Below, piece after piece: positions 1 to 40,805 of a stretch of DNA of 40,805 nucleotides. Positions within the stretch are counted from its first letter, which is position 1, and each line of letters begins with the position of its first letter. Under the pieces are notes generated by a model that had not been told where the DNA came from, made no database searches, and saw only the letters and a list, made by a program, of their open reading frames with translations. The stretch spans positions 1 to 40,805 of the forward strand of contig JABWCH010000004.1 in NCBI GenBank assembly GCA_013359215.1. Direction: 5' to 3'. This stretch comes from Candidatus Brocadiia bacterium. GTDB taxonomy: Bacteria > Planctomycetota > Uabimicrobiia > Uabimicrobiales > JABWCH01. The translations under genes and the position numbers were made by a program.

Positions 1-113
1 GCAGAGACAATATTTTTCGTTATTCTTCTCTCTTCTCTGCGTCCTCTGCGCCTCTGCGGTGAATTCTTATGGGGAAGTTATTTAATTCTTATCGCTAAAC
101 CAAAAAAGTATTC

Positions 114-201
114 ATCACGAATGAGACGAATATACAAATTACGCAAATGAAATTTTTATAAAAACGATTCGTGCCATTCGACCATTCGTCTTATTCGTGA
201 T
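114..201. repeat. fold-back intergenic repeat
   Basis: An 18-nt arm at 114-131 (ATCACGAATGAGACGAAT) matches the reverse complement of 184-201 with one mismatch, enclosing about 52 nt rich in ATTCG words. It looks like a small non-autonomous fold-back or MITE-like element. The preceding bases 1-60 contain repeated CTCTGCG words, also typical of intergenic repeats. I see no gene in 1-273. Confidence 0.6.
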
Positions 202-273
202 AAAAATCTTTGCTTTTTCGGCAAACATCTAACTTCTTAGTTTTTATTATCTATATTTTGAAAGGCAAATATC

Positions 274-1539
274 ATGTTAGACCATTTAAGAAGCCGTCTG
301 GCTATTTCCTCTAAGGTTTTAGAGGAAATCAACTCATTTTTATGCTCTCCTGATAACCAGCTTGTTTCTAACCTTCTTAATGTAATCGCAAAATACGGGA
401 CTATCGAAGAAATCAACCAAAAAGCCCAAAAAGCAGCGCAGTTGTCCACACAGATGCAAAAGCTCAAAGACCTTTCTTCCCCTTATATTAAAGATTTAGA
501 ATGGCTTTCCGAAATGAGAGACAAAAAGGCTTTTATTTCTATTGCAGAATATAGAAAAAAAGTTTTAGGCAACAAAGCAGTTTCTTTTAACCAGGACGAC
601 TATGCTGTTACTTTGGAAATCAGTTCTTGCCAGTATTTTGATTTTTTGATTGAAGAAGCTAAAAAAGCTATTGCGAATAAAGAGCTTATGCCAGGAAGAT
701 ATATCCGCGTACGCAATATGAAAGAGCAAGAGAAAAACCAGGGTGAGCTGATCGCTATGGGTGCTGCTATGAACATCGTAGGCGCAAGCTTTGTGGAAAG
801 CCTGGATACAAGAGGAACAGATGGATCGAACGTTCACCTGGGTGGCCCAGAAACCATCACAGGCTACTTTGGTGGCGTAGGACAGCCCAATGAATATGCA
901 TTAAAGTGGATGGATGAATTTTTGTATTATTATACCAACTATGGCATCCGCCAGGTATTGAATATCAATCCAGGAACAGTCCTTGTTGGATATTTAATGC
1001 ACCGACTGGGCATAAGCAATGAGTTTAAAATCTCCGTATTTATGGGCAATGACAATCCTTATTCGGTTCTCTGGACATTGATGACAGCCAAGCTTTTTTC
1101 CAGAGAAGACGGAACAACGCCCCTGATTGGATTTAACTTCTCTAACTCTATCAACAATAAAAGTATAGAATTATGTTCCATGGTGAGAAAGTCTTTGAAC
1201 CTGGAAGATATGGTTCGTTTTGAACACCATATTCTGGAAACTTACAAAAGCATAGTTCGCCAGCCTTACGACAAAACACAAGAGCTGCTAGAAATCGCGC
1301 CTAAAGTAAAAAATATCAGCGCAAAGCATGAAGGCGGGCTTGTGGAAACAGAAAAAAAGCGTGAGCATCCATCTGACATCCTGGACTATTTCATGCCATT
1401 AGAGGATGTAAAAGCAAAGGGATTGTTCCATGCTATGTTACAGAATTACTTAGACAAACATGATGGCCTAAACAATACAGCCCAAGAGCTGACAAAACAA
1501 GGTTTAAGTGTTGTTGCTGCAAAAAATCTTCACTATTAA
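274..1539 (+). CDS. conserved hypothetical protein, unrecognised (421 aa)
   Basis: I do not recognise this family. The protein has no signal peptide or membrane segment and looks cytosolic and enzyme-like. The centre (about residues 140-300) is the ordered part and is rich in Gly-containing turns, such as GRYIRVRNMKEQE and GGPETITGYFGGVGQPNEY; the first ~60 and last ~80 residues look helical. The ATG is preceded by GAAAGG at 259-264. The next gene follows after 8 bp, so it probably heads a short operon with the lipoprotein and the 573-aa anchored protein. No function is assigned. Confidence 0.75.
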   Translation: MLDHLRSRLAISSKVLEEINSFLCSPDNQLVSNLLNVIAKYGTIEEINQKAQKAAQLSTQMQKLKDLSSPYIKDLEWLSEMRDKKAFISIAEYRKKVLGNKAVSFNQDDYAVTLEISSCQYFDFLIEEAKKAIANKELMPGRYIRVRNMKEQEKNQGELIAMGAAMNIVGASFVESLDTRGTDGSNVHLGGPETITGYFGGVGQPNEYALKWMDEFLYYYTNYGIRQVLNINPGTVLVGYLMHRLGISNEFKISVFMGNDNPYSVLWTLMTAKLFSREDGTTPLIGFNFSNSINNKSIELCSMVRKSLNLEDMVRFEHHILETYKSIVRQPYDKTQELLEIAPKVKNISAKHEGGLVETEKKREHPSDILDYFMPLEDVKAKGLFHAMLQNYLDKHDGLNNTAQELTKQGLSVVAAKNLHY

Positions 1540-1547
1540 GAGTCCCT

Positions 1548-2111
1548 ATGCTAGAAAGAATACACAAAATCGGTTTGTTCCTGGTATTTTGTTTGTTTAT
1601 CTCCTGCGCTTCTTATACAAAGCAACCTTCAGAAACCCAGAAATTGCTAGGCCAGGAGATGTGGCTTGTTACCAATTTAAGGGTTTTTGAAAATAACCAT
1701 ATTTATTGGCAAAACTATGGTCATGGAAAAATACTATCTTTAGGAACAAGCATCCGTCTCATCCGAAGTACTTCTGATACAGTATCTTTTTTAGACAACC
1801 AAAGCAATGAATATACCCTATACTGGCGCAAGGATGCCAAAAGCGAATGGGAAAAGGAAATGCCTAAATACTTTAGCCAAAAAGACACCCAAGAAGCCAT
1901 TCAATCTTTAGAGGAAGACTGGCAAAAGGAAATCTTTTTTGGGAATGTACAAAAAGGTATGACCAAGGAAATGGTACTTTGGTCAAGAGGCTATCCTGTC
2001 CTTCCCTCAGACTACGAAAAAGAAGATATATGGATGTATTATGAAAACCAGGCAAAGCAAGTCCTGATTTATTTTGAAAACAACGCTGTAGTACACATTG
2101 TCGGTCCTTAA
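1548..2111 (+). CDS. lipoprotein with SmpA/BamE-like C-terminus
   Basis: The first ~20 residues form a lipoprotein signal: a basic start (MLERIHK), a hydrophobic stretch and the lipobox LFISC with Cys20 as the likely lipidated residue. The mature protein has two parts. Residues about 25-90 are β-rich. Residues about 135-187, with a GMTKEMVLWSRGYP turn followed by WMYYEN and a final β hairpin, resemble the SmpA/BamE (OmlA) fold, where GMT/S-x-x-x-V marks the first helix. It would be an envelope lipoprotein facing the periplasm. It lies 8 bp after the previous stop and 25 bp before the next start, so co-transcription is likely. The SmpA-like call is from pattern only. Confidence 0.7.
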   Translation: MLERIHKIGLFLVFCLFISCASYTKQPSETQKLLGQEMWLVTNLRVFENNHIYWQNYGHGKILSLGTSIRLIRSTSDTVSFLDNQSNEYTLYWRKDAKSEWEKEMPKYFSQKDTQEAIQSLEEDWQKEIFFGNVQKGMTKEMVLWSRGYPVLPSDYEKEDIWMYYENQAKQVLIYFENNAVVHIVGP

Positions 2112-2136
2112 ATTTTTCTCACAAGAGGATAAAATC

Positions 2137-3858
2137 ATGAGTAAAGTATTGCCTTTTATATTGGCACTTTTAGTGGTAGCCGTACTCTCCTTTACCTTGT
2201 TAAGCCCAAAACAAAACCCTGCATCTTCCCAAAGCTATCTGGAATTTTTACCTTCTGACACTACTATGCTGCTAACAAGCAACTCTCCTGCTGAATCCGC
2301 TAAAAAAGTAGATTTTAAAAAGTACGCAGAGCTTTTTGAAACAGCAGGTGCTATGATGCCTTTTGATTTCACCAATCCACAATTCTACCAAGAAAAAGGC
2401 ATAAATCTCGCTTCTCCCGCTGGCTTTGCTATATGTAGCCTGGAAAGACAGACCATGTTTTTCTTTTGCGGTGTTCAGGATGAAAAGGCTTTTGCTGCTT
2501 TTTTGCAAGAGAATATCCTGGTAGGAAGAGACATCCAGCCCGCCCAGTCGGGAAACCTTCCTTGCTTTTTGATTAAAGACAGATTTGGCCCTTCTTTTGA
2601 TTCTGTCTATTTGTTCAAAGATGGCTATTTCCTTTTCTACGCAACAGGAAATTTGCAGATAAAGAAAAATCTAGTAGAAAATCTTGAAAAAGAAATCCTG
2701 GATACACAAAACCGCCTTTCTCAAAACCCAATTTTCCAAGAAGCATCCAGAGGAATCCAGGATCAGGGAGACCTTTTCCTCTATATGGACTATCCTGGCA
2801 TCATAAAATTCTCTACAGAAAAAGCCAAAAGATTCCAGCCTGGAAAAAACGACATGATGGATAACCTGGAAAAAATAGCAGAAGACTTCACTTCCCTCGC
2901 GATTTCTTTGAAATTGGCTGGCAGCGAATTCCAGATGCATACCTACATGGGTTTCAAAGGCGATTCACAGCTTCTGCAAGCTTATAAGGGCAAAGGAACA
3001 GCCGAAGATCTTTTGCAGCGACTTCCTGCAAACCCTTTAGTCTGTGCTGCCAATAGCTCAGATATGCAGAAATCCTGGGAAATGGCAAAGCCAACATTGG
3101 ATATGGTATTGTCTACTTTTTTTATTAGCCAGAAAGTAGAGAATTTGGATGCACTGTTCGCCAAAATAGAAAATACCTTAAGCCAGGAACTGGGCATTAC
3201 AGTATCTTTAGAGAAAGATCTGATCCAGAATATCCAGGGAACAAACACATTGGTGCTTTATAATCTGCCATCCTTGCAAAGCAAGGAATTTGATTTGCTC
3301 GTGGGAATAAAGCTCAATGATGCTTCAAAAATCAACAATCTATTAAAGGATGTCTTCCAAGCCATCCAGAAAAAATCTCCTGATTTGCCAATCGCCAGCA
3401 TCCAGGAAGAAGGATGCGAAGGGCTTGTCTTTGACCTAAAGAAAATGCAGCCTGATCTATCGCTATCGCCTGCTCTTTGCATCTGGAAAGACTACCTCAT
3501 CCTGGTGAGCCAGAAATCTATGCTAAAAGCTTTAAACCAGGAAAAAGGAGAATTTTTTGACAGCATACAAAATCCTAAAATCGTAGAAGGTTTGAAAAAA
3601 GGCTTGCCCACAATAGGCTATATCCGATTAGGAAAGCTAGTTGAAGAAATTTTAGCCCTATCGCCTCCCCAAGTCCAAATGCAATCCGCTATGATAGTGA
3701 ATTTTACAAAAAATTTCCAAGAACTGATATGGACAGGCGAAATCGTAGAAAAAGGCATGAAAGGTTTGCTTGTTTTAAAATCCAGTGGTGACTTTTTAGG
3801 GCAAATTTTTGACGAAATGTCTAAAATTATGCAACAAATGAACCAACAGCCTAAATAA
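2137..3858 (+). CDS. membrane-anchored DUF3352-like protein (573 aa)
   Basis: I choose the ATG at 2137, preceded by AGAGGA at 2124-2129, over an in-frame TTG at 2098 that overlaps the upstream gene. The N-terminus is a single uncleaved signal anchor (residues about 4-22), so the rest is probably extracytoplasmic. The mature part begins with YLEFLPSDTTMLLT, like the opening of DUF3352-type proteins (leading strand, then a 'P-x-D-t' turn), and continues as a long α/β protein of roughly duplicated character with FADE-like ligand-free surfaces and no catalytic motif I can name. Such proteins are common beside Ser/Thr kinases in planctomycete-like genomes. Function unknown. Confidence 0.7.
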   Translation: MSKVLPFILALLVVAVLSFTLLSPKQNPASSQSYLEFLPSDTTMLLTSNSPAESAKKVDFKKYAELFETAGAMMPFDFTNPQFYQEKGINLASPAGFAICSLERQTMFFFCGVQDEKAFAAFLQENILVGRDIQPAQSGNLPCFLIKDRFGPSFDSVYLFKDGYFLFYATGNLQIKKNLVENLEKEILDTQNRLSQNPIFQEASRGIQDQGDLFLYMDYPGIIKFSTEKAKRFQPGKNDMMDNLEKIAEDFTSLAISLKLAGSEFQMHTYMGFKGDSQLLQAYKGKGTAEDLLQRLPANPLVCAANSSDMQKSWEMAKPTLDMVLSTFFISQKVENLDALFAKIENTLSQELGITVSLEKDLIQNIQGTNTLVLYNLPSLQSKEFDLLVGIKLNDASKINNLLKDVFQAIQKKSPDLPIASIQEEGCEGLVFDLKKMQPDLSLSPALCIWKDYLILVSQKSMLKALNQEKGEFFDSIQNPKIVEGLKKGLPTIGYIRLGKLVEEILALSPPQVQMQSAMIVNFTKNFQELIWTGEIVEKGMKGLLVLKSSGDFLGQIFDEMSKIMQQMNQQPK

Positions 3859-3895
3859 TTTGAAACTGTTGCATCAAAGAAGATTGCAAGTCCCT

Positions 3896-3937
3896 GCGAC
3901 TGGAGCAGATGCTGCTATCATAGCACTGCTCAGTCGC
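3896..3937. repeat. imperfect inverted repeat before the kinase gene
   Basis: GCGACTG at 3896-3902 pairs with CAGTCGC at 3931-3937, and AGCAG/TGCT inside pairs with AGCA/CTGCT, giving a long stem with two single-base bulges. The 121-bp gap between the 573-aa gene and the kinase is visibly more GC-rich than its surroundings. It could be a small structured repeat or a regulatory hairpin. There is no T-tract, so a terminator is not supported. Confidence 0.45.
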
Positions 3938-3979
3938 CACCGCTTTGGAAAGGACGTAAATGGAATTAAGAGGAACCCT

Positions 3980-6052
3980 ATGGATTTTCAGAAATATCTT
4001 GAAGAACGAGAAGATGCCATTTTAGCCAAAGTTCTTGTTGTTTTGAAATTAGTAGACCAAAAAACTCTCCATGACACATATAAAGAAATACAACAAAGCA
4101 GCCAGGAAGAAAGCTGCAAACTAGGACAAATGCTTCTCAGAAAAAGGCTCTTAAGCATCAATGACTACACAAAAGCCATGACTATCGTGCGCCAGCAAGC
4201 ACAAATCCTATACCAGAAAACTATAGAAAGCCAGGAAGCACAGACAGCAAGGCTAGAAAGAAAAATACCCCCTGAAATTTTAGCAGCACAAAACCCTACT
4301 CAGACAACCAAAGCCGAAATAGACCCTATTAAAGAAAAAAAACTACCAGAGAAACCAGCATCGTCTCCCAAAAATGCCATGAGATTTGGATCTTATGAAG
4401 TGATTGAAGAGATTGCAAGAGGAGGCATGGGAATTGTTTATAAAGCAAGACAGTTGCATTTGAACCGCATTGTCGCCCTCAAGGTTCTTCTTGCAGGCGG
4501 TGCTGCATCAGAAACAGAAATCCAAAGATTCCGCAGAGAAGCAGAAGCCGCTGGTAGTTTGCAACATCCCAACATTGTTTCTATTTACGAAATAGGAGAA
4601 GAAAACAAGCATCACTATTTCACCATGGATTTCATTGAAGGCCCTACTCTACAGCAACTCATCAAGAAAAAAACCAGAAGAAAATTGCTTTTACAAATTT
4701 TGGAAAAAGTCGCCAGAGCTATGGCACATGCGCACCAAAGAGGGATAGTCCACAGAGACATAAAACCATCGAACATCATCGTATCCTCTGAAAACGAACC
4801 CAAGATAACAGACTTTGGCCTTGCCAAAAAACTGGATACGAACACCATGCTAACAGAAAGTGGAGCAACGCTAGGAACACCCTATTATATGGCACCAGAG
4901 CAAACCCAAGGGCTTAAAGATATAGATGGAAGAGCAGACATTTATTCTATGGGCGTTATGCTATATGAAATCCTGACAAACCGCCTTCCCTTCAATGCAG
5001 GTACTTTGGTTGAGCTTTACCATAAGATTGTAGAAGAAGAACCCGTACTGCCATCTCGGCTAAACCGCAAGGTAGATAAAGAAATTGAGCTGGTTTGCCT
5101 GAAAGCAATGGAAAAAGAGCCTGGCCGACGCTATCAGACAGCTTCCGAGCTTGCAGACGATCTAAACAGGTATCTCAATGGCGAATCTGTTAGTGCCAGG
5201 AGAGCGAACCCAGTATACCGCTTTGTCCGCAAAGCACACAAAAACAAACATTTCTTATTGGTTACAGGCTGCATAAGCTTGCTGGTCGCCCTAATGCTTT
5301 TATTTTTTATATTGCAAATCAACGAAAAATCTTTACAGCAAAAGCAGTTGCTACAGGCCAACGCCCTTATAGAAGAAAGCAAAATGCAGAGCAGCATGAT
5401 GGCCCAGTTGGAAAAAATAGAAAAAGCAATCCAAATAGCACCCTACCATGTTCCTGCTTATCTGGCAAAAGGAGAAATCTATTTAAAAAACAACCAATAC
5501 CCTAATGCCATCATGGAATACAGCAGGATTCTTGTTTTTAATCCAAAGTCTGCCGAAGCCTATTACGGAAGGGGCGAAGCTTATCTTCAGTTAAAAGACT
5601 GGGAAAAAGCGATCAAAGAGTTTAGTCTAGCCATACAGAATAAAGAAAAATTCATAGAAGCCTATATGGGTAGAGCCAACGCAAGAGGATACAGAAAAGA
5701 TGGCAACGAGGACTTTTCTCTAGCCATTGAAGACCATGAAAAAGCCGATAGTCTAAAAAAAGAAGCCATAACTGAGGCAGAGAAGTATCTTCAAAAAGGA
5801 AACTACAAAAGCGCCATGGAAAAATACGAACGAGTGCTGGCCGCTGATCCTAAACACGCTCTCTCCCACTATGGCAAAGCCCTTGTTTTTATAGCACAAA
5901 AAAATTGGCAAGAAGCCCAAAGATCTTTACAACAAGCCATAAATGCCGAAGCCGATTTTCCTGAGCTATACCAGAAAATGGCATTCGTTTATGAAAAGTT
6001 AGGAAAGCCACAAGAAGCAAAGATGTACCAAAAAAAAGCATCTGAAAAGTAA
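3980..6052 (+). CDS. PknB-type Ser/Thr protein kinase with TM segment and TPR repeats
   Basis: The ATG at 3980 follows AAGAGGA (3968-3974); an upstream in-frame TTG at 3860 would add 40 implausible residues across a hairpin. Residues 1-110 are a helical N-terminal region. The kinase domain spans about 135-400: glycine loop IARGGMGIVYKA, lysine K168 in ALKVL, catalytic loop HRDIKPSN (D260), DFG at D278, and APEQ. A single TM helix lies at about 424-447, followed by a TPR array to the end (about 480-690). The protein should place its kinase in the cytoplasm and its TPRs outside. This architecture is typical of Planctomycetota. All catalytic residues are present, so it is probably active; substrates are unknown. 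Confidence 0.93.
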   Translation: MDFQKYLEEREDAILAKVLVVLKLVDQKTLHDTYKEIQQSSQEESCKLGQMLLRKRLLSINDYTKAMTIVRQQAQILYQKTIESQEAQTARLERKIPPEILAAQNPTQTTKAEIDPIKEKKLPEKPASSPKNAMRFGSYEVIEEIARGGMGIVYKARQLHLNRIVALKVLLAGGAASETEIQRFRREAEAAGSLQHPNIVSIYEIGEENKHHYFTMDFIEGPTLQQLIKKKTRRKLLLQILEKVARAMAHAHQRGIVHRDIKPSNIIVSSENEPKITDFGLAKKLDTNTMLTESGATLGTPYYMAPEQTQGLKDIDGRADIYSMGVMLYEILTNRLPFNAGTLVELYHKIVEEEPVLPSRLNRKVDKEIELVCLKAMEKEPGRRYQTASELADDLNRYLNGESVSARRANPVYRFVRKAHKNKHFLLVTGCISLLVALMLLFFILQINEKSLQQKQLLQANALIEESKMQSSMMAQLEKIEKAIQIAPYHVPAYLAKGEIYLKNNQYPNAIMEYSRILVFNPKSAEAYYGRGEAYLQLKDWEKAIKEFSLAIQNKEKFIEAYMGRANARGYRKDGNEDFSLAIEDHEKADSLKKEAITEAEKYLQKGNYKSAMEKYERVLAADPKHALSHYGKALVFIAQKNWQEAQRSLQQAINAEADFPELYQKMAFVYEKLGKPQEAKMYQKKASEK

Positions 6053-6076
6053 CATTATGATAAGGATTGATTTACC

Positions 6077-7627
6077 ATGAAACATTTATTCTCTCTAATC
6101 GCCAGCTTTGGCTCAAAAGCCTTTTCAAAATCTTTGGATAAAATCGAACGTGTAGGGAATGCCCTCCCCCATCCTGCAACCCTTTTTGCCATGCTTGCCT
6201 TGGCTGTAGCACTGCTTTCTGCTATATGCGCATGGGGAAGCGTCAGTGCCGTCCATCCTGTAAGCAAAGCAACCATAGAAAGCAGAAATCTACTAAATTT
6301 AGATGGCCTGCGATGGATTTATACCAATGTTTTAAAGAATTTTCTGGATTTCCCCCCTTTGGGCTATGTTCTTGTTGTGATGATTGGAATTGGCGTGGCA
6401 GAAGGATCAGGTCTTTTTACTCTCATGATCCGCGCTTTGGTTTTAACAGCACCCCAAAAATGGATTACAGGAGCTGTTGTTCTCGCTGGAGTCATCTCCC
6501 ATCTAGCTTCCGAAGGCGGATACGTAATTTTGATACCGCTAGGTGCTGCCATTTTCCATGCCTTAGGGCGACATCCCATGGCAGGGCTTGCTGCTGCTTT
6601 CTGCGGAGTAAGCGGCGGCTTTGGATCTAACCTTCTCATTACCTCTGTTGATACCATGCTCTGCGGCATGACAGAAACCGCAGCACGCATGATTTTGCCT
6701 GGCATGACCATTACCCCAGCCGTAAATTTCTATTTCCTTTTTGTTTCAGCAATCCTGGTCGTTGTTGTAGGAACATGGGTTACAGAAAAGATCGTTATCC
6801 CCAGGCTCGGTGCGTACCAGGGAACTGCGGAAAGATTGCCAGTGGAAAAGCTATCTGCAATAGAAAAAAAAGGACTTTTGGGCGCAAGCATAGCCTTACT
6901 CATCGCGTTTGCCTTGCTGGCCTTTTCTATCATCCCAGAAAATGGAATTCTACGCAACCCCCAAACAAAATCAGCCCTCCACTCTCCCTTTTTTGACGGA
7001 ATCATCGTTGGCATCCTATTGATCTTTTTTGTACCAGGGATTGTTTATGGCATTATTGTAAAAAGCATCAAAAGCGACAAAGACGTAGTTACCCACATTA
7101 CCAACTCCATGAAAGGCATTGCAGGATACATAGTTTTGGTCTTCTTCGCTTCCCAATTCGTAGCCTTTTTCAACTATTCCAAACTAGGTATCATTCTCGC
7201 CATCAAAGGTGCTGCCTTTTTACAAAGCATACAGCTCACAGGAATCCCCTTAGTCATTTCCTTTGTGCTTCTTTCCGCCTTTATCAACCTTTTTATGGGC
7301 AGTGCTTCCGCCAAATGGGCAATCATGGCCCCTGTCTTTGTCCCCATGTTCATGCTCATTGACCCAGCCTACCACCCCGCCCTAACCCAAGCCGCCTTCA
7401 GAATCGGAGATTCTATAACCAACGTCATTACCCCCATGATGAGCTATTTCGCCCTAATCGTAGCCTTCTCCCAACGCTATGACGAAAAATACGGCATAGG
7501 CACTATCATATCCACCATGATCCCCTATACCATATTCCTAGGCATCTTCTGGACTCTCCTCCTAATCATCTGGGTACAAACAGGCTACCCCCTCGGCCCC
7601 GATGCACCTATCTTTCTGACAAAATAG
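6077..7627 (+). CDS. abgT: AbgT-family transporter (p-aminobenzoyl-glutamate type)
   Basis: A polytopic inner-membrane protein of 516 aa, the usual length for AbgT transporters (about 510). The family opening is visible: an N-terminal amphipathic stretch, then ERVGNALPHPATLFA before the first TM. Other family-like blocks are SGGFGSNLLITSVDT and INLFMGSASAKWAIMAPV. Members export or import folate-related compounds (p-aminobenzoyl-glutamate, sulfonamides) using the ion gradient. AAGGA at 6064-6068 precedes the ATG; the gene starts 24 bp after the kinase and is probably the last gene of the plus-strand cluster. The family is confident; the real substrate is not known. Confidence 0.9.
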   Translation: MKHLFSLIASFGSKAFSKSLDKIERVGNALPHPATLFAMLALAVALLSAICAWGSVSAVHPVSKATIESRNLLNLDGLRWIYTNVLKNFLDFPPLGYVLVVMIGIGVAEGSGLFTLMIRALVLTAPQKWITGAVVLAGVISHLASEGGYVILIPLGAAIFHALGRHPMAGLAAAFCGVSGGFGSNLLITSVDTMLCGMTETAARMILPGMTITPAVNFYFLFVSAILVVVVGTWVTEKIVIPRLGAYQGTAERLPVEKLSAIEKKGLLGASIALLIAFALLAFSIIPENGILRNPQTKSALHSPFFDGIIVGILLIFFVPGIVYGIIVKSIKSDKDVVTHITNSMKGIAGYIVLVFFASQFVAFFNYSKLGIILAIKGAAFLQSIQLTGIPLVISFVLLSAFINLFMGSASAKWAIMAPVFVPMFMLIDPAYHPALTQAAFRIGDSITNVITPMMSYFALIVAFSQRYDEKYGIGTIISTMIPYTIFLGIFWTLLLIIWVQTGYPLGPDAPIFLTK

Positions 7628-7634
7628 GGATAGC

Positions 7635-7656
7635 TCAGTCCCTGCAAAGGGACTGA
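7635..7656. other. short hairpin resembling a lone CRISPR-type repeat
   Basis: TCAGTCCCT at 7635-7643 pairs perfectly with AGGGACTGA at 7648-7656 around a GCAA loop, followed by AGTATAAAC. It sits 8 bp after the abgT stop, so it may simply be its transcript-end hairpin, although no T-run follows. The GTCCCT-loop-AGGGACTGAA core resembles type III repeats of the GTCCC...GGGAYTGAAAC kind. There is only one copy here. Confidence 0.4.
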
Positions 7657-7702
7657 AGTATAAACTCCAATGCGTAATCTATCAAACAAAAAGAAGTTAA
7701 AA

Positions 7703-7729
7703 GAGGTGGTCGAAAATTTCGACCACCTC
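7703..7729 (-). terminator. terminator of the polymerase operon (convergent with abgT)
   Basis: A perfect 13-bp stem (GAGGTGGTCGAAA / TTTCGACCACCTC) with a single central base lies between the converging ends of abgT and the zinc-ribbon gene. On the minus strand it is followed by TTTTAACTTCTTTTT, a T-rich tail, so it most likely ends the minus-strand operon. It may also serve the plus strand, where the tail is less T-rich. Confidence 0.7.
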
Positions 7730-7773
7730 GGAAGCTTAAAATATTCTCCTTTTTAGCATTTTATCATTTACTT

Positions 7774-9360
7774 TTATTTTCTATGTTTTATAACTATTTT
7801 AGCCAGTGAGAGATCTAAGAGATTTTTATCCTCTCGATTCAAATCGTTCTTTATCTTAGAATCAAGGGTTATATCGTTTATTTTGATATGCCTTCGTGTA
7901 GCTTTTTTATCACTAAAAATATTTTTTATGTATTTAATCAATTTATCCTTTTCCGTATTTACCCAATCGCTAATAATCCGCTGAGATATATTCAGACATT
8001 GAAGAAGACGGCTTGTTTTATCCTGAAAAATCGGAGCAATTTCTACTGGCTCAAATGACAATTGATCACCTGTAATGGTAATTATACCAGCAGAAAGGAT
8101 TGTAGATATTTTTTCTTTCCAAGGTATCTTTAGTTTTTTTGGGGGTAACTTGATATCTTCCTCGGTTTTTTTCTTGACCTTATCTTCTATAGATACAAGA
8201 AAATCTTTTTCTTCCAAAATTTGAGGACATTTATCAACAAATGTTTCCCATACTACTGCATCTAAATATTCTTTACAAAATGGATCTTGTCCTTGTTCTC
8301 CTATAAATCTACGTATTGGTTTGGCTTGTTGTATGCTATTATGAGAAAAAATGAAGCAAGCTGGGTATTTGTCTTCTTTCATCCTAGAAATATATGTATC
8401 TTCTATAGTGAAATCTTCTTCCTTTGCTTTCGGGTTGAGATCGTAACAAATCTTCTTGGGATATACATCTGGATTCTTTCTGAAATAATGATGAAATGCC
8501 AATCGTTCTTGTTCAGGACTTTGTGGTTTATCTTTCAGTATTTTCACGAATTCTTTCATACCAGGTGTTTTTAATAAATATTCTGCAAGAAGTAGCCTTT
8601 TTTTTCGTAATATAGCAACATTTTTATTCCCTCCTTTTATTTTTTCAACACCTAATCTCTCTTCAAAAGTTTTTTCCAATTCATACTCATGTTCATCTTT
8701 TTCTTCATTCCAATATATTGTGGCGATTACAGTATAGGGAGAAAAATTTTGTTTGAAAAGATGGCGATTCTCTATCCAATAACTAAAGATCAAGTAGGTC
8801 TTAGAAAGTAAATCTTCTTGAAGTTTTTTTAGAGGGGATCTTTCAGGAAGTTTTTCCATCAACTTTTTCATCTCGGCCTCGAAATATTTTGCATCAGTGT
8901 TCTGGTTCTCTTCATTCGCTTTGACTTTCTCGGATTCGTTCTGATTTTCCTTACTTGCTTTGACTTCCTCCAGGAATCGAAAGCACAATAAAGCATGACG
9001 CATTAGTTCTTGCCAATCTTTATCCATAGAGGAAGCCAGTTTGTCTGAAGGCAAATAGTAATAAAAAGCCGTTTCCAGAATCTCTAAATCATTGGGTCTG
9101 CCCAATGGTTCCAAAGGGATATTGTCCTCGTCTTCGCTTTCTTGGGATTTAGAACGTCCTTGAGATTTAGTATTGCAATAAGGACAACGTTGTTTATAAC
9201 TATGCTCTTTTCCACAACGTCTGCAGTAAATATAACGAGATGGGTGATCAGTTGTTGATTCTGCTAAAGCTTCTTCATCACTTTTTTCTGAAGGTATAGA
9301 ATTAGAGTAACCATACTTATTTTTATAAGAATAACCAATACCAACACCATACTGAGGCAT
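7774..9360 (-). CDS. zinc-ribbon protein, companion of the fused RNA polymerase
   Basis: No family recognised. After a Tyr/Gly-rich start, residues 46-62 form a zinc ribbon (C46-x2-C49-x9-C59-x2-C62), as seen in many nucleic-acid-binding and transcription proteins. Residues about 90-200 are helical and carry a degenerate internal duplication (KASKENQN / KANEENQN). The remainder is Lys/Glu-rich and helical, ending with a possible winged-helix-like segment (about 450-510, ISQRIISDWVNTE...). The start has a strong GGGAGG and lies 12 bp after the polymerase stop, so the two are co-translated in one operon. It could supply a promoter-recognition, clamp or assembly function that the polymerase fusion lacks (no α, ω or σ is nearby). 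That role is inference from position only. Confidence 0.75.
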   Translation of the reverse strand: MPQYGVGIGYSYKNKYGYSNSIPSEKSDEEALAESTTDHPSRYIYCRRCGKEHSYKQRCPYCNTKSQGRSKSQESEDEDNIPLEPLGRPNDLEILETAFYYYLPSDKLASSMDKDWQELMRHALLCFRFLEEVKASKENQNESEKVKANEENQNTDAKYFEAEMKKLMEKLPERSPLKKLQEDLLSKTYLIFSYWIENRHLFKQNFSPYTVIATIYWNEEKDEHEYELEKTFEERLGVEKIKGGNKNVAILRKKRLLLAEYLLKTPGMKEFVKILKDKPQSPEQERLAFHHYFRKNPDVYPKKICYDLNPKAKEEDFTIEDTYISRMKEDKYPACFIFSHNSIQQAKPIRRFIGEQGQDPFCKEYLDAVVWETFVDKCPQILEEKDFLVSIEDKVKKKTEEDIKLPPKKLKIPWKEKISTILSAGIITITGDQLSFEPVEIAPIFQDKTSRLLQCLNISQRIISDWVNTEKDKLIKYIKNIFSDKKATRRHIKINDITLDSKIKNDLNREDKNLLDLSLAKIVIKHRK

Positions 9361-9372
9361 TGTCTTCCTCCC

Positions 9373-12300
9373 TTAGAAAAATTTTCCAAAAGCGACCTGG
9401 TCTTTGAGTCCCTTGTAACTCTTCTTTTCCTTTTCTTCTTTATCCTTAACCGCATCACATAAGGCTTTGTTCGGCCATTCAAAACAGAATTCTGATAGCC
9501 AGGAATTAGCTATAAACGGCTTAGGCATTAGAGAAGCTCGCAAGATGATTTCGAAATGGCGAATGTCTACGGAACGGCCTGCTTGTAGAATGATAAAGAA
9601 AGCATGGAGCGCCCTGGAGCATAGCTCATAGGGGGAATATTTTTTGCCACTTTTTACTTGCAATAGTTGTTTAAGTTCCTGATCTGGCTTAATCTGGCTC
9701 ATTTCACCTTGATGAAAAACCTGCATGCTGAGTTGAGTCCCTGGCTCGCCAATAGAATGTGCTGACAAGAGACCTATAGGGGTTCCGCAAGGAACTTCTG
9801 GTACATCAGGAGCCACTGCTGCCCATTTCCCCAGACATGAAGAACAAACTCCTTCTTCGTCATCACAGGTTAAGGGCGAAGGTAAAAAAATTTTGGGGAG
9901 TTTGGATAGCTTGTTGGAGTTCGATTCTTTTAAATCGAAAATTTTATCCTCTTCCTTCAATAAATTTTCGATTTCCATTTCATAATTAGCATCTTCTATG
10001 GTAACAAGTTTATTTTCATGCCATTTTTTTATATCTCCACGATTCTGCCATGTTTCTTTTAATTTTTTTATTAGTTCTTTTCTCTCGTAATTTTCTCTCT
10101 CTCTCCACGCTGCTTTTTCTATTTTTTTTATTTCTGTATCTTTGTTTTTCGTTATAATCCGCAGTGTTGTAAAGGGCATTCCAGGTAGTTTCTTCATATC
10201 GCAATAATCGCAATAATCGCAATAATCGTGGGTTTTTTCTATGGCTTTTTCTTCTATTTTTTTCTTGCAATCGCTATTAACTACCTGCAAAGCATGTGCT
10301 CTATGGATAAGCTTACGAGAGAAACCACCAGCGCGGCTTACTCCGAGTTTTTTTTCCACAATGGACGACCGCGCTGCAAAGGCTGCCATAAAATATTCAC
10401 CATAGGTCAGTCCCTTGCACTGGCATCCTTTCAAATCAGGCGTGAACAGAACACCATCATCAGCTTCATAAGACAGACTCCCCAAATGAAATGACATCTG
10501 GCCAATATCGCCAGGCTTTCCCTTGGCTTTGCTTTGCAATAAAACGCTAAGGGGAGACGCAGTGTCAAGAGTTCTACAATCTTCTTTGCTGTTTTCTCTT
10601 ATTTTCTCTTCTAAACTTTTTTTTTCGGCTTCTATTTCTTTTTTGTCTTCTTTCTCTTTGCCTTCTTTGTCTCTTTCTTCTTTGTCTGGGATTCCCTTTG
10701 ACTCTAGTTTTTCCCGATATTTTTCCAAGTCCTGTACACCAAAACTAATCGGTACTTTATGGCATACATTGGCTACTGTTGAAATCGCTCGATGGATGGT
10801 TTCGATTTGCTCTGACCCTAACTTATTGATGGACGCTTCAGGAAATTCTTGTTTCTCTGCAGGAGATTTTTGTTTGCTCCACCATAGTCCCAATTGCAAA
10901 TCTAGCTCCTGAGCATACAAGCTTTTTCCATTGGCTGGATTAAGTGCGTTGCAAGATGGCAGTAAGGTTTTGGCCTCTTCGCAAGCTTTTTGGGATAATG
11001 GGACGTGTACGCCTACAGTATCTCCATCGAAATCTGCCCCAAAACCTTTTACACACGTCACTGGGAGTGCTACAAGATATGGCTCAGGTAACAAATCACG
11101 CAGATAAAAGGCTTGAACATTGGCTCTATGCAATGAAGGATTACGGTTAATAAATACTGGCCTTTTATCTTTTTTTAGCAAATCTTCTTTTATATATTTC
11201 TGTATTTTTTCGAGTATTTGCTCAGCATGCGTTTGTTTCCATTCTGCTTTTATCTGCTCTTTTTCTGGTGATTCTTCGTTAAAATGTTGCAATGCCTCTT
11301 TCTGTGCCAATATTCTTTCAATCTGTCTCTGTAATTTTTGTATCGTCCATCCATTCCATGGTTGATCCTTATCTTGACAGACCATACGATGCAATATGGC
11401 AGGCGACAAAAGTTCATAGGCCAGGTAAAAGCCCAGATCACATTCATCTATCGTAAGAGTTGGGTCAGGCACGATGATAGACCTTGCGCTGAAGTCTACT
11501 CGACGTCCCATCAATTCTTTTCGCAAAATACCTGTCTTGCCTTGTAATCTGAATGATAGACTGCATAATGACTTCTGGCGCAAATCGGTTTTAGGATAGT
11601 AGCACCGACCGGATATCAATTGATTAACGCGATCAAATAGCTGAAAGCGATATTGTCCTTGTTTCCTTTTTTCTTTAGGGTTATCAATGCGTCCTGCTAG
11701 TAAAAGGATCTCCGAATAAAATTCATTGATAGGCCCATAAACTGGTTTGCCATTCGTGGCTACATGATATATGGGACGATGATGCGGTGGCAGTACTGGA
11801 AGTTGATGTAAAAAATAACGTTGGATCTTAGGGAATTCGTTGTAAAGGATTTCTGACCAAGTGAGTTTTACATAATACGGCTTAGATATTATTTCTGGAT
11901 AGATATCGCATAGTCTTGATCTATTTAACTGCTTTTTTTGGTCTTCCCCTTTTTGAGAAAGCATTTTCGTTTCCTCAGATAGTTGGACGCATTCAAAAAT
12001 TTTTTCATCATAAAAGTCCTTATCCAATAAATCATTGAGTGCCTGGATAAGATCAGACTTCAATTTATGGGATATTGCTTTCTTTGAATTATATTCCTTT
12101 ATCTTTTTTTGTATTTCAGCAGAAAACTTGGATACAATGTGCTGAGAAGCTTTATCTTGAGATTCTTGCAATTTTTCTAAAAATTTCTCAAATTTATCAC
12201 CTTTAAAATCACCTTCAGAAAACGAGGGAATCATCTCTTTATCAATAACCGCCTTACTAATGTAATTGCAAATAATTTTCTTTTTTTGTTTTGCTGAATC

Positions 12301-15300
12301 TCTTTCTTTCTCTATTTCTTCCCAAGTTTTATTTAAGCGACGTTGGGCTTGCTCACTATGATTCATCAAGGCTTTCAGCAATTTGCTCGTTTTTTTTAAT
12401 TGTTTATCTCTTTCCTTTTGGGAAGCATCTTGAATATCCTTTTCGATGAATAATCGAGAATCTTCATAGAAAAGATGAGAAAGATAGCCTTTGTCAAGTT
12501 CAAGCTCTTTCTCTACAATGCTTTGGAATAAACGATTGAATATGGGTATAGGCAAATTGATGTGTCCCATTCTCCATCCACGACTCTCGGATGGCAGATG
12601 AGGAATTCCATCGGTGTTAATATCTCCTGGTTTCATTTCTAACTGTTTTTTCCAGCCTTTGCTACGATCTCCAGGATAGTCGAATAAAGGGCCGAAAATT
12701 TGCTGAGAAAATAGCCCTTTCGAATCTGGGGCATTGGTTACATCGTTTTCACGGTATTGAGAGCGGCTTACTTCGCCATGAGACCAGTCAGGCTTTGATT
12801 TATCTTTATTTGTAGCCACAATTTTATTTGTAGCGACAATTTGCATCCGTAAATCGGGAAAATTTTCGTCGGAAAATTTTTCGATGGGAAAAGCATCCTT
12901 ACTATTCGGGAGTAAAGATTTTTCTCCGTCTACCATACACTGCATACCCATAGCCATCCACCAGGCAGCGATGCGATATAGGGAGTAAGGTATTTTAGCG
13001 GGCAGGGAGTGGTTTTCTCCCAGTTCTAGAAATAGAGGCAAAAGTCCACGGAATTTTGGTCCCCCGCCTTTAAAATTAGCAAATTCTTGCAGTAAAGTTT
13101 TTGCATTAGGGTAAGCCATCAATGCCCAAAATTCCCACTCCCCAAAACGTTGTCCGCCCTGTACTTTTTTGCCACTCGGCGGTTGTTGCGTAACTTGGGA
13201 ATAGAATGGGCCAATGGAACGGGCATTCCCTTTATCAACAGCATCAAGGTCGAGACGCATAATCCATTGCTTTCCGACAAGCACATTTTCGATCTTTTCC
13301 TCATTTTCAATATGAGGCGGAAGCGACGGCATCAGATTCTTGTTAGAGGGAAAAGCCAACGTTTTTTTACCACCATTTTCTTCTGTTTCTGCCAATTGCC
13401 CTACATTATGCCTCCCTATCACTCCTAGTGGATTCAGAATGATCTGTATTGTTTCCTTTTTTTCACTATCTACCCTGGGTGCCAAATCGTCAGCTAAAAT
13501 GCGTCCCACTACTCCTTTATTCCCATGACGATTGGCGATTTTGTCGCCTCTTTGCATTCGGCGTTCCTGAATAAGCTGGATAGTACCATCCTGTTTATTG
13601 AATTTAAGATATCCCCATTTGCCTGACGGCACCCGATATTGGCGACCATTAAGTACTTTTTGGGTTTTGAATAGAAGTTCGCCAGGATGAATAGGAATTT
13701 CAAGAAGTATTTGATTCCAATAAAGCGGGTCGTTATTTTGCCCCTTGCACCAAATGCCCGAGTTATAAATGATATATTCCTCTTGGGGCAATAGAAAATC
13801 TTCTATACAACCATTGTTGAAATTGCAGGTTACTTTTCTGATCAATATTATTTTTTTTTGAGCTTCTTCAATTGTCAAACAGGCCCCTTGCTCATCGAAA
13901 AATACAATCTTTTGAAGTGTACACGCTGGTCCGCTTTCTGGATAATGATATTCTTGTTCGATTTCTCTACAGATACACGCGAATTTTGTGGTAAATAAGA
14001 TATCTCCAGCTTTATATTTTTCATGAATCTTAGGATCATCTTTGACCAATTCATTTTCATAGAGATTGTATAAGAAGGGTTTTTCCTGCTTATCGAATTG
14101 AAATTGTATCTGCTTGCCATTATTCGAGGAAGAAATGAGTTCCCACTCTCCTCCTTCCATGCCTTGTACCTGAAAGGTTCGACCATCCAGAGGAAGTTTC
14201 TTCCACAAAATCAGATCCCCTGGAAAAAGCAGGACACCCTCTTCCGCTTTATAGACAACTTCCTCGCTGTCCGAGCTTACCCATGTTTTTTCTATCGTAT
14301 CGTTAACGCTAATTGTCTTACGGATAGTGAGTTTTTTTGCTGCCTCTTCGGTAATTACAACAGCATCTTCATAATTCCACAAACCATAGGACATATAAGC
14401 AGCCAACAGATTGCGTCCTGGAGGATAAATTTCCTGATTTTGAGCGAACTGTTTCTTGTCAGGCATACACAGAGGTCTATCCTCTGGATTGTCTTTCATC
14501 TTAGTGCTTTGATTCATCATGGTACAAGCCATGGAAACTCGATTGCCATCGTCTTTGGTGAGATGTGGCACTTGAAGAGATTGCAAATGGAAGAGACAAG
14601 AAGGATAGGGTAGCCACAACATTCTTTTATTCTCTTTGAGCAAAGAGATAATCTTTTGTTTGTCTCCATAATGAAAGGTATAGCGACGTCCCAAACGAAT
14701 CGAGTTTTTATCTTCATTGATCTTTTGCCAGCAGCTATACTGGAATTTCTGATCCTCCTGATTGAGTACTGTTTGCCATTCGTTTTGCTTCTCTGCTTCG
14801 ATCCCAGACAGGGGATAGACGATAATTACATCATCTTGCTCTATTTGAAATGTCGGCAGATAAAGTGGTTTCTTTTCGCAAACGATTTTATCTTCCTCTA
14901 GCTTCAAGAGATAATAACCAGCGCAAAGGCTACCATATTTAATTTGAGCGGTTCCAGCAAGATGTAAAGTTCGACCAATCTGCGTACCTTGTGGCGTATC
15001 TATAGGATCCAGGCGTCCCAAATGACTGTAGTCCAACTGACGCAACATTTGATTGTGGCGATAACCGTGTTTCCCTGATGGAGAAGGCATCACAATTAGT
15101 TTAACCTGACGAGACAGATGCTTAGATGCAATCTGCTTGTCTATGGGAGTGATCTGACGATAAGGATAATGTTCAATATAATCGGAGATTTTTTTACTCA
15201 AAGATTTTTCCATAGCATCTTGCCATGTTCGGAGTTGGCTATATTGAATATTGCGTATTTCTCTGCTTAAATGCGTTGCCCAAAGTTTTCGCAGGTAGCC

Positions 15301-16200
15301 GTAGATAAATATTCTCAGATAATCTCCCAACAAAAGAATGCGCATATTGGAAAGAGAATATTGGGGCGGAGGGGAATATTTCCCTTGAGACAAAAGTAGC
15401 AGTCGTTTCAGAATGAACTTCCATAATTCTGTTGAAATACCCCTGAAATAGTCAAATTGATCCCAATCCGTAAACTTTTGACATTCTTTTAAACTCTCGA
15501 AAGCATGGAGATTGCTACAGTCAAAAAAGAGTTCCCCTGATATGGCCCGATCTAATATTTCGATATTTGCCTCCCCTTCATACGGAACTTTCAATACTTT
15601 GGCCAGATTTTCTATATCTTTGCTGCTATCTGCTGCCCCTTTGTAAGGGCCATTTTTAAACCCCTCTTCTTCTATTTCCTTAATCTCTTCGGACAATTTA
15701 GGATAGATTTCTTGTAAGCAATTACCAGAAAACTTTTGCTTCCCCCAATGCAAAATAAAACAGAAATTTTCTTTGCATTTTTTAAGTTCAAGCTTAACCA
15801 CAGAAGTGTCTGTTCCATCAGGCTTCATCTCGCAATAATAGGAAGTAACCTTTTCCTTATTATTCGTTTGCGAGCACTCCCTGGTATAAAAATGGGGTCC
15901 GCTGTGGCGGGAAAGGACGGCTATAGGGGTATATTCTCGAACCTTGCCAAGGTTCGCATTGCGAACCTTTAAATTGCCATTGGGAGAAAAAATAGTATCT
16001 ACACCAGGAGCTAACAACTCTCTATTCTCCCGATATTTTTTTTCGCATGATTTTTTCCATTCCTCCCAAAGACGAAAGGAATAATCTTGATGTCCCGATA
16101 CCCAGTAGTCGATCCAATCGCAAATAAGGCTGGGAAGTTTCTCGACAAAAATTTCATAGCTACGGCGATGGATATTGGCATCAAAGGCTTCATAAATCAT
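9373..16200 (-). CDS. single-chain RNA polymerase, β and β' fused (2275 aa)
   Basis: One open frame carries both large polymerase subunits in β-to-β' order. β part (1 to about 1110): SHLGRLDPIDTPQG (about 391-404), NYEDAVVITE, GDKIANRHGNKG with K887 and K895 equivalent to E. coli K1065/K1073, NPLGVIGRHNVGQ, TQQPPSGKK and GGQRFGEWEFWAL. β' part: WSHGEVS, GLFSQQIFGP, RMGHINLPIPI (about 1212), GRRVDFSARS (about 1566), catalytic GADFDGD with D1723, D1725 and D1727, an F-loop-like SKAKGKPGDIGQ, the bridge helix (about 1936-1970), a Zn site ending CDDEEGVCSSC, and SIGEPGTQLSMQVFHQGE with the trigger-loop His kept but the Arg (E. coli R933) changed to Gln. The N-terminal β' zinc finger is missing, as are the large lineage insertions. 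AAGGAG precedes the ATG. The catalytic residues predict an active enzyme. Confidence 0.96.
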   Translation of the reverse strand: MIYEAFDANIHRRSYEIFVEKLPSLICDWIDYWVSGHQDYSFRLWEEWKKSCEKKYRENRELLAPGVDTIFSPNGNLKVRNANLGKVREYTPIAVLSRHSGPHFYTRECSQTNNKEKVTSYYCEMKPDGTDTSVVKLELKKCKENFCFILHWGKQKFSGNCLQEIYPKLSEEIKEIEEEGFKNGPYKGAADSSKDIENLAKVLKVPYEGEANIEILDRAISGELFFDCSNLHAFESLKECQKFTDWDQFDYFRGISTELWKFILKRLLLLSQGKYSPPPQYSLSNMRILLLGDYLRIFIYGYLRKLWATHLSREIRNIQYSQLRTWQDAMEKSLSKKISDYIEHYPYRQITPIDKQIASKHLSRQVKLIVMPSPSGKHGYRHNQMLRQLDYSHLGRLDPIDTPQGTQIGRTLHLAGTAQIKYGSLCAGYYLLKLEEDKIVCEKKPLYLPTFQIEQDDVIIVYPLSGIEAEKQNEWQTVLNQEDQKFQYSCWQKINEDKNSIRLGRRYTFHYGDKQKIISLLKENKRMLWLPYPSCLFHLQSLQVPHLTKDDGNRVSMACTMMNQSTKMKDNPEDRPLCMPDKKQFAQNQEIYPPGRNLLAAYMSYGLWNYEDAVVITEEAAKKLTIRKTISVNDTIEKTWVSSDSEEVVYKAEEGVLLFPGDLILWKKLPLDGRTFQVQGMEGGEWELISSSNNGKQIQFQFDKQEKPFLYNLYENELVKDDPKIHEKYKAGDILFTTKFACICREIEQEYHYPESGPACTLQKIVFFDEQGACLTIEEAQKKIILIRKVTCNFNNGCIEDFLLPQEEYIIYNSGIWCKGQNNDPLYWNQILLEIPIHPGELLFKTQKVLNGRQYRVPSGKWGYLKFNKQDGTIQLIQERRMQRGDKIANRHGNKGVVGRILADDLAPRVDSEKKETIQIILNPLGVIGRHNVGQLAETEENGGKKTLAFPSNKNLMPSLPPHIENEEKIENVLVGKQWIMRLDLDAVDKGNARSIGPFYSQVTQQPPSGKKVQGGQRFGEWEFWALMAYPNAKTLLQEFANFKGGGPKFRGLLPLFLELGENHSLPAKIPYSLYRIAAWWMAMGMQCMVDGEKSLLPNSKDAFPIEKFSDENFPDLRMQIVATNKIVATNKDKSKPDWSHGEVSRSQYRENDVTNAPDSKGLFSQQIFGPLFDYPGDRSKGWKKQLEMKPGDINTDGIPHLPSESRGWRMGHINLPIPIFNRLFQSIVEKELELDKGYLSHLFYEDSRLFIEKDIQDASQKERDKQLKKTSKLLKALMNHSEQAQRRLNKTWEEIEKERDSAKQKKKIICNYISKAVIDKEMIPSFSEGDFKGDKFEKFLEKLQESQDKASQHIVSKFSAEIQKKIKEYNSKKAISHKLKSDLIQALNDLLDKDFYDEKIFECVQLSEETKMLSQKGEDQKKQLNRSRLCDIYPEIISKPYYVKLTWSEILYNEFPKIQRYFLHQLPVLPPHHRPIYHVATNGKPVYGPINEFYSEILLLAGRIDNPKEKRKQGQYRFQLFDRVNQLISGRCYYPKTDLRQKSLCSLSFRLQGKTGILRKELMGRRVDFSARSIIVPDPTLTIDECDLGFYLAYELLSPAILHRMVCQDKDQPWNGWTIQKLQRQIERILAQKEALQHFNEESPEKEQIKAEWKQTHAEQILEKIQKYIKEDLLKKDKRPVFINRNPSLHRANVQAFYLRDLLPEPYLVALPVTCVKGFGADFDGDTVGVHVPLSQKACEEAKTLLPSCNALNPANGKSLYAQELDLQLGLWWSKQKSPAEKQEFPEASINKLGSEQIETIHRAISTVANVCHKVPISFGVQDLEKYREKLESKGIPDKEERDKEGKEKEDKKEIEAEKKSLEEKIRENSKEDCRTLDTASPLSVLLQSKAKGKPGDIGQMSFHLGSLSYEADDGVLFTPDLKGCQCKGLTYGEYFMAAFAARSSIVEKKLGVSRAGGFSRKLIHRAHALQVVNSDCKKKIEEKAIEKTHDYCDYCDYCDMKKLPGMPFTTLRIITKNKDTEIKKIEKAAWRERENYERKELIKKLKETWQNRGDIKKWHENKLVTIEDANYEMEIENLLKEEDKIFDLKESNSNKLSKLPKIFLPSPLTCDDEEGVCSSCLGKWAAVAPDVPEVPCGTPIGLLSAHSIGEPGTQLSMQVFHQGEMSQIKPDQELKQLLQVKSGKKYSPYELCSRALHAFFIILQAGRSVDIRHFEIILRASLMPKPFIANSWLSEFCFEWPNKALCDAVKDKEEKEKKSYKGLKDQVAFGKFF
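10201..10227. repeat. 9-bp tandem repeat inside the polymerase gene
   Basis: Three perfect copies of GCAATAATC. On the minus strand they encode DYC three times (residues 1992-2000 of the polymerase), adding a cysteine cluster between the bridge helix and the remaining Zn-site cysteines. The reading frame is preserved. Confidence 0.85.
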
Positions 16201-16230
16201 TGGCTATCTCCTTTTGACTCTCTCTATCTT

Positions 16231-17718
16231 TTAGACATTATTATCATGTATTCTTTTATGTTCTTCAAAAGGTTTTATGTTGAAGATGGCTTTTGGTCCT
16301 TTATCGCTATAATCAAGACAACGATATATTATATTTTCCAACTCTCTAATATTGCCTGGCCAGTCATATTCCATGAATTTTTCAATATGCTCACGTTTGA
16401 TACTTGGAAGGCTATCTTGATTCTTTTTTTTGTCTGAATGGGCTGATTTCCCTATGCGTTTGGAATTCTCCTGTCGTTTTTTTAACCACCTTTTTCTAAA
16501 GATTTCGGCTAAAATAGGAATATCCTCTTTGTGTTCCCTGAGTGGAGGCAAATCAATGATATGACCTGTAAGACGGAAATACAAATCTTCACGGAAGAGC
16601 GATTCTTTCCCCATTTTTTTACTTCTGAATATCCAATCCCACAAAGGACGATTCGTAGCAGTAACCAGGCGAACATCTACAGGCTCAGGAACTCCGCCCA
16701 ATGGACAGATTTCTCCAGGGTCTATGGCACGCAGCAAATGCCTCTGGATATCCAGTGGAGCGTCTCCCACTTCATCCAGGAATAAAGTACTACAAGATGC
16801 CCTTTGAAAAGCGCCCTTTACTTCAGGCGTACCTTTTTGGGGTTGGTCTTTTGCTTTGCCAAAAAGGGTCACTTCCAGAAAGTTGCCCTCCAATGGGACT
16901 GCTGCCAGACTCTCGGCTACCAACTCTTTAGACTTTCTGGGACTACACTCATGGATCATCTTGGCTACCAACTCTTTTCCTGCGCCTGTTTCGCCTCGAA
17001 TCAAAACAGGTAGAAAAGACGGCCCAATAAATTTTTGCACATCTCGCTTGATCTGCAAGAGCTTAATAGATAGAGTTGCCATTTCTTGCAAAGGGTCATT
17101 TTCTATATCGCATAATACCTTGTTTAGAATCAGTTGGTCTAAAATCGTTTTTAACAGGTTATCCAGATTTTTTTGAAAGCTTTCTTTCTTTTTCTCTCCT
17201 GATGAAAAAAAAGGAAGTACATTGTTTTTATCACATTCTGGATCTTGCAAAAAGGAATCATTTTTTTTCGAGTTTTGGGAGATATAGATTACCCTTAGCC
17301 TCTTTTTTATCCAATCTTTATCCATTTCAGTATCTTTGGCTTTCTTTTCACTATCTTCGGCTTTTTCTGTAGTATCTTCGACTTTCTCTGTAGTATCTTT
17401 ATCTTTCTCTACTATAGATTTTCTAAGTTCATCTATAATCTTAGGCCCGATGTTATCTTCAGTCTTAGCATCCCAGATATCCATCAAGATAAGACAAAAT
17501 TTTTTCTTTTGGAATTGAGAAGACATTTCTTTAATTTTATACAGCGAAAACCATTCTGACTTTGGTTCTATTTTAACGTCTTCTTCCAAATGATCTTGTG
17601 CAGGAACTTGCTTGTTATATTCTTGAATTACGGAAGGCAAATGCTTATTAAGGTAGTCAACCAACTCCTCTAGCAATTTTCCTTTGCCGAATTCATCATC
17701 TAAAAATGGAATGATCAT
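16231..17718 (-). CDS. receiver-AAA+ protein, NtrC class without GAFTGA loop or HTH
   Basis: Residues 1-200 look like a divergent receiver domain: acidic start FLDDE, phospho-acceptor candidate D80 in LILMDIWD, Ser in VIYISQNS and a later Lys-rich PFFSSGEKKK, split by a charged linker with repeats such as DTTEKVEDTTEKAED. Residues about 220-460 are the AAA+ domain of σ54 activators: Walker A GETGAGKE (about 242-249), Walker B TLFLDEVGD, sensor I ATNRPL, arginine finger FREDLYFRL and WPGNIRELENII. Where NtrC has LFGHEKGAFTGA this protein has LFGKAKDQPQKGTP, so the σ54-binding loop is gone; the protein also ends without a Fis-type HTH. It therefore cannot work as a normal σ54 activator. AAGGGAGAG precedes its ATG. 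The polymerase gene follows 30 bp later, making that enzyme the obvious remodelling target (inference). Confidence 0.9.
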   Translation of the reverse strand: MIIPFLDDEFGKGKLLEELVDYLNKHLPSVIQEYNKQVPAQDHLEEDVKIEPKSEWFSLYKIKEMSSQFQKKKFCLILMDIWDAKTEDNIGPKIIDELRKSIVEKDKDTTEKVEDTTEKAEDSEKKAKDTEMDKDWIKKRLRVIYISQNSKKNDSFLQDPECDKNNVLPFFSSGEKKKESFQKNLDNLLKTILDQLILNKVLCDIENDPLQEMATLSIKLLQIKRDVQKFIGPSFLPVLIRGETGAGKELVAKMIHECSPRKSKELVAESLAAVPLEGNFLEVTLFGKAKDQPQKGTPEVKGAFQRASCSTLFLDEVGDAPLDIQRHLLRAIDPGEICPLGGVPEPVDVRLVTATNRPLWDWIFRSKKMGKESLFREDLYFRLTGHIIDLPPLREHKEDIPILAEIFRKRWLKKRQENSKRIGKSAHSDKKKNQDSLPSIKREHIEKFMEYDWPGNIRELENIIYRCLDYSDKGPKAIFNIKPFEEHKRIHDNNV

Positions 17719-17743
17719 AGAATATTCTCTCCCTTGTTTTATT

Positions 17744-18088
17744 TTAAAAAATATAATATTTTTTAAATTTTTTGATGTGTTCCTGAATTAAATTCCAATG
17801 ACGGACACCATCCTCAATATTTCTGGTCCAGTCAGGAGGATTGGCATCTGTGTTTGCTTCTAAAAACTCAGCAAGAGAAGACTCTTTCCAAGAATCGCGA
17901 CTACAATACTCAGCTATTACTTTTTTGTTTGTTTGCTTAAGCTGCCCCAAGGCATCGTCCAAAAAAACTTTTGCATTTTCAATGCTTTCTTTATGTTCGA
18001 GTATAGGCGATTTATTAAGATAATGGAATTTTCCGTATATTTTCTTGGAAAATTCGTGTAGACTGGCAGGTGTCAGAAAACCTGGCAT
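17744..18088 (-). CDS. small helical protein, first gene of the polymerase operon (114 aa)
   Basis: No family recognised. It is a soluble, mostly helical protein with aromatic residues near both ends (FSKKIYGKFHYL; VRHWNLIQEHIKKFKKYYIF) and no cysteines forming a metal site. AGGAG lies just upstream of the ATG, and a σ70-type promoter sits about 30-60 bp upstream. The AAA+ gene begins 25 bp after its stop. Being first in the operon and small, it could be a regulator, a small polymerase subunit or an inhibitor; nothing in the sequence decides between these. Confidence 0.7.
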   Translation of the reverse strand: MPGFLTPASLHEFSKKIYGKFHYLNKSPILEHKESIENAKVFLDDALGQLKQTNKKVIAEYCSRDSWKESSLAEFLEANTDANPPDWTRNIEDGVRHWNLIQEHIKKFKKYYIF

Positions 18089-18117
18089 AGCTTTCTCCTA
18101 AAATAAAGATAGAGTCT

Positions 18118-18146
18118 ATCATAATCTAAACGATTTTGTTTTTCAA
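18118..18146 (-). promoter_or_regulatory. σ70-type promoter of the polymerase operon
   Basis: Read on the minus strand: TTGAAA (18146-18141), a 17-nt spacer, then TATGAT (18123-18118). Transcription would start near 18111, about 20 nt before the 114-aa gene. It is a close match to the housekeeping consensus and is the only good match I see on this strand in the divergent gap. Confidence 0.65.
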
Positions 18147-18198
18147 TATGTTTACCAAAGAAATTTTCTTAAAAAATTCTTTATGGTTCAAAAATTTC

Positions 18199-18227
18199 TT
18201 TACAGAAAAAATTAAAAAAGCTAAAAT
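18199..18227 (+). promoter_or_regulatory. σ70-type promoter of the cas10 operon
   Basis: TTTACA (18199-18204), a 17-nt spacer and TAAAAT (18222-18227), giving a start near 18234 and a leader of about 67 nt before the cas10 ATG at 18301. The opposite-strand promoter lies about 55 bp away, so the two operons share a short AT-rich control region (18089-18300). Confidence 0.5.
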
Positions 18228-18300
18228 CGTTTTTCTTCAGAACGAAGTACAAAATGGGGCTACTATAAAATTCACATTTTTTTTAATTGGAATTACAGGT

Positions 18301-19932
18301 ATGCAATATCTTTGGATAGCGGATATCAGCGGCATTCAATCTTACATTTTCTCTACTTATTTACTAAAAACGATCGTTGGCGCCAGCGAACTCCTGGTGA
18401 AAGCGACTGATAAAGAAATTCTTCAAAAAGAGCTTAAAGCGTATCCCGATAGCCAACTGCTTTCGAACCGTGGGGGGAATTTGGTATGCAGGTTTGAAAA
18501 GGAAGAGGATTGCAAACAATTTACCGCATGGTTTCTTTCTCGTTTGGCCGACCTCGCTCCAGGAGTGCATTGTGCGATTGCATGGGAGGAAGCAAACAAG
18601 AATCTTCAACCAACGGAAATATTTCAGCGTTGTCGAGAAAAAGTGCAAAATGCCAAATCTAAAGCCATTGCTTTAGGAAACGAGCCATCGGATGCCTATC
18701 CGATATATTCTCCCCCTTCCTGGAATTTTTTTCGTCTTTGCGGCATTTGTGGAAGCAATCCAGTGATAGGAAAGGTGAGCAAAGCAGAGAATGATGGTAA
18801 AATAAAAACTTACCATTTGTGTTCTGCTTGTCACGCCAAGTGGCAACAAGCCGACAAACGGGATACCACTGCCATGCATCAGCTAGAAGAGCATTTCATT
18901 GCTGCATTGAAAAGTCTGGCGACAAAGCCGAATGATGATACAGATTTAGTCAAGGCTGCGTCTCAGGACGAATTGGTATGGAAAAATATAAAATTTGCTT
19001 ATAAAAATATTGTCCCCAGAATCATAAAACCCGACAGCAAGGATGATATGGATAGCATCAATCCTTATATTGCAGCAGTGGCTATAGATGGTAATTATAT
19101 GGGAAAATGGTTCGATCAAAAGTTGCAAGGAGAAAATTTCGACGAGGTTTGCAGTCAATTTGCCAAGGCATCGGCTGAACTGGAAGAAAATAGCCATAAG
19201 GCAATCACTTTGGGCCTGGCCCAAGCTTTACATCGCCAACAATTACCCAAAGATGAAGACGGAGCTTATTTTTTACCATTTCGCCCTATTATCATGGCTG
19301 GAGACGATCTGTTTTTTCTGGTGGATGCAAAATACGTTTTTACCATTGTTTCGGTTTTTTTAGACAAAATGAAGGAGACATTTCCCGATATCTCTTTTGC
19401 TATCGGGATTGCTATTGTCAAAGAGAGCTTTCCTTTTCATGCTTCTTACAGTTTAGCAAAAGAACTGGTCACCTCAGCTAAAAATAAAACCAGAGCAGAA
19501 TCCTGTATTGATTTTGAATTGAACCGCGATCATTCCCTCATGCCTCTATCTCTAAGGCGTAAGGAGAGAGAACTTAAAGGCTATACTTTGACTCGCCGTC
19601 CATTCACCATAACGAAATTTCAGTCCATGGAAACTAACTCGCAGTTATTGCAGAAATTACCTGGCAACAAACGAAAGCATCTCTATGAAATGTTGGCAAA
19701 TTTTGACCAGTCTAACCTTTCTATTGATGATATTCAGGAAGAATTACGCGAATTTTTCGTGCATTTAGAGAAAGAGCAAGCTAAAAGTCTGTGGCAATTT
19801 TTAGAGAAACAACATGAGAAGCCAGTATCTGCCAAAGAGGATCCTTTTTATATCCCAGATATGTTTGCCAATTATTCAACTCTGGTTCTAGACTGTCTGG
19901 ATTATCTGGACATCATTGCAAAAGCGGAGTAA
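18301..19932 (+). CDS. cas10: Cas10, type III-D-like, without HD domain
   Basis: I choose the ATG at 18301 because the family-typical opening YLWIADISGIQSYIF starts there; the open frame upstream runs through the promoter. The protein (543 aa) goes straight into the first palm, so the N-terminal HD DNase domain is absent. A treble-clef-like Zn finger has C147-x2-C150 and C174-x2-C177. First palm: AVAIDGNYMGKW (D263). Second palm: the GGDD motif appears as AGDD (A333-D336), keeping both metal-binding aspartates. A helical C-terminal domain follows. It is the large subunit of a type III effector and, with both aspartates kept, is probably able to make cyclic oligoadenylate when target RNA binds; it should not cut DNA through HD. 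It heads the operon and ends 3 bp before csm3. Confidence 0.93.
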   Translation: MQYLWIADISGIQSYIFSTYLLKTIVGASELLVKATDKEILQKELKAYPDSQLLSNRGGNLVCRFEKEEDCKQFTAWFLSRLADLAPGVHCAIAWEEANKNLQPTEIFQRCREKVQNAKSKAIALGNEPSDAYPIYSPPSWNFFRLCGICGSNPVIGKVSKAENDGKIKTYHLCSACHAKWQQADKRDTTAMHQLEEHFIAALKSLATKPNDDTDLVKAASQDELVWKNIKFAYKNIVPRIIKPDSKDDMDSINPYIAAVAIDGNYMGKWFDQKLQGENFDEVCSQFAKASAELEENSHKAITLGLAQALHRQQLPKDEDGAYFLPFRPIIMAGDDLFFLVDAKYVFTIVSVFLDKMKETFPDISFAIGIAIVKESFPFHASYSLAKELVTSAKNKTRAESCIDFELNRDHSLMPLSLRRKERELKGYTLTRRPFTITKFQSMETNSQLLQKLPGNKRKHLYEMLANFDQSNLSIDDIQEELREFFVHLEKEQAKSLWQFLEKQHEKPVSAKEDPFYIPDMFANYSTLVLDCLDYLDIIAKAE

Positions 19933-19935
19933 GTT

Positions 19936-20622
19936 ATGACTAATATGATTGATGTAGAAATTCAATACCGATTGAAATTTGAAACCTTTTTTCATTTTGG
20001 AAGTGGAGATGGAGGGCTGGCATGCGACAGCGGCATCTTGAGGGGTAACAATCGTTCTTATTTTCAAATTCCCGCATCTTCTCTCAAAGGAATGATTGCT
20101 GACCAATGTCGGACGCTGGGGCGCATTTACCAGGGGTTTGGGCTATGTAAAAATGCCCAGGATAAAAAGCCTGGCGGGCGTTGCTCTCAGCAAAAAACTC
20201 CGTGCATCTTTTGCCAGATTTTTTACGAAGGATTCCGATTTACCTCCATGCAAGCCCCTTTGAAAAATACTGTCGTTCGAGCTTATGTAAAAATTAATCC
20301 AGCGTCTGGGACAGCGGAAGAAAAAAAGCTGATGTTCGAGGAGATGATACCACCAGATTACGACAACCAGGATACATTAACAATCGAGGGAGCATTGCCT
20401 TCAACCTCTGCCGATTTAGCAATGACTTTATTGTTGGGCGGGTTGTACCTGTTGAATAATGCGGGCGCACGAAAATCAAAACAAGGTGCAGTACGCTGTC
20501 AAATCCAGAAAATCAACTATAGCAACGAAACACTAACAAGCGCAGAGGTATGGCAAAACAGATGGCTAAATGTCGAAAGCTGGAAAAAAATAGAAGGAAT
20601 GAAGGAGCAAGCCCATGGTTAA
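19936..20622 (+). CDS. csm3: Csm3-like Cas7 backbone subunit
   Basis: A single RAMP domain of 228 aa. The opening FETFFHFGSGDGGLACDSGI, followed by QIPASSLKGMI, is the Csm3/Cas7 signature; the Asp in the ACDSG block (about residue 31) is in the position of the RNA-cleaving Asp of Csm3. Four cysteines (about residues 70-95, LCKN..GRC..PCIFC) suggest a zinc-binding thumb insertion. A Gly/Lys-rich loop, GARKSKQGAVRC, comes near the end. It would pack along crRNA and cut bound target RNA every 6 nt. The start follows GGAG at the end of cas10; the stop overlaps the csx10 start by 8 bp. Confidence 0.88.
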   Translation: MTNMIDVEIQYRLKFETFFHFGSGDGGLACDSGILRGNNRSYFQIPASSLKGMIADQCRTLGRIYQGFGLCKNAQDKKPGGRCSQQKTPCIFCQIFYEGFRFTSMQAPLKNTVVRAYVKINPASGTAEEKKLMFEEMIPPDYDNQDTLTIEGALPSTSADLAMTLLLGGLYLLNNAGARKSKQGAVRCQIQKINYSNETLTSAEVWQNRWLNVESWKKIEGMKEQAHG

Positions 20623-21727
20623 TATCTCTATCGTCTGCTCTTTAAAATCGCCCTTTTTGATTAAAAAAAACCATAGCGATGCCAATATTCGAGAGTCTGA
20701 AGATTATATTCCTGGACGAAATTTATGGGGTGCATTTGCTGCTATCTATCGCCAAAAGAATCCAGATAAAAATTTAGATGAGGACGAAAATTTTTATGAT
20801 CTTTTCTTATCTGGGAAAGTACGATTCGGGAATTGCTATTTGAAAAACTCGATTCCAGTACCGCTTTCTCTCTATGAATGCAGTTCTCATCAACATGGAC
20901 ATTTCAAACAAGATTGCCTTGTAGATCAGCCTGAAATATGGAAGTGCCAGAATCAAGAAAATGGGATAATTTGCGGCTTGCCCTTAAAGCCATTGAGCGG
21001 GTATATGGGCTATGACAACCCTATTGATAATTTAAAAATTCAAAACCCGCTCACTGAATTAAGGATGAGAAATCATCTGGCGTATCAAAGCTTTACCACA
21101 GGCGAAGGCGGATTATTTACGGATATGGTGATCTCAGCCCAAAATGATTTTAAGGGTATCATCTCATTCCAAGAAGAAAAGAAACGAAAGGAATTTATTG
21201 ATATTTTCAAAGAAGAATTAAAGGGAGGTAAGAGCCTTTACATCGGGGCTGATCGCGATATTTATGGAAAAATAAAGCTGCGCTTTAGCCAAGAAACGGA
21301 ATTGTTTGTTGGCAAGTCCTTTGAGGAACGATGGAAAAATTCAAGCAATGGCAAACTATCTTTTTCTCTTACATTACTATCAGATACGATTGTTACTGAT
21401 GATTGGCTGGGAACTCCTTCTCGTCTGGAACCTGATTTACTCAAAGAATGGACAGGTCTAAAGGGTGAGCTTAGACTAGAGAGCTGGTTTTCACGCATCC
21501 AGCCAATCCATAGTTTTTCCAACGTGCATCAAATGCCTCGAGAAGAGGATCAGGCTTTAAGCAAAGGTTCTGCTTTTCTCTATAGTTATAAACCGTCGGG
21601 CAGTGAAGCCCCAAATCTTTTGCATGATAAACTGAAACAATTGGAACAAGATGGCATCGGTTTCCGTCTAGCTGAAGGTTTTGGACAGATCGCCATCAAT
21701 CTACCCATTCATTGGAAGAAACCATGA
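20615..21727 (+). CDS. csx10: Csx10, Cas5-group RAMP of type III-D
   Basis: The N-terminus (ISIVCSLKSPFLIKKN, then DYIPGRNLWGAFAAIY) and the following FLSGKVRFGNCYL block match the Csx10 pattern, the marker subunit of subtype III-D that takes the Cas5 place and holds the crRNA 5' handle. A four-Cys zinc-binding segment (about residues 90-130: C in LYEC, DC, KC, IICG) follows, and the C-terminal GFRLAEGFGQIAIN is the glycine-rich loop of the RAMP fold. Length of 370 aa is normal. Its ATG overlaps the csm3 end and its TGA overlaps the next ATG (ATGA), so translation is coupled on both sides. Confidence 0.85.
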   Translation: MVNISIVCSLKSPFLIKKNHSDANIRESEDYIPGRNLWGAFAAIYRQKNPDKNLDEDENFYDLFLSGKVRFGNCYLKNSIPVPLSLYECSSHQHGHFKQDCLVDQPEIWKCQNQENGIICGLPLKPLSGYMGYDNPIDNLKIQNPLTELRMRNHLAYQSFTTGEGGLFTDMVISAQNDFKGIISFQEEKKRKEFIDIFKEELKGGKSLYIGADRDIYGKIKLRFSQETELFVGKSFEERWKNSSNGKLSFSLTLLSDTIVTDDWLGTPSRLEPDLLKEWTGLKGELRLESWFSRIQPIHSFSNVHQMPREEDQALSKGSAFLYSYKPSGSEAPNLLHDKLKQLEQDGIGFRLAEGFGQIAINLPIHWKKP

Positions 21728-22161
21728 GCATTTCTAAAATTCGTAAATTTTTAAAGGATACCCAATTTTTAAAAGATCCCGGTTTATCTGCTCAGTGCCA
21801 GGCTTTATGCCAGGTAGCAGAAAATGCGCGTTCTTTAAACCAGGTTGTCCAATTTTTACGCCATCGTGCGGGAAATGAAGCAGCCCAAAAAATATGGAAA
21901 AAGGAAATTTCCCAAGATCAAGCCAATGATTTGATCGCTTCTGCAAGTGCATGTTCATCCAATACAAAGATCAAGATAGGGGAACTGTCAGAAAGAGTTC
22001 TTTTCTGGGAGGTAATCGCATTGCAGTTGATCTCCTTCTCTGGCCAACCAGATGGATTACAAAAATCTAAAGATTGGCTAAAGCTGTTAGAAAAGCAAAT
22101 CGAGTTAGGGCAAAAATTATCGCTTGTAAACCCTGGTAGAGAGGAGGAAAAGAAGCCATGA
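21724..22161 (+). CDS. small helical protein, probable Cas11-type small subunit
   Basis: A 145-aa all-helical protein starting at the ATG that overlaps the csx10 stop (ATGA); a TTG 12 bp upstream is less likely. It has no RAMP loop, zinc site or membrane segment. Type III-D operons usually carry a Cas11/Csm2-like small subunit of this size between the RAMP genes, and position plus helical content suggest that role. The sequence itself shows no motif that proves it. The stop overlaps the next gene by 4 bp. Confidence 0.65.
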   Translation: MSISKIRKFLKDTQFLKDPGLSAQCQALCQVAENARSLNQVVQFLRHRAGNEAAQKIWKKEISQDQANDLIASASACSSNTKIKIGELSERVLFWEVIALQLISFSGQPDGLQKSKDWLKLLEKQIELGQKLSLVNPGREEEKKP

Positions 22162-23654
22162 CTCAGGAAAAATTGCTTACCACAATTTATATATGGAAAG
22201 GAAAATTGCAGGCACAAACACCTTTTCATATCGGCAAAGGAGAAGAAGGAGAGAATACCGATGCTATAGTAATGCGGGACTGGAAGAGTCGTCCATACAT
22301 CCCTGCTAGCTCATTAGCTGGAGTCTTTCGGAGTTGCTTTCGGATGATGGGAGTCCCTAAAAATATAATTGATATATTATGCGGTAGTTGCAATCAACGA
22401 TCTTTGCTTCGTTATGAAGATGCCTATCCTATCCAGGACGCAGCAACCGAAATACGGGATGGCGTATCCATCAACAGAGAGCGAAAAGTGGCTCAGGATA
22501 AAGCTAAATTCGACCTGGAAACCGTTGCTAAAGGGACGTGCTTTCAATTTTCTTTACAATTGCATTTGGAAGATTGGAGCGGGGATCAAGATGTATCTGT
22601 CGAAGAATTGATTGGGCATGTGAACAAAGCAATAGACGCATGGTGCAAAGACTTTTGCCATATCGGCAAAGGAGCCTCTCGTGGTCTGGGCTGGTTTCAT
22701 TTGGAAATAAGCCAACGTGAAAAGGTAGACTTAGCACAGCCAGAAGAATTATGTGGCTGGTTACTCGAACGGAAGGGCGTGGTATGGAACGACCAAAAGG
22801 AAATGGGAAATCCATCTCTCTTGAAATTGTCTTTTGTCCTGACAGTAGAAGAACCGATAGTCATCAAAGATTCTCGTTATAGCTTTCGAGAAAATTTGCC
22901 TATTCATGGATTGAATTTGCAGTCGAATCATTCCGGCTTTTTATCCGATATTCCCGATTACCAACCTCTGCTGACCAGGCTCCATGATGGTAAATACCAT
23001 TATTTGCTAACGGGCAGCTCTATCAAGGGGCCACTGCGTCTTCAAGCCGAATGTATTTTGAAAGATATACTGGGAGAAGACAAAGTTTGCGATCTTACCC
23101 AATCGGACAATTGTAGCGCCAGGCTCAAGGCACAAAAAGAACGAAACTACACAAGCAGGAAAGAATGGGAAAAGCGGGTATGTCCTGCCTGTGCTATGTT
23201 CGGCAATACTTACCTTAAATCTCGAATCATCATCACCGATGCTATAGGTAAAAATATTGCTACCAAAAGGTTGGACCATGTCGCCCTCGACGAGTTCACC
23301 CAGGAGCCCATGGAGGAAGGTGCTAAATTCGACGGCGAAGTGATTTATACAGGAGAATTCGAAACAACATGGATGGCGTGTTTTTTTGGGTCGAAAGCCT
23401 CCAACGGATTTTTGCCATGGCAAAATATCATCCTCTATTTACTTTTACGCGATATACAAAAAGGACGAATCCGCTTTGGCTTTGGTAAATGTAAAGGGTT
23501 TGGCAAACTAACAATCAAAGAAGAGACTATTTCGCAATTTTTGTCGAATGCAGGTATAAAGATTGAAGAAATGAAAAAAGTCATGGAGGAATTCCAAAAG
23601 AATGTTCGTCCCTGGAAAGAGATACTTCCTGCCTGCATAGAGAAAGGACAATAG
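22158..23654 (+). CDS. double Cas7 (Csm3-like) fusion protein
   Basis: Two RAMP domains in one chain (498 aa). Domain 1 (about 1-200): TPFHIGKGEEGENTDAIV, YIPASSLAGVFRS and the glycine loop GKGASRGLGWFHL. Domain 2 (about 220-460): LTGSSIKGPLRL, a CPACAMFG zinc knuckle, LDEFTQEPMEEGAKF and the glycine loop RFGFGKCKGFGKL. Asp residues sit near the cleavage position in domain 1 (NTDAIVMRD) and before SSIKG in domain 2. Fused Cas7 subunits are a feature of type III-D and of its single-chain descendant III-E. It would form two adjacent backbone positions of the effector. ATGA overlap with the upstream gene. Confidence 0.85.
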   Translation: MTQEKLLTTIYIWKGKLQAQTPFHIGKGEEGENTDAIVMRDWKSRPYIPASSLAGVFRSCFRMMGVPKNIIDILCGSCNQRSLLRYEDAYPIQDAATEIRDGVSINRERKVAQDKAKFDLETVAKGTCFQFSLQLHLEDWSGDQDVSVEELIGHVNKAIDAWCKDFCHIGKGASRGLGWFHLEISQREKVDLAQPEELCGWLLERKGVVWNDQKEMGNPSLLKLSFVLTVEEPIVIKDSRYSFRENLPIHGLNLQSNHSGFLSDIPDYQPLLTRLHDGKYHYLLTGSSIKGPLRLQAECILKDILGEDKVCDLTQSDNCSARLKAQKERNYTSRKEWEKRVCPACAMFGNTYLKSRIIITDAIGKNIATKRLDHVALDEFTQEPMEEGAKFDGEVIYTGEFETTWMACFFGSKASNGFLPWQNIILYLLLRDIQKGRIRFGFGKCKGFGKLTIKEETISQFLSNAGIKIEEMKKVMEEFQKNVRPWKEILPACIEKGQ

Positions 23655-23657
23655 TGC

Positions 23658-24317
23658 ATGAGCCAAGACAAGCAGAATCAACTCTATATGGTCGGATGGC
23701 GAATAGAAGCCAACAAATTGCTTGATATTATAAAAACCAAAGATGACCATCAACAATCAATCAATAAATGGGAATGGGATTGGATGTATCTTGAATACTA
23801 TGGATCAGTCGTGCTGGATAATTTTGCCTCTGGTTGTAGCCATTGGCAGAAAACGCCTATAAAACGACTTTATCGTGGCAGGGTATGGAACTGCATTGCC
23901 GAGCTGCGATGGAGACGCTATGCCGAATCACAGGGCGAAGATAGGTTTATGGTTGTCTTACTCAGCGAGGATAAAGATTGGATAGACTCCATGACGAAGC
24001 ATGTAGGTATTATTTGTAAAGAAGCAAACCCAAAAATCTCGACGGTTGCTCCGTGTATGACCCAGTTTCAAAACATTTCTTTATGGGGAGAAACAAAAGT
24101 TCCCAGCCAGGATGGGTATCTAAACTTCCATCATTCTGGCCTACATAGAGAATTTTGCTATCCTAAAGAAATGGGAAAAGACAATGGCAAGGAAGTGGCC
24201 GTCTGTGTGAAAACTTACTACAAGAACGACAGACCTGTGGCATTCAGATTTTGTGGCCCCCAAAAAACAATTGAAAAAAAATTAGGAGAAAGGGATGACT
24301 TGTTTATTACCGTATAA
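23658..24317 (+). CDS. Csx19-like type III-D accessory protein
   Basis: A 219-aa protein that resembles Csx19 (TIGR03984) in three ways: position between the RAMP genes of a III-D operon, a central RVWNCIAELRWRRY segment like the family's 'R-(I/V)-F/W-...-E-L-x-x-W/R' block, and a C-terminal VAVCVKTYYKNDRPVAFRF strand pair. Length is near the family's 150-220. AAAGGA lies upstream of the ATG. Its role in the complex is not known. The similarity is judged by eye, so the assignment is moderate. The end overlaps the next gene by 23 bp. Confidence 0.6.
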   Translation: MSQDKQNQLYMVGWRIEANKLLDIIKTKDDHQQSINKWEWDWMYLEYYGSVVLDNFASGCSHWQKTPIKRLYRGRVWNCIAELRWRRYAESQGEDRFMVVLLSEDKDWIDSMTKHVGIICKEANPKISTVAPCMTQFQNISLWGETKVPSQDGYLNFHHSGLHREFCYPKEMGKDNGKEVAVCVKTYYKNDRPVAFRFCGPQKTIEKKLGERDDLFITV

Positions 24318-27012
24318 TTTTATACCGGCTGCAGGGCAAGATACCGAAATAAAGCCTATGGTTTCTCATGCAAGTTTCACTGGTAAAAGCGGTTCCATCA
24401 AAGTGACCATGGAGATATTGACCCCTTTGCTGATCCCAGACCCTGAGAATTCCTACAAACAGATTCTGATAAAACCACAAGAGCAAAATAAATTTCTACC
24501 AGGAACCAGTGTATTGTTTAAAATTTTAGAAAGAAAAGAGCGTTCCAAAGAAGAGCGTCCCGAACAAAATCATGCAAATTTCAATATTGATGATATTGAA
24601 AACATTCAAAGTTTAGCGAAAAAATTCAAACAAAATAACGATGAAATTGTTAAATATCTGCGATCTCTAAATCCTGAGTTGGAGAATAGGCTTAAGAATT
24701 ACCAGGAAAACGAATTTCCTGATCCAAAGTTAAGCGAGTTGTTGTTGGGTACTTTGAACAAGGCAATGAATCAAGATAACCTTTATAAATATTATTTTTC
24801 CGAAAATCTAGAGGCAAAGCCAATCTTCTGTCATTTGTCTCAGAATACTTTAAAAGAATTCAAAAAGATTATTCCCAAGATTCAAAACCAAAAGGACAAA
24901 TGGCATGAAAAGCGTTCCTTAAATCGTCAATTGCTCATCGAAACATTTGTTTCAGAATTGGGCCACCAGCAAAAATATTTGGCATATTCATTATTCCCAG
25001 CCGATATTTCCATACAAGATTTATTGTCCCAGGGGCATATTGGCCTTGCCTGGAGTAGATGGCAGGAACAATCACAGCAGACTCCGCAGGAACAACCACA
25101 GCAGACTCCTATCCCTGAAGGATTGAAAAACAAGACTGCTTTACAAATTCTCAAAGATTTGCAAGAAAATATTTTCTTCCATGGCGAAATTATGGATAGC
25201 CAATGGTTAAAAGCTAAGGCGGATCGCGGAGTTCAGGGGCATAGCCTGCTGAAATTTTTCTGCCTTGGCCAGCAACCAGCGATACCAGCTACCTCGATCA
25301 AAGGCATGATACAGAACTGTCTACGGGCTGTTACCAACTCCTGCTTTGCTCGTTTGGGAAAACACGAACATACATTGCGTTTACCTCAAATTTCAGATGA
25401 AAAGGATGAAAAGAATGTAAGAGATGGGCTAAATCAAAATTGGGTAGAAACAGGCATAGCGATTCATCACAAGGAACATTGGTATGTAGTTCCTGCTGCA
25501 GAAATTTTAGTACAGGAAAGAGAATGGCAACAAGCCATGAATAGTGATATACATGTTGGCGATTGGGTAAATTGCGACAAACGACCGAAACCAAAAAATG
25601 ATTATGTTATTCTCGGTAGCAACCTCCGAAAAAATGGTTCTATCATAGGCAAGGTTATGGAATACAGGGCAGGATTGAATGGAAAGGCTCAAAAAGGATA
25701 TAAAATGAGAATTGTCGCCAACACCGATGATAGTGCATTGTGTGCTGGAAGTCTTCTCTATAAAGTACTGAATCGAGAATATAACAACATTACTGATGAT
25801 GAATTGCAAACTCAACCCTATCCAATTCCCCAAGAAACTATTGATAGATATCATCAGTATATCGAGATCGAAAACCTGAAGAAAGAATTTGCCGAACTGA
25901 AAACAGGCGATTTTATCTATTTTACTCACAATGATCAGATAGTGACATCCTTGGGTAAAAACTACCGTTACAAACGGGTGGGCAAATTTCCCATCCTTGA
26001 TTACTTTGATGCTCACACTCCTTCCCCATGCACTGACCTGAAAAAGTTATGTATGGGCTGTCGCATGTTTGGCATGGTAAAAAAATTGTCTAACGATAAG
26101 TCTGTAGCCTTGGCTGGACGAATCTCGTTTGGATTTGGCCGGTTTGTCAATGCCCAAATTGATAACTGGCCCAGCGAACAAACATTGAAGGTATTAGGAT
26201 CACCCAAAGTTTCTTACCATGGTTTTTATCTACAATGGACAGACCCCGTGCAGGATCTTTATCCAACCAACGACTATCCCCCAACAGAAGTGGCTCCACG
26301 AGGCCGCAAAGAGTACTGGCATCATACTAATCTAAAATGCCAGGATTATCTGGACAACCGACAGGAAGGCAGACCTCTCAGGGATCATCAAAATGCCACC
26401 GTTTCATTATGTCCGCCCAAGCAAAAGTTCCAGTTTACGGTCGATTTTATCAATCTAAACGATGAGGAATTGGGGGCATTATTGTATGTCTTGAGCTTTG
26501 GCCTAAAGGATGGCCCAGAACCCAATCTGGCCCACAAACTAGGTCATGGGCGGCCCTTGGGATTAGGCTCGGTAAAAACTGGCGATTTGCAGCTTGAGCT
26601 GGACAAACCCAAGCGATATAAAGAGATTCAAGACGATTATAGCGATTCTTTCCAAAGGAATATCTGGCAAAAGAACTTTGTAGAAAAGTTTCAAGAGGGT
26701 TTATCTAGCAGGTTCAAATTTCAAGATGGTATTGCTAGCTTGCCTCACACCATGGATAGTTGGAAAAAAGACTTAAAAAAAATTCAAGAGAGTTTATCCA
26801 GCAACCCCAAATCTCAAAATGACTTTGCTAGTTTACCTCACATCATAGCACTAAAAGCACTTGCAGCATTGGAAGATCATAAAGTCAATATTCGTTACCC
26901 ACGAAGGAACCAAGAAATTTTCCACTGGTATACACATTACAAATACACATCTACCGGAAATTTACCAAAGGCGGTAGAGGCAAAACAAACAAATAAGTTG
27001 CTACCTGGTTAG
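24295..27012 (+). CDS. giant RAMP protein, TIGR03986-like, two Cas7 halves (905 aa)
   Basis: The start LPYNFIPAAGQD is the hallmark opening of TIGR03986 CRISPR RAMP proteins, and IPATSIKGMIQN (from about residue 330), a cysteine-knuckle MGCRMFGMVKK (about 585), a SFGFGRF loop (about 608) and LGHGRPLGLGSVK (from about 749) follow in the expected order. Insertions are long and of low complexity: a Lys/Glu/Asn-rich helical stretch (about 80-220) and QSQQTPQEQPQQTP (about 260-275). Near the C-terminus a 31-codon segment is duplicated. AGGAGAAAGGG precedes the ATG inside the upstream gene. It probably caps or extends the Cas7 backbone. No other gene follows before the fold-back element. Confidence 0.85.
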   Translation: MTCLLPYNFIPAAGQDTEIKPMVSHASFTGKSGSIKVTMEILTPLLIPDPENSYKQILIKPQEQNKFLPGTSVLFKILERKERSKEERPEQNHANFNIDDIENIQSLAKKFKQNNDEIVKYLRSLNPELENRLKNYQENEFPDPKLSELLLGTLNKAMNQDNLYKYYFSENLEAKPIFCHLSQNTLKEFKKIIPKIQNQKDKWHEKRSLNRQLLIETFVSELGHQQKYLAYSLFPADISIQDLLSQGHIGLAWSRWQEQSQQTPQEQPQQTPIPEGLKNKTALQILKDLQENIFFHGEIMDSQWLKAKADRGVQGHSLLKFFCLGQQPAIPATSIKGMIQNCLRAVTNSCFARLGKHEHTLRLPQISDEKDEKNVRDGLNQNWVETGIAIHHKEHWYVVPAAEILVQEREWQQAMNSDIHVGDWVNCDKRPKPKNDYVILGSNLRKNGSIIGKVMEYRAGLNGKAQKGYKMRIVANTDDSALCAGSLLYKVLNREYNNITDDELQTQPYPIPQETIDRYHQYIEIENLKKEFAELKTGDFIYFTHNDQIVTSLGKNYRYKRVGKFPILDYFDAHTPSPCTDLKKLCMGCRMFGMVKKLSNDKSVALAGRISFGFGRFVNAQIDNWPSEQTLKVLGSPKVSYHGFYLQWTDPVQDLYPTNDYPPTEVAPRGRKEYWHHTNLKCQDYLDNRQEGRPLRDHQNATVSLCPPKQKFQFTVDFINLNDEELGALLYVLSFGLKDGPEPNLAHKLGHGRPLGLGSVKTGDLQLELDKPKRYKEIQDDYSDSFQRNIWQKNFVEKFQEGLSSRFKFQDGIASLPHTMDSWKKDLKKIQESLSSNPKSQNDFASLPHIIALKALAALEDHKVNIRYPRRNQEIFHWYTHYKYTSTGNLPKAVEAKQTNKLLPG
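26686..26850 (+). repeat. internal tandem duplication in the giant RAMP gene
   Basis: Two copies about 93 nt apart encode FQEGLSS-x-FKFQDGIASLPH and IQESLSS-x-PKSQNDFASLPH. The copies have diverged at DNA level but keep frame and length, so the duplication is tolerated and not brand new. Confidence 0.75.
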
Positions 27013-27013
27013 T

Positions 27014-27223
27014 TTGACAATGTTAAATTCCACATATTGGCTAGCAATGACTTATAGCGAAAATTGCATTTAATTCTTTTTCGTTATCGTTATCTTTATC
27101 GCTATCATTATCTTTTTTGATAATGAAAAGGATAACGATAATGATAAAGAGAAAGATAACGAATTAATTCCTAAATCTTTCGTAAGCTCTTGCTAATCAA
27201 TAATCCAGATTTAACATTGTCAA
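27014..27223. repeat. fold-back element between the cas operon and the CARF kinase
   Basis: Perfect 15-bp terminal inverted repeats, TTGACAATGTTAAAT (27014-27028) and its complement (27209-27223), bound about 210 bp. Pairing continues inward (ATTG..TAGCAA...CTTA against the far side), and the centre is a run of CGTTATC/ATTATC words facing GATAACG/GATAATG words. No ORF is present. It looks like a MITE-type element or one very long RNA hairpin. It fills nearly the whole gap 27013-27258. Confidence 0.8.
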
Positions 27224-27258
27224 GTTAGAAGTAACAAGGAAAAAAACAGGAGGTATTC

Positions 27259-28830
27259 ATGTCTACAAGCATTTTGATATGCACGGTTGGCGAATCCTAC
27301 TGGGTAATCCCAGAAAGCTATGATTTTCTATCAAATGATACATATTTCAAAGGCGATGATAACGCTAACGAAAGAAACCTTGTCCTTCAGACTAATGAGG
27401 ACAAAAGAGTCAATATAGATGAAATCTGGGCGATTATGACGGAGGATAAAAAAAATTTACTGGATCGTTGCCAATTGCTGGCTCAATGGTATAAACTCGA
27501 AAATCCTGACTTACAAAATCCTAAGTTTCAATTTCGTCTTTTCTGCGCTCCAGGAACAACAGAGTTAGATACTCATCTTGAAAATAAATCTATGCTCGAA
27601 ACCATTTTGCGCACAGTCATGAAAGCCAGGTCCGTTGCGGGAAAAGAGGGTAAAGTTTATCTCAGTATCGCTGGTGGCAGGAAAAATATGTCATCGAATT
27701 TGCAACAAACCGATCTGTTTTTTGGTGCTGATGGTATTTTTCACGTAATCACAAAAAATGATAATGCTCTTGAGGATTTATTGGAAGGCACAGACACTCA
27801 GTCCAATATTTATAAAAAATTTAATTTACAAGAACTAGATCATGAGCAATATAAGAGGCATAAAGATAAATTATACTCCCATATCTGCCCTGTCAGTCTT
27901 CTATCCACTGCTGGCTGGAGTGGCATGATTCAAGGTACGATTCATCATTCCAATAAAGGCAAGCCGCTATCGTCTCAGAATTTTCCCATGGAACCAGTAG
28001 TTAGTTTTCCATCGGACTGGGAGGCTGTTTATTCTTCTAGATTTGAGGTTGCTCAGAAAGGACAAAATTTTGTCATTAAGGAAGAAAAAAAGGCAAATCC
28101 TTTGGTCTTTGAAATAATCCAGAATGCTGTTAATAATAGTAAAAAATTTTTGGATCTCGTCCTGAGCGCAGGTTTTGCCAGCAGTACCTTGTACCACGAT
28201 TTATGTGGTACTGAAGCAACAATCAAGAATAGCGTTCAGCCCATCCTGAGTTACTATCTGGCTGGCATTAGCGATTTGACAAAGAAACCAAAAAGCTCGT
28301 CATTGCATGAGTTGAATATGTCTACATATAAATGCTACAATGCTAATTTCTCCCCATTTGGGGAGAAAATATTGCGGCCAGCGCTTGATCTATGCAATTT
28401 TCCAGTACAAGAACAAGCCCAAAATAGCTTTCAAGTTACAAGGGGTAGGTATAGGATTAAAATTATTTATAATATCGAAATATTTGAAAAAAACTTAAAC
28501 CTGGGATTGTTGTTGATTTTGTTACGCAATCTATTAAAAAATGCTATAGAAAATACAAGCAATTACGAGGTAGAGTGTAAAATAGAAAAACATAATAAGA
28601 GGTTTCGGCTTGCCGTCACAAATGAAGTTTCGGAAAAAGATATCCAAGAGAAGCCATGGATGCGAGTGTTTAACCCTTTTTCCACCACTAATAATGATGA
28701 TGATGGCAGATTACATGGTCTTGGTGGAGTAGCAATGCGTAAAGCAGCAGAATGTCTAGGCAGCAAATTGGAAGTGGAAGCACAACAAAATAAAGTGACA
28801 TTTTTTGTATATTTAACAAGCGAGGAGTAA
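27259..28830 (+). CDS. CARF domain fused to a histidine kinase
   Basis: Residues 1 to about 175 match the NE0113-type CARF family (Cas_NE0113, TIGR02584): ILICTVGES at the first strand and SIAGGRKNMSS at 136-146, the family's most diagnostic motif. After a linker come histidine kinase parts: a dimerisation/phospho-acceptor helix with TLYHDLCGTEATIKN (H313), an N box NLLKNAIENT (N424, N428), NPFSTTN, and a G box HGLGGVAMRKAAE (about 490-503). No TM segment, so it is a cytosolic kinase. The CARF domain should bind cyclic oligoadenylate made by Cas10 and control autophosphorylation. A perfect AGGAGGT (27248-27254) precedes the ATG. The response regulator follows 4 bp after the stop. CARF proteins normally carry HEPN, nuclease or HTH effectors; a kinase is unusual. 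Confidence 0.9.
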   Translation: MSTSILICTVGESYWVIPESYDFLSNDTYFKGDDNANERNLVLQTNEDKRVNIDEIWAIMTEDKKNLLDRCQLLAQWYKLENPDLQNPKFQFRLFCAPGTTELDTHLENKSMLETILRTVMKARSVAGKEGKVYLSIAGGRKNMSSNLQQTDLFFGADGIFHVITKNDNALEDLLEGTDTQSNIYKKFNLQELDHEQYKRHKDKLYSHICPVSLLSTAGWSGMIQGTIHHSNKGKPLSSQNFPMEPVVSFPSDWEAVYSSRFEVAQKGQNFVIKEEKKANPLVFEIIQNAVNNSKKFLDLVLSAGFASSTLYHDLCGTEATIKNSVQPILSYYLAGISDLTKKPKSSSLHELNMSTYKCYNANFSPFGEKILRPALDLCNFPVQEQAQNSFQVTRGRYRIKIIYNIEIFEKNLNLGLLLILLRNLLKNAIENTSNYEVECKIEKHNKRFRLAVTNEVSEKDIQEKPWMRVFNPFSTTNNDDDGRLHGLGGVAMRKAAECLGSKLEVEAQQNKVTFFVYLTSEE

Positions 28831-28834
28831 AAAT

Positions 28835-31800
28835 ATGAAACTGGTTCATCTCTCCCAGTACATTCAAAATAAAAAATATACTTTAAATGTTCCTTCCACG
28901 TCGAATTTATTGTCATCTGATCTTAGCGGATGGAGCACTTCTTTATATGAAAAAGGATTGTGGTACCAAAATTTATCGGAGAGTTTTTACAATGATCCAT
29001 CGTCTCCCAAGCTTTGCATCGTACACTTTACAAATGTAAGGTCAATCTTAACATCAGAATTATTGCCTAAATATAATGCTCTCCATTTTTATTGGATTGG
29101 CTATTCTAGCACAACTGGAGCCTCTGCCCCCGACGATTTTCCCAAAGATCCCCATTACTATTGGATCTCGGATTTTTATAAGATTCAAGATGGTTTACAA
29201 TCTTTATTAGAAGACTGGGAAAGACGATTGGCTTTGGACTCTACTGCTGCTCCGATTTTTACCATTTTAGAACGCCGCAGTCGCTATTGGATGTATAGAT
29301 TCGGTCAGAAATTAGAATCTCTGGCCTTACAAGGCAAATCCCCATGGCCAGACATGCAGGAAATTTTAGCAGATTTGGAAAAAGAAAATCCACAAATCAA
29401 ACAAGAACTGGCGAAGATATTCTCATCTTCTGAAGAAGATACAGGCTCAAGGATAAGCCAAATCCTTAGAGATGAAATTTGGGGAAAGATCAAGGGAATG
29501 ACCAATAATAACAAAAAGTCCGAGCTTAAAAAGCTATGGATATACAATGCTCCAGATAATTGGAAAGAAGCATTGGAATCCAAACATTCTTACACAATTC
29601 ACTCAGCACAAAATCTTTCCCTGACAGATTTTCTTCAGTTGGCTCGAGATTGGGAAAAGGATTGTCCAGAGTGTTTGCTCCTTTTCTTGGAAGAGGGTGG
29701 TTATGACCTCGATCCAATAGAGTGGATTAAACACCTGCGCTTCGACAATACCATTCATCAAGACATACGCCGTCTTCCTGTCTTATTTTTTGCCTATAGC
29801 TCCCTCGAAGAATTGCGAGAATATAGCCATTCAGCCTATTTTTTGCTATCTCCTGGCTGTAGACTTTTGCAGCGTGGCATTTCTTGGGAGGAACTAAAAT
29901 CGGCGCTCGATCATCCGCCGAAAATCCTGGACGATAGCCAGCTCGAATATTTTGCCCATGCTGAAATCAGCCATCTGGATGAAGTTCGCGCTCACGAGTT
30001 GAAGAATCGCATTGGGCCGCTGGTACTATTGCAGGGATTTTTGTTGAAAGATTGGCAGGCTGCATCTACAGAGAGAAGAAAAATCCAGTGCGATGCTCAA
30101 CAAAAAATAAGCGATGATATTGAGAAGAGGAGAGAAGCCCTGCTGGAGGAAGATAAACGATATTGGGAAGCCTTAGAAAAATGGATGCCTGATAGACAGG
30201 AAATAAAGCAAATCAGAGAAGAGCTTCTTCAATATACTCCGTGGGAAAATTTTTATCAGGCAATAAGTCCTGTATTGGCTCCTACGGATTCAAGCCGAGC
30301 TATAGAAAAAGCAATTCGAGGGGTAGAGTCTATAATCAAAAAGTACGATAAATGCGAAGAGATGATAAATGCTTGTAATATTACTCTTAAAGAACTTCAA
30401 AATAAGCTCAAGATACTGAAACAAAGCCGAAAAAAAATTTGCCTGGCTCTACCTGAAAAAGTTAGCACTAAGCTTGAGGAGCAAAAAACTTGGGAAGAAA
30501 TGCTTTCCGAGCAAGAGACTAACCGCAAGAAGCTCAAAGATTATTTGGCAAATATAGGTACAATAGGAACAGCAGAAGTCAACATCGAAGAAATTTTTCA
30601 GAAACGAGATGATTGTATACACTCTAGTTATAAGCAAATCGAAAATATGTGCGAAAAATTGATCACTAGCTGTGACCTGCGTAGCAAAGCAATGTTCTTT
30701 TTGGAAAAATTGAACCCAATCCAGATACGAAAATCCTCAATTCCAGGAATTCCCAGGCTACAGAAAATCGTATATATTGACGATGAAGCCGACCATCAAT
30801 GGGCGGATGTACTCAAGGCCATTTTTGGAGAAACAACAGTCGAAGTGTACTGCCCTAACACGGAAGAATTATACAACGATATCTTGGAAAAAATCAAAAA
30901 TAACGTATTAAAAGATGCAGACCTGGTATTGCTTGATCTTTGGCTAAAACCAAAGGAAGACAGTGCCAAATCTTTGTTAGATGAAGAAGAATCGTATACA
31001 GGAATGGATATCCTGAAAGAAATCAGAAGCAACAATCCCTATCTTCCCGTTGTTATCTTCTCGGCAGCAGATCAGGCCATTAACTACCATCGGTTGCAAA
31101 AGAAAGGCGCATCTGGTTTTTATTTCAAAGGCAGCATGTCTGTTTTCCATGATCCAACACTATGCCAGCAAAACTTTGGGCTTTTGCTTCAATTGATTTG
31201 GGATTGCGAATTACATCAAGAATTGTCCTGGATGTACCGCAACTATATCAAGGAAATTGAGCAAAAACCTAATGTCATCCGCCTGGAGCACTATAAAAAA
31301 ATTGTAGACTACATCCAACATTGTTGGGGGCATTTGCAACGCATCTGCAACCGCATGGAGGATTGTGTGGATTTTCTCTATAATTTCAGCATGCTAAAAG
31401 ATATTTTCAACGTTAAGAAATTCGATAAGATATTCGATCATCGTGTGAATCAAAGATTTATGTTTAAACCATGGTTTGATTTGGAGAATCAAGATAGAAC
31501 AACAGACCATTCATTATGCCTTTTATTGGCATTTCCTCGTTTGTTGCGTAATATGGCTGCTCATGAGGAAAATATGAAAAAATTTTTCCATATCTATGAT
31601 TGTTTCATCGGGCTTTATTGCGTTTTAACTATTTATCGACAATTGAATCAACCCTCTACCAAACAGCCTGGGAAGTCGCCACTGATCGAAGCTCTCTTAG
31701 GTATATTTTATATCACTCATGGGGATATAGTCGATAACTATCGAGAAGTGCCAAACCTTTCTGTTTTTATGCAACACCAAGAGGATCAAGAGGATCAAAC

Positions 31801-32227
31801 CGATCAAAAATACGAATTCAAGAAATACGGATTCAAAAAGCCTTATCCACAATGGCGTCTTTTATTCACATACTTGCTATTGATTCGAGAAACATACCAG
31901 TATTTCCCTGAGAGGATGAAAGTATTCATACATAAACGCTTATTTGGAGCAAGATTATTATACGATCAAAGCAAAAGCACATTTCGATTACACCTCGGCT
32001 GTTCTTTGTTGGCAGTTCTATCAGATGACTGGTATTGGCCAGATAGAAAGAATGGTTGGTTAACAGGATGGAATACAATATGCAAAGAAAAAGAAATAGC
32101 AAGCTTTCTGAATTCAGAAGAAAATCATCCCGAAGGTCGGTTTGTTTATCTCCATTTGAAAATCGAAGAGGGCTGTATCTCTATAACAAAACTCTCCGAT
32201 GAACCGCCTGATTTCTTTATTGAATAA
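28835..32227 (+). CDS. 1130-aa response regulator, receiver domain in a large novel scaffold
   Basis: A canonical receiver domain lies at about 643-790: YIDDEAD (D649, D650), phospho-acceptor D701 in LVLLDLWLKP, VVIFSAAD (Ser) and FYFKGS (Lys). Upstream, residues about 240-360 (WIYNAPDNW..., LPVLFFAYSS, YFLLSP) look like a second, degenerate receiver without the acceptor Asp. Residues about 400-640 form long helices and coiled coil. The 300-residue C-terminal part (about 800-1130) is helical and unrecognised (HIQ/HCWGHLQRICNRM, FPRLLRNMAAHEENM). No DNA-binding domain is visible. GAGGAG precedes the ATG, 4 bp after the CARF kinase, so the two are cognate. The output could be protein-protein contact or an enzyme I cannot name. 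Confidence 0.85.
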   Translation: MKLVHLSQYIQNKKYTLNVPSTSNLLSSDLSGWSTSLYEKGLWYQNLSESFYNDPSSPKLCIVHFTNVRSILTSELLPKYNALHFYWIGYSSTTGASAPDDFPKDPHYYWISDFYKIQDGLQSLLEDWERRLALDSTAAPIFTILERRSRYWMYRFGQKLESLALQGKSPWPDMQEILADLEKENPQIKQELAKIFSSSEEDTGSRISQILRDEIWGKIKGMTNNNKKSELKKLWIYNAPDNWKEALESKHSYTIHSAQNLSLTDFLQLARDWEKDCPECLLLFLEEGGYDLDPIEWIKHLRFDNTIHQDIRRLPVLFFAYSSLEELREYSHSAYFLLSPGCRLLQRGISWEELKSALDHPPKILDDSQLEYFAHAEISHLDEVRAHELKNRIGPLVLLQGFLLKDWQAASTERRKIQCDAQQKISDDIEKRREALLEEDKRYWEALEKWMPDRQEIKQIREELLQYTPWENFYQAISPVLAPTDSSRAIEKAIRGVESIIKKYDKCEEMINACNITLKELQNKLKILKQSRKKICLALPEKVSTKLEEQKTWEEMLSEQETNRKKLKDYLANIGTIGTAEVNIEEIFQKRDDCIHSSYKQIENMCEKLITSCDLRSKAMFFLEKLNPIQIRKSSIPGIPRLQKIVYIDDEADHQWADVLKAIFGETTVEVYCPNTEELYNDILEKIKNNVLKDADLVLLDLWLKPKEDSAKSLLDEEESYTGMDILKEIRSNNPYLPVVIFSAADQAINYHRLQKKGASGFYFKGSMSVFHDPTLCQQNFGLLLQLIWDCELHQELSWMYRNYIKEIEQKPNVIRLEHYKKIVDYIQHCWGHLQRICNRMEDCVDFLYNFSMLKDIFNVKKFDKIFDHRVNQRFMFKPWFDLENQDRTTDHSLCLLLAFPRLLRNMAAHEENMKKFFHIYDCFIGLYCVLTIYRQLNQPSTKQPGKSPLIEALLGIFYITHGDIVDNYREVPNLSVFMQHQEDQEDQTDQKYEFKKYGFKKPYPQWRLLFTYLLLIRETYQYFPERMKVFIHKRLFGARLLYDQSKSTFRLHLGCSLLAVLSDDWYWPDRKNGWLTGWNTICKEKEIASFLNSEENHPEGRFVYLHLKIEEGCISITKLSDEPPDFFIE

Positions 32228-32255
32228 GCTACGGGCGATACTGGTGTATGATTTC

Positions 32256-33317
32256 CTAATGGGAAGCGATCATAATAACTAACATAAAAAATGTGATGAT
32301 CCATATAAGAAATATATATCGTATTTCCTTTTGGATTTGGCTGTCGCTTTGGATTATTTCTTTTGCCTGGCCCTCAAAGTCTCTGAGAAGGCCATCAGGT
32401 ATCTGAGGTTCTTTTTTCTGCTGCAAGAGAAGGTTATACTGTTGGGTTAACTTTGTTTGACTTTGCGCACACTGTTTTTCTAGCGAAATGATCTTCTCTT
32501 GAAGAGATTCTAACAATTGTTTTGTCTGCAAATTGCTTTCTTTCATTTCTATCTGCGATTTCATAAGCTGTTCATAGGATTGCTTTTTCGATTCAATATC
32601 TCTGTTGATGCCATCGAAACCGCCTTTTATTTCTCCGCAGAACTTGTTTGTTTCGGATTGGAATCTCTCGATTCGGGCACAAGATTTACCAATAAGGTTG
32701 GCTTGATTTTCGATTTGGGACAAATCGTTAGATACCTGGCGTAAGCTGGCATTGACCTGGGAAAACACTTCTGTAGCAGGAACTTCGGATTGCATAGGAG
32801 TAGTTTCAGCGATTTTAGCTGGTTGAATACGTTCAGTCTGCCCATTATTTTTGGGTAGATTCAAAATATCCCAAAGAGAGATTGAACCAGGCTCAGGTTC
32901 ATTCCAATCTGACGGAAGGGGGGACTGAATAAAACTTGCCAGTTCAGAGAAGGAATAATCCTGGCCAGGAGTTCGGATTACACCTTCCGACAATACATCA
33001 AAATTCTTTTGCTTCTCTGATTCGAGTGCCATGCGCCAATTTTGGATTTCAGAACGGTTGATGAACCATTGATGTTCCCAATATTTCCAGAAGATGCCCC
33101 TCTGGTCATCAGAAAGACTGGCGGTTTTTATAAACCAATCGGCTATTTGTTTGAGTGTCTTTACATTTTTTTCGCCAGCCATTTGGCTGGTAAAATCATC
33201 CAATTGTTTCTGCTCTTTTAAGTCCAATGTGAGAGCTGCGTTAATGAATACTTTAAGAAGATCGCTACGCTCAGCAGATGTTGTCTGCTCTTGATCATCG
33301 CAAAGATTAAAAATCAT
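32256..33317 (-). CDS. coiled-coil protein with C-terminal membrane tail (353 aa)
   Basis: Residues about 1-170 are a helical, Trp-containing domain (FWKYWEHQWFINRSEIQNW). Residues about 180-310 form a long Gln/Ser/Lys-rich coiled coil with short polar heptads. The last ~25 residues (IFLIWIITFFMLVIMI) are one TM helix, so the protein is tail-anchored with nearly all of it in the cytoplasm. No family recognised. AAGGAG precedes the ATG. It lies 75 bp downstream of the giant pentapeptide-like gene on the same strand and converges with the response regulator gene. Confidence 0.75.
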   Translation of the reverse strand: MIFNLCDDQEQTTSAERSDLLKVFINAALTLDLKEQKQLDDFTSQMAGEKNVKTLKQIADWFIKTASLSDDQRGIFWKYWEHQWFINRSEIQNWRMALESEKQKNFDVLSEGVIRTPGQDYSFSELASFIQSPLPSDWNEPEPGSISLWDILNLPKNNGQTERIQPAKIAETTPMQSEVPATEVFSQVNASLRQVSNDLSQIENQANLIGKSCARIERFQSETNKFCGEIKGGFDGINRDIESKKQSYEQLMKSQIEMKESNLQTKQLLESLQEKIISLEKQCAQSQTKLTQQYNLLLQQKKEPQIPDGLLRDFEGQAKEIIQSDSQIQKEIRYIFLIWIITFFMLVIMIASH

Positions 33318-33338
33318 ATTTTTTTCTCCTTATTTTTT

Positions 33339-33372
33339 GCCGCATGGCAAAGCAAATTTTTTAACATGCGGC
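33339..33372. other. inter-gene hairpin
   Basis: GCCGCATG (33339-33346) pairs with CATGCGGC (33365-33372) around an 18-nt AT-rich loop, between the giant membrane gene and the coiled-coil gene. On the minus strand it is followed by A-rich, not T-rich, sequence and then directly by the SD, so an mRNA processing or stability hairpin is more likely than a terminator. Confidence 0.5.
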
Positions 33373-33392
33373 GTATAGGTTTTAGAAGGCTC

Positions 33393-36300
33393 TTACATGC
33401 CTATCTTACGCAATAGCATGACGGGAATAAACGGAACAATCAACAGCATGCTTAAAACCCTAAACAGGCCATAAAGAATTTTTATAGTCGTACGTAACCA
33501 GTTTTGGTGGGCGATTGCCCACCGCTTCAAGCTATGATAGATATTATCATTACTACCAACCTTATTTGGCTTATTCATTTTATCGCTAAATAGCCTCTTC
33601 AGGAATGGGGCAATACCTCTCCGAGAAGATATTTTTTTCTTTAGATTAGAATCCTTCTGGAGCAAGGGAATTTCCAACTTTGTAGTCATTTCACCAAAAG
33701 TAAGCACTGGACAGCTATTTCCCCATGCCGCTTCGACAGATGATTCCATTGGCAGGTTTTGAATCTGGCTAAACCACAGGAAATTTAAACAGAATAGTAA
33801 TCCTACCATGATTGACAAATAGATAAAAACCCCTGTATAAGTATGGATAAGACGCAGAAATAGGCGTTGCCAGGGACTTCTCGATTTCATGACCAATCGA
33901 TCCTTATTTGTCCGATCTCTTTGCTTTTCAAGTATCTCTTCTATGAGGTTGATTTCGCTTTCCAATGCTTCGCACTCAGAGATAGGACATGGTTGTTCCT
34001 CTGTGGCATTAGTCTTTTTCTTTTCCACTTCCAACGGTTTAAGGTATATCTGCTTTTTGGCTAGAGCAAGTCTGGAATAAGTTTGTGGCTCAAGCTGTTT
34101 CCATTTTAGTACAATTGTACTGGGCAAGGTGACATCAGAAAGATATAGAAAATCGAATTGCGCTCGAGTAAAATCAGCAAGAGTTGAAAATGTTGCTTTG
34201 CTAAAATCTACGGTATAAGCAGAGGCTTCTTTTTTATGGAGTAAACTGGAAAAGTAAGCTAAAGTGCGTCGCTGGCCTCCTTGTTTGGTTGGGAATTGGG
34301 TATCCTTGAACGAGGCTAGACTTTCGAAGATAGAGTCTTGGAACGAAACAGGTAGAGCGAATTGTGTAGATTGAAACAGTGCCTGAGACTTCCAATGCGT
34401 CTTTGCAAAGGAGACTATGGCTGAATCTTTCCCCTCTGAAGCCTGAAACATGGCATGAGAAAAATCTCCATCATCTAAGAATTTACATCTGTCGAATTGG
34501 GCTTGCCCTATGAAGCTAGTCTTAAAAAGCTCGGCCTGGTTAATAGTGCTATCGCTCCAATTTGCATTAGTCAAGCTTGCTTTCTTTGCGATCAATTTTC
34601 CGTTTATTGTCATATTAACAGCCTTGGCTCTTTTTGTTACGGTTGTAAAGTCAAGGCAGAGATTCCCCTCGATGCGAATACCACTTAGATCAAAATCTGC
34701 TATATTACTTTGCTTCATTAGTATATCTTTTTGACAACAGGCGTTGGTTAATACTAATTTCTCATCGATTTCGGTATTTTCCATGCTCACTGTGCCTAAA
34801 GTTGCGTTCTTCATCTCCAATCGAGCAATGACTGCCTGGTTCAAATTGCAGGTGTCAGCGCAACACGCTTCTTCCAAGTCTATTAGCCTGGATACCATTT
34901 TGAAACCTTCAAGTTTTCCGGATAGTTCTAATTTTTTGCCTTGAACTACACCTAGATAGGCAGGATTAAAGAAGACATCACCCCTCATGCACGCATTATT
35001 AAGAGAAAAGTGATGGGAATAGATATTTTTTCCTTGTAATGGCTTCTCCAACAGGGCTTTATAGAACGAAAGCCGACCGAATACATTAGTCGACACCAAA
35101 ACGACTTCCTCTTGAAAAGAGTTACGATATCTATCCGCTTCCTCGCTTGGCGATAGATAGATATCTTGAAGGTGTGAGGCAGAGAGCATTCGGAATTTAT
35201 CATGGAACGTGCATCCTTTCATTTCCATACCTTCTGAGATACATGCCCCAGATGCGTTGAATTCGCCCTTTACCGTTACTTCCCTGAGCAAAAATTGCTG
35301 TTTATCTTGTTTGGCAGAGAAACAATCTATAAGATGCCATGTATCGCGCAAATCAAACACTTTTTCGATATTAAGATTGGCAATATCTACCGTCCCATGG
35401 AATGTAGAACCAGCTAACAACAGTGATCCCTGGATATTCTTAATATCTTTCATCCTCAGCCCTTGCCTCAGACTGGCCATTTCTATCTGTATATCCCTTT
35501 TTGCATTAATATTTTGAATGAATAGTGGCACAAAGTTCTGACTCCTATAAAAATCGAGTGTCCCGATTTCAGCATCGGCTACTCTCACGCAGGCATCAGT
35601 CGTTCCACGACAGAACCAGCTTTGTTGGGCACTCAACTCATTGATATTGCATCCCTGGACTTCAACTCTTGCAAACGTGAGGAGATTGTCGAGGATCAAG
35701 CGTTCGGTTGTAAGATTTTTCAGCGATACCTTACCAAGGCTCATCGTGTATGGCTCACGGGCTTGTACATACAATGGATTACAGCTCTTAATATAAGTCT
35801 TACTACACTGCGACCATTGCTCCCATGCAGATTCAGGCGTAATCGTTTTGGTATTATCTATATCGCTATGGCATTTTCCATCAAACACGATGCCATAGCA
35901 TTGGGTGAGGAAGAACATGGCTGTCTCATTTACCTTGTCATTGGGTATAGCCTGCATTAAAAGATTGCCATTTTTATTAACCTTGATATTCCTTAATAAG
36001 TCTTGTAGAAAAAACATGCTCTGGCAAGGGGATGTTAGCAAACCTTGTTCGATGAAATTGCGCATAACCGCCTGCCAGTTTTTAGCTTTATCCAGTTTGG
36101 ATTTATTAGAGAAAAAGCAGACGTCTTCAGTCCATTTCAAGAGGGCTGTATAAAGGGAAGCTGGCAAAGAGCATCCTAGAGCAAAACGGATGAGTTCTGA
36201 CGGGTCTACTTCCTCTTCTTTCATAACAGGCAAGGAGATTAGCGAGATTGGCATAAATTCAGCCAGATATTTTAAATCATTCGATTTCGGAAAATCATCC

Positions 36301-37571
36301 TTTTTAGGATATGCTTTATAGAAGTCTTTAAATAGATTCTGGATACTCTCGTTCTTTGTAAAGTTTCCGTAATATCTATCGTTCCAAAAAGTATAGAGCA
36401 CCGTTGATAAAGTGAACGGTGGCGTTGCACTATTCTCTTTTTCGAGCAAATAAGAAATTTTATTCAGATATGTTTGAGAAAAGAAACACAGAGGTGCCAG
36501 ATTAGCTAAGACAAGAAGACGCTTGACAGAATTTTCTTCTAAAGGATTGTTCTTCCATTTTCGATAATTCACGTACAATTGACACCTTTCTATCGCTTCC
36601 TGAATGAGTTTAGGGTCAGTAGGAACTAAAAATTTTGCATAGTCTAAACAGGCGATGCTATCTGCCAATAAAGACCAGCGAAAATGATAATACTCTGGTC
36701 TCAATTTCTCCAACCAGGAATTGATAGCTTCGTTAGCTTTGTTTTGATCCTTGCAAGTGCTTTCGGGCAATAAATCATCTAAAGCTGAGTGAGAACTAGA
36801 TAAAATTTCCTCTATGATCTTTTGTGATTTTTCTGCTTCTCTCTTTAGGATTGATAACAAAGAATCTTGATTTTGCACTATGCCATCCGTCATTTTGTGA
36901 GCATTACTTTTTTCCACTAAACGTTTCTCTATCTCATCTTTGTTCCAGCTACGGTTGGCAGTGCTGACTGACAATCCTATTGTGTTACACTCATCAAGAA
37001 ATTTTTGTTGATACCCTAGGGCTCGAACAAAATTCGTAACAGTATTATCATCCTCATTCAGGATATCCAGGGATTTATTGAGCTTAGGATCAAAATTCAC
37101 TTCTGCAAAATTGCAATCCATGCTTTCAAATCCTTGATTGAAATGGGACCGAGATAGTAAAAGTTTTGTCTGGGGGGTATTGCATTGAGTGAAAACAAGT
37201 CGCTCTTTAAAAGAACTGTAGATGGCGAGCAGAGGGCCGAACTGACAATTTGAAAATTGCACAGTTTTATCAAAGCTACTTTCTATCAAATAGATATTTT
37301 CAAAAAACTGGCATTGAATAAAACTGACCGGAGCCTGAAACTCACTCAGGATCATACGGAGAGAGGCATTGAATGTGCAGTTTCGAAAGCTTACAAATTT
37401 TTTGAATGTATACTTCGTGTATAGCAGATCAAACTTAAAGAGGCAGCTTTGAAATACTACAGGGACATCGTATGTAGTACATTCCAAAGGCCAATTCTGC
37501 AGTTCTTGATTACTAAACACAATAGCTTTCTCTTGCGAGGATGGGTTTAAAATTTCATTTGAGTTGGACAT
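33393..37571 (-). CDS. giant pentapeptide-like membrane protein (1392 aa)
   Basis: Long stretches follow the pattern of pentapeptide-like β-helix repeats with Phe/Cys/Leu at the core: near the N-terminus VVFQSCLFKF, VSFRNCTF, VSFIQCQFF, VQFSNCQF; and again through about 640-1150 (FDLSGIRIEGNLCLDF, AQFDRCKFLDDGDF, VSFQDSIFESLASF). A helical segment (about 200-600) separates them. Two hydrophobic regions lie near the C-terminus, about 1240-1265 (VFIYLSIMVGLLFCLNFLWF) and 1362-1388. The bulk is therefore probably cytoplasmic or periplasmic β-helix anchored by its tail. No catalytic motif recognised. Same strand and spacing as the coiled-coil and small two-TM genes suggest a membrane module beside the CRISPR locus. 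Confidence 0.85.
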   Translation of the reverse strand: MSNSNEILNPSSQEKAIVFSNQELQNWPLECTTYDVPVVFQSCLFKFDLLYTKYTFKKFVSFRNCTFNASLRMILSEFQAPVSFIQCQFFENIYLIESSFDKTVQFSNCQFGPLLAIYSSFKERLVFTQCNTPQTKLLLSRSHFNQGFESMDCNFAEVNFDPKLNKSLDILNEDDNTVTNFVRALGYQQKFLDECNTIGLSVSTANRSWNKDEIEKRLVEKSNAHKMTDGIVQNQDSLLSILKREAEKSQKIIEEILSSSHSALDDLLPESTCKDQNKANEAINSWLEKLRPEYYHFRWSLLADSIACLDYAKFLVPTDPKLIQEAIERCQLYVNYRKWKNNPLEENSVKRLLVLANLAPLCFFSQTYLNKISYLLEKENSATPPFTLSTVLYTFWNDRYYGNFTKNESIQNLFKDFYKAYPKKDDFPKSNDLKYLAEFMPISLISLPVMKEEEVDPSELIRFALGCSLPASLYTALLKWTEDVCFFSNKSKLDKAKNWQAVMRNFIEQGLLTSPCQSMFFLQDLLRNIKVNKNGNLLMQAIPNDKVNETAMFFLTQCYGIVFDGKCHSDIDNTKTITPESAWEQWSQCSKTYIKSCNPLYVQAREPYTMSLGKVSLKNLTTERLILDNLLTFARVEVQGCNINELSAQQSWFCRGTTDACVRVADAEIGTLDFYRSQNFVPLFIQNINAKRDIQIEMASLRQGLRMKDIKNIQGSLLLAGSTFHGTVDIANLNIEKVFDLRDTWHLIDCFSAKQDKQQFLLREVTVKGEFNASGACISEGMEMKGCTFHDKFRMLSASHLQDIYLSPSEEADRYRNSFQEEVVLVSTNVFGRLSFYKALLEKPLQGKNIYSHHFSLNNACMRGDVFFNPAYLGVVQGKKLELSGKLEGFKMVSRLIDLEEACCADTCNLNQAVIARLEMKNATLGTVSMENTEIDEKLVLTNACCQKDILMKQSNIADFDLSGIRIEGNLCLDFTTVTKRAKAVNMTINGKLIAKKASLTNANWSDSTINQAELFKTSFIGQAQFDRCKFLDDGDFSHAMFQASEGKDSAIVSFAKTHWKSQALFQSTQFALPVSFQDSIFESLASFKDTQFPTKQGGQRRTLAYFSSLLHKKEASAYTVDFSKATFSTLADFTRAQFDFLYLSDVTLPSTIVLKWKQLEPQTYSRLALAKKQIYLKPLEVEKKKTNATEEQPCPISECEALESEINLIEEILEKQRDRTNKDRLVMKSRSPWQRLFLRLIHTYTGVFIYLSIMVGLLFCLNFLWFSQIQNLPMESSVEAAWGNSCPVLTFGEMTTKLEIPLLQKDSNLKKKISSRRGIAPFLKRLFSDKMNKPNKVGSNDNIYHSLKRWAIAHQNWLRTTIKILYGLFRVLSMLLIVPFIPVMLLRKIGM

Positions 37572-37583
37572 AATTTTTTCCTT

Positions 37584-37829
37584 TTATAATTTGCTTAAAA
37601 AAATCAAAAAAGTAAGACATGCAACATTGCAGAGAGCAATTGCCGTGACGACTAGCACTGCATGTTTGCCAAGATTCGACGCATTGTCATGTTGGGCTGT
37701 CCTGGCTACCTTCAGAATCTTGGCAACAAAGCTCAAGCTTATCAACAGGCTCAGTAACAGCATAAGGAATACTGATGAGCCTGAAAAGAGGTCGTTTAAA
37801 ATCACTTCCAAAATTTTGATATTTTTCAT
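37584..37829 (-). CDS. small two-TM protein (81 aa)
   Basis: I use the ATG at 37829, which follows GGAAAGG, rather than a TTG 15 bp upstream that would overlap that SD. Two hydrophobic helices lie at about 15-36 and 55-77, joined by a basic loop (KILKVARTAQHDN). No family recognised. It sits 12 bp upstream of the giant gene and immediately downstream of a strong terminator-like hairpin, so its expression depends on readthrough or a promoter I cannot see. Confidence 0.7.
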   Translation of the reverse strand: MKNIKILEVILNDLFSGSSVFLMLLLSLLISLSFVAKILKVARTAQHDNASNLGKHAVLVVTAIALCNVACLTFLIFLSKL

Positions 37830-37842
37830 ATTTCGCCTTTCC

Positions 37843-37881
37843 AAAAAAATAGGCCAATAGTGAATTCTTTCACTATTGGCC
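37843..37881 (-). terminator. strong hairpin with T-tract between the two small membrane genes
   Basis: GGCCAATAGTGAA (37852-37864) pairs perfectly with TTCACTATTGGCC (37869-37881) around a TTCT loop. On the minus strand it is followed by TATTTTTTTGG, a full intrinsic-terminator tail that runs into the SD of the 81-aa gene. It lies 24 bp after the 74-aa gene, so it may end that transcript or act as an attenuator. Confidence 0.8.
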
Positions 37882-37905
37882 CAATAATAATTAGATATGA
37901 CAGTA

Positions 37906-38130
37906 TTAGAATTTACCTATTGCAATAACTAAGGTTAGAGAGACAGTAGAACTGATAGAGATTGCCATAAGAGCATAGAGTGCTTGAACTGCCCAAGTTT
38001 TATCATGCAACACAACCTGGGTTATATAAAACAAACTAAAATAAAGAGGTATAAGCATGGCAACAGCATGTTTGGGGCATTTTGCTAATACTTTGCATAC
38101 TATATTCAGGATTTCTAAAAATTCGTTCAT
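37906..38130 (-). CDS. small two-TM protein (74 aa), first gene of the membrane module
   Basis: Two TM helices (about 20-41 and 47-70) with a short loop (LHDKTWAVQ). Its hydrophobic layout is like that of the 81-aa protein, but I see no convincing sequence identity. AAGGAAAGG precedes the ATG. Upstream lie the repeated ~130-bp units; I see a TATTAT/TATAAA box but no good -35 partner. Function unknown; small two-TM proteins beside defence genes are often membrane-disrupting effectors, but nothing here proves that. Confidence 0.65.
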   Translation of the reverse strand: MNEFLEILNIVCKVLAKCPKHAVAMLIPLYFSLFYITQVVLHDKTWAVQALYALMAISISSTVSLTLVIAIGKF

Positions 38131-38168
38131 GAAATTTTCCTTTCCTTTATAATACTTGGGATTCTTTC

Positions 38169-38545
38169 GAATGGCTTTGGATTTTTTGCTATGGACTTAA
38201 ACATTTTTGAAGTGAAACTGCAAGGAATCAAAAAATACTACTCAATATTTCAGCAATTTCATCGAACAGGGAAAACTTTATTTAAAAAGACTATACTGAA
38301 CTTTAGTCCAATCATAAATAATAGAAAATTGTTCGAATGGCTTTGGATTTTTTGTTGCTATTGACTTAAACTTTTTGCAGCGAAATGGCAAGGGATCAAA
38401 AAATACTTCTCAATATTTCAGCAATTTCATCGAACGGGGAAAACTTTATTTAAAAGGACTTACCGAACTTGGATTTTTTTCTGCTATGGACTTAAACATT
38501 TTTACAGCGAAATGGCAAGGAATCAAAAAAATACTACTCAATTTG
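38169..38545 (+). repeat. three imperfect ~130-bp direct repeats upstream of cas6
   Basis: Unit 1 starts at 38169 and unit 2 at 38335 (both GAATGGCTTTGGATTTTTT); unit 3, partial, starts at 38471. They share ATGGACTTAAACATTTTT, GCAAGGAATCAAAAAA and, in units 1 and 2, TCAGCAATTTCATCGAAC. Units 1 and 3 read MDLNIF...QGIKK in one frame, with a 57-codon frame in unit 1 (38191-38364); unit 2 has lost that frame by an indel. The 38131-38615 gap holds these repeats and no supportable gene. Confidence 0.8.
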
Positions 38546-38615
38546 CACAAGAACGAAAATTTATTTTTTGTCTATATTTTACAAGAACATTGCATTAATT
38601 TTAGAAAGGCTAAAA

Positions 38616-39461
38616 ATGCGATTAGAATTGAACCTTACACCTTTAGAAAAGCATTGCACAATACCTATCAATTATCAGTATCCCTTATCAGGAGCAATAT
38701 ATCAGATTTTAGCCAATAGCTCTCCTGAATACGCAAACTGGCTACACAATCAGGGCTATAGCATAGATGGCGTAAAGGCACTAAAATTCTTTGTTTTTTC
38801 GAGGCTTTTTATTAGCGAAATGGAACAAAAAGGCAATACCTTGATTGCCCATAATTTTAAACCATGCAAATTTTACATATCTTCCCCGATCTGGGAAGAT
38901 TTTATACAAAATTTTGTTATCGGCAGCATCAATAAAAAACAAATAACCATTGCCAGCCATCAGGCTGTAGGGCATTTTGAAATCACCAGCGTTCAGGCAT
39001 TGCCCAAACCTGATTTCCCTTTTTGCAATGGAGAATGCCAGCCTGGGAGATTTTTGTGCCTTTCTCCTGTTGTTGTCTCTAACAGAGGAAAAGAAGAGTT
39101 TCCAGGCAAAGCCCCCCATTACATACGTCCAGAAGAACCAGAATTTCCAGAGGCAATACGACAAAATTTGCTTCACAAATTCATTCTTTTATATGGTCAT
39201 GAACCAGAAAACCAGGAGCTATCCTTTTCCTGGGATAAAGACTATATCGAACACTACGGAGGATACCAGAGCAAAAAAATATCAAAGCTCATCACAATCA
39301 GGGAAGGAAGCAACACGCAAGAAACCCAGATAAAAGCCTTCCTTGCCCCATTTTATCTCTCAGGCAGCGAAGAACTTATCTATACAGCCTACGAATGCGG
39401 TATAGGAGAAAAAAACTCCCTGGGCTTTGGAATGATCCAGGAGGAAAACCAGCAGCACTAA
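38616..39461 (+). CDS. cas6: Cas6 crRNA-processing endoribonuclease
   Basis: The ATG at 38616, preceded by AAAGG (38605-38609), begins with MRLELNLTP and INYQYPLSGAIYQIL, the Cas6 opening strand and helix. The end carries the diagnostic glycine-rich loop GIGEKNSLGFGM (last 20 residues). Length of 281 aa is typical. It would cut the precursor CRISPR RNA at each repeat and supply crRNAs to the type III-D complex. It lies 11 kb from cas10, separated by the signalling and membrane genes, and probably has its own promoter in or after the repeated units. No array is adjacent inside the window. Confidence 0.9.
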   Translation: MRLELNLTPLEKHCTIPINYQYPLSGAIYQILANSSPEYANWLHNQGYSIDGVKALKFFVFSRLFISEMEQKGNTLIAHNFKPCKFYISSPIWEDFIQNFVIGSINKKQITIASHQAVGHFEITSVQALPKPDFPFCNGECQPGRFLCLSPVVVSNRGKEEFPGKAPHYIRPEEPEFPEAIRQNLLHKFILLYGHEPENQELSFSWDKDYIEHYGGYQSKKISKLITIREGSNTQETQIKAFLAPFYLSGSEELIYTAYECGIGEKNSLGFGMIQEENQQH

Positions 39462-39536
39462 GGGAAAGAAAAACTCCCCAGATACAATTTTACAAAAACG
39501 ATGGATAATTTTCGTGAAACTCCCTTAAAAAAAAAC

Positions 39537-39565
39537 TTGTAACCCATGAAGAAAAGACGTATTAT
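39537..39565 (+). promoter_or_regulatory. σ70-type promoter of the Rpn gene
   Basis: TTGTAA (39537-39542), 17-nt spacer, TATTAT (39560-39565). AGAGGG follows at 39583-39588, then the ATG at 39595. Confidence 0.6.
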
Positions 39566-39594
39566 AAAATAACGACAACAATAGAGGGATAACA

Positions 39595-40613
39595 ATGGAC
39601 TATTCACACGATAGAAACTATAAACATCTTTTGTCTTACCGAAAAATTTTCCAGGAAGTCATAGAGCATTACATAGAAGGCGAATGGAAACAAGAGCTGG
39701 ATTTGGAAAAAGCAGAGAAAATGGACAAAAGCTTCATTTTGCAAGATTTTGCAGAAAGAGAATCGGATATTATCTATCGGGTACTTTTAAACAAAAAGAG
39801 AAAGAAGTCTATCTGTACATCCTTATCGAACACAAATCTGGTGTAGATTTCACCATGCCCTTTCGTTTTCTCGTGTATATCATAGAACTCTGGCGAGACA
39901 TTTTTAAAAACACAGAGGAAAACAAGAGAAAAAGCAAAGGATTTCGATTGCCACCCGTGTTCCCGATCCTTCTTTACAATGGAGAACACAAGTGGACAGC
40001 TTTTCAAAAACTAAGCGAAATAGTAGAAGATAGCCACCTCTTTCCTGGGTTTATACCCGATTTTTCCTACTATCTCCTGGATATTTCTCACTATCCAGAA
40101 GATAAGCTTCAAAAGCTGGCGGGCAATCTGGCAAAAATCTTCCTTTTAGAGCATCCTCTCTCAGAAGAAAAACTTTTTTCCTCTATCTTGGAATGCTTTC
40201 GTGGCCTGGAACAAGAAAGCGATGAAGAAATCTGGAAAGCCATCAGAAATTGGCTTGCCTATTTTATGAAAAAATGCTTCCAAACACCACAAATCGAAGA
40301 AATTCTTTCTGAAATTCAGTATGAAAAAAGAAAGGAGAGTTTCACTATGATAGAAACATTAGGCGAAAGACTGATAAACTATTGGAAAAAAGAAGGATTG
40401 AAGGAAGGTAAAGAGAAATATGTTGAAGAAGGCAGACAAGAAGGCAAACAAGAAACCCTAAAAAAATCTATATGCAGAATCATAAAAAAACGCTTTAAGA
40501 ATATGCCACAAGACATACAAGAAAAATTGGAAAAAATGCAAGACATCGCTGACCTGGAATCCATCCTAGACAAAAGCCTAGATGCCTCCAGTCCAGAGGA
40601 GATATTCCCCTAA
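39595..40613 (+). CDS. Rpn-family (PD-(D/E)XK) nuclease, two frames joined by a -1 shift
   Basis: The N-terminal frame (39595 to about 39792) gives DRNYKHLLSYRKIF and SFILQDFAERESDIIYR, the start of the Rpn/Transposase_31 family. The rest, from LYILIEHKSGVDFTMPFR to the stop at 40613, is in the -1 frame. The likely metal-binding Asp (SDIIYR) is upstream of the join and the E-x-K (IEHKS) downstream, so only a shifted product has a complete active site. Joined at the T TTA AAC heptamer, the protein is about 339 aa, normal for Rpn proteins. The C-terminal ~90 residues are Lys/Glu-rich helical (GLKEGKEK, EGRQEGKQE). Rpn proteins are DNA nucleases, some with antiphage activity. A plain frameshift mutation is the alternative. 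Confidence 0.8.
39786..39792 (+). promoter_or_regulatory. T TTA AAC slippery heptamer in the Rpn gene
   Basis: In the zero frame the codons read CTT TTA AAC, so TTTAAAC is the classical X XXY YYZ -1 slippery site. Slipping one base gives TTT AAA CAA AAA GAG, exactly the frame that encodes the rest of the nuclease. I see no clear stimulatory stem at the usual 5-9 nt spacing. Confidence 0.6.
40347..40613 (+). CDS. internal-start C-terminal Rpn fragment (RpnS-like, 88 aa)
   Basis: Within the Rpn gene, an in-frame ATG at 40347 is preceded by AAAGGAGAG (40330-40338), a far stronger SD than expected by chance inside a gene. It would make the last 88 residues alone. In E. coli-type Rpn genes, a short protein from an internal start binds and blocks the full-length toxin. 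By analogy this would be the antitoxin partner (inference). Confidence 0.55.
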   Translation: MIETLGERLINYWKKEGLKEGKEKYVEEGRQEGKQETLKKSICRIIKKRFKNMPQDIQEKLEKMQDIADLESILDKSLDASSPEEIFP

Positions 40614-40727
40614 AAAAAATTTGAAAAGAAGTATGGTAGGTAGAAAAAGGCCGTGATTTATTTCACAGCATTTTTTTCTGCGTAACTCTTTTTTTGGGGG
40701 ATTTCACAAAAAAATAAAATTTTTCCC

Positions 40728-40756
40728 TTGAAAAGAAAACAACAATACCATATAAT
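40728..40756 (+). promoter_or_regulatory. σ70-type promoter reading out of the window
   Basis: TTGAAA (40728-40733), 17-nt spacer, perfect TATAAT (40751-40756). Transcription would begin near 40763 and run to the right edge; its product is outside the window. The rest of 40614-40805 is AT-rich with no gene visible. Confidence 0.6.
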
Positions 40757-40805
40757 AAAATGATCTTTGACAATTTGCTCTGCGTTTATCCCCTTGTGTA
40801 CGATC

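Follow-up and report, generated by a model that had tools for sequence, protein, structure and literature searches.

A single-chain β–β′ RNA polymerase gene beside a type III-D CRISPR operon, and the recurrence of such genes with an AAA+ ATPase gene

Genes of the locus

The window, the whole 40,805-nucleotide stretch of DNA that was analysed, lies on contig C506 of a 6.39-Mb metagenome-assembled genome (84.7% complete, 576 contigs). Four minus-strand genes follow one another with gaps of 25, 30 and 12 bp, encoding a 114-aa protein (17744..18088), a bEBP/NtrC-type AAA+ ATPase of 495 aa (16231..17718), a single-chain β–β′ RNA polymerase (RNAP) of 2275 aa (9373..16200) and an orphan protein of 528 aa (7774..9360). 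This run and a plus-strand type III-D operon that begins with cas10 are divergent, the back-to-back arrangement of the original prediction, with 47 bp between the listed ORFs, or 212 bp if Cas10 begins at Met-56, a start chosen by eye. The 114-aa protein, first of the minus-strand run, has no family match in Pfam, PADLOC or PHROGs. Misassembly of the locus was considered and dropped; the GC comparison, 0.392 for the window contig against 0.405 and 0.368 for two other contigs, is not decisive.

In the RNAP, Pfam domains Rpb2_3, Rpb2_6, Rpb1_1, Rpb1_2 and Rpb1_5 occur in that order within one frame, β and then β′ as predicted, and Rpb2_7 scores below its Pfam cut-off. In an alignment to E. coli K-12 β and β′, K887 and K895 correspond to β K1065 and K1073, D1723, D1725 and D1727 to β′ D460, D462 and D464, and the trigger-loop H2163 to β′ H936, and the trigger-loop arginine (β′ R933) is replaced by Q2160; all these residues had been correctly anticipated. 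With the β lysines and the β′ DFDGD triad, the protein is, by sequence, a probable two-barrel DNA-dependent RNAP. At the Thermotogota locus L080 the trigger-loop histidine itself is a glutamine, and from these two replacements the trigger loop is variable. The N-terminal zinc finger of β′ is missing, again as predicted, with its four cysteines absent. A second zinc site is kept (C1978, C2112, C2119 and C2122, aligned with E. coli β′ C814, C888, C895 and C898), and the chain stops 112 residues past the trigger-loop histidine. The claim that large insertions are absent does not hold, as the RNAP has big inserts of its own relative to the single-chain proteins P0017 and P0018.

The best listed protein match to the RNAP is 27% over 59%, and no second RNAP was found in five other genomes of the same order. 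A P0017/P0018 profile run on 294 genomes of the phylum, with two candidates scored per genome, gave among the matches listed solely rpoB/rpoC-like frames, and as the window RNAP itself obtained no row, this is no evidence of absence. Neither a genome scan with query A1 nor viral scans that used the window RNAP or P0017 gave a match; a viral scan with query A2 gave at least 29 loci.

The housekeeping rpoB and rpoC are fused in Helicobacter and Wolbachia, where, as in the window, β and β′ form one chain. Those fusions are, however, the housekeeping enzyme, whereas the genome studied here has separate housekeeping rpoB and rpoC frames on contig C33. The window RNAP is thus not the only rpoB/rpoC of its genome, which disposes of one objection raised with the original prediction. 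Within the set of fetched proteins, the C33 rpoC has its best separate-gene match in a Phycisphaerales bacterium and the C33 rpoB in a Planctomycetota bacterium (53 and 55%), and on these grounds the host is probably a planctomycete. The window RNAP scores far below cut-off against NCBIfam models of such fusions, which have 2839 and 2890 positions. In three genomes of the order (G107:C172, G089:C1 at about 5.37 Mb and G051:C15), housekeeping rpoB-rpoC is one frame of 2715-2832 aa, and fusion is therefore not rare in this order.

The ATPase encoded 30 bp upstream of the RNAP gene was recognised from Pfam, PADLOC and motif matches. It is of the Sigma54_activat type, retains FREDL and both Walker motifs, A (GETGAGKE) and B (LFLDE), and is thus bEBP-like; the GAFTGA loop is lost and a C-terminal HTH is absent. 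Its best PADLOC match is RtcR_PspF2. The N-terminal domain appears receiver-like by eye and contains no recognised CARF, and most of the N-terminal 170 residues have pLDDT values below 50 in an AF2 model, too poor for a fold assignment. The 528-aa gene, 12 bp after the RNAP gene, occupies the position of a gene designated 'middle' in the relatives described below, and the N-terminus of its product has a possible zinc ribbon, judged by eye. The protein gives no match to the middle families by profile, and no family in Pfam, PADLOC or PHROGs. A search of the phylum's 391 other genomes sampled gave no homologue, and among 7996 candidates scored from 5.8 billion proteins the window's own copy stands alone.

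The plus-strand operon encodes a III-D-type Cas10 with a palm motif that reads AGDD (18136..19932), a Cas7/Csm3-like RAMP recognised by Pfam and PADLOC (19936..20622), Csx10, the Cas5 of III-D (20615..21727, PADLOC), a 149-aa protein that is cas11-like by position alone and without match in family searches (21712..22161), a Cas7_IIId double RAMP found by Pfam and PADLOC searches (22158..23654), Csx19 (23658..24317, E 3.8e-6) and, from a family search, a large Cas7_IIId/Csm3-type RAMP (24295..27012). Cas10, Csx10/Cas5_IIId, Cas7_IIId and Csx19 bear out the type III-D assignment. On the same strand follow a fusion of CARF with a histidine-kinase ATPase (27259..28830, CARF5 E 7.9e-31), whose CARF is closest to that of CARF_ADA/Cad1-type chains and whose H-box was located by eye, and a 1130-aa protein (28835..32227) in which residues from about 645 to 770 look receiver-like (PF00072 E 2.4e-4, short of the cut-off) and which has no match in a separate defence-family search. 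A Cas6 gene, identified by family search, lies at 38568..39461 (+).

Also downstream of the CRISPR genes are genes for a 353-aa protein that weakly matches ZorA (32256-33317) and a 1392-aa pentapeptide-repeat protein (33393-37571). Imperfect repeats upstream of Cas6 (38182-38530) have copies of 54-89 nt at spacings of 168 and 127 nt, and no CRISPR array is present among the 20 largest of at least 60 repeat families in the window. A YhgA-like putative transposase gene (39684-40613) is close to the contig end, and phage structural families are absent from the Pfam matches of the window proteins scanned. Two more strong Cas10 matches occur elsewhere in the host genome (G000:C312:11273-11650 and C46:12217-12681), suggesting that it has several type III systems.

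Relatives with a neighbouring AAA+ gene

A short catalytic-region profile, used to scan one genome per species across 84,980 species, identified 56 loci, of which 18 with two-gene RNAPs and 7 others were set aside and 31 with single-chain or partial RNAPs were examined. An AAA+ similar to that of the window is present at 22 of the 31 (23 by clustering), and in the clustered loci lies anywhere from directly adjacent to the RNAP to about 5 kb away; there is none at the 18 two-gene loci, at the 7 others or among the 29 viral loci listed. By clustering, eight loci have no such AAA+: the sequences of L062, L075 and L086 stop at the RNAP or shortly beyond it, and L046, L058, L074, L085 and L087 have longer sequence past the RNAP, still with no AAA+ match. 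The pairing recurs in Thermotogota, Verrucomicrobiota, Lentisphaerota and other metagenome-assembled genomes. Carriers include Athalassotoga saccharophila, with further proteins from Mesotoga prima, Kosmotoga, Marinitoga, Fervidobacterium and Petrotoga, and where the RNAP is named it is annotated as 'hypothetical protein' or 'RNA polymerase (subunit beta)'.

A middle gene is often located between the RNAP and AAA+ genes and encodes a protein of about 180-370 aa that starts basic, contains a strongly acidic stretch and is helical at its end. Weak yet repeated signals, of an ELH-HTH fold, give it a resemblance to part of sigma54; a model of it has no significant row in Foldseek, and middle genes are not among the matches of a PF04552 search. 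The relatives' AAA+ proteins mostly keep a GAFTGA-like loop, including 22 of 22 Thermotogota rows, and the HTH is absent in the Thermotogota group. A scan for -24/-12 promoters gave no match. Short sigma54-like frames (301-324 aa) are encoded elsewhere in the Thermotogota genomes G472, G474, G479, G481, G490 and G491.

In a Kiritimatiellae-type group, a convergent gene encodes a CARF-AAA+-HTH protein, and at L078 the AAA+ matches RtcR (PF06956). Such a gene accompanies the RNAP module at L070, L076-L078, L083 and L096, often along with a helicase cluster of DEAD/ResIII type. A complete sigma70 gene occurs at L070 and, by clustering, also at L076. The genomes of these six loci mostly lack Cas10.

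CRISPR linkage

With a 7-sequence profile, a single-chain RNAP was found in 27 of 103 Thermotogota genomes. The stretches fetched around it (4 to 20 kb) contain a cas or CARF gene in 21 of the 27, gene clusters being named from at least one member tested with PADLOC rather than from each member, and Cas6 by similarity to that of the window. In Athalassotoga saccharophila, the order on one strand is RNAP-middle-AAA+-CARF-Cmr1-Cas10. Type III genes are present at L080, L071, L165 and L169, RAMPs, assigned by position, at L168 and L170, and type I-B genes at L073, L163 and L164. At L174 and L175 the RNAP gene is beside genes for Cas1/Cas2, PrimPol and Argonaute (PrimPol and Argonaute tested at L174, assigned by cluster at L175); at L174 this arrangement, with its Argonaute-type gene, lies in 1667-12318. 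Cas6 or Cas1-4/Cas3 occur in other Thermotogota stretches. At six loci (L165, L166, L167, L168, L170 and L178) a CARF gene lies 0-17 bp upstream of the RNAP gene, on the same strand. The fetched stretches of G472 (20 kb) and G479 (16 kb) contain no cas or CARF gene, and RAMP genes are absent from both genomes; the stretches of G394, G396, G397 and G410, each shorter than 12 kb, contain no cas or CARF gene either. At L179 (7825-11122), near Cas1/Cas4, the RNAP is split into shorter frames of 211 and 568 aa, separated by a gap, and is possibly decayed.

The nearest RAMP gene on the contig of the RNAP is 1.6 kb away in G467, about 5-6 kb in G411, G510, G509 and G403, 10 kb in G459, 20 kb in G445, 21 kb in G441, 29 kb in G453 and about 790 kb in G439. 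On four of the five near-genome-length contigs with both genes the distance is below 30 kb, for which the chance probability is 1.1e-5 with a cut-off that was chosen after the distances were seen. In G403, two housekeeping-size PF00623 frames accompany the single-chain one (contigs C5, C8 and C25), and the bin may be mixed.

Outside the Thermotogota, RAMPs and Cas10 are on the RNAP contig, about 24-28 kb away, at the Burkholderiales locus L089, and in the other genomes Cas10/RAMP matches are on other contigs or absent. Cas10 is absent from 8 of 10 Kiritimatiellae-type genomes, and the module is therefore not confined to CRISPR. The co-occurrence with CRISPR on which the original prediction had been staked is thus mostly seen in the Thermotogota and mostly missing in the Kiritimatiellae-type group. 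PF22335 (Cas10) matches at E <1e-7 occur in 16 of 29 module genomes versus 23 of 196 genomes from the phylum of the window, a comparison that is no more than indicative, as the phyla differ; weak PF22335 rows resemble GGDEF proteins, judged from the matched positions.

Phylogeny and possible function

A tree separates housekeeping, phage, Thermotogota and Verrucomicrobiota/Kiritimatiellae RNAPs, the last two forming clades apart from the phage rows, and the window RNAP is on a long branch. In five AU tests, uncorrected and based on a quick tree, grouping the window RNAP with the housekeeping clade is rejected (p 0.016), grouping with the phage clade is nearly rejected (p 0.061), and groupings with the Thermotogota (0.27), with the Verrucomicrobiota/Kiritimatiellae group (0.26) and with all AAA-linked modules (0.22) are not rejected. 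Given the separate pair on C33 and the rejected housekeeping clade, the reading as a housekeeping rpoB-rpoC fusion was dropped, and the window RNAP is taken as something other than that. Judged by gene content, an RNAP with an AAA+ and type III/CARF genes, it likely belongs to the same system as its relatives.

On balance, we find it fairly probable that the locus encodes a CRISPR-linked transcription module, in which a single-chain RNAP and a bEBP-type AAA+, switched on by the CRISPR alarm, would transcribe independently of the cell's polymerase. The base of this reading, gene content, catalytic residues, linkage and AAA+ motifs, is observed. By analogy, RNAP, AAA+ and, in the relatives, the middle protein likely act together as a promoter-opening system, presumably as a complex. 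At the family level, the single-chain RNAP would be guided to its promoters by the small sigma54-like ELH-HTH factor, and promoter opening would be driven by ATP hydrolysis in the AAA+ ring, in the manner of bEBPs acting on sigma54-RNAP. The predicted on-signal is cyclic oligonucleotides from Cas10, sensed by a CARF protein: at the six Thermotogota loci presumably the one encoded immediately upstream of the RNAP, and in the Kiritimatiellae-type group perhaps the CARF domain of the RtcR-like AAA+. If the window copy works like its relatives, its sensor could be the CARF-histidine kinase, with predicted cyclic oligoadenylate binding, which may pass phosphate to the 1130-aa protein, at its receiver-like stretch, and possibly to the N-terminal part of the AAA+. 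The targets would likely be the defence genes themselves, which could still be transcribed once a phage inhibits or takes over the host polymerase. More tentatively, and with some doubt on our part, CRISPR loci of at least two phyla may encode a complete miniature sigma54-type machine (single-chain RNAP, sigma54-like factor and AAA+ activator), switched on by cyclic-nucleotide/CARF signals, that would keep defence genes transcribed despite phage seizure of the host RNAP, a CARF-histidine-kinase phosphorelay being the link in the window.

The original prediction was of a dedicated or backup polymerase used in the immune response. The separate rpoB and rpoC and the Thermotogota linkage agree with this, the incomplete CRISPR linkage of the relatives does not, and the immune use we infer. 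The AAA+ partner, the CARF-histidine kinase, the recurrent modules and the possible sigma54 likeness of the middle protein are additions to that prediction. If the reading is correct, possession of an RNA polymerase by an immune system would constitute a new layer of defence and account for how defence genes could be expressed while the host is shut off. A small RNAP-activator system would also become available for study, in carriers such as A. saccharophila.

The closest known parallel in these terms is sigma54-RNAP with its bEBPs (NtrC, PspF, RtcR), which shares the AAA+ family, the GAFTGA-like loop of most relatives and a small partner with a sigma54-like fold signal, here with the RNAP in the same gene run. 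In contrast to that system, the module RNAP is one chain encoded outside the housekeeping operon, the window AAA+ has no GAFTGA, the Thermotogota AAA+ has no HTH and the middle genes have no PF04552 match. CARF-AAA+ regulators are predicted to act via sigma54 (PMC4012209), and oligoadenylates are reported not to activate E. coli RtcR (PMC9650030). As described there, RtcR (CARF-AAA+-HTH) is a CARF-gated bEBP, which the L078 AAA+ resembles through PF06956 and the window AAA+ through its best PADLOC match, but the N-terminal domain of the latter is not a recognised CARF. In type III-E CASP-sigma (Csx29/Csx30) and in CalpL/CalpT/CalpS, sigma is freed by proteolysis of an inhibitor, according to PMC10028731 and PMC11229360; there too a CRISPR alarm is tied to a transcriptional response, whereas the present locus encodes its own RNAP and AAA+ partner. 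The term 'RNA polymerase' occurs once, within a reference, in the Marinitoga CAPP paper (PMC8211822) and is absent from the main text of PMC10910872, and a search by title and abstract, outside bioRxiv preprints and most subscription papers, returned no recognisable paper on a CRISPR-associated β/β′ polymerase.

Alternative readings

The window RNAP could be an independent fusion that arose in a defence island, outside the Thermotogota/Verrucomicrobiota-type system, with the AAA+ being an ordinary regulator. Its very long branch and lack of a settled tree position, a 528-aa gene unlike the middle family and without a relative in the phylum, the loss of GAFTGA and the fused housekeeping frames in the same order all fit this idea, which we nevertheless regard as unlikely, since the same pairing of RNAP, bEBP-type AAA+ and type III/CARF genes is seen by position and content, and the AU tests reject the housekeeping clade and not that of all AAA-linked modules.

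Phages encode β/β′-type RNAPs of the YonO, jumbo and P23-45 types. These have two-barrel catalytic cores, some in a single chain (PMC7824862), and in this, and in being apart from housekeeping rpoB/rpoC, they resemble the window RNAP, which differs in its setting, bacterial loci with an AAA+ partner and cas/CARF genes. Such an enzyme, of phage, plasmid or other mobile origin, might be a passenger stranded in a defence island with no immune role, as the YhgA-like transposase gene on the contig and the not quite rejected phage clade would allow; the recurrence of the module and of its cas/CARF adjacency across diverse Thermotogota, the lack of a similar AAA+ at the viral loci listed and the CARF genes directly upstream of the RNAP in six genomes make this distinctly unlikely.

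Two-barrel polymerases also include the QDE-1-type enzymes, the eukaryotic cRdRPs, and an RNA-templated RNAP could use target or guide RNA as the template for secondary guides or for triggers of a CRISPR or Argonaute arm, for which the PrimPol, Cas2, Argonaute and Cas1 genes at L174 and L175 would be suitable neighbours. With the bacterial DNA-dependent β/β′ domains kept, the second zinc site included, and partners of a promoter-opening type (the AAA+ and, in relatives, the sigma54-like fold), this is very improbable. Least probable, despite Cas1 within about 8 kb of the RNAP in 7 of the 27 Thermotogota genomes (G441, G510, G428, G491, G490, G474 and G404), is a role in spacer acquisition, in which the RNAP would make RNA substrates or open DNA for Cas1-Cas2 (with PrimPol or reverse transcriptase), as many loci, L080 among them, lack cas1 in the stretch fetched while having effector or CARF genes, and no Cas1 is named among the window proteins scanned.

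Two further genes accompany modules among the relatives: at L169 a DarT-like gene (7403-8071) separates the type III genes from the RNAP module, and an E1-E2-type match is located near another RNAP-AAA+ module at L088 (16036-17718).
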